DNA from: Semisulcospira habei
Lineage: Eukaryota; Mollusca; Gastropoda; Semisulcospiridae
Assembly: GCA_036245525.1 (NCBI GenBank)
Contig: BTPG01000006.1
Coordinates: 91,716,450 to 91,780,449 of the forward strand
DNA length: 64,000 nt
Direction of reading: 5' to 3'
How positions within the stretch are numbered: the stretch's first letter is position 1; every line of letters begins with the position of its first letter. The notes beneath the pieces are model-generated. The model had not been told where the DNA came from and ran no database searches. It was given only the letters and a program-made list of their open reading frames with translations. Below are positions 1 to 64,000 of the stretch, in pieces. The translations under genes and the position numbers were made by a program.

Positions 1-218
1 AACCCAGAGAGTACTGGGGCGGAGAAGATGCCCGGGGAACTGCCGACTCCAGCCAAGCGGCGTCGGTCCACCGACGAAGGCGAGAGAATCTGGGGCACCG
101 GCGCCATCGTCGATATGTCGCCGGAAGCCGGGCGCCCAAGGAGTAGGAGATGCTACTAGGAAGCCCCAAGTGAGTCAGGAGGTGCAGTAGCGCGTCCTTG
201 TCTGTCGCGAGAGAGCTC

Positions 219-1725
219 TCAGACTGGCGGCGAAGGAAGAGGTCGTCTGGGTAGATCGACGTCGGACTGGAGGAGGACTGTCGGGCCTTGGCGACTAAGG
301 AGTCCATCGGCCCGGTGAACCGCCAGGGCAGAGGTTGAGACCGAACGGGAGCGCGGGAAACTGGAGAAGACGCCGTCGATCGCGACCAGCGAACTTCCTG
401 GGGGCCTGGAGCATCGAGACAGCAGGTACACATCGGAAAGGTCCAAGCCGCCTGCGCAGTCTAAGGCTGGACCGCTGCTTTCAGGGCTCTGGCAGTCTCC
501 GTCCGGAAGGAGGGCCGAAATCTGTACAGGCCGAAAGAAGAAACCTGACGCCACTTCCTCCAGGCTTCGGAACGAAAAATCGGCGGCTGTAGAAGGTTGG
601 CGAGTCTGAGAATCGGAAAACCTCCGTGGCAACTTACCTGAGGGAGGAGACACCTCCCGCCGCGCGGAGGCCTCAGCGAAACACGGGGAACATGAGACCT
701 CGAGGGAAAGGACGGCCAAGACGGGGTCAGGGCACAGTCGGCGGAGGCAGCGAAGCGTAGACCGACGCGAGGTAGGCGGCGCGGTAGGCGACTCCGCTAA
801 GAGCCGATCAACCCGGCGGCGTGATAGAAGGAAGCCAGGCGTCTTCCACACGACGAACCAGGGCTTGAGTGAGCAGCTCCAGGAACCCAGCGCAGGCTAA
901 GGTGTTCCGCACCAGGGACGCAGTCAAATCCAGGCCACGAGGGGGGGAACGGGGAAGAAGAGCGGAGCCGCCAGCTTGCGACACGGCAGGGGGGTCCATC
1001 GCAGGAAGAGGGATGGAGGAAGCCTGGGAATGGCCGGCATACCAGTCCCGACGGAAGGTGATGTCCAGGCCAGCCGGCCAGCGACGAACGGAGAAGAACA
1101 CCGGCCCTCGAGACGCGGGAAGTTGCAGGTGCGCTGAGAAGGCATCACGCAGCTCCTCAAATCCAGGCGGCTGGGGAAGCGACTTGAACCTCTTAACTTG
1201 ACGCTCGGCATCCACCAAGGCAGAGACCTTCCTCTTCAGGGGGGGAGAGGCTGGGCAGGAGTCCGCTGGCAGAGTGGCTGCGGTGATCCTGGCGGCTTCA
1301 TCCAAAGCTAAGAGGGTCTCCGAACGGGACGATGACGGAAGGGTCGAGGGGACATCAACACCGACGTCGGCGGGCGAAAGGGAGCGACCATCCTCACCCA
1401 ACAGGGCTGAGACGGAGTCCTCGGGCAGCAAACTGATGGCTTCTTCGTCCAGGGGGCGGCGAGAAGGCAGGCGAGGCACTGAGGAAGGCCGAAGCTTGGG
1501 CGGGGACGCGTGTCGAACCTCGCGGGAAGCCCGGGAACGAGCCGGCAGCGACGACGGAGGCGGGGATCGCCGAGGCGAACGCGAGAAGAAGCGATGAGGG
1601 GTCCTGTCCGGTGCGCGGGAACGACGTCTGGACGAAGGACGGCGGACAACCGAAGAGGGGCGCCGATGAAGGCGGCGACGCGGCGGACGCATCGAACGGT
1701 GCGAGCGCGAACGCGCACGCGACAA
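219..1725 (-). pseudogene. GC-rich decayed reading frame, possibly retroelement gag-like
   Basis: A 305-residue frame (1725-808) starts with about 60 residues dominated by Arg, Ser and Pro. A mixed middle follows, then a more globular end with motifs such as PPLKRKVSALVDAERQVKRF and QPPGFEELRDAFSAHLQLP. It stops at 808, and a second open frame (851-219) in another phase continues the same base composition, as expected after a frameshift. I do not recognise a defined domain. The basic Ser/Arg-rich head, compact tail, lack of introns and broken frame resemble the gag-like ORF of DIRS or LTR retroelements in invertebrates, but that is inference. A decayed host gene is the alternative. GC content is far higher than in the AT-rich introns that follow. 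Confidence 0.33.
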
Positions 1726-1815
1726 GGAGTGGCGGTGGGAGCGGCGACGATCCCGGCGCGGGAAATGATCCTTCCGGCGGCGCTCGCGGGCGAGCGCGAG
1801 TGTCTAGAACTGACG

Positions 1816-2393
1816 GTGGAACGGGATGAGTCAGGGGCGCGACTGTGTCGCGTAGGTTGAGGCGGAGGTCTCTCCTGGCCGGACTCAGTGAGAAGGGCTC
1901 TATGCCGGCGTACAGATCCTCCGGAAGGATCAGTGGGCTTATCGTGGAGAGAGAGAGAGGAGGAAGGCCAGTCAACGTGGGACGGCTCGTGGCGGACTGC
2001 TGCAGGCCGGGCTCAGTGAGGCGGGCGCTCTGCCGGTAAACAGACCCTCCGGAAGGGTCAGCGGGCGTGGCAGCAGTGGCAGTCCTCTGATCAGCCAGCA
2101 AGTGAACTGAAAGTGGAACGGTGGGAGTCGGGGCGCGACTGTGTCGCGCAAGCTAAAGCTGACGCCTCTCTTGGCCAGACTCCGAGAGCAGGGCGCTATG
2201 CCGGCGTTCAGATCCTCCGGAAGGATCAGCGGCTTGTGGTGAGAGACGGGTGAGGAAGGCCAGTCAACGTGGGACGGCTCAGGGCAGACTGCTGCAGGCC
2301 GGGCTCAGTGAGGCGGGCGCTCTGCCGGCAAACAGACCCTCCGGAAGGGTCAGCGGGCGTGGCAGCAGTGGCGGTCCTCTGGTCAGCCAGCAA
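1816..2393. repeat. Tandem duplication, about 297-bp period
   Basis: Two copies, near 1816-2102 and 2113-2393, both run from GTGGAACGG through GCGCGACTGTGTCGCG to GTCAGCCAGCAA. Each holds small palindromes around TCCTCCGGAAGGA and CCCTCCGGAAGGG. The array lies immediately upstream, in - strand terms, of the GC-rich broken frame. It could be its leader or terminal repeat region. Confidence 0.7.
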
Positions 2394-2928
2394 CACCGAG
2401 TCCCAACAGGAATCCTTTCCGTGAGGCCAGGGCAGGAATGGGCGGTCAGCACCGTAAGGGCTGCAGAAGTATCAACCGGAGCCGGAAGAGAGGAAGCAGG
2501 CAGGGGCCGCTCTCGTCGGTACAGGCCCCAGAGGTCTGACCAAACATATCCGGCCAGGTCGCACAGACATACAAAGGTGGTCCGGGTAGCAGCCCGCACA
2601 AGGTAGGCAGACCGCATGGTCATCCGTCGGCACTGGAAGTTTCCCCATAGGGAGCACATAAGCATTTGGGTTCTGTAACAGACAAAGGGCATAGCAAGGT
2701 CGCAAACACAGGCAAGAGGGCGCCGAGCCCTCCTTTGTGATATCATTGTTTCATCTCACCAGCCCGACCGGGCATTCTCTTTTCAATTAGTGGGAATGGC
2801 ATTTTTATCATATGCCCTTGATTATGCGTGCTGTGTACATGAAGGCGAGACAGGCAAACGTAAGTCGAGTCTGTAGAAATTGACTAGATGGAATGAGGCA
2901 AGTCCATATCCCATTCCTGCCCCCCAGG

Positions 2929-3231
2929 GGATACGAACCCGGGATCTTTGGTAACAGTTTCAGCCCACTTAATCAAATTTCAAATACAAACGATTTTGAA
3001 TTTCCAAAAACTACAGTAGCTCGCCTGAGCTTGCCCCCAGCACCACATGAATGTTCTGTGTCTACGTACAGTGTGTGAGCGAATGCGCGTGATTCACGTG
3101 AGCGTGCTTGTTGGGTTCAGTACGCGGCGGCGCTTAGAGCCGAATTTCAATTGGGATAAAGCGCCTATTTAATGCGCTTATTATTATTATTATTTTACGA
3201 CTGCCAGCACAGTGTCTTATCCACTAAGCTA
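2929..3231 (-). mobile_element. tRNA-like SINE head split by another repeat
   Basis: On the - strand, 3231-3221 reads TAGCTTAGTGG, a perfect match to the pol III A box of tRNA genes. At 2939-2929 it reads GGTTCGTATCC, close to the B box. They lie about 280 bp apart rather than the usual 30-60. The intervening DNA contains the unrelated ATT-tailed repeat at 3094-3195, so I infer a tRNA-derived SINE disrupted by a nested insertion. No tRNA-like cloverleaf remains intact. Confidence 0.35.
3094..3195 (+). mobile_element. SINE-like repeat with (ATT)n tail, copy 1
   Basis: The sequence from CACGTGAGCGTG through a GGCGCTTAGAGCCG-like core to TAAAGCGCCTAT and a run of TTA repeats recurs at 44761-44886. 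A shared body followed by an ATT microsatellite tail is typical of a SINE or LINE 3' end. Its family was not identified. Confidence 0.55.
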
Positions 3232-3239
3232 CCTCCCCC

Positions 3240-4880
3240 TGTCCACCAAGGAACCCCAGGCGCCGTGACCGCCGGCGCGTGAAACAATGGTTATACTCTC
3301 CAAGGGCTAAAGGGCCTTTAAGCTGGACGAACGGAACGTGAGTGCCGCCAGGCCCTACGAAAACCAGCGTCTGAAAGGCAAAATCAACTCGTAAGCTAAC
3401 GAGGCAGAACCAGGAGAGAGAAGGCGACGTCCCGCTAGTAGAGTCGCAAGAAGGCTGTGCAAGGCACGGAAATTATTTCAATAGTTGGTGCCCTTATGTC
3501 GTAACCACAACGAAAGACGAGTCCCACGGCAGCCGGCTCTCGACCCGAGGGCCGGCTGTGGGTAGCTACTGTTACCTTACCTCCAAGCCGAAGCGGGAAC
3601 GGGGGAAAGGGTAGCCATACAGCAGTCACAGCACGGAGGAGAGCCGAGGGAACCCGGAACGGCGCCAAGGAAGAAGCAGGCAGCGCTAGAAGGCGGCAGG
3701 CACGGAAGAGAAGTCGAAACGAGCGTAGGCAAGACGAAGACCGGTCGAGGCACAGCGGAGCAAAGCCCGACACGTCTTCTCGGCACGAGCGAAGTAGCAA
3801 GACTGGTTGGTCTCGTGACAGGAACTGGTAAGGAAGGAGCGGGAGATAACTCTCGGCCCCTCTGGGGTTTCCCGAGTGCCTAGCGGGTTGTGTAGGCACA
3901 CAACGGGTAAGTAGGCTAAAATTGAGCTAGTAGTAGACATTTCCACAAAGTCATGTCATCGGTAATGTTTTTGAGGAAACAAATATCCTCAATTCATTAT
4001 GGACACAGCAGACTGATAAGCTTGGCCATGGCACGTGATGGGTCATGGACCACTCGCTCAACACTTCTGTAGAACTTGACAAAGCCCTGGAGCTGTGTCA
4101 TTGCGCAGTGACAGATGTGCCATCAATGACACGCTGTGTTGTTTGACCACTCAGGTGTTTAAGCAGCTGGCAAATGTGCAACCAACTGGCGTGAATAACA
4201 TTGTCATGAGCCCCTGCTGATTGCAGGCAGCAGATTGCTGGGGCTCAGGAGAATCTAGTATGTACTACAATGTTTGTGGCGACAGACCATTTTAAATTTC
4301 TGTGAAAACGGTAGCCCTAATGGATGCTATAGAACATGGTACAGAACTCACTAAAGTTGTCATTCATGCAAAAAATAAATAATAATAATAATAAACTTCC
4401 CAGTTCGTTTGTACTTTGCTGATAATTTCGTTGTAAGGCTGACATTGACCTACCGAAACGGTCAACCAACCTCAACAATATAAACCATGACGCAGTCTGT
4501 GAACGCGTAAATAATTGACTCATGGACGAATTTTAGTATAATGTATGCATGTTCATACCACATACAAACATATAAAAGTCAAATAAATAGTTTATCACAT
4601 ACAAATGCATTCTTTCGGGTCAGTGTCCTTGCTGCTGCAGACATCATTTTGCCGGTGCGTCTGTACACCGAAATACGCATTCTATTACTTTTGCAAGCAG
4701 GTATTGATAGATACAAATTGAAATCAAAGCGAATCATGAAAAGTGTATATTAGAGTTCTGAAGAAATCGTAGATTATAAACTACCCCGGAACGATCGCTT
4801 ACAGAAAAATAAACTAAATGTTTTTAGACATTGTAGTAAAAATTTAGTTAGCTAAGGTAGATAACTCACAGTAACCAGCC
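3240..4880. other. Intergenic DNA upstream of RPS11
   Basis: Nothing firmly recognisable. A 154-residue GC-rich open frame on the - strand (3899-3435) has no domain I know, and its composition matches the GC-rich block at 1-2400, so it may be another piece of the same element. The rest is AT-rich with a short (AAT)n run near 4376-4393. Confidence 0.4.
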
Positions 4881-4928
4881 CCTGTCCGGAAACGTGTAAA
4901 CCCCTTTCCGGTCTTTTCAGCGCACACC
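4880..4928 (+). promoter_or_regulatory. RPS11 core promoter and 5'-TOP leader
   Basis: Just upstream of the start codon is a pyrimidine-rich tract (4901-4919, CCCCTTTCCGGTCTTTTC) of the 5'-TOP kind found at ribosomal-protein mRNA starts, which puts their translation under growth (mTOR/LARP1) control. Transcription probably starts at a C in this tract. Two ETS/GABP-like sites flank it (CCGGAA at 4887-4892 and TTCCGG just downstream). The start codon sits in CACCATGG, an optimal Kozak context. No TATA box is evident. Confidence 0.6.
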
Positions 4929-4946
4929 ATGGCGGACCAAGTACAG
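4929..4946 (+). CDS. RPS11: RPS11 coding exon 1
   Basis: Six codons (MADQVQ) ending in CAG before the donor GTATTG; phase 0. Too short to detect by ORF length. Supported by the TOP leader and by the exact join to exon 2. Confidence 0.92.
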
Positions 4947-7900
4947 GTATTGAGCGTTTTCCGACTGTTTCGCTGACAAATTAAATCTGAATTTGCTTTT
5001 CGGAGCGGCTGAGTGTAATCTTCTTCGCAAGTCTTATAACAGCAACGTTTCTGTTAACCTTCTGAAAGAATTTGGTGCTGATAAATACAAGACAGTTCGG
5101 AATACCTTACATTTACACCATTGATTACTGTGGAACATGTGTAAATTTGCTTTTTAGAAAACGCGTTGAGGGGCTACGGTACATCGCTTTTTGTCTCGTT
5201 GTTAGTGTTGTAATAGTTTGCATTGTGTTGTAGTCTTGTACCAAACGCCTTCGCTAAGTTACAGTTTACACACTTCCAGGAGCTCATGACAATGAAGAGA
5301 ATATCACGATGGTCTTCATAACCTTCTGGTGATGATGATCGTTATCCAGAACAGAGTCGGGAGCTCATTGGCACATATTCATAATCCACAAATCCATGTT
5401 TTCTCTAGATTTAGTATTTACAAAGTTAACGTTCCGCTGGAAAAGCCGTAGCGGTATGTGGTTGTTATATTTATTTCAGTTTCATGCATACAAATAAATT
5501 TCCCATCCTCATGAAAAATCAACACTAGTTTTATTACATTATATCATATCAATCTTATGTGCTCCTATTACTATGTCAAACGACCTATGGCTCAGTCTTT
5601 CTGCAGTCACTGAGATACAGCAGTCCATTTATTCTATTATGTGCTAATCTGTTATGGGCATATTATTACTTATCACACTTCACACTCACAGACAAAAATG
5701 GTGAAAAATAGTATACATATCTCTGAAATAGCTTTGTGGTGGTGTCGGTCAACCATGTGTAACATCATCATAAACTTAAACGTAGCTGATAATTTAGCTT
5801 AAGCCTGACATATTTATCATAGAATATTAACAAACAAATGTCATATTCATAGGACATGGTGCTAGTAAATTGGATTCTTTTTGTAGGTACTGGCAGGTCA
5901 AAAAATAAATATCACATAGAGGAGAACAAACAGAACACAACACAAAAAAAATATCTTTCTATCTTTATTGCCTATTGGTTCAAAAGTTATGGGCAAGAAA
6001 TGTACAGCAAATATTCCGCAGTTTTTACCCAAAATCGGTAGACAGTAAGATATTGCCCAGTTTAGGCCAGCCTAACACAAAAAAATATTAAGCACCGACA
6101 TCCCAGAATTGCATCTCTATATAATATAGAAGAAGCCCAATTTTTTTCAGGTCTATAAGCCTGTAACTTTTACAACGCTGCTGCCCTAAAAAAGCTGAAA
6201 ACTGAGTTTTACAATGGCTCTCCAGAGTGTAAAAACTTCAAAATAGCGTATCTCGGTCATTTCTTGTCCAATTTTAAAAATTCAAACAGTGTTTTGCTAA
6301 GTTCTTAAAGCTCTTTTAAGTAAGTAAGTAAGAAAGCAATAATTGAAAACCATCTTATTTTTACCCCCCCCCCCCACCCCCCTCTCCAACACATACTGTT
6401 GAGTTGCTTTCTGCAAACCATTCATTAATAAGCCAATCTCTCCACATCACACGCAGTACTGCTGTTTGTATGCAGTGTGCCTTGCTGTGACATCCTGCAT
6501 GTTGTCCAGGAATGTCATCTCATCCAAGAATGTGATGGACGAACGTCTGTCTCCCTCCATGATTTTTCATGTCTCATCATTAGGTGTACCTGGAGCATAG
6601 TTTGTTATTCACTGATGCCTCAATGTTCTTCCTGCTTCCTTTACCAGTGTGGATAAACACACCAAATCTAAGAATTCTGAAGAAATTTCTGCAATTGGAA
6701 ACAAGAAAGGATCTTAACAATTGATGCAACAACACCTAGACAGTTAGTTAACAATGATGTGTGTGTGTGTCACTGAGAGAGAGAGAGAGAGCAGAGCGAA
6801 GGGAGAGGTAATATTTCACCTTATTTGGTCTTTACAAATGTCTGAGAGGGCCATCTCAAGCAGTATAATTTATGCCACAAAAAAACAACGAATAACGCGA
6901 AAGCGAAACAACTTTTCTAGCAGACAATGGTCCCACTTCCGGTCTAGACTTCCATTTGACACATTGTTTTCGAACGCTACTTTACCCATTTTAAGACACC
7001 ATATATACCCATGGAATTTATTGAACATGTTTAGAAAACCCTATTCTATTACATACATTTGTCTTTTGATGTAAACATACGCCTGCAGTTGTGACCGATC
7101 TCTCACAGTCAATAACACGAAAGCGAAACAAATTTTCAAGCAGACGACGGTCCCACTTCCAGTCTAGACTTTCATTCAACACATCATTTTCGATCACTAC
7201 TTTACCTGTTTTAAGACCACCATATATACCCATGGAATTAATTGAGCATGTATAGAAAACCCCACTTTATTACCTACATTCGTGTTTTGTCTCTTGATGT
7301 AAACATATGCCTGCAGTTTTGACCAATCTCTCACACACTGCATGCGGTCGTGACTTCGAACAAACCGACCACAGCCAGTGTGGAAATATGCATATTACGT
7401 CAAATTATCACACAAACATTACCCAAATCTTAGGTTAAGTCACAATAACACATTGTAGAACCATTATAAGGCAAACAAAAACGCATTTCTTACCTAGATC
7501 ACGCTGGAGACTGCTCAAAACCGTCGGTGTGTTCGTCGCACGCCATGGCTGCCATTGTGAATAACACGAAAGCGAAATGGCCAATGAGAGGACTCGATTT
7601 TTGACAAAGCTACTCTTCCCGGTTGAAGCTGTCGCATTTCTGATTGGTCAAAATTAAAGAGAAAAACGTGGGCTTTCCCAAAAGTATAGTCTTCGAGGGG
7701 GTATTTTTCGAAAATCACATTGAAAATTGCATTTATTTTTTTTTTTTATCTATTACTGGGCTAAATTTAAGAAAATATTACACTTCTTTATATCAATGTG
7801 TAGGTCTGAACTCGGTCAATGGCATTGTGCTATTTTTAGATGTGTAGCTTGCATGGGGAGGAGTAGCCAGTCGTTTTCCCGAGGGGGTTGGTTCGCACGG

Positions 7901-10900
7901 TACAGTTGCCAACACAGCGTGTTCAGGCCTGAGGGTGCGTTTTTTTAAAAATCGCTGAAAATGATCGGTTGCACTCCCAATAATAAGGAAGACATTTTTA
8001 AAAAGAAAAATAGCTCAACTTTATTGATGTATGCATTTGACTGCAGTACATGAGCATTTTGTTAGTACAATCGCTGTTTCAAAGATGAGTAAAATGCGTG
8101 TTGCGGCGCCGCTGCGGACGGTCAGCGGCAAGCCCCGCCAGTACCTACTTTTTCTATTTTTAAAAGAAGCAGTCATAACATTAACTTCAAAACTAACAAA
8201 AAAAACATTTGTTCCCTTCCACACCAAAGCCCATCATTTTCTGACAACAAATATGACCATTTAACTTGACCAGGGCACTTCAAACATGAATGATGTTTTT
8301 GATTTTGAATAGTGCAGGATTTCTTTTAAAAAACTTGATGTTTCCACTTTAGTGCATTGTAAAGTGATGTACTCATTAAAAACAACAGATCTTCAAGGTG
8401 TGCTTAAGTATTCAGGCATCAGAACTGTCCGATTTTCGGCAATTTTCAGATTTTCCTGGCCCCTGTTTAAGTGTTTAATAACACTTTTGACTTGGAAATG
8501 GCTTTAAATAACTCTACAATTCTTCAAAATCGCCGTTTTCAGATTTTTTTGGGTGAACAGTTCTGATGCCTGAGTATTTCATGATGAGGCATTCTTTCTT
8601 TAGAAGAACTTTGTTTCGGCAAAAATTTATGAAGAAAGTTGCTGAAACAAATCAAAGGCGTTATTTTGGCGTAAAAAAATGATGTGCAACCCTTATGTTT
8701 AGGCAGAAATGTGTGAAGAAAGTTACAAAACAACTCAAAGGTGTTATTTTGTTGTAAAAATGATGCACAGCCCACAAACACGGTGTGAAAGAAAAATCAA
8801 ATTACTGAAAAATGTGTGCTTTTCAAAAATACTAATAAATGGCATCAACAAAAAAAGTCTTAAATTTTAATTTGAAATTTGGGAGTATAGTGTCAGGTCA
8901 GTAGGACACCATGTCGTGGGCAAGACCTTATAGAAAATGTGATGGGGGGTACATCCCTGTTTTAGTGCTTATCCCCTTGTTAGGTCTGTAGTAGTTTGCA
9001 TTATGTTGTACATGTACAATTTTGTACAAATCCACCTTTTGGCACTAATCCATTCGGTGCTGAGGAAATTTGCACACACAACTGCAAGAGGTATAGATTC
9101 TCATAGCGCCCCCGCAGTTTCGGGGGCTCATGAGGATCTATGCCTCTTGCTGACACCACTTTGAATATGTTCCTTGGACGGCTAGGGCTTGTTGGTGTTG
9201 AATTGACAAAGACCGCAGAAACGGTTTGTCAGTGGACACTGAACAAGTTAATGAAGTATTTGCCATACCAACCACCCTACAGCAGCTTCTGACAATGAAG
9301 AGAACATCATGATGGTCTTCATAGCCTTTTGGTGGTGATGATTGTTATCCAGAACAGAGTCAGGAGCTCATTGGCGCATAAGTAGAGTCCACAAATCCAT
9401 GCTTTCTAATGGAGTCAGTATTTCCAAAATTTACTGACTGATGGAGAAGCAGTATGTGGTTGTTAGTTTTCATTTCACACATAAAGCAAAAGTGGATGTA
9501 GAGGGAGAGAGAGTAGTGTGTGTGAGCGCTCATGTGTGTGGCTTGAGTTGTGTGAAACTAATATTTGCAGTTGCCCATACCTGTCAAGTTCCCGCTGCCT
9601 TTTACCATAAGATTTTGCATGTCATACCATAAGTTTGAACAAAAAACATAAGAACTGCGCTATAATGCACCAATCTTGTTAATTTATTAAAATGTACAGT
9701 TCACTGGTGTTCTTGGTTATGTTCATCAGTACAAGACCTGGCTTTCTTAATCATGCTGTCAGTCACCATAAAGTCATGACAACATGAATCAGAATTAAGT
9801 TTGAAGTTTGGCAGCTTTCGTGTCGGGAAACTTTTTTCTGACCAAATCGGTGAAATGGTTGCGGTAGTTGATGGCAAATTATGCTCCGCCAAAATCTTGC
9901 AAAAAAAGTAATTCGTCACACGTTGGTCGACATTCGCCTTTTTAATTTGTTGTTGAAATTGTTAATTGATGGGAATGTGCTGCTTCAATTTTTGCACTGC
10001 ATTCTTGTGTGTCTCCGTTTGAAAATGTCTAACAACGTCAAATCTGCCAGATGCCTCCACTTTCACAGACTTCAGACATGCTTTACAATAAGCAAATTCT
10101 CTTCCTTTTTCTCAACTAGTGATCATCTTCTGAAACTCCTTGGTCTCCCATTCAGGCTGGTAACAACCACAGTAGATTTTTGCCTTTTTTGCTGGAGGTT
10201 CCGAAGCCATTTCCATGTGTTTGCCTTCTCTCTTTAATGAGTGAATCTGAATGACGGCGTTGATCGATAGTGCGGATAAGCTTCATGTTATCAGTATGTC
10301 CTGAAACGAACCTTTACGATGCTGTTTTTAAAAAATTTTAAATGGAAGAAGCGTAAGATCTTTGGCTTACGCTGTAAGACTTGAAAATCACAGAAATTCC
10401 GTAAGTATTACACGAAAAACCTAAGACTTGACAGATATGGGTTGCCGGTATACCAACAGAAAATACATGTATGACTTTAAAAATATCTATAAAATACTGG
10501 TACAGGTTTTCATACCTGCATACAACTACTCATGTTTCAGTCTCACTCTCTGGGTTTGTACTTATTTCAGCTGGTATGTTGTTCAGTTTATATATGAGTT
10601 TCATTATTTTATTTGTTTGATCTTGTTTGCAGACAGAAAAGTCGTTTCAGAAACAGCCTACGGTTTTCCTCAACAAGAAGTCCTTGTTGACAGGAAAGTC
10701 CAAGAAAGACTTGCGCTATGTCCGCAGTGTTGGCCTGGGCTTCAAGACGCCACGAGAGGTATTCTTAAATTTATTTCTCCAGTAGAAAGTCTCTGTTTAG
10801 AATCATGGATTTCTTTGAATTATGATTGCATTTCATAGACAAAGTCCAAAACTACCTGATGTGAAAGTAATTTAAATTTGTTGCATTGTTCAAACCTTTG

Positions 10901-13900
10901 GTGGTGCTTTTTGTAAGCGCTCAGTAAAATGGACCTGTGAAGTTTTCTTTGCAGTGGTTAAGTTTTCTTGATACTGGTACTATATTCTAGATCATACAAT
11001 GATGCATACTATTAATTAATACTGTGATGGGCTTCTAATTGTCAAATTTTAGTATAAAGGGAGGTGTCTGTGATGAGACCTTTATCACGATGGTCTTCAT
11101 AATTCAGTATTGATGATAATATCAACTCTGAGACATTCTTGCCTCCTGTAGACCTGGCTAGAGCAGTGAGTTTATGTTCACGCTGGATGACTCCCAGTTG
11201 CCGAGAGCAAAGTCACAGCGGAATATAAGCATCTACCAGAAGCGTCAACAACACTCCGAATGTATCTAACATAGATCCTTGTGAGCTTGGAAGGCTCATG
11301 GGGATCTATGCCTCTTGGAGATGCTCAGAGTATTGTCTATTGAGGCATCTTACATGCACTGATTATCTGCCGGGCTGTATGGCTTTAGGGCTTAACGGGT
11401 TATTATCTAGTCAGATATAGTTTATTTTATTTCACTCACCTCCGTTGCTAATGGTCCGCTGTGCAGTGCATGTGTGTGTGTGTGTGTGTGAGAGACTCGG
11501 AGAGAGAACGGTGTCACGCGCAGAAATAATAACATGCCTCCTGTGGAGTGTTACATTACAGTCTTTTTTTATAAATCAATCACCACTTGCTACAGTTTTA
11601 ATTCCATGCAGCCCTTATAATGAAAAGTGATGCCTGTTTTTTTTGTTTTTCATGTTTAGGCTGTCATTGGCACATACATTGACAAAAAGTGCCCGTTCAC
11701 TGGCAATGTGAGTATCCGTGGTCGCATACTGTCAGGCGCAGTCCTCAAGATGAAGATGCAGCGCACCATCGTCATCCGCCGTCAGTACCTGCACTACGTG
11801 AAAAAGTACAGTCGCTTTGAGAAGCGCCACAAGAACATGTCTGTGCACCTCAGCCCATGCTTCAGGTTGGTAGAGTTACATCTTTAGTTTGTCCATTTTC
11901 ATAAATGAAGGATGTATTGCAATCAGATTGGGAGCACAATTTTTTTCTTTTCTTTTTTTTTTTTTTTTTTTTTGCAAATCTGTCTGGAAGTAAACATTTT
12001 TCTACACCACTCTAGAAACAAATGTCACTTAGTTAAGTGTCAGTTGACCTAAGAGGTTAGTCAAGTGTCAGTTGACCTAAGAGGATTCAAAATTACTTGT
12101 ACAAGTTTTGCTTTGCAGTAGTAAACATTTTCATGAAATGGCTGATTTTGCATCCCCAGTGACACCGCCATGACCCATTAGAATTTTTGTAATTGATCAT
12201 TTAGCTGTATGTATGCTGGCTACCCCAAAGACATACTTGACCTATCTGTGAGAATGTCCAGTCACCTCCATGGTGTTTTTTGGGCGGACGTGCAAAGCAA
12301 AAATGAGTCCTAAGTTTTGGGCAAGTGGTCGTCCATTCCATCGTCTGTGTTAAACTTTAACGTTGGCACTTTCTCTGAGACTATTCAAGTCACATTCTTC
12401 AAACTTGGCCCAAGGATACATTGTGGTAAGACCTTTCTAAACATACCAATTTGAGTGACCTCTCACAGGGGATCAGGAAATAGGTCAAAAATAGATATAT
12501 TTTGACATAATTTATTTTTTCTCAAATACTATTCACAACTTCAAACCCAAACTTGGTACACAGATACCTGATGGCAAGACCTTTCTATACATACTAATTT
12601 GGTTGATCCATCAAAAAGGTCAAGGGTCACGAGCTCAGGAAATGGGTGAAAAATAGCCATATTTTGACAAAAGATGTTTTTTTCTCAAATACTATTCACA
12701 ACTTCAAACCCAAACTTGGTACAGGGATGCCTCATGGTAAGACCTATCTATACATTTTATTTTGGATGACCCCTCAGAAAGGTCAAGGGTCACAAGGGCT
12801 CAGGAAATAGGCTCGAAATAGCCATATTGACAAAAGATGTTTTTTTCTCAAATACTATTCACAACTTTAAACCAAAACTTGCTACAGAGATACCTGTTGG
12901 GAAGTCCATTTTATGCACACTAATTTGATTGATCCCTCGGAGAGGTCAAAGGTCACGAGAGCTCAGGAAATAGGTCTAAAATAGCCATATTTTGACAAAA
13001 GAATTAAGATGTTTTTTTCTCAAATACTATTCACAACTTAAAACCCAAATTTGGTACAGAGATACCTGAGGGTAAGACCTATCTATGCATACTAATTTGG
13101 ATGAACCCTTGGAAAGGTCAAAGGTCACAAGAGGCTGGCAAATGTGTAAAAATAAAATGCTGATTTTTGATAAATTGTAGGTTTTCCCAAATTTTGGCAA
13201 ATTTTTCAACCAAATTTGGTACAAAGATAGCTGATGATAAAAGTAAAAACCTTCCTATGCATACTAATTTTGTCGACTCGTCACAAAGGTCAAGGCTCAT
13301 GGGGGGGGGGGGGGGGGGGGGGGGGGGTTGACAGATGTGTGAAAAATGCTTACATTTTTAGAAAACATGGATTTTGCTGCTGCAGAAGCCAGCTCTTGTC
13401 ACAAAGGTCACACATGTAAATTGGTCATACACGTAAGCCCATAATGGCTTTGCCTTTTTTGTTTGTGCATGTTGTTTCTCTCTGTATTAGTATTTCAGTG
13501 TGGGTGGGTGGCACATGTCTGTGATGAAATCTTTTATTTAATCACGATGGTCTTCATAGCTTTAGATAAAGCTTTGATGACAACTTTTATTCTGAGACTA
13601 CCTGTGCCAATTTTTGTTTTAAATGTTTTGAGTTTCATTTTGACAAACACATGAATGCCTGTTGTCAGATTTAAGCTTGTAGTTGTATTCAAGATTAAAT
13701 TCTTAGCCCTAGAGGTGCATACCAGTATGAAAAGCTGTACTGGTATTTTTATGGTAATTTTGTCGTATCACTCAGTATTTTTTAATACTGACAACCGCAC
13801 ATCACTGTTTCAACACATCCCACTTGACCAACACATGAGCGCGTAGTCACATACGCGTGCTAATTAGAGAGAGATTGATCAGTTGATTGATTAATTCTTT

Positions 13901-16900
13901 TTTTTCATTTTTTTTTTTTCAACATTTAAGCTTTCTCTGAAAAGGTGGTCAGCAACAGGGTGCAACAGTTTGACCACGCCTTTACCATAGCCGACACTTA
14001 GTTCGCTTCCAGCTGCCAGAGAGATAAGGCTGCCGCGAGTTCCACTCTCGCCCGCTCATTCTATTTATATCGCACTACTGAGCGGTACACGGCGTGACCG
14101 GCTCTCTGCCGCTATAACAACTACCTACACATTTGTATTCATAACACATCTCTGCCTAAAGTGACTGTTGTGGAAGCAACATCGTTCAAATGTTGAAATT
14201 CTCACCTACACACTGATACCAAACATGACAACATTACGACTTGCACTTGTGTAGCAGGTCATGGTGAAAATAAAGAGAACGGGAATTTGTTGATGTACGA
14301 AAACGAGAATTTATTGTGAAATTGACAAAGTTCGCACAGCCATAACACAAAGACGCTACTTTTCCCAGTGAAACACACTTGCATGCATAAGGGTTAGCAT
14401 GCCTACAGTACGTATCACTTAATGGATTTTGGGTTCATGGTGGGGGACGGAAGCAGGAGGGTAATTAATGAGGTCACTGACAGGTGTCGACAGACAAGTT
14501 CCAGACATCCGACTTGGTGTACACTCCCCGCATTGGGGAAAGAGAGGGCTTAGTTACACGGATACTATTGAGGAGATAGCCACGTTTCTTTCTTGGGAAA
14601 TAGTGTAACACTAACAGTCAACCTTGTAAATGTACTTTTGATTTAACTTTTGATCATGATGGAGTCTGATGAAACGCGTACAGTCTGTGTACACACAGGT
14701 GTGTTCCATGCAATGAGAGTTAATGCATTGTGCAGAATATGTGGCGAGAGATCACAAAAGAGATACACGGATAAAAAGTCATTTCTTTGTATCAATTATG
14801 AACACTTAATCCACAAGTGTTATGGAATTAATATCCAGGAAGACAAAGACATGATGCACTCCAAAACAATGTGTAGGAGTTGCTATTGTCGGATGAAACG
14901 GATAGACTCGACTGAAACACGTGTGTCCGAGGAGACAACGCGAAATGCGGCGTCTGATATTGCCTCATCACAACACATTTGGACCATGTTCCATCCAAAT
15001 ACGAGTGTTGAAGAATGTGTCGCGTGTGTTCACTTCATGCAGCTAGGTAAAGGAGGACGACCAGCGAAGCGGGGTTCCCGGCATGGAAAGAAACGATCGT
15101 TTCGATCCGCGGAATGTGACACTCATAACACTGACACTGATAACAGCACTAATGAAGGTGATAGTGGTATACAAGTTTTTATTCCGCCGACGTCTACTCC
15201 CCGTAAAACGGTTCTTATGTCTAGTGTGTCAGAAAATGTGTTAAACCTCAAGGTATGTTTAAAAACACTGTTGAATATTGTGACCTGTTATGGACTGATC
15301 GTATTTCGGGATGGCAATAGCAGTCTGTGGAGTACCGAGACGGCTGCGGGCGAGAAATGCCAGAACACGCGACCTGTCAGTGACCTCATTAACCACCCTC
15401 CTGCTTCCGTCCCCCACTATGAATCCAAAATCCGGTAAGTGATACTTACTGTATGCATGCTGACCCTTATGCACGCAAGTGTGTTTCGTTGGGAAAAAGT
15501 AGCGTCTTTGTGTTATGGCTGTGGGAACTTTGTCAATTTCACAACAAACACCGACATCAACAAATTCCCGTTCCCTTTATTTTTACCATAACCTACTACA
15601 CAAGTGTAAGTCGTAATGTTGTCATGTTTGGTATCAGTGTGTAGGTGAGAATTTCAACTTTTGAACGATGTTGCTTCCACAACAGTCACTTCAGGCAGAT
15701 TTGTGTTATGAATACAAACCAGTAGGTAGTTGTTATAGCGGCAGAGCGCCGGTCACGCCGTGTACCGCACAACACGCGACCTGTCAGTGACCTCATTAAC
15801 CACCCTCCTGCTTTCGTCCCCCACCATGAATCCAAAATCCGCTAAGTGATACTTACTGTAGGCATGCTGACCCTTATGCATGCAAGGGTGTTTCGTTGGA
15901 AAAAGTAGCGTTTTCGTGTTATGGCTGTGGGAACTTTGTCAATTTCACAACAAACACTGACATCGTACATCAACAAATTCCCGTTCTCTTTATTTTCACC
16001 ATAACCTGCTACACAAGTGCAAGTCGTAATGTTGTCATATTTGGTATCGGTGTGTAGGTGAGAATTTCAACTTTTGAACGATGTTGCTTCCACAACAGTC
16101 ACTGTAGGCAGAGATGTGTTATGAATACAAATGTGTAGGTAGTTGTTATAGCGGCAGAGCGCCGGTCACGCCGTGTACCCCACAGTAGCAAGCGATATAA
16201 ATAGAATGAGCGGGCGAGAGTGGAATGTGACCTCGCGGCGCCTTATCTCGCTGGCAGCTGGAAGCGAACTAAGTGCTAGGCGCCAGCACTGGCTGGTAAA
16301 GCCGTGTGACCAATCAAAATCAATATTTGTGTTTACATATTTACCCATTTTATTTGCTAGATTTGTTTTTCTGATAATAAGGGGATAACATGCATAAAAC
16401 CATACCTTTGCATTTTGTTTAGCTTAAGTTTGATGCCTTTTTATGCCTAAAAGCTTGAGAATGAATGATGCCGATTTGTGACATGGCTCATAGTGCGTGA
16501 CAAGAACTTGTTTGATCAGACAAATTTACTGCTTTAAATTTAACAAACGGTTTTGATCGTTTAGAACTTATGTAACACTGCACAATACCATTCATACATT
16601 TTATACCTAGCGGCCGATTTTACGTAGTTTAATTGCATGAAACTTTTTGTCCAGTGGTTGTTTCAGTCTGCTCCAACTCAGACCGATAACATTTTTTTCT
16701 CCAGTACTGTGCTTACACAGCATGAACTACTTTTATACATACTACTGGAAATCGTGTTCATTGACGCTTCTGTACACGCTGAGTTTATAGCAAATAATGC
16801 CAATGAATGACCTTTAAGAAATGCAGCCAAGTTTTGGGTCAAGATCTTTTGAGTATCAACCGCTGGAACAAAACGATAAGTCCCGCGTCTATAACAGAAG

Positions 16901-18328
16901 GTGTGCACCATTTTGTTACTGTATTCATACACGTGTTCCGGTGGAAGTAGCGTAAAGTGCATGAAAGTGTGGGAATGGGCCTTTGTTTATTAAAAGCCAT
17001 TCACTGAAAGTGTCGGGTCAGTTAACAACTTCTCATGTCAACTGCTGTGTGCGTACAGTCCCCCAAACAGTAAAATGCAAGAATCATGCAACTTAGTCAT
17101 TGTTTGCCTGATTCTTTGTAGGTATTGTGCTTCTGTGTCACAAAGGTTGATTTGGAACATGCTGTGCAAAGATTGTATGCACTTCATGGTGTGCGAGTTC
17201 GAAGAAACGATGTTCGGTTGATGCATGGACGCAACAATACACTCGTGACTAGTAAATACGTCTTGTGTCCGTGAAGCAACTGCGTGAATGTCTGTGTACC
17301 CGACTGCATAATGGCTTGTTCTTTACAATATAGTATAGACGCAGGGGTAAAATTTGACTTTTCTTGCATTATTTTTCACTTGTGAGCATTCATTTTAATC
17401 CATTTTGTGCGCAACTTCAATTCAGGTACTTGTCATAGAAAACGTCTAAACATTGTTCACTGCCCAATTTTTGTCCACCATGCTTTAAGAAGCCGATCCT
17501 GCGGCCAGTATAATGGTAGTTTCAAATCTGTGGCCCAAAAATGTTTAAATAAACTATAATAAGCTTGATTCAATACTCCTATCATGCATCTAAAATTAAA
17601 TTATTTAATTACGCTCGTTTAAAGGCTCTGTTTGGTGTCCATGTAGCAACCTTCAAAGATGCCCGGTCACATTAATTATTTGTGGCTCGCACAAAAACCA
17701 CTGTGTGAACTATCTTTTGTGTTCCTCCTAAAATGATACATTGTAGGGATAGTAATAGTACATAATACCACATTGCTAGAAGAATTGCAGGAAGTTGTAT
17801 TTTGACTTCTTAAGTCACACATTCTGACCACCTTTTCAGAGAACGGCCCTTAGGCACATACACCTTTATAATAAAGTCCTTGTTCATAGAAATAAAGTTG
17901 AATGAATAGCTGGTTGTTTTTTGGGTTTTTTTAATTGCATGGACAGCTTGCCACTGTTAATACTGACTGAAACTTTAAAGTGCCAAATTTAGTAAGCAGA
18001 GACAACAATATTTGATGGACCGTGACCATCTGACATACTGCCAGCGCTTAATTATGTTGGGCATATTAGTTGACATAACTCTTGAAGTTTGAATGTTTTT
18101 TAAAACAAAAGACTATTCAGTATTTTGCTCTTTTTCTTCTGTGCATGTAGGAGAGTTCAGAGTGCATTCAGTATTTAAAGTGCTGTTATGTGCGCTTGTT
18201 GCAGGGATGTGAAGGTGGGTGATGTGGTGACGGTGGGAGAGTGCCGGCCCCTCAGCAAGACTGTCCGATACAACGTTCTCAAGGTGGTGCCCAAGTCTGG
18301 CACAAAGAAGGGCTTTTCCAAGTTCTAA
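4929..18328 (+). CDS. RPS11: 40S ribosomal protein S11 (uS17), four coding exons
   Basis: Component of the small ribosomal subunit; binds 18S rRNA early in assembly. Coding exons 4929-4946, 10633-10758, 11660-11865 and 18205-18328 join in frame (474 nt, 157 residues; the human protein has 158). All junctions are GT-AG. Diagnostic stretches are [10 protein letters not shown] and GLGFKTPRE in exon 2, [31 protein letters not shown] and [13 protein letters not shown] in exon 3, and [20 protein letters not shown] in exon 4. The start is fixed by the MADQ N-terminus, the Kozak context and the TOP leader. Introns of 5.7, 0.9 and 6.3 kb are long for a ribosomal-protein gene because of transposon insertions. 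They host four U35-like snoRNAs. The exons look intact, with one broken lineage of repeats around them and no frameshift. Confidence 0.97.
5190..5480 (+). repeat. Intron 1 segment duplicated at 8970-9480, copy 1
   Basis: About 290 bp around the first snoRNA is similar to 8970-9480. Shared flanks include TAGTTTGCATT upstream, and CCACAAATCCATG and TATGTGGTTGTTA downstream. The second copy is longer because a hairpin element (about 9045-9247) lies between its upstream flank and the snoRNA. This shows DNA-level duplication of the snoRNA with its surroundings. Confidence 0.7.
5280..5366 (+). ncRNA. C/D-box snoRNA, U35 (SNORD35)-like, intron 1 copy a
   Basis: The guide TCACGATGGTCT (5304-5315) equals the U35 guide. 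It pairs with the 28S segment AGACCGTCGTGA as I remember it, with one G-U pair, where U35 (yeast snR73) directs ribose methylation. The C box is ATGAAGA (5292-5298), C' is GTGATGA (5329-5335) and the D box is CAGA (5352-5355). A terminal stem pairs GAGCTC/GAGCTC plus GAC/GTC. The C and D boxes depart from RTGATGA/CTGA at positions that contact each other in the kink-turn. Host: RPS11 intron 1, same strand, so release by intron debranching and trimming is expected. Confidence 0.75.
5367..6890. other. RPS11 intron 1, left part
   Basis: AT-rich intronic DNA with no recognised gene. It holds a C-rich tract near 6364-6382 and a short (GA)n run near 6776-6791. I see no coding or RNA signal. Confidence 0.5.
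6891..7335. repeat. Tandem duplication in RPS11 intron 1, 220-bp period
   Basis: Units begin at 6891 and 7111 with AATAACRCGAAAGCGAAACA and run through ATATATACCCATGGAATT to CTCTCACA. A third partial start (AATAACACGAAAGCGAAA) occurs at 7560. No coding potential is evident. Confidence 0.75.
7340..8960. other. RPS11 intron 1, central part
   Basis: AT-rich DNA. A loose repeat shares the GTTATTTTG and AGAAAGTT words between 8615-8680 and 8700-8765. No gene or known element was recognised. Confidence 0.4.
9045..9247. mobile_element. Hairpin element (AAGAGGCATAGATCC family) in intron 1
   Basis: A central hairpin at 9084-9150 pairs GCAAGAGGTATAGATTCTCA with TGAGGATCTATGCCTCTTGC. The flanks look like degraded inverted termini (CCATTCGGTGCTGA and CAGTGGACACTGAACAAG), and the right edge is at TTAA (9248-9251). 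It interrupts the duplicated snoRNA segment. Confidence 0.55.
9284..9368 (+). ncRNA. C/D-box snoRNA, U35 (SNORD35)-like, intron 1 copy b
   Basis: Guide TCATGATGGTCT (9307-9318), one C-to-T from the other copies and still pairable by G-U. C box ATGAAGA (9295-9301), C' GTGATGA near 9334, D box CAGA (9355-9358). The terminal stem AGCTTCTGAC (9284-9293) pairs with GTCAGGAGCT (9359-9368) over 10 bp with one G-U. It shares with copy a the unusual ATGAAGA/CAGA box pair. Confidence 0.72.
9701..10240 (-). pseudogene. hAT/BED zinc-finger transposase-like fragment
   Basis: Read on the - strand, one frame gives [18 protein letters not shown] and then [16 protein letters not shown], a C-x2-C...H-x4-H finger. 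Later comes [17 protein letters not shown], then [13 protein letters not shown]. The order of finger, AEHNLP-type helix and FP-x-K segment is familiar from hAT-like zinc-finger transposases and derived host proteins. Stops interrupt it (TAG before the finger), and no catalytic DDE core remains. It lies antisense in RPS11 intron 1, so it is a dead fragment. Confidence 0.45.
10633..10758 (+). CDS. RPS11: RPS11 coding exon 2
   Basis: 126 nt, phase 0 at both ends, bounded by TTGCAG and GAG|GTATTC. Encodes residues 7-48, including [10 protein letters not shown] and GLGFKTPRE. Confidence 0.96.
11065..11135 (+). ncRNA. C/D-box snoRNA, U35 (SNORD35)-like, intron 2
   Basis: Canonical C box GTGATGA (11070-11076), guide TCACGATGGTCT (11085-11096), C' TTGATGA near 11110, and D box CTGA (11128-11131). 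The terminal stem TGTC/GACA flanks the boxes, and an outer stem GGAGG (11060-11064)/CCTCC (11142-11146) could assist processing. Intron 2 of RPS11, about 520 nt from the 3' splice site. Confidence 0.88.
11262..11345. repeat. Degenerate hairpin of the AAGAGGCATAGATCC family
   Basis: ACATAGATCCTTGTGAGC pairs imperfectly with GCTCATGGGGATCTATG in RPS11 intron 2. It is an older, more diverged copy of the family seen at 45245 and 47852. Confidence 0.55.
11660..11865 (+). CDS. RPS11: RPS11 coding exon 3
   Basis: 206 nt between TTTAG and AG|GTTGGT. It ends two bases into an Arg codon. Holds the conserved rRNA-binding core ([28 protein letters not shown]). Confidence 0.97.
12370..13230. repeat. Minisatellite in RPS11 intron 3, about 163-172-bp period
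   Basis: CTCAAATACTATTCACAACT recurs at about 12521, 12684, 12847 and 13019, each followed by AAACYYAAACTTGGTACA and then by AGGTCAAGGGTCACGA. Degenerate units extend both ways. This is a diverged tandem array with no coding potential. Confidence 0.85.
13301..13327. repeat. 27-nt poly-G tract
   Basis: An uninterrupted run of 27 G on the + (sense) strand of RPS11 intron 3, directly after the minisatellite. Comparable G runs lie near 25190, 28276, 32500, 32610, 44186, 62170-62320, and a C run near 51605. Confidence 0.9.
13517..13598 (+). ncRNA. C/D-box snoRNA, U35 (SNORD35)-like, intron 3
   Basis: C box GTGATGA (13521-13527), guide TCACGATGGTCT (13542-13553), C' TTGATGA (near 13574-13580), D box CTGA (13592-13595). 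Terminal stem GTC/GAC, with an outer stem GGCACA (13510-13515)/TGTGCC (13603-13608). RPS11 intron 3, just upstream of the N-RAG element. Confidence 0.88.
13969..14486. repeat. Left inverted arm of the N-RAG element
   Basis: Runs from TTTGACCACGCCTTTACCA to AATGAGGTCACTGACAGGT. Its reverse complement is found in both right arm copies with scattered mismatches. Contains TTCGCTTCCAGCTGCCAG and TCATTCTATTTATATCGC as conserved landmarks. Confidence 0.85.
14656..15252 (+). CDS. RAG1 N-terminus-like zinc-binding protein, first exon only
   Basis: Starts at ATG 14656, after an upstream in-frame TTG. A Cys/His region, [16 protein letters not shown], then [20 protein letters not shown] and [12 protein letters not shown], then [13 protein letters not shown] and GRPAKRG, follows the order of the RAG1 N-terminal domain (CR-x-CG, DLI...DSIHP, FCHNCW, WHPH...CDIC, GLKRK). 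This region of RAG1 binds zinc and supports the recombinase. Related sequences occur in mollusc and other invertebrate transposons. The exon appears to end at AAG|GTATGT (15252). The open frame runs on to 15438, but that part reads through intron and the right arm. The catalytic part is absent. Sense orientation relative to RPS11. Confidence 0.72.
15364..16311. repeat. Right inverted arm of the N-RAG element, duplicated in tandem
   Basis: Copy 1 starts at 15364 and copy 2 at 15771, both with AACACGCGACCTGTCAGTG, a 407-bp period. Only copy 2 continues into the outer arm sequence (TATAAATAGAATGAGCGGGC to CTGGTAAAGCCGTGTGACC). Copy 1 stops after CACGCCGTGTACC. Confidence 0.85.
16312..17820. other. 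RPS11 intron 3, after the N-RAG arms
   Basis: About 1.5 kb with no recognised domain, repeat or RNA. If the 20-bp repeat at 17824-17843 is the outer terminus, this would be internal element sequence; otherwise it is ordinary intron. Confidence 0.35.
18205..18328 (+). CDS. RPS11: RPS11 coding exon 4 with stop codon
   Basis: Begins after TTGCAG at 18204, completes the split Arg codon, and encodes [20 protein letters not shown] and the basic tail ending GFSKF before TAA. Confidence 0.97.
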
Positions 18329-18338
18329 ACACGATTTG

Positions 18339-18344
18339 ATTAAA
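18339..18344 (+). terminator. RPS11 polyadenylation signal
   Basis: ATTAAA, the common variant of AATAAA, lies 11 nt after the RPS11 stop codon. This implies a very short 3'UTR, usual for ribosomal-protein mRNAs. Confidence 0.55.
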
Positions 18345-18442
18345 AAAAACATGCCATGTTTGATGCAGAGTTTTTATTTTTTTCTGTGTGTAATGTGAGT
18401 AACTAATTCCTTCCACATAAAGGTCTGTATCTAGACAGCTGA

Positions 18443-18690
18443 CTAACCCATCAATGCTTGATTAAGCCCGGAGATCGAGTACGAAATTATCAAATGTTGC
18501 AGATCATCCTCTGAGGTCTTTGTCACTGTTCGTGGGACTATGATATTTAGGGGTGGCGTCGGTATAGACTGGCAGCTGTAGGCACCAATCTATACCGACA
18601 CTGTCCTTGAATAGGTGCCAAGCTATTCCGTCACCACTCTTGAACTATCGTAGTAGATCCATGTCATGTCGGGGCTTAATGGGCACATGA
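18443..18690. mobile_element. Degenerate hairpin element
   Basis: A partial hairpin pairs GTCGGTATAGACTGG with CCAATCTATACCGAC (near 18557-18600), followed by TAGGTGCCAAGCTATTC from the TTAA hairpin family. The ends resemble TAACCCAT...TTAATGGGCA. Confidence 0.45.
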
Positions 18691-18699
18691 GGATCTTTT

Positions 18700-20075
18700 G
18701 CCTCGGAGATGCACGCATAAAATATGTGAGAGAGAATTACGTCGTATTTAGAGTATGTCTGCATGGTGAGGGGAGTTCCTTATTTTACGTCACTGCCACT
18801 GACTCTCCAGATGTCAAGGTTTTTTACTGTTTTAATTTTTTTTCTGAAAGAATTAATTTTTACTGAAGAAGTTGAAAGGATACAAGGCTGGCTAACGAAC
18901 TCGTCCAATGTCTTTCTCCAAACTAGTTATATAGGGTCACCTGAATGCTCTTCTGAAAGCGCGACGATTTGTGTGTGTGTTGGTGCGTGTATGCGCGCGC
19001 ACTCTAAACATCTCCCTTTTGGAGATGCGCGCATGTCTGTGAGAGAGCGCGGCGCTCGCTAGAGAGAATTACATCATTTAAGAGTATTATGGCAATGTCT
19101 GCGTGGTGACGGAATTGCCTCTTTTACGTCGCTGCCACTGACTTTCTCTAGAAGTCAAGGTTTTCAAGTCCCTTCTATTTATAGAAGGGACTTTTTAGGA
19201 CGGGTCGCCGTGGGTCGAATTTAATAGCATGTCGGTCCATGATGTCAAAGGCGGGCAGGCTAAACCTCTAACAATTGAAGTAACGAGATAAAAATTACGT
19301 CATGTCGAGTTACGCTAGCCTCGCTGCTGAACGTACACTTGGCGGGAAGCGCCGCATGTATGTGCGTATGTATGTAAACAAGAGAATCTCCGATATTTCT
19401 GTACACACAAGCTTGAAACTTGGCGAAATACTTTCTTGAGTGGGTGGCTAAGACAGCCTCCGAGCATATTGTAATTAAGTAATACAAAGAAGTACCCAAC
19501 GGAGAAGAAACACGCTTAGAAAAGACGGGTACAACACAATTTATTAATATTTCGGGTAAATACCCTTTGTCAAAATAGACAAACAGAGAGATTAGCCGCT
19601 ACTTATCTTCATTGGCAGAAGGAATGTGGCATATTGTAATTGCATGTCTCATTGAAGACCTTGGGAAGTCGGTTGACTGATTGGAGTCCGTAATTTTTGT
19701 CATCTTGAACTTTGCATAAAGCTGGTTTGGAGAAAGACATTGGATGAGTTCGTTAGCCAGCTTTGTGTCCTTTAAACTTCTTTAGTAAAAATTAATTCTT
19801 TTCAGAAAACACTAAAAAAAAACTTGACTTCTAGAGAAAGTTGGACAGTGGCGTAAAAGGGGCAACTCCGTCACCACGCAGACACTGACAGTACTCTAAA
19901 TATGGTGTCGCTCTCTCTCGCACAAACATGCGCGCATTTCCAGGAGAATAGATCCAACTGAGCACTCCAGATGCATGAGGATCTATGCCTCTTGGAGATG
20001 TTTGGAGCGCGCGCGCATGCACTAACACGCACGCACACATCGATGCGCTTTCAGAAGAGTTGCAGGTGCTACTTC
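18700..20075. repeat. Scrambled direct and inverted duplication
   Basis: Segments near 18715-18830 and 19030-19165 are direct repeats (GTGAGAGAGAATTACGTC, ACGTCACTGCCACTGACT). Segments 18840-18930 and 18950-19165 recur inverted at 19723-19800 and 19815-20075 but not in the order a simple palindrome would give. GCTGGCTAACGAACTCGTCC and its complement are landmarks. Confidence 0.65.
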
Positions 20076-20712
20076 GTATATCGTGTAGCTAGGTAAAGTC
20101 TACCTGCTTTCACACAGATTATAGCAAGGCTGAAATTGTACTATGAAGGAAAAAGTGAAACTCTCATCATGTAAAATTACGTAGAACCTAAAACTTGTGT
20201 CATGACAAATGGCGTTTGACAAATCAATGACGCATATGTCCTGCGCCCCTTGTAGAACTCGCTGACGTATTGGCACATCTGCGAGACTTTTTCAATAGGA
20301 GACCATTGACAGTGAAGACAGCTCTCGTATAGAAGGGGCTTTGTGGGTTATGGTTCATCACATCTTGTTTACTGTTTTAATGGACTAATCTGGGTCAACC
20401 GACGGTTGTTTATGTCTGATGAGACATTCAATTACAATAATTTTTGCTCGGAGGCTCTGTAAGTCACCCCTTTAAGAAAGTCGCCAAGTTTCAGGCTTGT
20501 GTGTATAGAGATTCTCTTGTTTACATACATACGCACGGCGTGTTGCACCAAATGTACGTTCACCAGCGAGGTTAGCGTAACTAGACATGACGTATTTTTA
20601 TCTTGTTACTTCAATTGTGCGGGGTTTAGGCCTGCCCACCTTTGACATCGACATGGTATTACCGTTGCCCCGCCGCGACCCGTCCTAAAAAAAAAAATAA
20701 TAGAAGGGACTT
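19166..20712. mobile_element. Long-TIR element, about 1.55 kb
   Basis: The ends are AAGTCCCTTCTATT and AATAGAAGGGACTT. Arms of about 300 bp (19166-19490 and 20430-20712) match in inverted orientation, for example GGACGGGTCGCC/GACCCGTCC, TTGAAGTAACGAGATAAAAA and its complement, and GAGAATCTC with TTGTTTACATACAT. Pairing is imperfect, so the element is old. No transposase ORF lies inside. It carries a nested GTACCCAACGGAG repeat (19489-19545). Confidence 0.65.
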
Positions 20713-20761
20713 AAAAGAGTCGAATCAACTCAGTTTAGGCGAGGTAAGCCGCACAGATAAA

Positions 20762-21005
20762 ACAGTACACCCACAAGGGGAATTGCTCGGCGCTGGTGGA
20801 TAAACAGTTAGGTCCCCTGTCCTTGTAGCCTGCAGAAAAATGCACAGATACAGTAAGAGACGGTGGTATATATCTACATATATGACCGTCTTGTACTTTA
20901 CAGATCTGCGTATTTTTCTGGCATTTGAGTTCGCTAGGAAAAGGCAGGGGACCTTGCCGTTTGTCCAGCGCTAAATGTCCATAATTCCCCGTGGTACGTA
21001 TACAG
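20762..21005. mobile_element. Fold-back element (GGGGAATT...CAGCGCTGG family)
   Basis: The left arm ACACCCACAAGGGGAATT...CGGCGCTGG pairs with the right arm CCAGCGCTAA...AATTCCCCGTGGTACG. AGGTCCCCTG/CAGGGGACC also match. Half copies of the same arm lie at about 32245-32365 and 62883-62930. Confidence 0.6.
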
Positions 21006-21110
21006 TTAAAAATAAGTGGTCTTCTACCATAAGCATTGACTTCTTAATGAGCTTGGGGTCAAAAGGTCGCGTGCGCGAAAACGAGGCTATCTGGGGCTGG
21101 ACGTGCGACA

Positions 21111-21228
21111 GGTCACGGTATACATTTAAATTGGGAAGTTCAGGCAGTAAGAGGCCCCGTGTTTTTAGAAATAATTTTTGCCTTGTTTGAAAATTTGCAG
21201 TACGGAAACAGCACTGTGGTCCGTGGCC
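21111..21228. repeat. Repeat unit without the insertion found at 22879
   Basis: GGTCACGGTATACATTTAAA through TTTGCAGT joins directly to ACGGAAACAGCACTGTGGTC. The same two halves are separated by about 345 bp at 22788-23254. Confidence 0.7.
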
Positions 21229-21239
21229 TGTCAGGTGCA

Positions 21240-22780
21240 CCACATGCCATATGTGACATAGACCGGAAACTGGTTTAGTGTAACCAGATCATTGAGTTTG
21301 GATGTTTGCAGTTGGAAAAGTAAGAAAATCATGACAAATTTGAAATTTTGCCAAAAAATCGCTGTGCATGCAGTTTTGCGTGGCAACACCCTGTTTACCT
21401 GCACTGTGAGCTAGGTTTAGTGTGTTTGCTCATTTATTTTTTGTCTTACAGGTAGTCGTGAGTCTTTCCTTCGACCATGAGCTGTGACCTTGACCTTGAA
21501 AGGGGTGGGTTTGGGGTGTTCAGTTTGATAAATGCGTTAAAAAAAATTCAATCTTTCAGTTATTGAAGTTGTGTGGGGTGGTTAGGGGTTTGGGTTGGGG
21601 GTGGGGTTGTTGGGGGCTTAAAATCAAAGGTTAAGATAAAAACTACAATGAAACGGTGTTAGCATGTGCATTTCATCAGACAGCTGACCTCGGAGTGAAA
21701 TAAGCGGCCAAAATAATGTGACCTGCAGAAGTGTTATTTTGCATGGTACTGCTACACTGGTTGCATCTGAGGTGTCATTCTGCTATAAGTGTCATGAGGG
21801 GTGTCTCTGGTGTCTATTCTAAGCCAAACACGAGCACTTGTACACTGAGTAAAGCTCATTTGAGTGCATTGTTATGGGACCAGCAGTTGCAGGCACCAGT
21901 ACAGGGTTTTACAGGAGTGTCACAAGTTTGGCACACACATGCCTACTGCATCTGCAAGATGAGCTGAGGTGTTTTGAGACTGACAAGTGTCTTTTATATA
22001 AAAATGAACTACATAACCATTTTTTTATGCTACCTCCTAAATCAGCACTCCAGACACTTAGCGTATGTGGCGTGTCCTGCGTAGCATAGCTTTGGTTGTT
22101 TTGTGAAGTCTTTTCCCTGTGGGATAGCTCAATAGACTTAATGTTTAAATTGCAGAGCTGTTTCATGACCCCTTTTGCCTAGGGAAAGATTGCCAGCAGC
22201 ATATAGGGCATGGCAGCTGGTTACAGGCCTCTTCCAGCTTCTTGTCACCAGACAACAGGGTCAATGAGGATGCCTGGGTGTTGTCTTTTGGGCTGCCCTA
22301 AGATACACAAGGAAATGGCCTTGGGTCTGAAAGCTCATTTTTCATCAGTGTCAGTGTCATGGTAACTTTTTTAAGTTGTCCAGACCACCAGAAGTCAGTT
22401 TGACTGTATTGCATGCGTGTGTAAACTTGGAAAAACAGAAAAAGTAGGGGGGTAGGCAATGGAAAAATATGAAAAAAAACACTTTCATGTGCCTGTGTCT
22501 CAAATGCAACATTTCTGAAGATCAGATATATTACTTGATGTACATGCCAATTTTTAAGGCATTCTGACCATATCTAGGCTGTTTTTTCATGGCATCGGAT
22601 ATGCATGATCCAACACATCAACAGCATTGTGAACGCCACATCAAGGCACTTCACATAATGGGCCATAACATAAAGATGCAGCAACTTTCAAGGGTGTCAC
22701 TTTGGGTTTGACTTAGCTATTGTCTAAGGGTTGCACTGATGGCAGATTGAATGGTGTTCAGGTGGGACAAGTTTCTCTGA
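21240..22780. other. Intergenic DNA
   Basis: About 1.5 kb between repeat copies. It contains G/T-rich stretches and several short open frames, none recognisable. Nothing further seen. Confidence 0.4.
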
Positions 22781-22878
22781 CATGTCCGGTCACGGTATAC
22801 ATTTAAATTGGAAAGTTCAGGCAGTGCAAGGCCCTGTGTTTTTAGAAATAATTTTTGCCTTGTTTGAAAATTTGCAGT

Positions 22879-23224
22879 TGGGCTGAATGTTGGAATTTGC
22901 TGGAAATTTGTGGTTAGCTGAGAGGAGACATGTTTGGTGCTTTGATTCATACCATCCTGAGCTTATCCAGTGGACATTTGTGGGCCTATGTTGAGTTGCC
23001 TTTGACGTAGTGATTTGAGGGGCACGCTGATTTCAGCTGTGCTTGGGTGTGGGGTTGGTTAGGAACCAGTTTCATAGCCAAGAAATGAGACGGGTCATGT
23101 ACTGTTTGTTTTTTTTTTTTTGTATTTTGTGCATGGCAAATGTGCAGCTGGTGGGCGGTAGTGTTTTTTAGGGAATTGAAAAATTAGGGGATGACTGGGA
23201 CTGACTAAGGCTAAGAGACTGGAC
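22879..23224. mobile_element. Roughly 345-bp insertion, inverted copy at 28357-28697
   Basis: It splits a repeat whose uninterrupted form is at 21111-21228, and CAGT flanks it on both sides. Its complement at 28357-28697 leads into the Harbinger-linked ORF. It may be a terminal part of that element moved separately. Confidence 0.5.
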
Positions 23225-23254
23225 AGTACGGAAACAGCACTGTGGTCCGTGGCC

Positions 23255-24570
23255 GACAGCAACATGGCGAGTGAAAGTGCAGAACGTCGAGACCTAGGAT
23301 CAGTTGTGCCGTATTTTTAGCATCAGCAAATATTTGACCACACATGAAAATCAGTCCACTGCAAACCAATCACAGCCATTTGCATTGAAGCTTGATTGAA
23401 TTGTGTTCGAAGAAACTTCAGTGTCAGCAGATAAAGCGCATTCAGAAATTGTGGTTCATTTAGAATTTTTTTTTCTACACGCCTGAGATATATATGAGTG
23501 CTTTGTCAAAACTTGCAAGGAACTTGTAACATACTGAGTGCAAACTTTTTTAAAAATAGATTTGAAAGCGCATTAGCATTCAGTTTGAGGGGTCAACTCT
23601 GTTATATTTTGTGAATTTAGCCAGCAAAAAACAACACGGCTTGAATTCAATTATCGGTTGTGGACCTACCTAGTGTTCCAGACCAAAAAGGTGACTGCCA
23701 AGCGTGTAAAATGCAAAGAGAAGTACCCAACGGAGAAAGAAACACGCTTAGAAAAGACGGTTACAACACAGTTAAATTGTGTTGTCAACCTCTTTTCTAA
23801 GCGTGTTTCTTTCTACTTAGTGTTGTCCCATGCTGCCCTCACCCCTCAATTGGTGAATTCAAGCATGTGTGGTCCGGTGTGCGTCAGGTAGACTGTATAA
23901 GCTAGTGGGTTAACAGTAAGTGCCGTTTGTCCTCTCTTCAGTAACCATTTCGCAGTTAGTAGCAATTTCAGAAGTGTTTTTCACAGGCATCATTTCAACC
24001 CGGCAAAATCGCTGATGACAGCTAAAGAGTTAACTTGACTTGAAATTGTCGAAGTCGGAAGACTGCAGCAGAATAAAATTTATGACATAAGTTAGTATCA
24101 CTGTATGTGTGGCAGCACTACTCAGTCGATCATATCACCCTATGACATTTCACCATGGCACTTTCGTGTGTTAAGCTGATCAGACAATACCATAGGGGCC
24201 CGATGATAGTAGGCTTTGACAAATTATGCAAATCCACTGCGCCTTGCTCAAGACAGAATACAATGGTGGAAAAAGACCGCACGCACGAAATTCTAGATGT
24301 GGCCAGAAGTATCCCGACCTCTTTCTCAACATCTAGAGTTGAACGTTAAACCATTTAGTAGAGTGCCGTGAAAGAGGCCTCTATGCACTGCAGTGCATCC
24401 ATTGTTTTCTGCCGTGTTTACTCTAAAGTCGAAGAGAATTACTCGTAAAGATATTGACAACTGAGCAGTGTTTAAACCAGACTCCATTAAAGTAGACCTT
24501 TTGGGGCTGGGGGAAATACGTACCTATACTCCATAAGCCAGTCTTGGCTACCGTGCACCCCCCTCCCCCC
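23255..24570. other. Intergenic DNA with one hairpin
   Basis: Apart from the hairpin at 23721-23818 I recognise nothing. A 64-residue frame at 24155-24349 has no known domain. Confidence 0.4.
23721..23818. mobile_element. Hairpin element (AAACACGCTTAGAAAAGACGG family)
   Basis: GAAAGAAACACGCTTAGAAA pairs with CTTTTCTAAGCGTGTTTCTT, and ACAACACA with TGTGTTGT, around a short loop. Related copies are at 19489-19545 (one arm) and 35646-35800. Confidence 0.65.
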
Positions 24571-25244
24571 ACCTTCCCAATACTCAATAAAATGGGTTTC
24601 AAAGTGTACCTTAGTATGTCCTGAGATGTTTAAGCTATGTTTCTCTAAAATCCTTAGGAACACACCAGAGATATAGCCGATGGCGCAAGGGTACCCCCGT
24701 TCACGCTTTTCGCGGATCCTAAAGTGAGCTTGAGAAACATTTTCTTCTAAATAAATCAGAATTTATAACAGGAGCCCAAATCAGGCAATATTATGTTAAG
24801 GCATACCTTCTGCGTCCTCTGCAAAAACAATGAAAAAATATTGAATCTGTGGCTCACAGTGAATGTATTTGTGCACCCAGTAAATGGCCATTTCCACAAA
24901 ATCAAAAAAGAAAAAAATGTTTCCGATGCCCTCAGATCTTGTATACAACTGATAGGTCTTTTTTTAGGGCCCACAGTGGCTGAATCTGCTGCCCTACCTC
25001 CATTTTACAGGAACGCAAAATGATTTTTTTTTTAATTGCTTACGTCATACTACTCTGTTTAAATATTTTTGTTTCCAGTTTTTTTTAAACAAAGTATGCG
25101 GCATATTGAGTATAAAAATCTGTGATCATTTCATTAATTTCAATGTGACCCATCAATTTAATTGTAACTATTTTGGATTAAAAACATTAAGGGGGGGGGG
25201 GGGGTAGGGCGGGGGGAGTCTGTAAACAGGGGCTGCTGATAAAG

Positions 25245-25420
25245 CTTCTACCGTCTGGAGTTGGAGGCATGATGTACCGATGGCTGAAAGACTTCCTCTT
25301 CAACAAAATTGCATGATTGAAGTGCATGGCACACTCAGCAGTCTTGTCAAACTCGGGGAAGATGTTTCTCAGGGAGGTGTGTCTCCGATCCCTTTAATGT
25401 CCGTAAAATATGTGGAACGT
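25245..25420 (+). pseudogene. LINE reverse-transcriptase fragment
   Basis: One frame reads LLPSGVGGMMYRWLKDFLFN and then KIA followed by a stop. Another continues IEVHGTLSSLVKLGED and VSQGGVSPI, equivalent to the PQGG motif of RT domain 4-5. Frames are broken. It mirrors the - strand fragment near 26300 in the inverted duplication. Confidence 0.55.
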
Positions 25421-25699
25421 TGGACTGTATTCTGATCAAAATGTGACCAATCAGTTTGTTTGCTGTTTGTTTAGTGGGAAATAAAATGGTAAAAATGATA
25501 GACTGAATGCGTGAAACTACCTGGTCTTTTAGGAGATATTTTACCTAGCGTAAGGCGGGTCTAGTATGGTCTTTTCTTCTCATTTATTTTCGTCTAGAAA
25601 GGTGTAATCATGAATATGCGCAATAAAGTTTCACGGTTCCTAACAGCCAAAACAATGTTAAGAAAATACTCCAGATAGCTCTAAGAATGTCACTGCATC

Positions 25700-26310
25700 A
25701 TGAGAATGACCCATGTTCTGCATCTTGTTAAGCCTGGCATTTTTGGTTTTGCATGGAGTGTTTCATGTTGTCGAAGTATCTTGGTATCCCACTACTGGTC
25801 TGACCGAACTAGTGTTTGCTTGCGCTAGGAAGCTGTAATTTGCGCCAATGTGGTCCCCACCAGTTTCTTCATCAGAGACTTATTTTCCCGCAACTCTAGC
25901 CTCCATGGCTTCGATGTGAGGTCTCCACGTGAATCCAGTAATTTATTTGTTGCCAGTAAAGTTGGCCTGTCTGTCTTTGGTACTGGAAGGTCTCCAGTTC
26001 AGTGACTTCTTCCATCTGATTGAAAGAGATGATCTAGCTCAGTTTGAGTGGCCACCTTTCAGTCCAGCTGCTGACTCTATTGGCAACATCCTGGATTCTG
26101 CAGGATGCTATTTCACTATGTTCTGCTGCACTCCACACTGCAAAGTCATCCGCATGGAGGATGCTCGAGACAAACCTTGGTACTGCTGTACTGTATTGAT
26201 GGCATTAATGTAGACCAAGAACAGCATCAGACACATCACCTCCCTGAGGTAGACCTTCCCTGAGTTTGACAAGACTGCTGAATGTGCCGTTTACTTCAGT
26301 CTTGCTGTTC
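25700..26310 (-). pseudogene. LINE reverse-transcriptase fragment, inverted relative to the previous
   Basis: In several frames the - strand gives SSLVKLREGLPQGG, then ILHADDFAVWSA (the catalytic A/Y-x-DD motif), then SWTERWPLKL and WRPHIEAMEARV. This order is the palm and thumb of a Jockey/I-type non-LTR RT. Multiple frameshifts. Confidence 0.55.
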
Positions 26311-26654
26311 TATTAAAGAGGAAGCTCTTTAGCGGCAGCCCCTGTTTACAGACGTTTCCCCCTTTTTAATGCTTTAACAAAAAAGAATTACAATTAAATT
26401 GATGGGTCATATTGAAATGATCACAAATGTTATGCTCAATGTGCATACTTTGTTACGAAAACTGGCAACATTAAACAGAGGAGTATGACATAATCAATTT
26501 TTATTATCATTTTGCGTTACTTTGCGTACTGGTAAAATGTGGGGTAGGGCAGCAGATTCAGCCACTGTGGCCCCTAAATGAATCACAGCATCATAAAACC
26601 AGGTTGGGAGTAACTGAGGTACTCTATCCTAACTTCTTCTTCTCGAACCCCGTC

Positions 26655-27490
26655 ACACTTGGAGTTTGGCTCTCAAATGAAATCTGTGGTCTTCTGTAGC
26701 GCCTCCACAGGCCCGTACAGTTTCTCTTGTAGAGTGGCAGGCTTCGGCCATATCTCATCCCTCAGTGAGCTGGTGGTTCCCACAGTCCTAGAGGATGTGC
26801 TCTGTGGTCTGCTCTGCTTCTCCACAAGGGCACAGGGGAGATGGCACGAGGTGGAAGCTTCCGTGCAGGTGGAAATTGAGTCGGTTGTGCCCGGTCCTCA
26901 GACGGAAGATGGTCACTTGCTCTTGTCTGGACAGCTGATGGTAACTGTCTATGGGCCGTTGTGGTGGTCTGTACACAGATTTAATGATGGTCTTCATCTC
27001 TGTGAAGCTGACTTTATTTTCATCTTGTTCTTCCTCTGCGCCCACTTTTGCCATTCTGTCAGCTTCTTCATTGCCGTAGATGCCAGTGTGAAGGGGTCCA
27101 CTGCAGTACCAGTCTGGTGCACTTGATGTTTTGCAGTGCCTCTTGTAGACGTGGCAGTTTGCTTGCTGTTGCTGCCCCAAGGACAGACATGGCATCAGTC
27201 AGGAAGACAATCTGGGCATCAGGGTCTGCAGTGCCATTAAGGGTGTTTGCAGCGCGGACCAGGGCTTCCACCTCAGCTCTGTAATTTGTGCAGTGAAGGC
27301 CTGTTGGTACTGCCTCTGCCTGCCATTTTCCGTTTGGGTACTGAATGTACACCCCAGCCCCTCCATTCTGAACTGCATCTGTGGCTGATCCATCGGTGTA
27401 TGCCCGTATCCATGATTCCTGGGGATACTTTTCTTCGAGCATGACTTGTGTCGGGGCTTTCTTGCTCACAGCGCTGTGCTCATATTTGGT
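26655..27490 (-). pseudogene. Non-LTR retrotransposon RNase H domain and 3' end
   Basis: The frame 27469-27068 has IRAYTDGSATDAVQNGGAGV, NYRAEVEALVRAANTL and IVFLTDAMSVLGAATA, supplying the D, E and D residues of RNase H1-like domains. A one-base shift near 27085 moves the domain end, HTGIYGNEEADRMAKVG, into the next frame, which continues through IFRLRTGHNRLNFHLH and LCPCGEAEQTTEHIL. The order matches the RNase H and zinc-knuckle tail of Jockey/I-group LINEs. It interrupts the right arm of the inverted duplication. Confidence 0.8.
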
Positions 27491-28356
27491 GGTGATGTAG
27501 GGTACCGTGGAAGAGATCTATATCCTAACAATTAAAACCTAAAAAAGACCTATGAATTGTATACAAAATTTCTGAGGGCATCAGAGACAACGTACATTTC
27601 CCAATTTGGCAATTTTAAATGGGAAAAAAGCTATCATTCACCACAAACGTATCGTAAAGGATGCCGACTTTCCTCATTTTCTTGCACTTTAGGCTCAAAT
27701 TATTGAAACTTAAAAGGAAAAGAGAGGTCAAAATGAAATGGAATGACTGTAGTAAATTTTTTCTAATTAATTTTGTGTATTTTTACAACTTGGGGGTAGG
27801 GATACAAAATCAAACAATGTGGCACTCATAGTGATCATAACATCACCTAGTCAAGTTTATAATAATTATGACATTCTGTTTTAATGAATGTAAGCCTGAA
27901 AATGGACTGCCAGTGCTATAGAAAATGTCTGAAGGCATCTGACACATTTGCGATTTTGCGGAAATGGACATTTACTGGGTGCACAAATACCTTCTCTGTG
28001 AGCCACAGATTCAATATTTTGTCATTCTGTTTTTTGCAGAGGACGCAGAAGATGTGCCTTAATATAATATTGCCTGATTTGGGCTTCTGGGATAGAATTC
28101 AGATATATTTAGAGGAAAATGTTTCTCAAGCTCATTTCAGCATCCGCAAAGAGCGTGAATGGGGGTACCCTTGCGCCATCGGCTATATCTCTGGTGTGTT
28201 CCTAAGGATTTTAGGGGAACATTGCTTAAACATCTCAGGACATACTAAGGTACACTTTGAAACTCATTGAGTACTGGGGGGGGGGGGGGGGGCACGGTAG
28301 GACGGGCTAGCTCTTGGACTACTAAAGCGACTGCTAGGTGCAGCCCGGGTCACTTC

Positions 28357-28697
28357 CGTACTGTCCAGTCTCTTAGCCTTAGTCAGTCCCAGTCATCCCC
28401 TAATATTTCAATCCCTAAAATAAAAAAAAAACACTACCGCCCACCAGCTGCACATTTGCCATACACAAAATAAAATAAAAACAGCACATTGACAGTCTCA
28501 TTTCTTGGCTATGAACCTGATTCCTTACCAACCCCACACCCAAGCACAGCTGAAATCAGCGTGCCCCTCAAATCACTACGTCAACGGCAACTCAACATAG
28601 GCCCACAATTGTCCACTGGATATGCTCAGGATTGTATGAATCAAAGCACCAAACATGTCTCCTCTTATCTAACCAGAAATTTCCAGCAAATTTCAAC
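28357..28697. repeat. Inverted copy of the 22879-23224 segment
   Basis: Reverse complement of the earlier segment, including CCCAGTCATCCCCTAAT, CACTACCGCCCACCAGCTGC and AGCACCAAACATGTCTCCTC. It adjoins the ORF at 28632. Confidence 0.75.
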
Positions 28698-29081
28698 ATT
28701 GCTTCTACATCTACTGACAACACCGGGGACCTCCCAGCAGTCCCTCCGCCAAAGAAGAGAGCGAGGAAGTCGAAGACTACGGTGGATTCCGAAGCGTCTG
28801 ACCTGAAAGAAATCGCATGCGCTGCTATGAAAACTGCAGTTGAGGCTTTTAATAAAGCGGAGGATGAAAGGCTAGAAAAACTCCTCCAGTTGAGCTGGAA
28901 AAGAAAAGGCAAAGGTCCGAAAGGAAGCATGACCGTTTCATGGAGACTATTTTTTCACATTTACTCGGCAGTGGAGGCGGTTTCTTTCCACCTGATGACA
29001 GTGACAGTGACGAGGACTCAAGTTGCAGTGGTGTGTCTCATGCTGTCAGTGGAGCAAATTCTGTACTGTACCGTTAACTAA
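28632..29081 (+). pseudogene. Possible Harbinger second-ORF C-terminus
   Basis: A short frame has a basic PPPKKRARKSKTTVDS segment, then AMKTAVEAFNKAEDERLEKL, a charged helix like the end of the Myb/MADF-type DNA-binding partner of PIF/Harbinger transposases. It faces the transposase (convergent), an arrangement seen in such elements. The DNA-binding domain itself is not visible here, so this is an inference from position and composition. Confidence 0.35.
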
Positions 29082-29263
29082 TGTGGCACACTGAGCACCT
29101 GATTCTTGATCTGAATTAACGGAACATTTACAGTGATAATCTCATACTTTTCACGTCATGTTACGTATTTCTAAATTTCGAGTTGCATGACTTTAAAAAA
29201 AAAAAAGAAATAACAAGACAAATAAACGTCTTTTTTTTTTCTTCCGAAAGTTTCATTTTTCCT

Positions 29264-29379
<116 letters not shown>

Positions 29380-29411
29380 GTAAGTAAAATAATTAAATTT
29401 ACCTGCACTGC

Positions 29412-30480
29412 TTACTGCTGTTGGCTCATGTACTGACAGAGTGTTTCTCTGATGTCACGAGGTCTAGCTGCCATTCCTGCTTGTCTATCTTCAAGGACGG
29501 GTCGAGGTGGCTGCTGTCTTCTCATCCCCTCTTCCTCGCGCCGTACTTCGTCGACCCACTGTTCGATGAAGTCTTCACGGTTGAGTTCACACATATTGTG
29601 TAGAACAGCACACGCCAAAAATATGGATGGTGCTCGGCTTATGTGCATTTCCATTGTTTTCAGCAAGACTCGCCATCGACCTTTAAGACGACCAACTTGA
29701 AAGCCCGTTCAACAACCATCCTTGACCTACTCAAGCAATAGTTAAAACGCTTTTCTTCGGCAGACATAGTAGCACTTGTCCTAAACGGCTTCATGAGCCA
29801 CTCCTGTAATGGGTAGGCAGGGTCCCCAAGAAGTACAAGAGGAATGTCATTTCCTCTGATATTTCTTGGTCTGGCAGGGAACATAGGACGGCCTTCTTCA
29901 GCACGATGAAATAGAGGAGAGTTTCGAAAAACACGCGCATCGTGCGAACTCCCTGGCCAGCCAGCAAACACGTCAACGAACATAAGCTGGTGATCCACAA
30001 CACACTGGGCAACCAGCCTTTCCTGTTTCGGAAATCCTCTTTGAATTGTGATGGTGCTGTCACGGGAATGTGTGTCCCATCTATTGCCCCAACACATTGC
30101 GGGAACCCATACTTCTCCTGAAAACCATTTACAACTTGTTGCAAACGCTCCCCTTCAGGAAATTTGACAAAGACTGGAAGAAGATAATCAGTTATTGCAT
30201 TGGTAACACTGTGCACTGCCAGGCATACAGTAGAGCGAGCCGCGGCAACTCCAAACAGGTTTCCCACTGTTCTGAAATTTGCACCGCTTGCAAACGCCTG
30301 ATACACGGCGATCGCAACTCGGTGAACATGAGAAATGGTCTTTCGAAACCTAGATTGTTTATTTGTTACGTAGGGCCTAAGCTGTCTGCAGAGCCAGAAA
30401 AACGTATCTTTAGTCATTCTGAAGTCGTCAATCCACTGTCTGTCTGTATATGTACCCAAGTGACCACCCGTTCCCACCAA
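29412..30480 (-). pseudogene. PIF/Harbinger (HARBI1-like) transposase, two frameshifts
   Basis: DDE superfamily transposase. The first frame (30480-29995) has WIDDFRMTKDTFFWLCRQL, TVGNLFGVA, and QCVGAIDGTHIPVTAPSQF with the first catalytic Asp. Near 30025 the frame shifts and continues QLMFVDVFAGWPGSSHDARV, FRNSPLF and VLLGDPAYPL with the second Asp. A second shift near 29690 restores the GRLKGRWRVLLKTMEMH motif and then LACAVLHNMCELN. Overall length and motif order match HARBI1-type proteins (about 350 residues). The broken frames mean it is inactive. Further N-terminal sequence may be missing. Confidence 0.88.
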
Positions 30481-30790
30481 TCAGTGGATCTTTCAACGCA
30501 CCAGACTGAGCGATGTATTCGTCGTGGCCGCCGCTGAGAGTTTAATTCCTGCGTGGTGTTAACGAGGATCAGAGTCAGCAGAAAAGACAAAATTCTGATA
30601 AAAAATCTTTGTCTCCTTTGGACACTCTCTATCATAATTGATCTGAGCCTTTGGTGTCTCCGACGGCGTCTTCGTTTCAACCAGGTATACATAAATACTG
30701 AAACCAAGTGTTGTCTGGAGGCCGCCATGATGCATTCCAGAAGTGTCTGAGACGGTCGCGTGCTGCAATGTAAGCCTTTTCTAAAAGGCT

Positions 30791-30878
30791 AGTGTAAACG
30801 GCAAAACACGCGAGCCGTGCCGCGCCGCGCTCAGCCCGGGCTGAGCACGGCACGGCACGGTTCCAAGTGTAAACGGCC
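30791..30878. repeat. GC-rich palindrome between AGTGTAAACGGC direct repeats
   Basis: GAGCCGTGCCGCGCCGCGCT and its near-complement AGCACGGCACGGCACGGTTC flank CAGCCCGGGCTG. AGTGTAAACGGC lies on both sides. It sits about 300 bp beyond the Harbinger transposase start and may be its terminal region. Confidence 0.6.
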
Positions 30879-31356
30879 TCACCTGAGCTGCAGCCACCTA
30901 AAAGTTGGTCTGTAAAGAGAGGTGATCTGCTGTAGGGATGGTCGCTCAAAACAGTTTCTGCTGTAGATCATAAAGTCTATACATGCAAACGTTTCTCTCA
31001 CACCCAACACACATTTACACGGCCACACACGAGCAGACGAATTCGGATCAACCACTCCTTCCTCGTTGAGTTTCGGTTGCTTTTGGAAAAGTATGCGTGA
31101 AATGAAAGTTTCGTGTTTTCATTATTCTGTTCCCTATTTGATGTGCACACAGGAACACAGTAATGGTGTTTCGATCTGCTCAGTCTTCGACTGTTCCTTC
31201 TCTGTCGCCATTGTTTATACTGTCTACCCCACCCACCCACATGCTCCCCCCCCCCCCCCCCACCCTTCCGTAGCCTCGCTCGCTTTCGATGCCGCGCGAC
31301 CTTAATCATGAATATTTGTTGTGGGAATGGTCCATAGCGGACAACGCCCAGTACGT

Positions 31357-31419
31357 CTCCAAGAGGCATAGATCCTCATGAGCCCGGCGGGCTTATGGGG
31401 ATCTATGCGGTTTCTTGGG
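31357..31419. mobile_element. Hairpin element (AAGAGGCATAGATCC family)
   Basis: TCCAAGAGGCATAGATCCTC pairs with GGGGATCTATGCGGTTTCTT, less perfectly than in other copies. The right flank to about 31540 ends in GTTCGGCGTAAACGTAAT and CACTAGTG, resembling the outer ends of the copies at 45156 and 47780. Confidence 0.6.
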
Positions 31420-31678
31420 GATGTTCGGAGTGCAGGCCTGATGTGCGCACTGGATATTTGCCGTGACTTTGATCTCGTCACCGATTTGTTGCCGTTGCCG
31501 TGGGCAGTTCGGCGTAAACGTAATCTCAGTCACTAGTGCCAACTGACATCAGTTGCTGAAACACCGGCACCGGTCTTTGGGAGGTCATTCTGTCACAGCT
31601 ATTAACTCTATGTAACACCGTGTTGTTTCCTGGAGGATCAACGGAATGACTCGATGACGTTCACCGACCTCAAGTTAA

Positions 31679-31890
31679 CCCTTTTAGCCCCAACGTCCCA
31701 TTTCTCACATTTTGGAGGTGTTGCCTAACGACTCTGTATCAGTTGAAGGAGATGGCTTGACCATGATAATTCAGTCAAGGGTAGAGCCAGATTAGCGTGG
31801 CGCCTGAAGGGGCCAAGCCGTAATCTGGCACTACCCTTGAATTATCATGGTCAAGCCATCTCTTGCTGTAGGAATCCGGGGCTAAAAGGG
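31679..31890. mobile_element. TTAA-bounded hairpin MITE, piggyBac-type, complete
   Basis: TTAA (31675-31678) and TTAA (31891-31894) flank terminal inverted repeats CCCTTTTAGCCCC/GGGGCTAAAAGGG. The interior hairpin pairs GACCATGATAATTC with GAATTATCATGGTC. TTAA targets and CCC...GGG ends are the hallmark of piggyBac transposons. At 212 bp it is non-autonomous. Confidence 0.8.
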
Positions 31891-32141
31891 TTAAACTAGA
31901 CTGAAATCGAAACTGATCAAGATAAAATTAAAATTAAAATCACCAGGCCCGATACCTGACAATTTCTGCTTTTGAAGTCAACAGAGAAAACAATACAACT
32001 GTCTCCTCTCAATCTTGAAACGATCATAAAGGCGTTTATTTCAGTTCATTCAGAGGCGGAATTGCGGATGAGGGTACCATGGGCGTTCTCACTGCATTAT
32101 CCCATTGAACCCCACTTCCGCATTTTACAAATCTGTCACCG

Positions 32142-32365
32142 CTACCCTTGAATTATCATGGTCGATTCTCTCTTGCAACTCAGTGGCACATAGTCGTTAG
32201 ATGTCACCTCCCAAATATCCCAAGGGATTTATATATGATCGTCTTGTTCTTTACCTGCGTATTTTTCTGTGGGCTGGCGATTGGGTGCCAGCTCATAAGA
32301 GGGGGCACTGGATCTAACTGTTTGTATGTCCAGCGCTGAGTAATTCCTCTTGGCGTGTGTACTGT
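32142..32365. repeat. Half copies of two hairpin families
   Basis: CTACCCTTGAATTATCATGG (32142-32161) is the right arm of the TTAA family. At 32245-32365 lies one arm of the GGGGAATT...CAGCGCTGG fold-back (TGCGTATTTTTCTG, TCCAGCGCTGAGTAATTCC). Nothing codes here. Confidence 0.5.
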
Positions 32366-32489
32366 TTTTCCAGCGCTAGCCTCACCTATCTGGTTTGTGA
32401 GAATGTCACACGCAGACATAATAACAGACGAAACTCGCAGTGACGATGTCGTCTGGCACTGGCCATACAAGATTTATTATCCTTATATA

Positions 32490-32640
32490 TTTGTGAAAAA
32501 GGGAGGGGCGGGGGGGGGGGGGGGAGGGAGTTGGCTGGACTCAAACTGGATCATGTATTAAATTTTGGTGGACGGCAATCACAACATTCTACAACTGCCC
32601 GGAAAATTAAGTGAGGGGGGGGGGGGGGGGAGGGTGGAGG
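32490..32640. repeat. Two poly-G/G-rich tracts
   Basis: G runs of about 14 near 32508-32524 and about 15 near 32616-32630, separated by ordinary sequence. Confidence 0.85.
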
Positions 32641-32909
32641 AGGGTTACAGTAAAGCAACAGACGGACCACGAAGATCTTCTTTTGGCTTTCACGTTTTAC
32701 AACATCTTTTTTCACGGAGTCGGTCACGAGCCGGTTTGCAAATTGCAATCGTGTGAATCGAAAAAAAACACCAGTCACGCATCATCACGAGTTTAGGACA
32801 TTCTGGGAATTATTCAGATGAAGGTGTTTATTTCAGTTCACTTTAGCATCCGAAAGAAGTGCGAATGTACATGTACCTCAGTTATGGCCTGTCTCACTCC
32901 ATCAACTCC

Positions 32910-32973
32910 TTCAAGACGAACGGCATCCGGATACGCAGGTGAAGCTGCGTATCCGGATGCCGTTCGTCTTGAA
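32910..32973. repeat. Perfect 29-bp-arm hairpin
   Basis: TTCAAGACGAACGGCATCCG begins an arm (32910-32938) exactly complementary to 32945-32973 around a 6-nt loop. AACT/AGTT may extend it. This is the only copy seen in the window. Confidence 0.85.
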
Positions 32974-33144
32974 TAAGTTAAGGTGGGAACTTTAGGAATG
33001 ATGTTGCCGTGGATCCCGGCCATTTACTAGACACAATCCTATATCCTGCCAAAGCTCTCCACTTAACACGTTATTGCCGTTCACGGTTTAAATGAAGAAC
33101 GTAAGCATATATTCGTATTTGTTCGCGTGTTTAATATATATATT

Positions 33145-34159
<1,015 letters not shown>

Positions 34160-35120
34160 CGTGACCTAAGTATAGATTCGTATTTTTATGTTTTGACAAA
34201 ATAGTCTCACTTATCTGCATCCTTTAAACCATGCGCAAGGGTGACAAACAGCCACAATCAGCCATTCGAAATGGTCAGCCATTTCTGCACCGAACAGTCA
34301 AACGGCTGAGACTGACCTGTGCTCGCGAGTTTTGATTAAACGCCGTCGAACTAAATACAGCGGCCGTACGCCACTCCATTTGTTTTTCAAAGTGTACGGT
34401 CATTAGCACGGAATATCTATGCCGTAACTCTCAGAATATTTTATTTTTATTGTCATCTTTCTGAAAATGCTTTGCGCACCCATAATTAAAAATCCAATGC
34501 TTGCACCACAGTTATAAAAACAGAAGCAAATGGCTGACAATGTTATGTTTGCACTACTGCGACGCACAAGGCGCTGGTTCTGTCTTGAACTCGGCTGGCC
34601 GTGGCAGATCCGCCTCCGCCAGGGATTCTAAGTGAAGTCAGACTACTAAACCGTGGGACCTCTTAGACTAATGAAGCACCGGTCATACCTCTACCCCTTA
34701 AACACTTGTCTATCATTAACCCATTCAAGGCGTCCCGCCTCAATAGCTGCGGAAGTGTCGTATAGGGTTGCCACCGGCAACGCTATATGACACTTTCGTA
34801 GTTATTGGCCAATTTTGTCAGTCAGTCGACGGTATTATTCGAATCAACGCGACACTGAGACTTGTATATTATAATTATGGCCCACCTCGGCCCATTTTGG
34901 TCCCATTTCTCATAGTTTACGTCTTCTAACAACAACCTGCAAAGAGGACTAGGCTTCCCGGCCGTTATCAGACCAACAGCACTCGACGTAGACTCGATCA
35001 CTGACCTACGCAGGAGCCAGTTGCATGAGTGACCTTGCTTAGTGGCTGGCGCAGAACTAAGCTCGTTCATGCAACTGACCCCAGCTGCTTAAGTGAGCTT
35101 GAATCCTGCCGGCCTCGCCA
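34160..35120. other. Intergenic DNA with hairpin fragments
   Basis: Near 34715-34800 a TTAACCCATTCAAGG start precedes a hairpin pairing GAAGTGTCGTATAG with CTATATGACACTTTC, a partial TTAA-type element. Near 35020-35090 an imperfect hairpin (GTTGCATGAGTGACC with CGTTCATGCAAC) recurs in part near 35395 and 46735-46830. Nothing codes. Confidence 0.45.
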
Positions 35121-35125
35121 CTTAC

Positions 35126-35333
35126 GCTTTTAGCCCCCATGTCTCATTTCTCAACTTTTGGAGGTGTTGCCTAACGACTATGTACCAGTTGCAGGAGATG
35201 GCTTGACCATGATAATTCAAGGGTAGTGCCAGATTAGCTTGGCACCTGAAGGCGCCATGCTAATCTGGCACTACCCTTGAATTATCGTGGTCAAGCCATC
35301 TCCTGCTGTAGGCCGGATCTGGGGCTAAAAGTG
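35126..35333. mobile_element. TTAA-type hairpin MITE
   Basis: Same family as 31679, with right terminus GGGGCTAAAAG and TTAA at 35334-35337. The left TTAA is decayed to TTAC. The hairpin AATTCAAGGGTAGTGCCAGA pairs with TCTGGCACTACCCTTGAATT. Confidence 0.78.
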
Positions 35334-35645
35334 TTAAGCAAGGTGTTCATGTCAGGAGCACCTTGTTTAGTGGCGTGCGCATGAATTAAGCTCTCTCATG
35401 CAAATGGCCCTGGGCCATTCGCTGTTATGGGTTCATTTGCCTCGAGTACTACCTCATTCTCGTGGACACTTTATCCGCGAACGGCCCGCGGTCCCTTGGG
35501 GGTCACTTCTTGAGGGTAATCTGTATTATATAGCTACAGTTCGGGTCATAACACACAGACTAAGAAAGCAGGAACACACAGAGGTAGAGCAATAAGCCAG
35601 CTCTAGTAAGGCATCACACTTTATTGATGTCCAGATCACAAGGGT

Positions 35646-35800
35646 GACTCAGTGACTGACTGCCAAGCGCGTCAACTGCGAGGGCAATCCCAACAACTGA
35701 ACTGAGAAAGAAACGCGCGTGGAAGGGACAGTTACAAACACAATTGTGCCTTAACTGTCTTTTCTAAGCGTGTTTCCTTCTTTGTCGGGATTTAGTTAAC
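35646..35800. mobile_element. Hairpin element (AAACACGCTTAGAAAAGACGG family), diverged
   Basis: GAAAGAAACGCGCGTGGAAG and CTTTTCTAAGCGTGTTTCCT are the remnants of the two arms around ACAATTGT. Shares the GACTGCCAAGCG lead with the copy at 23721. Confidence 0.5.
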
Positions 35801-35937
35801 TTTATTTATGTTTGCGCTTTACAAACTGATGCGCGGCTCAGTCGTGACTTTCCGAATACATAACTCTTATTCAGACAAAGATATAGTTATTAACTGCAAA
35901 GTGTGTAAGATGTAGAGACTCAAAATAACCCATTTCA

Positions 35938-36026
35938 CCCTTTGGGTGTCGGCAACGGTTTCAGTCGCGATGAATCCTGCAGGACTGAATCACCGCGACT
36001 AAAACCGCTACCGACACCCTAAAGGG
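35938..36026. mobile_element. Short TTAA-type hairpin, CCCTTTGGGTGTCGG subfamily
   Basis: CCCTTTGGGTGTCGG...CCGACACCCTAAAGGG, 89 bp, with TTAA at its right edge (36027-36030) and TTCA at the left. Arms carry GGTTTCAGTCGCG/CGCGACTAAAACC. Confidence 0.75.
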
Positions 36027-36030
36027 TTAA

Positions 36031-36222
36031 GTCATGACACACTACCGACAGGATTTAGATCGGCCATGATAGTTCAAGGGTGGTGTCAGAATAGCTTGGC
36101 GCCTGAAGGCGCCAAGCTATTCTGACACCACCCTTGAACTATCATGGTCGATCTGTCTCAAGAAATATGACGCAGACCTCAGAGAATTTCTTTACACAAT
36201 TGATAATTTCGTCCTAAAGGGA
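36031..36222. mobile_element. TTAA-type hairpin MITE sharing a TTAA with its neighbour
   Basis: Starts at the TTAA (36027-36030) that ends the previous element and ends at TTAA 36223-36226. The hairpin (36066-36148) pairs AGGGTGGTGTCAGAATAGCT with AGCTATTCTGACACCACCCT. The family usually has GTGCCAG; here both arms carry the T/A change. Confidence 0.72.
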
Positions 36223-36414
36223 TTAATGAGATAAGCAACAATTAAAGAGCGCAGCTCATTTCTGAATAACACGCCGGGACAAAGCAGTGTAACAAACCGT
36301 TTGTCCTTGTTACTTGGAAACGGAGGCCATGTGTTCTTTTCTTTGTTGCTTATTTCAGTGACATAATATGCTGTGCCAGGCTGATGCCGACAGGTATAGT
36401 CCGTTTGAACAAAG

Positions 36415-36495
36415 CTTGCCTCGTGTTTTTTGTTTGTTTGTTTGTTTTTTTTTTTTTGGTTTTTTTGTTTGTTTGTTTGTTTGTTTTGTTTCTTT
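36415..36495. repeat. (TTTG)n and poly-T tract
   Basis: Interrupted GTTT repeats with a poly-T centre, low complexity. Confidence 0.9.
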
Positions 36496-36658
36496 TGGCA
36501 AACAACTTTTGAACGCAGATGATTTCAAGACAACTCTAACTTGAGAAGAAAATGTCATCACCAACTTTGCTGCTAATAATTTTAATTTTCCTGTAGTCTC
36601 GACAACAGTGCCGGCTTTAGCCGCAGCCCTCGGGAAATTTTGAACATGACCCAATTAA

Positions 36659-36866
36659 CCCATTACATCCTGAGGCTGATTCTGTGCAATGTGTTTATTG
36701 TCCTATGAAGGCTACAACTCATACAAATTTTGCGACAGATCAACTATTTTAATTCAAGTGTGGTGCCAGAATAGCTTGGCGCCTGAGGTGCAAAGCTAAA
36801 TATGGCACCACCCTTGAACTATCAGTCGAATCTATTTCAAGCAATGGGTGTATCAGGACGAAAAGG
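36659..36866. mobile_element. TTAA-type hairpin MITE, subfamily 2
   Basis: TTAA at 36655-36658, termini CCCATTACATCCTGA and ATCAGGACGAAAAGG, TTTA at the right. The right arm of the hairpin is partly decayed (GTGCAAAGCTAAATATGG). Confidence 0.7.
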
Positions 36867-37145
36867 TTTACACATGCTAATATATACTCTGTTCGAACCT
36901 CACTCAGCAACGCTGACATATTTATTTCCAGTAAACTTCACGCTCCTCGGGTTGAATGTTCGATAGCTTGGTCTTGCAAGACATCTGATCCACGCATAGC
37001 TTGTCACAGTTTCTGCGTGACTGATGTAGGTCAGGAGTCACTGAGGCCTGGACATAGTACATATTTCAACTTGTATGTAGTCACCTCCATGATCTCCCGA
37101 GAGCAGTGTCTAAACCGTTGGGTTTCAAGCCCAACTAAACATTAA

Positions 37146-37343
37146 CTCAGTCAGCACGTATTTCCCAAATTTGTAGGCGCCATCTAACGACTGTGCACCT
37201 GTTGCAGGAGATGGATCGACCATGATAATTCAAGGGTAGTGCCAGATTAGCTTGGCGCCGACAGGCGCCAAGCTAATCTAGAACTACCCTTGAATTATCA
37301 TGGTCGACCCATCTCCTGCTCTAGTGCGTCAGGGCTGAATGAG
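37146..37343. mobile_element. TTAA-type hairpin MITE
   Basis: TTAA at both edges (37142-37145 and 37344-37347), termini CTCAGTCAGC and GGCTGAATGAG. The hairpin pairs TTCAAGGGTAGTGCCAGATT with its complement, apart from a TAGAAC change in the right arm. Confidence 0.75.
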
Positions 37344-37404
37344 TTAAAGTAAATTAGGATCAAGTTTGGTAGATAACCTTTTGTTCTTATCGTTGTCCTG
37401 AAAT

Positions 37405-40400
37405 CCTCGCGCTGGGACCATATGGCGTTGAGGCGCGTCCCCTGGGTGGTGGATAAGGGGTCCCTCGCGAGAGGGGTGCACCGAATGAAATAAGGTGCCG
37501 TGAACCAACATGGTCTAAGGGAAGGAGACCCCGACAGAAAACCCCTGGTCCTCCTAGTAAGGGGGTTGGGCGTGGGGGTAGCTTCCCCACCCTGCAAATA
37601 AAGAAATAGCTACAAAAACGCCGACGAATAGACAAACAGCAATTCCTTTCCTGGAGGAGGAAGGTTCTTCTACCAGAAGATTTATGACGTCGTGTGGTGA
37701 AAGCCGGAAGCCACAGGACCGAGCCACCTCCCTCTATCCAGGGACACAATCATGGGCACATGGAATGTCAAGACCATGTACCAGAGCGGGAAGTCCGCCC
37801 AGATAGCAGCGGAAATGCAAAAGTACAACATTTGCCTGCTAGGTATCAGTGAAGCCAGATGGACGCAGTCTGGACAGAAAAAAGTGGGGAGATGATTCTG
37901 TATTCAGGTCATGAAGAGGAGAATGCCCTCCATACAGAAGGTGTAGCATTCATGCTGTCACCAGTGGCACAGAGAGCGCTGATGGGCTGGGAACCTCTTG
38001 GGCCAAGAATTATCACAGCAGCCTTTAGAACCAAGAAAAAGATCAAGCTGAACGTCATCCAGTGTTATGCGCCCACTAATGACAATGACGAGGAAGAGAA
38101 ACAAGAGTTCTACGACCGACTCCAGAGTGCTGTGGACAAATGTGCGGAGCGAGACATCACCATCATCATGGGCGATTTTAATGCCAAAATAGGGGAGGAC
38201 AACACCGGATACGAAGAAGTGATGGTTAGACAGGGACTAGGGGAGATGAGTGAGAACGGGGAGAGGTTTGTAGACTTTTGTGCTCTAAACAGACTTGTCA
38301 TTGGAGGCAGCATCTTCCCACACAGAAGAATACACAAAGCAACGTGGGTCTCACCTGACCATACTACAGAGAACCAAATAGACCATATCTGCATTAGCAA
38401 GAAATTTGGAAGATCCCTTCAAGATGTTCGAGTGAGGAGGGGAGCAGATGTCGCCTCAGACCATCATCTGCTTATCTTAAGAATAAAGCTCAAGTTAAAG
38501 AAAAGCAGCACAGGGACAAGAAGAAGACAGCGCTATAATGTAGGCCTCCTGAGAGAGACTGGAGTGAGAGAAGAGTTCAAACTGGTGCTGTCCAACCGGT
38601 TTCAAGCGCTACAGGAGCTAGTAAATGAGGAGGAGGCGTTCACCACAGAGCAGCAGTGGAGGGCAGTTAGAGAGGCACTGAACTCAACCTGCAAAGACAC
38701 TATGGGGTTCAAGAAACACCATCACAAGGACTGGCTGTCGGCACAGACCTTGAAGAAGATAGAAGTGAGGAAGCAGAAGAAAGCGGCTGTCAACAACAGT
38801 CGCACGAGAGCAGCCAAAGCAATGGCACATGAGGAATACTCGGAAACCAACCGCGAGGTGAAGAGGAGTATCATAGCAGACAAGAGAGCCTACACAGACG
38901 GCCTAGCAGCAGAGGCAGAAAAGGCAGCAGGCAGCGGCAACATGAAACAGCTCTACGACATTACCAGAAGATTGTCTGGCAAGTATGGCCATACAGAAAG
39001 ACCAGTAAAAGACAAAGACGGCAAGCCTATTGCAGACAGAGCAGACCAACTCGACAGATGGGCCGAGTATTTTGAAGAGTTACTGAACAGACCCACCCCA
39101 CCCGACCCCCCAGACATCCAGCCAGCAGAGACCGACCTACCCATCAGCTGTGACAGACCCAGCCGGGAAGAGATCAGAAGAGCAGTGGCATTTTTGAAGA
39201 ATGGCAAAGCAGCAGGGCCAGATGGCATCCCAGCCGAGGCTCTGAAAGCAGACCTAGAAACAACAGTAGAGATGCTGTACCCACTGTTTGGGAAAGATCT
39301 GGGAAGAGGAGGTGATGCCGGCTGACTGGAAGAAGGGGTACCTAATCAGCTTCCCAAGAAAGGCGACCTCAGCAAGTGTTCCAACTACAGAGGAATCACC
39401 TTGCTGTCAGTACCAGGAAAGGTCTTCAACAGGATCATCCTGGAGAGAATGAAGAGCTTCTTTGACCCCCAGCTGAGAGACCAGCAAGCAGGATTCAGGA
39501 AAAACCGATCATGTACAGACCAGATTGCCACTCTCCGCATCATCGTGGAGCAGTCTCTGGAGTGGAGCTCCCCGCTGTACGTCAACTTTGTGGATTACGA
39601 GAAAGCATTTGACAGTGTGGACCGAGAGAAACTCCTACGACACTACGGTGTACCCACAAAACTCGTCTGCCTGATCAAGAGCAGCTACGATGGCATGACA
39701 TGTCGCGTGATCCATGAAGGGCAGTTCACCAGGGAGCTCCAGGTCAGAACCGGCGTCAGGCAGGGGTGTTTGCTGTCTCCGTTCCTCTTCCTACTGGCCA
39801 TAGACTGGGTCATGAAGAGGACCACAGAGCAGAGAAGAAGCGGAATACAGTGGACACTGTGGACACAGCTTGACGACCTCGATTTTGCAGACGACTTGGC
39901 TTTACTGTCCCACACTCATCAACAAATGCAGGACAAGACTACGAGGCTTGCTGACATCTCGTCCCAAGTGAGTGAGTGAGTGAGTATAGATTGCTTTAAG
40001 TCCCGCAAGCGACAAAGGCATTCTCAGGACGTGCCTGCGCTAAATGAAGAAAAGAACTGCAAGAAGCGCAGACAGGAGGGAGAATTTCAAAAGAAAAATA
40101 CAGATGAATGGACCAGAAAGACAGAAATACAAACCCCCAAAAGAGTAGAACCCACCTTGCAGGGGTTAGACAAGGTGACCCTAGGAACTAAAAAGTAGAC
40201 AACCCCACCAAGGTTTCCTAGGGCAGACCCGGTGGGGGGTCGTCCCAAGTGGGCCTCACCATCCACAAACAGAAAACAAAGACAATGAGGCTGAACGCAA
40301 CCAGGGAAGAACCAGTCTTGCTTGCTGGCACCCCGTTGGAGGAGGTGGAGTCCTTCACCTATCTCGGGAGCATCATCGACAAAAAAGGTGGCACTGATGC

Positions 40401-40956
40401 AGATGTCAGAGCACGAATCGGTAAAGCCAGAGCAGTCTTTCTCCAGCTGAAAAAAAGTGCGGAGTTCCAGAGAGCTGTCACAACACACCAAAGTCCGGAT
40501 TTTCAACTCAAACGTAAAAGCAGTTCTCCCATATGGAGCAGAGACTTGGAGGTTGACAAAAACTACAGTCAACAGAGTACAGATCTTCATAAACAGTTGC
40601 CTTAGAAGAATCTTGAAAATCCACTGGCCCGAGAAGATCAGCAACGTCAGACTGGGAGAGAATAGAGCATATAACAGCAGAAAATGAAATTGGACGAAGA
40701 AGATGGGGATGGATTGGTCACAGTCTGAGAAAGCCACTTTCCAGTATCACTAGGCAGGCATTGTCATGGAACCCCCAGGGAAAGAGGAAAAGAGGCAGGC
40801 CGAGAAACACCTGGCTTCGAGACCTCCAAGCAGACATCAAGAGAGTGGGAACCACCTGGAGTAAATCGAAGGAAAAGCACAGGACAGGAGTCGCTGGAGG
40901 TCTCTCGTCGACGGCCTATACCCTGGCAGAGGTGACAGGCGTAAGTAAGTAAGTAA
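37405..40956 (+). pseudogene. RTE-like LINE, near full length, frameshifted
   Basis: The target duplication GTTGTCCTGAAAT (37392-37404 and 40957-40969) bounds a 3.55-kb insertion. After a GC-rich 5'UTR, ATG at 37752 opens an apurinic endonuclease: MGTWNVKTM, ISEARW, then after a shift near 37890 IIMGDFNAKIGED and SDHHLLILR. The RT follows: NGKAAGPDGIPAEAL, QAGFRKNRSCTDQI, FVDYEKAFDSVDREK, GVRQGCLLSPFLFLLAID, LDFADDLALLSH, FTYLGSIIDKKGGTD, and a tail with WNPQGKRKRGRPRNTWLRDL. It ends in (GTAA)n. At least four single-base shifts (near 37890, 39295, 39345 and 40455) plus a nested insert inactivate it. The clade call is from motif style. Confidence 0.85.
39971..40239 (-). mobile_element. SINE-like insert inside the RTE reverse transcriptase
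   Basis: The 12-bp target duplication TCGTCCCAAGTG (39959-39970 and 40240-40251) encloses 269 bp. On the - strand it ends in (ACTC)n, a retroposon-like tail. Without the insert the RT frame would read on from ISSQV to GLTIHKQKTKT, so insertion came after the RTE copy landed. Confidence 0.82.
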
Positions 40957-41455
40957 GTTGTCCTGAAATATGTCTTGTTCAACAACAACAAAACTGAGGT
41001 AAGCTTTGCTCAAATGGACTATACAAACACATAGCATGCGATGACTGTTTGCGAAGTTGGTCACTTTTTTAACACAGGCAGTAGTAAGTAGTGCTATTTA
41101 CTACTACTGACGTTAAAAGGTGACCAACTATCAAACATCATCCAATGCCTGCAGGCACAAACAAGTTAATATCCCATTAAACCCTCGGTCCTCCTGTACA
41201 GCAAGAGATGGAACGAGCTTGACAGTTAAAGCGACCTGCTCCAGGCTATACAGGGTTAACAATTCGCAATATCTCCCTTATAAATGCTCTTATTGTATGA
41301 CTTGCAATAATGCTGCACCTCCCCCCGCCCCAACCCCCACCCCACCCGGCCACCCCGCCACCCATCCCTCCTCACGGTTCCTACGGCCACTGCTGACTCA
41401 TGGGAGTCGACGTCAATCGCCGACGGGGCGTCTGGAAATGACATCACTCCATTAA

Positions 41456-41660
41456 ATCATGGAGTCGAACTTTTTCAGATTATGTTGTCCTATGAAGAAT
41501 GCATTACAGTTCAGGCGATAGACTGATCATGATAGTTTAAGGGTAGTTCAAGGGCTGTGCCAGGACAGCTTGGCGCCTATGGGCGCCAAGCGGTTCTGGC
41601 ACCACCCTTGAACTATCATGGTTAAATTTACCGCATGCTAGTGTATCAGGATTTAAAAGC
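41456..41660. mobile_element. TTAA-type hairpin MITE abutting the RASSF stop codon
   Basis: The hairpin (41527-41622) carries AGCTTGGCGCCTATGGGCGC and ACCACCCTTGAACTATCATG. The right terminus GTATCAGGATTTAAAAGC ends at about 41660, and the RASSF stop codon is at 41670-41668. A left TTAA is at 41452-41455. If the RASSF 3'UTR extends past the stop, this element supplies it. Confidence 0.65.
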
Positions 41661-41667
41661 GTTAGTT

Positions 41668-43654
41668 TCATACGAGAGTTTCTAGAGGAGTGACGTCATC
41701 ACTGTGCATGGAGCTGAGCCCCGTGTCGTCAGAGTTACTGTCCCCTTCCTCGCGCCATCGACATAACGTCAGCTCGTCTGAAAACCGCACGCACTTGGCG
41801 CGAGCATGGGGCACTTGTTTTAGAGAAGGCACGTGCTGATTGCTGGCAGCACGCTTGTCGTTCATTGAAGGCACTGGGAGCCTGTCTGTTCTGTGAGCTA
41901 ATATCGTTGGTTTGTCCACTGCACGTCCACAGCCTGATACAGACTCGGGGTCAACTGACCTATGTGCGTTTTGTAATGAAGGTCCGTAGGATGTGGAATA
42001 GTCTAAATCATGTCCCTGATCAGACTGGTAAACATCGCCATTTGAAAATGGGCTAGACGGTAGCTTATTTAGGATGACGGGCACTGCATCAGTCCTGTCA
42101 TACCGCTCTCCTGGCGACAGACACATTTCACTCTGTGTGACACCAAGCGCGTCTTGCAGTTTCTTGTCCACGGCGTGACGGCTTGTTGTGCTGTCGGTCC
42201 ACCGACTTCCAACCGACTCAGTAAAATCGTCGGCAACAGAATAATAACTGAGGCGTGGAGGTAAATGTTTTTCTGCGGTATTTCTGCTGTGGCTATGGGA
42301 CGGTAAGTCCGATTGTCTTGTGCCGGCAGTGTTTGCACTGAACCTAAAGAACGACTTTTCAATGTCAGTAATGTTTCTGCTGTAACTAGCTAGAGGGTCC
42401 GCTTGATTTGTATCTGCAGTCCTTGTACCGTAACTAGGGGACGGTACGTCAGTGTGTTCATCCCCGTCCGTTCCCGGCATGCCGCTGTCCGTGCTGGAGT
42501 CACTGGCCGACTGATACAGACCGTCATCACGCCAGGAACACTGGTACTCGCCGTCAGACACCGCTGAGGGATGGTTCGTTCTGGACACAGACTTGCTGAC
42601 GCGCCCGTCGGTAAAACCTACTGCTGATGTGGAATGGCTGGGCTCTCGCCATATCGAGGGATTCTGACGTCCATGAGATTCCAAGTGGTTTACACGCGTC
42701 GTTGACGCGTGCATACCACTTGGAATCTCATGGACATTCACGTTAGATGTCAGTAAATTCTGTGTTTGCGCCAAGTTGCAATTGATAAAATCAATGTGTT
42801 GTGATCTCTGTTCTGGTCTTGAAAGGCCTTTAACATTGGCAACGTCAGCTTTCTGATCACCATTTTGAACACCACGGTCGAGAGAAATGCCATTTCCTTG
42901 TGCTTGTTTGCCTGCACTGAACAGCTGACTATGCGAGTTATTCTGCTGCCTGCTAAACGGAGCGTTCTTGGTGGACTGTTCACAGTATGTGTCCCACTGC
43001 TGGCTGTCAGCTTTAGCGCTGGACGCCGCCTCAATGTCTGCTAGTTGCTGTGCCAGCGTGTCTAGCCTGTGACTCCTGTCCTGCGCCTGTTTGTCCCAGT
43101 ACGCCAACTCGCGAGCCACTTCCAGCTCCTGTTGCTGTTGCAGCACACTGGCCGCCACCGCGCGCGTCACCTGCACGTGCACACTCTCCAGCTCACGATC
43201 CGCACGACCCTCGTCACGCGAGGGATGCGCGCGATCTGTGACGTCACTCAAGCTGAAGGTCTGTATCTGACGCGCGAGACTGCAGGCGACGTGATGCGTG
43301 TGGTCCAGACGCTGGGTGACGTCATACAGCTGGTCACAGAGCAGTAAGTAGTCGTCCAGCCGGTCCTCGCCTACCTCCAGCAGCACGGCGTCCAGCGGAT
43401 CCTCGCTACTGCTGCTGCAGCTGTCGCCGGCACCGTCCACATCCAGGTAGGAGTCCTGCACGTAGTCCTGCCCCATCTGCTGCACGCGCCGCGCGTGCTG
43501 CCGCGCCTCGTGCTGGGTGATCTGGCGCTCCGTGCTCTGCACGCGCTGCTGTAACTCCTGCAGGCGGCGCTCCTGTCGCACCATGTGCCGCACCACGTGT
43601 TCTAGCGCACGCAACTTGCCGCACCGAATACACTGGGGGCGCCCTCCGTTACAC
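41668..43654 (-). CDS. RASSF9/10-like coding exon 3 with stop codon
   Basis: 1987 nt. Begins after CTATAG, completes a split Arg codon, and opens with CNGGRPQCIRCGK before the coiled coil. Ends in TGA beside a hairpin MITE and contains an inverted repeat at 42669-42735. Confidence 0.9.
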
Positions 43655-44843
43655 CTATAGACACAACACAGGGATAAAATGAGTCAATGCTGCCGATATG
43701 ACGAAAGCCAGTCTGTTCATTATAATCTGGCTTTTCTCAAACATAGACATGCTAGTCAAACTTAGTTTGCAACGAACGATTCCTAACACCGAACGAGAAA
43801 GAATCATTGACAACACTCTGCACATCAATTACACGCCAAAATGACTCACGACAGCTCGACCAGAGATCGATTTTGAGCTGCAATCTTGCGTGAGGGTCTG
43901 AAAAGTAACACGCCAAACTGACTCTCACGACAGATCTACCTAGATTCATTTTGAAGTGTCCATTTTGAGTTTGGGGAGTGACAAAATGACTCTCACGACA
44001 AATCGACAAGGAGTCACAGTGGAGTGGCAAGATTGCCTGAGGGGAGTCTCGTGCCAAAATGACTCACGATAGATCGACCCGGGGTCACTTAGGTGTGGCA
44101 ATTTGGCGCGTGGGAAGTAACGCGACACAATGACTCTCAGAGCCATTTTGGAGTGGCAATTTTGAGTGTGTGTGTGTGTGTGTGTGGGGGGGGGGGGGGG
44201 CTACACGCCAAAATGACAGTCACGGCAGATCGACCCGAGGTCATTTTGGAGTGGCAATTTTAAGTTTGTGGATAACATGCCGAACTGACTCACGGCCAAA
44301 TCGACCCGGAGTCACTGTGGAGTGACAAGCTTGCCAGAGGGGAGTTACATGCCAAAATGACTCTCACGACAGAGTGACCCGGAGTCATTCTGTCGTGACA
44401 GTCATTTTGGCGTGTCACCCAACAACGCCATCGCTCTATCCACCAGCGGTCACATTTCAACACCGTCTACCCAGAGGCGTGACGCCTGTCCACACGACAC
44501 TGACCTGCATGTTGCCGCATGCTTGGAGCGCTGTCCCTTAGAGTGCCTGTGCCGGCGACGGGTCCTGGAGTTGCCTGCCCCTGGCGGCAGGAAGTAGTCG
44601 TCCAGGCGGCGCACCATCAGCTGCACGTTGGGCTGCTCCGCCCCCCACGCTGACCACACCTTCACGATTTTCGTCCGACCCTACGCAAGACACAACACAT
44701 GCTTATCACATGCTGTGTTTGTCTTGTACTGTGTTTGTCTTCAGAGTGTATGTGTGTGTGTCACGTGAGCGTGCGTGTTGGGTTCAGTTCGCGGCGCTTT
44801 GAGCCGATTCGCAGAATTGGGTAAAGCGCCTATGTAATAACCG

Positions 44844-44886
<43 letters not shown>

Positions 44887-45862
44887 CATCATACATGGGG
44901 GTATAATTCTTAACTTACAGCGAAAGTAGTTCGGCAGGAATTTAGGCACGGAGTTTGCGGTCAGGCTGGTGGATTCAGCCACAGTCTGACACTGCCCATT
45001 CCTTGAGCCCCTGCAGCCGCACTGGCTCACGAAAGAATGGGTGTGGACAAGAAGAGGCCTCATTTACATTACAAGTTTGTGCTACTCGTTTGGGGTTAAA
45101 TATTTAAACTGACGCGAGGACGCATGTGCTGATTCCCCAGTGATTTTGACGATATTAGTGAGGTTTGGTTTGTTACGAACGACTCCCAACAACGAACGAG
45201 AGCGTCATCATGACGGATAACGAGCTTGTGCAAAGACCTAGACAACACTCCAAACATTTCCAAGAGGCATAGATCCTCATGAGCCCTCCGGGCTCATGAG
45301 GATCTATGCCTCTTAGAGATGTTTGAAGTGTTCAAGCTGGTTATCCGCCGCGATTTCGCTGTCGCTTGATGTTGAGAGACGTTCGTTGCACACACGAAAC
45401 CTCACTATTCTGCTAAGTTGAACATCGTCCTTACCTCATTCATTCATTCATTCATTCATTCATTCATTTGTTTCCTTATTTTGATTCTGTTCCAAGTCTT
45501 ATTAGTATTGGGTTGGCTTGGCGAAAAATTAATGCGGAATTAATGCGGAACATGCCCGCACGTGGGTGAATCAACAAGAATACGTGAGGCCGACTCCGGT
45601 GTCGGTGGTGCAGGTCCACTAAATTTGCTACCGACAGCCATAGCTAGGGGAAGCTTTGTCTTACCTGCAGCGGTCTCTCCACGGCCCTCCAGCGTTCAAA
45701 CACTGCCCACTGCTCGGGGCTGTCCGTCTCCAGCTGACCACGCGTGTGCAGCAGGGCGTAGATGACGTCATGGCACGTGGTGCGGCGCGTGAGGCCCGTC
45801 ATCCACTTCTGAACGTCGTCCACCCAGATGGGGATGTCCTCCGGCCACGCGTCCGCCGCCAT
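41668..45862 (-). CDS. N-terminal RASSF family protein (RASSF9/RASSF10-like), three coding exons
   Basis: Ras-association scaffold of the N-terminal RASSF group, which lacks a SARAH domain. Exons 45862-45665, 44680-44505 and 43654-41668 join in frame (786 residues), all GT-AG. Residues 11-120 form the RA domain: IPIWVDDVQKWMTGLTRRTT, CHDVIYALLHTRGQ, SPEQWAVFERWRAVERPLQG, RTKIVKVWSAWGAEQPNVQL. Residues 140-210 are coiled coil, with RVQQMGQDYVQDSYLDV equal to the NYVQDTYL element of RASSF10. The end, DDTGLSSMHSDDVTPLETLV, matches the RASSF10 tail and fits a class I PDZ ligand (TLV-COOH). The middle (about 330-700) is Ser-rich and disordered. The start is the ATG at 45862; a GTG lies just upstream. 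A 5' non-coding exon is possible. Confidence 0.9.
42669..42735. repeat. Hairpin embedded in RASSF coding exon 3
   Basis: The 21-bp arm GTCCATGAGATTCCAAGTGG plus T (42669-42689) is exactly complementary to 42715-42735. Inner CACGCGTC/GACGCGTG also pair around GTT. It keeps the reading frame and encodes residues within VHEIPSGMHASTTRVNHLES in the disordered part of the protein. Confidence 0.9.
43834..44415. repeat. Minisatellite in RASSF intron 2, about 65-115-bp units
   Basis: Diverged units contain GCCAAAATGACTCTCACGAC, then AGATCGACCCGGAGTCATTT and TGGAGTGGCAATTTTGAG. A (GT)n-G15 tract lies inside near 44168-44200. The last unit ends with an inverted piece (GACAGTCATTTTGGCGTG). Confidence 0.8.
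44505..44680 (-). CDS. RASSF9/10-like coding exon 2
   Basis: 176 nt between TGCGTAG and AG|GTCAGT. Encodes the second half of the RA domain (RTKIVKVWSAWGAEQPNVQL) and the basic RTRRRHRHSKGQRSKH stretch. Confidence 0.92.
44761..44886 (+). mobile_element. SINE-like repeat with (ATT)n tail, copy 2
   Basis: Same body as 3094-3195 (CACGTGAGCGTG, GGCGCTTTGAGCCG, GTAAAGCGCCTATGTAATAA) followed by about 14 ATT units. It lies in intron 1 of the RASSF gene. Confidence 0.65.
45156..45407. mobile_element. Hairpin MITE (AAGAGGCATAGATCC family), complete, RASSF intron 1
   Basis: Outer ends TAGTGAGGTTTGG and AAACCTCACTA, then ACGAACGACTCCC / GAGACGTTCGTTG. The central hairpin (45245-45333) pairs ACACTCCAAACATTTCCAAG and AGGCATAGATCCTCATGAGC with their complements. 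TA flanks are compatible with a Tc1/mariner-type target, but this is not proven. Confidence 0.7.
45665..45862 (-). CDS. RASSF9/10-like coding exon 1
   Basis: 198 nt, 66 codons, ending CAG|GTAAGA in phase 0. Carries the N-terminal half of the Ras-association domain with GLTRRTTCHDVIYALL. Confidence 0.9.
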
Positions 45863-45917
45863 CACTCACCACAGGGTGGCCGGCTGTGGGGTGGATGGAA
45901 AAAAGGTGAATGGGCGT

Positions 45918-46290
45918 AAACGGGGAATCTTGAACCGTTTGTGGGTGTACTCCCCAGATGGTACACTTTTATTCAAATGAGATGCTAAAGCACTCCCTAG
46001 ATAGACCCACTCGGGGAGTACACCACAAGTAGACTTCAACTATTCAAATGAGACGCTAAAGTACTCCCGGATAGACCCATTTGGGGAGTACGCCACAAGT
46101 ACACTTCAACTATACAAATGAAATGCTAAAGCACTCCCCGGATAGACCCATTCGGGGAGTACGCCACAAGTACACTTCAACTATTCTAATGAGATGCTTT
46201 AGCACCTCATTTGAATAGTTTAAGTGTACTTGTGTACTCACCGAATGGGTCTCTGGGGAGTACGCCCGCAAAAGGTGCGGGTCTTGTGCG
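45918..46290. mobile_element. Fold-back element with internal tandem units
   Basis: The left end ACCGTTTGTGGGTGTACTCC and right end GGGGAGTACGCCCGCAAAAGGT are inverted. Three to four direct units of about 85-90 bp (AAATGAGATGCTAAAGCACT, ATAGACCCATTCGGGGAGTA) precede a single inverted unit. Same family as 53648-54452. Confidence 0.78.
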
Positions 46291-47280
46291 AGTCTTATCA
46301 GTCTGTCTCTGTATGATGTTGGTCAAATTTGTTTGCAGCAATTTCCGTCTTCATCAGTATCACTTTCAGTACCATGTTTAGTTGAACGCATTGCAGTCAC
46401 AGACCGCAACTATCAAGGTTGGCAGCTGTCCACTAAAGACTGTTTCACGGTTTAGAAGACAGATCAAGCACAATAGTTTATGAGTGGTTCAAGAACAGCT
46501 TGGTGCCTCTAGGTACCAAGCTGTTTAGTCCTGCACCATTCTTTAACTAACCATAATGGCCGAGCCCATATGCCGTCTACTTCTGTAGTAATAGACTTAT
46601 GCCGAACCATATACTGTTTTACTGTGTCATGGCTGAATGACTTGAAAACCACACACACAGAGCCGTGTAGGGTCTCATGAGGATCTGTGCCTCTTGTTGG
46701 CCTCATCCATATTTGTACGCCCCTGGGGCCAGTCGGCATGAGTAAGTTAGTCCTGCGCCGCCCGAGGTGTTCCGCTATAGCGATGTACCTTGCGTAGTGG
46801 TTGGCGCAGGACTAAGCTCACTCATACAACTGACCCCTGGGCAGACAGGTTTCACCGGGCATAGATTGTTTCTGAGATGTTTTAGCGGCCGGCTATCTTG
46901 TCAGTCAAGGCCCGGTACTGATTCATATACAGCGTCAAGAAATACTCCTCCATCCAAGGACTGGTACTAAATGACAGGCTGGCCCACGTAAAGGCAGCGC
47001 GTTGGCAAGACAACCACATCTCAGCACGTCCCACACAAAAAGCTTAAGTGAATTATAATGTATTTTTGCCTGGCCGTTTGGTTCGCGCCACAATTTTACG
47101 GCCGTTCCCAGCCATGTCAAGCACAGCACATAAAGTCCGGCCCGGCACAAGCACGCACTGAAAACCCGCCACTTCCTCCCTCCGGCTGAGAGGAACGGAC
47201 ACTTAGCCAATGCCACTTGACGAAGATTGTGTTTTAGAAATTATTGTTCATTCAACACCAGCCGTCGAAGGTACATGGAC
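46290..47280. other. Intergenic DNA with a degraded hairpin
   Basis: At about 46440-46560 an imperfect hairpin (AGAACAGCTTGGTGCCTCTA / TAGGTACCAAGCTGTTT) is a decayed TTAA-family copy. Fragments at 46735-46830 match the hairpin near 35020. No gene seen. Confidence 0.45.
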
Positions 47281-47293
47281 ACACATGGTTTCA

Positions 47294-47359
47294 GCAAGAG
47301 GCATAGATCACCATGAGCCCCCGCAGTTGCTGGGGCTCATGAGGATCTATACCTCTTGC
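47294..47359. mobile_element. Hairpin (AAGAGGCATAGATCC family)
   Basis: GCAAGAGGCATAGATC pairs with GATCTATACCTCTTGC and CATGAGCCCC with GGGGCTCATG around a 10-nt loop. Confidence 0.7.
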
Positions 47360-47779
47360 ATCAGTTTGGGTGGTCAATTTTTCTTCGTGAATATTGAGTC
47401 GCGCACGGCCTCATGAGAATTTAGGTTCTTGCATGTGGCGATGTGCTATGCTGTGTTGATTGTCCCATTTGTGTATCTCTAACGGTTGCCTATTTCGCTT
47501 TTTGGACCGGCTGCGGGTGATGGAACCGACCAAGCCTAACAACTGACAGCGCCTGGTTTGCTTTGATGGCATCATGGTCGATCCATAATTGCGTCAAATC
47601 ATGAGGCACTCTTGTTGAGCTATTATGTTCGATCCATGTCAATTGCGAGACTTGAACGGACGACGGTAATGCTAAGCAGGTTTTCCTTCTGTTGTGTATA
47701 GCTTCCTCTTTGATGGAAAAGCAAAGCCACTGGACTGGCCGCCCAAAAACGAACTGCGGCCCACACACAAGCAAGTCAG

Positions 47780-47970
47780 TAGTGAGGTTACGTTACGCCG
47801 AACGACTCCCAATAACGAACGAGACCGAAGGCACGGAAGAAACCAGCTTTCACCATAAGCATAGACAACACTCCAAACATCTCCAAGAGGCATAGATCCT
47901 CATGAGCCCTCCGGGCTTATGAGGATCTATGCCTCTTGGAGATGTTTGAAACGTTGTCTATGCTTGTGGT
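47780..47970. mobile_element. Hairpin MITE (AAGAGGCATAGATCC family), long arms
   Basis: Starts TAGTGAGGTTACG like the copy at 45156. Arms of about 57 bp (47852-47908 versus 47913-47970) include ATAAGCATAGACAACACTCC and CTCCAAGAGGCATAGATCCT with their complements, with few mismatches. Confidence 0.72.
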
Positions 47971-49035
47971 ACAACTGACGGCGGGCAGTACGATGTACTC
48001 TGCATCGATATAACACAAAAGACAGAAACATGATCGTACGGCTGACTTTTTTTATACTTCGCAAAGCCTCAAGCTCAAACATCATCGTACGGCTTGCCTG
48101 AGCATCGTACTGCCTCAGTACTAAAACATCACTGTGTACTGGCGGCACGCTTCTAATACAATCTGTGCCTTGATATGACAGATTGTCGACTGGGATGCAA
48201 GGAAAACCTATATTTTGTTATCACAGCGGCACCATGTACCTACTTCCTCAGTGGTTGCATGCAAGCTACAAAGAGGAAATAAAATCCCGGCGAATCGATG
48301 CAGGTGAGTGCGAAAAAAATGCAACGTTTCCATAAGCACAAATCCGATACGATTCAAATACGAAGTGGGTCCGAGACAGCAATTCGCGCAAGTCCTACTT
48401 ATGATTGAGTGTTTCCATTTGTCCGATGCGGTACCGAATTTTGCATCCGACTGCGAAACGAACACGACTCGATTTTTTTTGTTTGCTCAGGAATGTTGGA
48501 TGTGTTCGGACCGAAGTATGATGTAAATATTGTCATAAAGCTGCGCTTCCATAAATCCGATACGAATTCGATCCGAATCCGAAGCGGGTTTGAAACAAGT
48601 TCGTGCAAATCCTTTTCATGATTGTGTGTTTCCATATGCCCGATGTGGAAACGAATTCGCATTCGACTTCCAACGGAAAATGACGCAAATTTTGATGGAA
48701 AATTGAATGTATCGGTTTCGGATCGTATTCGTATTGGATTCGTGCTTGCGGACCTTAGCTTTAGCTGCAAGTTCTCGCGCTACTCTGACCGTTGCGTCAT
48801 ACCAGAGGTTCCCACAAAAATGCGGAATTCGGATGTCGCACGTATCATATGGAAACACGCGCTCCACGTATTGTGAACTAAAATTGCATTACCGCATCGG
48901 GTTCGGATCGTATTCATGTAGCCTTCGTAGCATAATAAGCAATTTGATAAAATCAACCTCAGGATGTAATGGGTTGAGGAACATAAACACACTCGGGCAG
49001 ATCGCTACGATTGTTGGTGCATGGAGTTGTTTTCC

Positions 49036-49285
<250 letters not shown>

Positions 49286-49289
49286 CTCT

Positions 49290-51855
49290 GTTCCTAAACA
49301 GAGCCGAACCCAACATTTATACATTACTTATAGATGTTTTAGAAAACTAGATAGAGATAGTTTCCTTCATGACCTCAGTTTTTTGCCGTTCCATGAAGTT
49401 TACAATCACAATGACCCTGATGTAGCGCTCTCACTGTGGCTTGAGCTGTTCCTCGGAGTGCTAAATAAGCATGTCCCTTTAAAAAGGAAACGAGTCCGGT
49501 GCCGTGAGCCCCCCACCTGGATTACGGAGGAGATTAAACAAACCATGGAAGCCAGAAATCGAGCCAAACGGGACAAAGATTTTTATTGAGTTCAAAAGAG
49601 TCAAATACCTTATCCGTGAGGCACAAAAAGCACTGGTAGAGAAACCCATACGCGGCGGGAATCCGTCTTCAATATGGAAAGTTTTAAACTTACTAACAAA
49701 CAATAGTAAAAATCGTTCTGCAAATACGACTGCCAACCTTACAGCCGATGCATTTAACGACCACTTCATTTTAGCCCCGAAATCTTTACTACATGCTGAA
49801 GGTTTGGATCAGGTGGAACATGTCGCATCGCAGAAGCTTACTGACTTTTGTAAGCAAAGACTGTCCGCGGGAGATGCTTTTAATATCCCTTGCATCGCTG
49901 TACATGAAGTGGGCAGATTTTATCTCTAGTCTCAAGAACAAAAAGTCAGCTGGCATTGATGGTATCAATGGTTTTATCCTCGAACTTTTTCTTCCATACA
50001 TTGTGGAAAGCTTAACCTATATTTACAACCTATGTATTCAAAATAATATTTTTCCGGCGGCTTTCAAAAAATCTAAAGTGGTACCTATACCTAAAACAAA
50101 AGACACATCTGATCCAAATAATTTTCGGCCTATATCCATATTATCTATTCTATCGAAGCCTTTTGAGAAGCATGTACACCAACATCTTCTCGAATTCCTG
50201 GAAGAAAAGTCTCTCCTGAATAAATATCAATCTGGTTTTCGCCCTAAACATTAGTGTCACACTGCCTTGGTTCATATGATTGACACTTGGCTGCTCAACA
50301 TCAACAGAAACAAAATGTCGGGTGCTGTCTTTCTAGACCTAAAAAAAGCGTTCGACCTTATAAACCATGAAATTTTATTAGAGAAACTAGACTGCTACTT
50401 TAACAATAACAGCCCAGGAACACTCTCATTCTTTCGTTCATATATCATAGGGAGAATTCAAACTGTGTACATCAATGCTACCTTCTCTTCTGAAAAGCGT
50501 GTTGAGTATGGCGTGCCCCAGGGATCCATACTAGGACCGTTACTTTTCTGTTTGTTTATAAATGATCTTCCACTTCATATACCAAATACCGAATGTGACA
50601 TGTTTGCCGATGATTCAACTCTTCACGCTGGCGGGAAAACTGTACCTGAAATATCAAGCAATCTTCAGCTTAGTCTTCAGGAGGTCTCACTGTGGTGCAA
50701 AAATAATCAAATGCTTGTAAATCAATCCAAAACGAAAAGCATGCTAATCACAACACGTCAAAAGCATCAGCCCCCATTCACTTAACCTCTCTTTTGATTC
50801 AGTTCCCATTGAGCAAGTCAAGGAATATCGCCTCCTCGGGGTAATTGTTGATGACCAACTGTGCTGGTTGCCCCATCTAACACAATTAGGGAAAAAATTA
50901 TCAAAGAAGCTATTTTTACTGTCAAGATTAAAATCTATCATTGATACTAAGACACAAAAGCTATTTTTCAACTCCTGCATTAAACCTCACATTGACTACG
51001 CATCTACTATTTGGGACGGCTGTAGTAAGGCTAACCTTAAGCGGATTAATTCTCTATACAATCGCGCAGTTAAACTGATCCTCCCAATCTCCTCTCTAAC
51101 TTTGGAGGAAAAGCTTCAGGCAACAGGGCTCCTTCCTTTACGTTTACCTTACGTTTAATAAGTGCGTACATATGCACAAAGCACTGAACGGGAAAGCCCC
51201 CCTCTACCTGGCTAAGCTTTTCACTGAGAGCGAAAGGGTTTACAGCACTTTGAGGAACAGTCTCGTCATTGAACGGCCCCGAATTGACTTGTTTAAATCC
51301 AGCGTTTCTTACGCGAGTGCCTATATATGGAACTCACATCTTCCACATATACAGCAAACGAGACATCTTCCATTGTTTAGGACGAAAGCTGTTAAATACA
51401 TCTCTGAGCAAACTTGAAAGAAACGTAGATAATATGTCCAAAAAAGTCATGTCAATGATTTCCTGTGGTCCTCCGTTTTGCACTTGTTAGCTTTTACATA
51501 ATATCTCTCTTTATCGTGGTGTTTTGCCTGCTCACTAAATCCCTACACATGAGTAGCTGTATCATAAGTGTGCAGTCGCTTTCTATAAACACACTTTACA
51601 TCGCACCCCCCCCCCCCCCCCCCACCCCAAGACCCTGTCATTTTGCTGTGTATGTGTGTAATCTTCAGCGAGTTTGAAACTTGTACCGGAATGTAACACA
51701 AGTGACCTGTAGGTGTAGCCGCTTGTTTTGTGCTGTTAACATAGTTTTAATGTTGCTGTTAATGTTGTAGTTTAGCAAGGACAAACATGAAAAGAGGCCT
51801 GTGCGCCTATTGTTTCCATCCTTGAGAAATAAAGTATCATTCATTCATTCATTCA
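49290..51855 (+). pseudogene. CR1/L2-group LINE, 5'-truncated and frame-broken
   Basis: Begins in the linker between endonuclease and RT (DSFLHDLSFLPFHEVYN, NKHVPLKRKRVRCREPPTWI). RT motifs in order: KSAGIDGINGFIL, FRPISILSILSKPFEKHV, YQSGFRPKH, AVFLDLKKAFDLINHEIL, GVPQGSILGPLLFCLFINDL, CDMFADDSTLHA, then thumb SCIKPHIDYASTIWDG and NRAVKLILPISS. Frame breaks lie near 49590, 49920, 50780 and 51155. A TAG interrupts RPKH|CHTAL at 50252-50254. It ends AATAAAGTAT followed by (CATT)n. The left edge meets the CT microsatellite. Confidence 0.87.
51605..51623. repeat. Poly-C tract in LINE 3'UTR
   Basis: About 19 consecutive C. Confidence 0.9.
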
Positions 51856-52139
51856 TTCCGTCGTATCGGATTCGTGCTTATGTAAACGTAGCTTTAGGCC
51901 CCAAACAAGCTTCCGGTACACGTTTACTGATGATAATCTCCTGCAGTTTGTGAATGGGCCATTCAGGCCGCTCGCGGTGCCGACATGCATCGATACAGAA
52001 CATGCAGATTATCCCTCTCAAATTCACAGCCACCACTTCAGTCCCTGAAACCATCACATTCAGGATTGAATCGTTTGTTCAGCACTGATGTGCGTCCATC
52101 ACAAAGGCTCAAGAGTAGTCACTACACTCGGCTTTGTCA

Positions 52140-52350
52140 CCTCTAGAACCTGGTGCAGGAGTCGGATCGACTGTGACAATTTAAGGGCAGTGGAGTGCAA
52201 GATGCGCTTGGCGCCTCTTGCTTGGCGGTTCTAGTACCAGACGCCGGAGACAGATCGACCGTGACAATTCAAGGGTAGTGCTCGATAAGCTTGGCGCCAG
52301 AGGCGCCAAGCTCATCAAGCACTACCCTTGAATTGTCACGGTCGATCGTT
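52140..52350. mobile_element. TTAA-family hairpin, one full and one degraded copy in tandem
   Basis: The first copy (52150-52240) is diverged. The second (52255-52350) pairs GACCGTGACAATTCAAGGGT with ACCCTTGAATTGTCACGGTC. Its stem has GTGCTCGATAAGC against GCTCATCAAGCAC, so both arms left the family consensus in the same way. Confidence 0.7.
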
Positions 52351-52740
52351 CTCCTGAGTATGTGATAAAAGTGAGCAAGTCAGGGGGCAAGTGTTGTAAA
52401 TGGATTATGCATGCGGTTTTAGTAACACTCGCCCACTGAAATGCAGAGAGAATGCAATATTCTAGAGAAAGACACAAGTGATGTAAATACATGCATATGC
52501 AACCATGGCAGTTGTAATTGTGATTGTGTGAACAGAACAATACTATGTTCCCTAGCTCGTCTGAGCCTGCCGCTCGTCACGTTTTCATTTCAATTACCTA
52601 AGGGGCAGCGTGACACGAAGCTTTAGCACAGAAGAAACCTGAGTGTACCTACAAGTAAACTTAAAGTGCACTTACGCAATTGGGAGAGAGAGAGGGGGAA
52701 GAAAAAAAAAAACTTGATCTGCTCGTATTGTCATTGCACA

Positions 52741-52843
52741 CAAACCAGTGTGAGTGCGTGCGTGTGTGCTTGTGCGTGCGCGTGTGTCATTGCACACAAA
52801 CCACGGTATGTGTGTGTGCGTGTGTGTGTGCGTGTGATTGCGC

Positions 52844-52910
<67 letters not shown>

Positions 52911-52940
52911 CGAGTGTGCGTGCGAGAGAGAGAGAAAGAG

Positions 52941-52980
<40 letters not shown>
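52741..52980. repeat. (GT)n microsatellite cluster
   Basis: Runs of GT and GTGC, a 70-nt pure tract near 52850-52905, a GAGA interlude, then another 35-nt GT tract. Open frames here are low-complexity artefacts. Confidence 0.95.
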
Positions 52981-52982
<2 letters not shown>

Positions 52983-53422
52983 ACCATACCTTTACGTGCT
53001 GACAACACTGTACCCAACACATGCGTTGATGCCAGTACTCACAGCGAACAATAGTGGAATGATATACAGCATTCGCTTTCAGATTTTTTCACAACAGCAA
53101 CCTTCAAAAAATGTCTGCCTAGGTTCATAAGCCATGATCTAGCCAAGCCACTGAACATCATCCACTTCCCTAATCGTGCGGCGCCGTTTCTGAACAGAAC
53201 ACTAAACCCCTTAAGCAAAAGGCCGTGCACAGGAACGGCGGCAGACGTCGGCCCGATGGCCTGTGCGCACTGGGAAAGCAACCTGTGCTAATGTCTACTG
53301 ACACAAGTTCAGACTTGTACCATCCGCAGTAGCACGCACCAGCCGCGGCCCACAGTGGCACAACCTTCTACCGAGCCATGAATTGGACGGATACACCTGA
53401 CACTGCTGCAAAGACGCAGCTA

Positions 53423-53522
53423 TACTGACCAGCAAAAGAAACGTGACATTTTTGGAATCATCGGAAACACTTTAGTGTTTCCGATGATTCCTAAAATGTT
53501 GCGTTTTCTTTGCTCGACAGTA
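53423..53522. mobile_element. Palindromic Tc1/mariner-type MITE
   Basis: 100 bp with ends TACTGACCAGC/GCTCGACAGTA and TA on each side. Arms pair AATCATCGGAAACACT with AGTGTTTCCGATGATT, and AAAGAAACGTGACATTTT with AAAATGTTGCGTTTTCTTT allowing mismatches. Confidence 0.68.
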
Positions 53523-53647
53523 TATAAATCCCACACCTTGGACACTACTAGTACTGTTGCAAAGCCGCTATTTCTCTAAGGTTTAGAATCATAAATTACA
53601 ACCCTCCACAAGTACGGAGCACTGCAGTACCTTGCCCATAGTGTAAG

Positions 53648-54452
53648 CCCATACCGTTTGCTGGTGTACTCCCCAGATAGACCCTATCGGGGAGTACACT
53701 ACACTACTATTCCAACGAGATGGGAACGGAGAGTACATCCCAAGACTGAACACTCCTATTCTAACGAGATGGCAACGGGGAGTACACCACAAGTACACTT
53801 ATCTGTATGAGCTATCCTTAATATGCACGTAACAGCCTAAAGGCTTTGCTATCTCTACTGAAACGACATGTGAACGGGGAGTATACTGGCCACAATTCAA
53901 TTCAAACGAGATGGGAACGGAGATTACATCCCAAGAACGCTCTTTTTCAAACGAGATGGGAACGGTGAGTACATCTCAAGTACACTCCTATTCAAACGAG
54001 ATGGGAACGGTGAGTACATCCCAAGTACACTCCTATTCAAACGAGATGGGAACGGGGAGTACACCACAAATACACTCCTATTCAGTCAAACGAGATGCGC
54101 GGAACGGGGAGTACATAGGCCACAAGTACACTTCGATTCAAACGAGATGGGAATAGAGAGTAAACCCCAAGTCAGTACACACCTATTCAAATGAGATGCG
54201 AACGGGGAGTACAACTGACATAAGTACACTTCTATTCAAACGAGATGTGAACGGACAGTACACCACAAGTACACTTCTATTCAAATGAGATGCGAACGGA
54301 GATTACACCACAAGCACACTTCTATTCAAATGAGATGCGAAGCATCTCGGCATTTGAATAGAAGTGTACTTGTGGTGTACTCCCCCGGCTATAGTAAGTC
54401 TACCTGGGGACTACACCCGCAAACGGTAAGGAATTTTCATGCTGTACCAGAC
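53648..54452. mobile_element. Fold-back element with expanded internal satellite
   Basis: Ends ACCGTTTGCTGGTGTACTCC and GGACTACACCCGCAAACGGT are inverted. Inside are about ten direct units of roughly 45-60 bp (ATTCAAACGAGATGGGAACG, GGGGAGTACACCACAAGTAC) and one inverted unit at the right (GCATTTGAATAGAAGTGTAC). A larger relative of 45918-46290. Confidence 0.8.
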
Positions 54453-54751
54453 ACCGCTGTCTGTGAGAACTAGTCCACTGGAGCAAGGGACGCTGACTTC
54501 CTGGCATTGAGCCTGGTTTACGATCACCACTAATCCTGCTAGTTTGTTTTCACATGCAGCACAAACTTGTTTTTGTTGAAACAGAACTGGGTGTGTACCC
54601 ATGTACACCAAAGTCGTCAGAATTTTCTGAGATCGCAGCACCTGCTTCCGACAACAGATGACAATATCTGCCGTTTTATAACAAAAGACAGCATGTCCAT
54701 TTTTGAGAAAAGTTAGATTTTCATTGTAATACTATGAAAATCTCGCTTTTC

Positions 54752-54788
<37 letters not shown>

Positions 54789-54795
54789 AAAAAGG
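54752..54795. repeat. Poly-A tract
   Basis: Two A runs of about 21 and 18 nt with a single G-containing break. No retroposon body is recognisable upstream. Confidence 0.9.
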
Positions 54796-54799
54796 ATAA

Positions 54800-56220
54800 A
54801 CCGGCTTTTGCCATGTATCGGCAGTGTCATGACCACGATAGCCCAAGGATGCTTGTATAGGCGTCACGATAATCGGGAACTGCCCTTGAGGTCTCTTGGT
54901 CGGGCCACTCTTCGTGCTTCTCAGTCTATAAATACTGACTTCCATTAAAAACGCGAATTTTTCACCAGATCGCTTTTCTTCGTAAATATGCTTTAATCAG
55001 GGTTTTTGGACGTCATTTATAATAAAATGTTATGAAGAGCGTGTTATATCGTGTGCAAATGGAATGTTTAGTCTTTAAAATCCCACATCGATGACTTATG
55101 ACGTCATCAGTGACACTACCATTACAGGCGGGATATTGAAAGTGAAATGGGGAGCATCTGCAGAGGATACAGCTGAAAGCCAACCAATGTGCAGTGTCAC
55201 TAGGGTCCTTGTGCATGAAAATCCGGCCTGTTTGGTCTTGACCTACTTTTCGTTTGTCAAAGGCACCTAAATAATAAACATGACCTACAAACATGAAAAT
55301 TAAAAGTTCTTATTTTTAGTTTAGCGGCCATATTTACCTGATCAAATGGATATGGGTGTGTTCTTTATCTCTGTGTCAGTCACTGGAGCATACAAAATGG
55401 TTTGAAAGTAATTTACATTAAATCATATAAGATTTATTAAGAAAATGATGTGCACCGGAAGTTCTGGTTCTCTAATGAATTTTTCGAGTCAAATTTCGTT
55501 TGATGCAGTTTTTAACATCATAAGCCCTTGTGTGTTAAACATATCACATGAAACGTGCTTCACAGAGTGTGTCCAGTTTTGCTTATTTTCACCACTAATG
55601 AAACCCTATGTCCTTCAAGATAGCCATGGGCGATAACTCATCCAATTTTTGTGAGAAGGTAGCTCAGACAGTAGGGCTGAACATCTGAAGTAAGCAACAA
55701 ATAAAATTTTCTTGTTTTGCTGTCAGGGTGGCTCTTTGTTTGCGGGAACACTTACAGACACTATTCGCGTTTTTAATGGAAGTCAGTATAGTTATCGGTA
55801 GACCGGCCATTGCAGAACGTGAGTCACCCATTGTTTGCAGAAGCCAAAATCCAATAATGCGGAACCCGGAAAACCTGCACGAGTTATGTCGACAAATCAC
55901 AAAGGATGCGATCAATACTTTGGACGATCATGTACCCGGGGTGGAGTCTGGACGGGCGTACCCGTGTTCGGTTCCCATCACCAGGCAAACTGCACTGAGA
56001 CGCTGCCCAGCACCCAGTCCCTAGCTTCTACTACATATACGAGGACTAAATACGTCAAAATACTGCTGGACTTGCTTCTCTGTGGTCAGTAGCATGTGTG
56101 AGTTAAAGCCCTTCGTTGCCAGAGATCACGAATTTCGAATCAAAAACTATTACACGCTGACCGACATTCGCCTGAAGAAACAGATGTAAATTGAACCAAA
56201 GATAGACTTACAGAACACAT
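54800..56220. other. Intergenic DNA
   Basis: A 98-residue frame at 55728-56024 follows a TGCTGTCAG acceptor-like site but has no domain I recognise. Nothing else supported. Confidence 0.35.
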
Positions 56221-56227
56221 GACTTAA

Positions 56228-56286
56228 CAAGAGACATAAATCCTCATCAGCCCCCGCCGGGGGCTGATGAGGATTTATGTCTCTTG
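56228..56286. mobile_element. Near-perfect hairpin, CATAAATCC variant
   Basis: CAAGAGACATAAATCCTCAT continues into CAGCCCCC, and the complement follows after a 3-nt loop. Compared with the family both arms have AAATCC/GGATTT instead of GATCC/GGATC. Confidence 0.75.
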
Positions 56287-56968
56287 CAGCTGGGTAGCGT
56301 GTTCCTAGCCCAGCCTGTTAAGGGGTTAAATCATGCAAGATCCTGATAAATGAACATAGGAAAATAAGGACTCTTTGTCATCTAGTTATGCCGCTTGCGC
56401 TGCATATCATTGCAGCAATACAGCAGGACTAAAGAACACGACTGACATCACGACGTGTCGGCAGAACTGCTTCAGTAGGCAGTCAAGCAAAGCTTGCTCG
56501 TCACAAAATTAGAACTAGAGGTGTTTAAATTGTTTATTTATTACCACTGATTTAGTTCCAGTTAAACAAGTTTTCATTGATTAGCCCGTTCAAGGCAACA
56601 CTGACGAAACCGCAAAAATCACAAGTGCTGTATGACGAGTCACGCTGGTCTTCACGAGGGCCGTTTAGTGATAAACGAGATCCGATACTCGCGTTTATCG
56701 TATTCAGTCATGCAAATACCAGCGATAAGCGTATAAAGAGAAGATGGCGATGTGCGATACCCGGCGATGAAGAGACATTTTTCACCGAGAGAGCGTTTTT
56801 CGGGGCAGACCACACCATTGCTAAGTGTTTGAACACGAAGTAATCGACAAGAAAAATAGATTTCGACGTCACTAATTTTTTAAAAGTAGAGAAATGGAAA
56901 ATGACGTGTAACTTACCATGTCGACAAGTCCCTCGTCAGTGTCTGTTTAGTACAGTGCTAAGAATTAA

Positions 56969-57182
56969 CCCTTTTAGCCCCGGATCCCTACAGCAGGAGA
57001 TGGATTGACCATGATAATTCAAGGGTAGTGCCAGATTAGCTTGGCGCCTGAAAGGCGCCAAGCTAATCTGGCACTACCCTTGAATTATCATGGTCAGCCC
57101 ATCTCCTGCAGCTGGTAGGCCCTAGATAGTCGTTAGGCAATACCTCCAAACTTTGAGAAATGGGGCCATGGGGCTAAAAGGG
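56969..57182. mobile_element. TTAA-bounded hairpin MITE, complete, inverse orientation
   Basis: TTAA at 56965-56968 and 57183-57186. Ends CCCTTTTAGCCCC/GGGGCTAAAAGGG, identical to the copy at 31679 with the longer flank on the right. Confidence 0.82.
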
Positions 57183-57441
57183 TTAACCCGTCCGATGTGC
57201 ACGTCTGGTTGTAACTAGTAGTTAAGTCAGTAGGTGCAAAACGTGCATGTGCCCTTATAACACCTTCACTGCCGCGAAAATACTGAACACCACCCAACCC
57301 GAAGGGGGCCGTCTGAGGATCTATGCCTCTTGCTGAAACCACTTAGTATCCATGTTCATTGGACGGCGTGGGTTACTTTTGCATCAACGACCTGGCATTG
57401 AAGGAGTTAATATGACACATATACTCGGCAAGATCGTTTAA

Positions 57442-57647
57442 CCATTTTAGCGCCGAATCCCTACAGCAGGTGATTGATTAACCATGATAATTCAAGGGTA
57501 GTGCCAGATTAGCTTGGCGCCTGAAGGCGCCAAGCTAATCTGGCACTACCCTTGAATTATCATGGTCAATCAATCTCCTGCAACTGGTACATAGTCATTA
57601 GGTAACACCTCCAAAATGTGAGAAATGGGACGTTGGGGTAAAAAGGG
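57442..57647. mobile_element. TTAA-bounded hairpin MITE
   Basis: TTAA at 57438-57441 and 57648-57651. Ends CCATTTTAGCGCC/GGGGTAAAAAGGG. Hairpin arms are essentially perfect, including GATTGATTAACCATGATAAT with its near-complement. Confidence 0.8.
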
Positions 57648-57659
57648 TTAACTAGAGGC

Positions 57660-58720
57660 GGGACACTGATCGAGTGGCCGCCTTGCCATTCCATCTCTCG
57701 TTCAGTACTGATACATTCACCGCCGTGAGATGGCCTTAGCTGCCTGTTCGGAGATAAACCCAAACAACTAGCTAACTAACTGATACATTCAGAACAATGT
57801 CAGAAGCTCGATCCCGACCGTCGTGAATCGAGGGTGGCGCCAGAATAGCACAGCGAAAAAACATATCCTGTTCTGTTGGCAGTTTGGATGGTTACACAAC
57901 AATATATTTACGAGAATTACGAAATGCAAAGTTTACAAATACAGCCTACCGAAATAAAGGGCCGGAATGACCACTGAACGAGGCGGACGCTGTAGCTTCA
58001 GTCGGGCTGTAGCAGTCGCTCAGTCCATAACAGTGTGTATGAATGCCTTGCGGTGTGTATGGATGTATGTATGACTGTGTGTATCGAGTGATGAAAGCCA
58101 ATCTCCCTGCCCCGCGGGACCAGATTAGCGCCTGCGTGTCTCAATATTGACTTGCTCAGATCCGGCCTTTCACAACGATCAATCACGCGCAAAACTGTTT
58201 CCACCTCAATGATTCCGACGCCTCCCCGCATTGACACTGTCACAGTGCACACAACCCCAGGGACTATATTATTGTCGTTTCGTCACACCACAGCCATGGG
58301 CAAGGGTAATATGATTATCTATACAGATACTGACCACGGAATAAACAACTCTGTGATTATATCTGCAAGTAAGTTTATCCTGCCCGAGACTCCGATACAC
58401 TCGCTGCTAAGCCATGCTGTACTGATTTTAGACTTAGGTGATACAGTTAAAAGGAAGTAGCTTAGCTATGCCTTGTGTTTGCTTGTTTAGAGTAAAGGCA
58501 GCCGACCATGAGAAAACTACTTCCATACAGATTCACTATGATGTACTGCTGCCTTCAACGTACCGCAGAGAGAACTAGCCATGAAATCGGACTTTTTCCT
58601 CCAGTGGGCAAATTATGATTGCCTTGGCGCCCGGACATACGCGTTTAATACAGACATGGAAGCAAATACCGTTAAAAAAAAAAAAAAAACTAAGAAGAGA
58701 GCCTGAAAACCCCTTCACCC
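57660..58720. other. Intergenic DNA
   Basis: No recognised gene. A fragment at 57830-57850 (GGTGGCGCCAGAATAGC) is a scrap of the TTAA hairpin family. Confidence 0.4.
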
Positions 58721-58727
58721 ATTAGAT

Positions 58728-58930
58728 CCTGAGGCTGATTTCTTTTAAAATTTGCTTATTGTCCTATGAAGGCTACATTAAACTGAGATTAGGAGATTGA
58801 GATCAACCATTTTAATTCAAGGGTGGTGCCAGAATAGCTTGGCGCCTGAAGCGCCAAGCTATTCTGGCACCACCCTTGAACTATCATAGTCAAATTAATT
58901 TCAAACAGCAGTGTATCAGGATGATAAGTG
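58728..58930. mobile_element. TTAA-type hairpin MITE, subfamily 2
   Basis: TTCA at the left and TTAA at 58931-58934. Termini CCCATTAGATCCTGAGGC and TATCAGGATGATAAGTG, as in the copy at 36659. Hairpin AGGGTGGTGCCAGAATAGCT and complement. Confidence 0.75.
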
Positions 58931-58939
58931 TTAAGTACA

Positions 58940-59440
58940 TGAAAAGTTAAAACACCAGCAAATTTACTTCAAGTAAATCAGTAGTACTGTACAACAGGCG
59001 TTTACAGGCATGAACGTAAACACTGCATGATAGGCGTAAACACCTATTTAATAGGTTATTGTACTGTGTTTGCTTCCGTGCCTGTCAGCCATAAACTCCA
59101 TGCAACTAATAACTTCCGGCGTCTCTGGTGAAACGTGATCAGTTTGGAAACAACCATAGTGCTGCATTGTTCTAACAGTAAAAAATAGGGGTTCCCAGTC
59201 AAATCTTCATTCAACTCTCCATTCCTGGCGACACGAGGAAGACAGCCAGAGTAAAGAAAGCCAAAGACATGAATGCCTCTAGGAAAGCTTAGGACACATG
59301 CTCCACTGAGTGGAATTTACATCAGTCCCTCCTCTATCATACACGAAGACGGATATTCAAGCTGAACATGGTACGAGTAATCTGAAGCCCAGCTGCACAT
59401 ATTTAAACTGCTTCAGTCCTGACACGCTACAATGAGATAG
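58940..59440. other. Intergenic DNA
   Basis: Nothing recognised. Confidence 0.4.
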
Positions 59441-59444
59441 AGGG

Positions 59445-59532
59445 ATCATGACAGTTCAAGGGTGGTGCCAGAATAGCTTGGCGCCTAGAGGCGCCAAGCT
59501 ATTCTGGCACCACCTTTGAATTATCATGGTCA
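59445..59532. mobile_element. TTAA-family hairpin, subfamily 2, ends decayed
   Basis: AGGGTGGTGCCAGAATAGCT pairs with AGCTATTCTGGCACCACCTT around GCGCCTAGAGGCGC. Clear TTAA ends are not visible. Confidence 0.7.
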
Positions 59533-60005
59533 CCGGGTCGGTCTCAGTCCAGAACTGTAATGCTGGCTTTACGGACAAGCCCCAAAGTTGGAATTTTAAC
59601 GCGGGCACAGTGTTCTAAGACGGTTTGCGAACTCAGCTGTAAAAATAGGACACAGACTTTCACATTTGGAATTTCAGTGATTTGTTCAGTGCACACATTG
59701 CTGTAGAACAAACGAGTCCAAACAGCGTCTACATAAAACTACGCCCAGTTGAGCCTGGCTTGTAAACTAACCATCGAAACACACAAACCCTTCCACCCCT
59801 AGCGCCACATGGCCCATTGGCACGATTTTTCCGTCACCACCTGAGCGCTATACGTACACATGACACGGGAGATGGACTGACAATCGACGATTTCCGATAA
59901 ACAGAGGTAAGTCAAATTTGGGACGAATTTCGACGAAAACAGTGGACTGATTAAAAGCCCGGGCAAAACGCGCGACTGACATGGCGTGTTTGTCCGTGCT
60001 TTTAA

Positions 60006-60211
60006 CACATTCTGCCCCAGGACTGAAATCCCCCAATTCGGAAGTTGCCCTCTGAAGGACTGTATTACAATTCTAGAGACAGATCGAGCATGATAGTTCA
60101 AGGGTGGTGCCAGAATAGCTTGGCGCCCCTAGGCGCCAAGCTATTCTGGCACCACCCTTGAACTATCATGCTCGATCCATGTCTTGCTGTGATGTGTCGG
60201 GGCTGAATGAG
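60006..60211. mobile_element. TTAA-bounded hairpin MITE, subfamily 2
   Basis: TTAA at 60002-60005 and 60212-60215. Ends CACATTCTGCCCC/GGGGCTGAATGAG. The hairpin GATCGAGCATGATAGTTCAA matches its complement almost fully, and both arms have GAGCATG rather than the usual GACCATG. Confidence 0.77.
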
Positions 60212-60553
60212 TTAATCCACCGTTTCTCATCGAAACACGTGCAATTATGACCTACTCCTGATTTTCGAACACCTACAATTACAAGACACGTTGCCTTATC
60301 AGTTTGAGTCTTCTTACCTTCAGGCTCAGTATGACAATATAGTATTTCGGCACCATTACTGCGCTGTCGTAGCCGATATATCGCAAGGCATGGCCCGTGA
60401 ATGGGCCCGAAGTAAACACTGTGTGCTCTGGCGTTCAAAGCACTGAGACGATCATGATCGCGGGTAAGGCGGAACGACAGAAGAATGACGACTTGATCAA
60501 CGCTGTAAGCGACCCCGCGCAGCTAGCCGCGCACCTGTCGTCTGCTAGAACTA

Positions 60554-60658
60554 CAACCTGTCGTCTGCTACAAGCATTTTTTTTTTTTTTTTTTTTTTGC
60601 GGCATTCAGTATTCACTACGACTAAAGTGCAAGAAATGCTTGTAGCAGACGACAGGTT
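60554..60658. repeat. 25-bp-arm hairpin with poly-T loop
   Basis: AACCTGTCGTCTGCTACAAG starts an arm (60554-60578) exactly complementary to 60634-60658. The loop holds about 20 T. A direct partial copy (CACCTGTCGTCTGCTAGAAC) precedes it at 60531. Confidence 0.85.
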
Positions 60659-60659
60659 A

Positions 60660-61460
60660 CCACCGGAGCGCCCAACGTTTTTCTCAGATCAGTATCTCCG
60701 CAAAGAGCCACTTTTCTGTACCACACTTAGAGTAAACATCTTAAGTGCCAGATTTTTTTACGCGGCTTTCGAGAAACTCGTGTAATTTGTCAGTTTTGCT
60801 GTACAGTCGTACAAATGGATGATCATCATCTTTACATTCCGAAACTGATGCGCCTCAGTACAATTTTAGAAAAAAAATATGAGTAAGCTGACCAAATTTG
60901 TAACCCTTTTTATCCTGACACACTTTTGCTTGTAATACATTTGACAATGATAGTTCAAGGGTGGTACCATAATAGCTTGGCGCCTCAGTACGCACTTGTA
61001 GTACACCGTTTTATAATGGGGGCAGATTCTCCGGAAATGCACCTGAAAGGATCACGAGCAACGTAAGGGGCGGCAGTGACTGGGATTAGCTCAAGCCATG
61101 GCTTTTCCACATTGCTTTTCTTTATTTTTAACAAACGTGACCAAAAGTCGAACAACTGCGGACTGAGGTAATACCCGACCATTGCAACTTTTAGTGTTAT
61201 GTGCACCAAACCCCTCCTATCACACGCGGGTTGCGGCGGCGTGGGGCGCGGCTTAACCTTTCACTTGCCAGTGAGCTGCCACAGTCCGGGGGCAGTGCCC
61301 TGGGTAATCCGGCCTCCCCTGTGCGGTTCTTGAAAGACGCACATCTGCAGTGGCCCAGATCGCGATCAGTCGCTAAAGCCTCAAATAGGTTACGATGAAT
61401 GACTCACTGTGATTCTTCTTCGTGGTAATGTTCAGTGCTATCTACGTCTGTGTATTTCAG
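60660..61460. other. Intergenic DNA with a truncated hairpin element
   Basis: AACCCTTTTATCCTGACAC at about 60902 begins a TTAA-type element that breaks off at about 60985 after AGCTTGGCGCCT. Only the left half is present. Nothing else recognised. Confidence 0.5.
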
Positions 61461-61465
61461 ATTAA

Positions 61466-61548
61466 CCCTTTGGGTGTCGGTATCGAATTTGGTCGAGGTG
61501 ATTCGTGAGGAATCACCTCGACCAAATTCGATACCGACAGCCAAAGGG
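61466..61548. mobile_element. Short TTAA-type hairpin, CCCTTTGGGTGTCGG subfamily
   Basis: TTAA at 61462-61465. The 83-bp element is almost one hairpin: CCCTTTGGGTGTCGGTATCG opens an arm that differs from its partner at one base. Same termini as 35938-36026 but an unrelated inner stem (GGTCGAGGTGATTC). Confidence 0.8.
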
Positions 61549-62028
61549 TTACACAGCCAGGATCTATAACATACAACTTTGTGGAGCCGATTCAACCATT
61601 TGTGCCCAGTGCAGTGGGGTACGGTCTGCATCCCTGCACCATGCACTTGCACACAGGTGTAAGTCCTTGTGAATCCCCCCTGTCTCGGACACTATAAGAT
61701 AAGATACGATTGCCATGTGTTTCATGTAAAAAAATACAAAAAAACAAACAGACAAACATTGGAATATGGTCTTGGTGTCAGTTATTAAAGACTAAAATAA
61801 TGTAACACCATTAATCATCACAGCATACATAAGGATGAAAACATGACATACACAACTGCTACCACAGCAATCATCACAATAGAAACGAGTTGTTCTGGCG
61901 AGGTAAACGAGGATACTCACGATCTGCATATTGGTTCCTTCAACGAAGGAGGTCATGGACGTCCAGTTTATGATGGGACAGTGCCAGGAACAGAATAATT
62001 CATAAAACCGGTGTATGCAGGTGGGGGG

Positions 62029-62099
<71 letters not shown>

Positions 62100-62285
62100 T
62101 GTGTGTGTGTGTGTGTCCGTGAGTGCCGGTGTGTGTGCGTGCTTGTGTATGTGGTGTATGTGTGTGTGTGTGGGGGGGGGTGGGGGTGTGTGTGTGTGTG
62201 TGTGTGGGGGGGGGGGGTATTCGGCAGCAGATCTGCGTGTGTGGCTAGTGGGAGGGGGGGGGGGAGAAGGGGGCGGTGTGTGTGT

Positions 62286-62316
<31 letters not shown>

Positions 62317-62322
62317 GGGGTT
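62029..62322. repeat. (GT)n and poly-G cluster
   Basis: Pure GT tracts broken by G runs of up to about 20. Open frames rich in Cys/Val and Gly here are artefacts. Confidence 0.95.
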
Positions 62323-62488
62323 CTAGTGTGCCTGTTTCCTGTCTATGACAGAATACAAAGCTTGAACAAACATCATTTATCTCCGCCCAATCCCAGATCT
62401 GTGATGTATATGGTTGTCACTTCAGTTTTTGCGCCGCTGACAAAAGGCCTCTTTTCGCTCCCACGCGCCAACTGAAGTTACTGAACTA

Positions 62489-62552
62489 CAAAAGGCATAA
62501 ATCCTCATGAGCCCCCGCGACTGCAGGGGCTCATGAGGATATATGTCTCTTG
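62489..62552. mobile_element. Hairpin, CATAAATCC variant
   Basis: AAAGGCATAAATCCTCATGA pairs with TCATGAGGATATATGTCTCT. TTAA-like flank further right (AGGATTAAAT). Confidence 0.65.
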
Positions 62553-62559
62553 CTGAGAA

Positions 62560-64000
62560 CAATTTGTATTTATGTTCCTTGAGCTGTTGTGTCTTCTCGT
62601 CGTTTAATGAACAAAAAAATCATCAAGAAAATATACGCCCAATGGCAGGTAAAGGATTAAATTGGAAGAGGCCAAACGCAGAGAGGCTGACGCTTACATG
62701 TCCATTTCACACACTTCTAAAAAACATAAATTTTGGTTAAATCTGCCACTGAAGGAGATAGATGTTGGTAAACAAATACTTACTGTCTACTGACCGTCAA
62801 AAAGAATTTTGCGGATATGTCTCGCTGTGTTTTTATTTTACGTGTGGAAATCGGCCGATTACGTGATCGCGACGTTTCGGACTTACATACCAAGGGGAAT
62901 TACTCAGCGCTGGACATACACACAGTTTTGGACTTAGCCGCAAAGCCGTGGCCGCGTGTTTACGAGTGGACGCCAATTTTTGCTACGCTAAATTCAAGAA
63001 TGGGGATTCCCCCTAGATTTAAAGAGGCGCGTCTCAGCTTTTAAAATTACAAAACATGTTCGTGATTATTTTAAAATTGTAGCGGCACGAGTCTGAAGAC
63101 AGACCCACCCTCGCTAATTTGAGACGTAACGGCCGGTAAATCAATTACTAACGCTGATTAACATTGCCTGTACATACGGTCCGTTTAAACTTGTATTGGC
63201 ATTGCTAGAAGACTTGAAGAAACCTGAAACGGAAGAAAGAAAACCTCCAAAATCACGTACAATTCTGTTTTGCCCCGAACTGTTCAAACAATTTCGAAAA
63301 TCGCAGCTGCAGATGTGACTGCGACGGTAATGACTGCTGTACATCCCTATCATCCTGCTTTTAGAAGACACGATGGCAGATCTGTTGTGTCTCGGAGCCC
63401 AACATTTTTTGCTGAACTTGTCCTTTGAATATTAGACTCAATTTCTTATTAGGAGAAAATAGGTTTTTCTCCAACACAAACATGAGAAGGAACCGACAGA
63501 TATTGAAACCTATCATCGGGAACATTTTCAGTTGCGGTATTTGAGTGGAAGTCTTGATTATCATTGGGTGTTGTGTGGGAGGGCCTGTTGGGGGAAGGGG
63601 GAAGGGCGGGGGGGCGAGGCCAATGGGGTTGGGTGTGTGGGAAGGGCCGGGGGAAATACTTACTTGTATTTTTTTTTCAAAAGATTTCATTTCCTTTATC
63701 CACTATTGGGGTATGGAGAAAAATATCAGTCAAAAGATTGATGCATAATTATTCGCTGATACATAATGACACAAACAGCACTGCCGCGGCCTTGACCTTC
63801 AAAATTGTGATCTAACTGTCTCGTCGTGCAAACGCGCTCTTTTGTTCATTTCTGTCAATGCAATAAATCTGAAGTAAATCAATTCAGTAATTTCGGATAT
63901 CTCACGTAAACAATTTTTTTTAATTAATTTTTTTAATCCAATATGGCCGCCATGACCCTGGCCTTGGTGATAACCATTTGCTTTCTCTTCAATGTACACA
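62560..64000. other. Intergenic DNA at the right end
   Basis: At 62883-62930 one arm of the GGGGAATT...CAGCGCTGG fold-back family occurs alone. G-rich stretch near 63585-63650. No gene recognised. Confidence 0.4.

What the first reader, a model, noticed from the sequence alone, without database searches (positions are those of the whole stretch)
14656..15252. RAG1 N-terminus-like transposon exon inside an intron of RPS11
The frame carries the ordered Cys/His pattern of the RAG1 N-terminal zinc-binding region (CRICG, LI...DKDMMHSK, MCRSCY, FHPNTS..C..C, GRPAKRG) between long inverted arms. Elements of this sort (N-RAG-TP) were, to my memory, described from Aplysia and bear on how RAG1 acquired its N-terminal half. 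This copy has an exon-like end (AAG|GTATGT), so the transposon gene was spliced, and the catalytic exons have been lost.
Basis: partly seen in the sequence, partly recalled or inferred. Interest (0 to 1): 0.88.

Follow-up and report, generated by a model that had tools for sequence, protein, structure and literature searches.

The report
RAG1-tip exon in Chapaev-like transposon
Inside an intron of a ribosomal-protein gene lies a 2.3-kilobase inverted-repeat element whose one long open frame resembles the zinc-binding tip of RAG1, the antibody-gene cutter; its ends and four-base target repeat suggest that it is likely a crippled Chapaev-type jumping gene rather than a relative of the RAG transposon itself.

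Summary
The frame at 14656-15252 (199 codons) resembles the RAG1 N-terminal domain. RAG1_imp_bd is its top Pfam family, below cut-off (E 0.0021), with zf-AD almost equal. A four-sequence profile ranks RAG1 sequences 1-3 in the PDB (best E 1e-5; next hit E 2). One relative passes the Pfam cut-off. The frame lies between ~500-bp inverted arms (92% identical) in intron 3 of RPS11 and ends at a strong donor-like site.

New: the element's limits, 13975-16306 (2,332 bp), with 5'-CACGCCTTTACCA / TGGTAAAGCCGTG-3' ends and TGAC on both sides. CAC...GTG ends with 3-4 bp duplications are published hallmarks of Chapaev. The ends do not fit protostome RAG-like transposons (5-bp duplications; end consensus matched only at chance). 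So it is most likely an internally deleted Chapaev-like element that kept the exon for the transposase's zinc-binding N-terminal ('Chapa') domain.

Not shown: full-length copies, a DDE core, splicing, the host, or identity with Aplysia N-RAG-TP, whose paper is not held. The genome search did not complete. New member of a known kind, of moderate interest.

The parts
13971..13974 (.). left target site duplication TGAC
   Evidence: identical to 16307-16310; end scan
13975..13987 (+). left terminus 5'-CACGCCTTTACCA
   Evidence: pairs with 16294-16306; the end pattern occurs only at these two places in 64 kb, mean 0.00 in 100 shuffles
13995..14485 (+). left long inverted arm
   Evidence: 91.8% to the reverse complement of 15779-16275
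14656..15252 (+). frame or exon with three CxxC pairs (C26/29, C73/76, C121/124) and a basic patch, like the RAG1 N-terminal zinc-binding domain
15250..15258 (+). candidate 5' splice site AAG|GTATGT
   Evidence: 11th of 4067 GT sites on the + strand; untested
15361..15771 (-). extra, partial right-arm copy (tandem duplication)
   Evidence: 92.3% direct repeat of 15768-16184
15779..16275 (-). right long inverted arm
16294..16306 (-). right terminus TGGTAAAGCCGTG-3'
16307..16310 (.). right target site duplication TGAC
11660..11865 (+). RPS11 (uS17) exon 3, upstream of the element
   Evidence: Ribosomal_S17 E 6.6e-14 and 40S S11 chains, best E 2.5e-38; exon edges read from the sequence
18205..18329 (+). 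RPS11 exon 4, downstream of the element
   Evidence: Ribosomal_S17 E 1e-9; edges read from the sequence

Best explanation
This is likely an internally deleted, non-autonomous Chapaev-like DNA transposon of 2,332 bp (13975-16306) in intron 3 of RPS11, with CAC...GTG ends, TGAC on both sides, long inverted arms and one remaining long open frame that resembles the zinc-binding N-terminal domain of RAG1. The inferred working: a complete transposase made by another copy would bind the arms, cut next to CAC, and paste the element into a staggered 4-bp site, which gives the TGAC repeat. The retained exon would have been that transposase's N-terminal module for DNA binding and nuclear import (the 'Chapa' domain), spliced at AAG|GTATGT to catalytic exons that this copy has lost. 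Shown: ends, duplication, arms, open frame, RAG1 likeness, host gene. Inferred: family, mobilisation in trans, splicing, loss of the catalytic exons.
For: Ends and TGAC duplication. In 2,000,000 random pairs of places in the window, 695 had CAC...GTG and 4 of these also a 4-bp match. PMC4079192 (passage): Chapaev hallmarks are generally a 3-4 bp TSD and invariable 5'-CAC/GTG-3' termini. PMC4411706 (passages): the Chapa domain is an N-terminal part of RAG1, named after Chapaev. RAG1 likeness; relative P0003 passes the RAG1_imp_bd cut-off, 23.5 against 23.3 bits, over residues 8-140. Three CxxC pairs in the order of RAG1 C110/113, C175/178, C210/213, then a basic patch (PMC3124419 passages, which also report two bound zinc ions, nuclear localisation and binding to double-stranded DNA). 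Arms at 92%; no transposase domain in the 12 open stretches of 60 aa or more inside or overlapping the element.
Against: No catalytic core and no second copy were seen, so Chapaev is inferred from the ends and one domain. The frame's own Pfam score is below the cut-off and zf-AD scores almost as well; in P0003 zf-AD is ahead (26.7 against 23.5 bits). In one search the single stretches are weak (independent E 0.031 and 6.4 for the best chain, 0.034 for the other two). The third Cys motif alone finds neither RAG1 in the PDB nor RAG1_imp_bd. P0001 and P0002 give no RAG1 match of their own. The target match can be read as 5 or 6 bp (TGACC, TGACCA) if the left end lost one or two bases. TGAC is not the TWA target of the Chapaev3 subgroup, and CA...TG ends with 2-5 bp duplications are common to the whole CMCT group. 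The Chapa domain is also credited to TransibSU.
Confidence: 0.65

Rival explanations
1. It is a decayed RAG-like (RAGL/Transib) transposon that kept only the RAG1L N-terminal exon.
For: RAG1L N-terminal zinc motifs occur in mollusc RAGL transposons, which also have CAC ends (PMC7204232 passages); the Chapa domain is credited to TransibSU too. A 5-bp duplication TGACC is possible if the left end lost one base.
Against: Protostome RAGL ends follow CACTWMCAAACKTYKBB with AAA at 8-10 and have invariably 5-bp duplications. These ends match 9 and 7 of 17, against a mean of 8.8 for random CAC 17-mers, and have TTA at 8-10. RSS heptamer agreement is 3 and 4 of 7.
Confidence: 0.12
2. It is an N-RAG-TP element in the strict sense: a transposon whose only gene is the RAG1-N-like protein, with nothing lost, moved by an unrelated or unknown transposase.
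For: A review describes N-RAG-TP as composed entirely of RAG1 N-terminal-like sequence. The three relatives found are short (148-182 aa), though those searches admitted only proteins of about 110-350 aa. A padded search that admitted about 330-1050 aa scored none of 82 candidates at E 10 or better.
Against: A strong donor-like site at the end of the frame suggests further exons. Single-exon frames called on unspliced contigs would look equally short. The original paper is not held.
Confidence: 0.17
3. The frame is an ordinary ZAD-type (zf-AD) zinc domain of a host or other transposon gene; RAG1 likeness is shared zinc-domain chemistry.
For: zf-AD E 0.0037 in the window frame and 6.7e-6 in P0003, where it outscores RAG1_imp_bd.
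Against: RAG1_imp_bd is first in the window frame and the only family at E 0.01 for the whole 260-residue frame. RAG1 sequences take the top three places in the PDB by profile. The third CxxC pair and basic patch follow RAG1's order.
Confidence: 0.07

Closest known systems
Chapaev transposons (CMC/CMCT group) with a Chapa domain
   Same: CAC...GTG ends, 4-bp target duplication, RAG1-N-like zinc domain (passages: PMC4079192, PMC4411706)
   Different: no DDE core in this copy; about 500-bp arms and a duplicated right arm; no Chapaev sequence was on hand for a direct comparison
N-RAG-TP of Aplysia californica (Panchin and Moroz 2008; paper not held, seen only through passages of two citing papers)
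   Same: transposon carrying a RAG1 N-terminus-like protein
   Different: ends, length and duplication of N-RAG-TP could not be read, so identity is untested
RAGL transposons of molluscs and nemerteans (PMC7204232, passages)
   Same: RAG1-type N-terminal zinc motifs, 5'-CAC ends
   Different: 4-bp instead of 5-bp duplication, TIR consensus agreement at chance, no RAG1L core or RAG2L found
zf-AD (ZAD) zinc-finger-associated domain
   Same: first two CxxC pairs (match over residues 25-92)
   Different: third CxxC pair and basic patch (that ZAD lacks them is recalled)

Membership tests
Chapaev | 5'-CAC ... GTG-3' termini | tested here: met
   hallmark
Chapaev | 3-4 bp target site duplication | tested here: met
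   TGAC on both sides; a single copy only
Chapaev | DDE transposase with C(2)C and H(4)H motifs | tested here: inconclusive
   no such domain in the 12 open stretches of 60 aa or more of this copy; other copies could not be searched because the genome search did not complete
Chapaev | Chapa (RAG1 N-terminal-like) domain | tested here: inconclusive
   resembles RAG1; no Chapaev protein was on hand for a direct comparison
Chapaev3 subgroup | 3-bp TWA target site duplication | tested here: not met
   TGAC here; TWA
N-RAG-TP | RAG1 N-terminus-like protein in a transposon | tested here: met
N-RAG-TP | its own terminal repeats and sequence | not testable with these tools
   paper not held
RAGL/Transib | 5-bp target site duplication | tested here: not met
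   4 bp with symmetric CAC ends; 5 bp only if one left-end base was lost
RAGL/Transib | protostome RAGL TIR consensus CACTWMCAAACKTYKBB | tested here: not met
   9 and 7 of 17, at chance
RAG1 N-terminal domain (PF12560) | score above Pfam gathering cut-off | tested here: not met
   window frame 18.2 against 23.3 bits; relative P0003 passes with 23.5
zf-AD | score above Pfam gathering cut-off | tested here: not met
   window frame 17.9, P0003 26.7, against 28 bits

The most novel reading that the evidence does not exclude
The RAG1-N-like domain travels as a stand-alone, catalysis-free protein on Chapaev-ended elements. Copies like this one would make a DNA-binding tip that occupies the arms and restrains the full transposase, and such a free module could have been the donor of RAG1's N-terminal half.
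Probability: 0.13. Interest if true: 0.68.

Novelty: new member of a known kind. Interest (0 to 1): 0.42.

Why it matters
Where RAG1 got its N-terminal half is still argued: either from a separate N-RAG-TP-like transposon joined to a Transib (review), or inherited from a common ancestor of Chapaev and Transib (PMC4411706). This copy ties a RAG1-N-like exon to complete ends and a target duplication of Chapaev type in one piece of DNA. That makes the identity 'N-RAG-TP is a Chapaev' directly testable in this genome with the arm and end sequences given here.

Tried and rejected
RAGL/Transib assignment: rejected on duplication length and end consensus. A terminus at the inner CACTTAG (13995/16275): the flanking letters read (GCCGA/CTAGG) give no duplication, so CACG at 13975/16306 was preferred. 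Catalytic exons to the right of the element, inside the outer 20-bp inverted repeat (13933-13952/17824-17843): of 14 open stretches of 45 aa or more at 16307-17850, the five of 60 aa or more were scanned with Pfam; two gave weak sub-threshold hits (Fibrillarin E 0.12, DUF1514 E 0.13), three gave none. Inside the element, the 11 other open stretches of 60 aa or more gave only sub-threshold hits (best E 0.024, no transposase). Structure: both AlphaFold2 models were poor (mean pLDDT 39.7 and 34.8), so no fold search was made. Viral contigs: nothing matched the six peptide patterns. NCBIfam: one weak, far sub-threshold CRISPR-family hit in three of four proteins, taken as noise. Third Cys motif alone against the PDB and Pfam: no RAG1. 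Rfam at gathering score: nothing. Literature: six searches; no listed title names this element, but only held open-licence papers were searched and only passages of six papers were read (searches cover PMC8355894, PMC4411706, PMC7204232, PMC2996935, PMC4079192, PMC3124419 and PMC12730594, which makes seven).

Full report
What is there. The frame at 14656-15252 on the + strand is real and open. The longest open stretch of the 886-bp interior between the arms, 241 codons, was not reached in any of 2000 letter shuffles. It encodes three CxxC pairs (C26/29, C73/76, C121/124) followed by a basic stretch at residues 135-147. In RAG1 the zinc-binding central non-core domain (residues 87-217) has pairs at C110/113, C175/178 and C210/213, and a conserved basic region follows at 218-224. 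It binds two zinc ions and double-stranded DNA (PMC3124419, passages).

Is it RAG1-like? The window frame alone gives Pfam RAG1_imp_bd first (E 0.0021, below cut-off), zf-AD second (E 0.0037) and an uncharacterised family third (E 0.11). Against the PDB, RAG1 is first at E 0.016, or E 0.0014 with the first 100 residues, where ribosomal protein L27 is next at E 0.12. Searches of the 5.8-billion-protein collection found three relatives: P0001 (75% identical), P0002 (40%) and P0003 (48%). A profile of all four finds three distinct RAG1 sequences first (E 1e-5, 0.0013, 0.0013), and the next hit, a nuclear receptor, at E 2. The aligned stretches cover the first two Cys pairs; taken singly they are weak (independent E 0.031, 6.4, 0.034). 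P0003 passes the Pfam RAG1 cut-off over residues 8-140 but scores higher against zf-AD. P0001 and P0002 give no RAG1 match alone, and the third Cys motif alone finds no RAG1. My reading: relation to the RAG1 N-terminal domain is well supported for the first two pairs. The third pair rests on order and spacing.

The element. Inverted arms of about 500 bp (13995-14485, 15779-16275) are 91.8% identical, and the right arm carries a second, partial tandem copy. Beyond the arms lies a 13-bp terminus, CACGCCTTTACCA on the left and TGGTAAAGCCGTG on the right; the end pattern occurs nowhere else in the window. It is flanked on both sides by TGAC. With symmetric CAC ends the duplication is 4 bp. Readings of 5 or 6 bp exist only if the left end lost one or two bases. 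The element is 2,332 bp long. Of its 12 open stretches of 60 aa or more, only the frame in question has a plausible family match.

Which kind of transposon? Chapaev elements are said to have generally 3-4 bp duplications and invariable 5'-CAC/GTG-3' termini; the Chapaev3 subgroup duplicates TWA, which does not fit here (PMC4079192, passages). The wider CMCT group has CA...TG ends in most cases and 2-5 bp duplications (PMC12730594, passages). Kapitonov and Koonin name an N-terminal part of RAG1 the 'Chapa' domain after Chapaev; they also credit it to TransibSU (PMC4411706, passages). Protostome RAGL transposons have invariably 5-bp duplications and the consensus CACTWMCAAACKTYKBB (PMC7204232, passages). 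The two ends here match it at 9 and 7 of 17, where random CAC-starting 17-mers average 8.8. Hence Chapaev-like rather than RAGL. N-RAG-TP of Aplysia may be the same thing, but its paper is not held, and the name rests on two citing papers.

How it would work. The frame ends at AAG|GTATGT, 11th best of 4067 GT sites on the strand. That is consistent with a first coding exon once joined to catalytic exons, which this copy lacks. The copy would be moved in trans by a complete transposase. No full-length protein with this N-terminus was found among 82 candidates of about 330-1050 aa. Since calling single exons on unspliced contigs would give the same picture, this does not decide between exon and stand-alone protein.

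Surroundings. The element sits in intron 3 (11866-18204) of RPS11, in the gene's orientation. The introns also hold SNORD35-like sequences. A perfect 20-bp outer inverted repeat at 13933-13952 and 17824-17843 brackets the element. It may mark an older element into which this one went. I did not find its duplication.

Limits. The host was not identified. Genome searches did not complete (16 calls), so copy number, linkage of arms and frame in other copies, and the catalytic exons are all untested. The structure models were too poor to use.

Noticed in passing
13933-13952 and 17824-17843: Perfect 20-bp inverted repeat TTCTCTGAAAAGGTGGTCAG around the element, unique in the window; perhaps an older element, in which no gene was recognised.
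   Followed up: partly
5287-5364, about 9308, 11065-11140, 13516-13604: SNORD35-like C/D snoRNA candidates in the RPS11 introns: three Rfam matches below cut-off (E 0.0006, 0.37, 0.88); these and a fourth place near 9308 share the guide-like CACGATGGTCTTCATA or a near variant.
   Followed up: partly
37853-39979: LINE-type retrotransposon remains: endonuclease and reverse transcriptase in two stop-to-stop frames. A further LINE-like piece at 33092-33787 is my reading; its only Pfam hit at E 0.01 is ALKBH8_N.
   Followed up: no
29791-30480 (minus): Open frame of 229 codons that looks like a Harbinger-type transposase to my eye; no Pfam match at E 0.01.
   Followed up: no
41668-43683 (minus): Open frame of 671 codons without a Pfam match at E 0.01, perhaps a host gene exon.
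   Followed up: no
219-2152 (minus): Four overlapping open frames of 225-331 codons, Arg/Ser-rich; the one scanned (808-1803) has no Pfam match at E 0.01.
   Followed up: no
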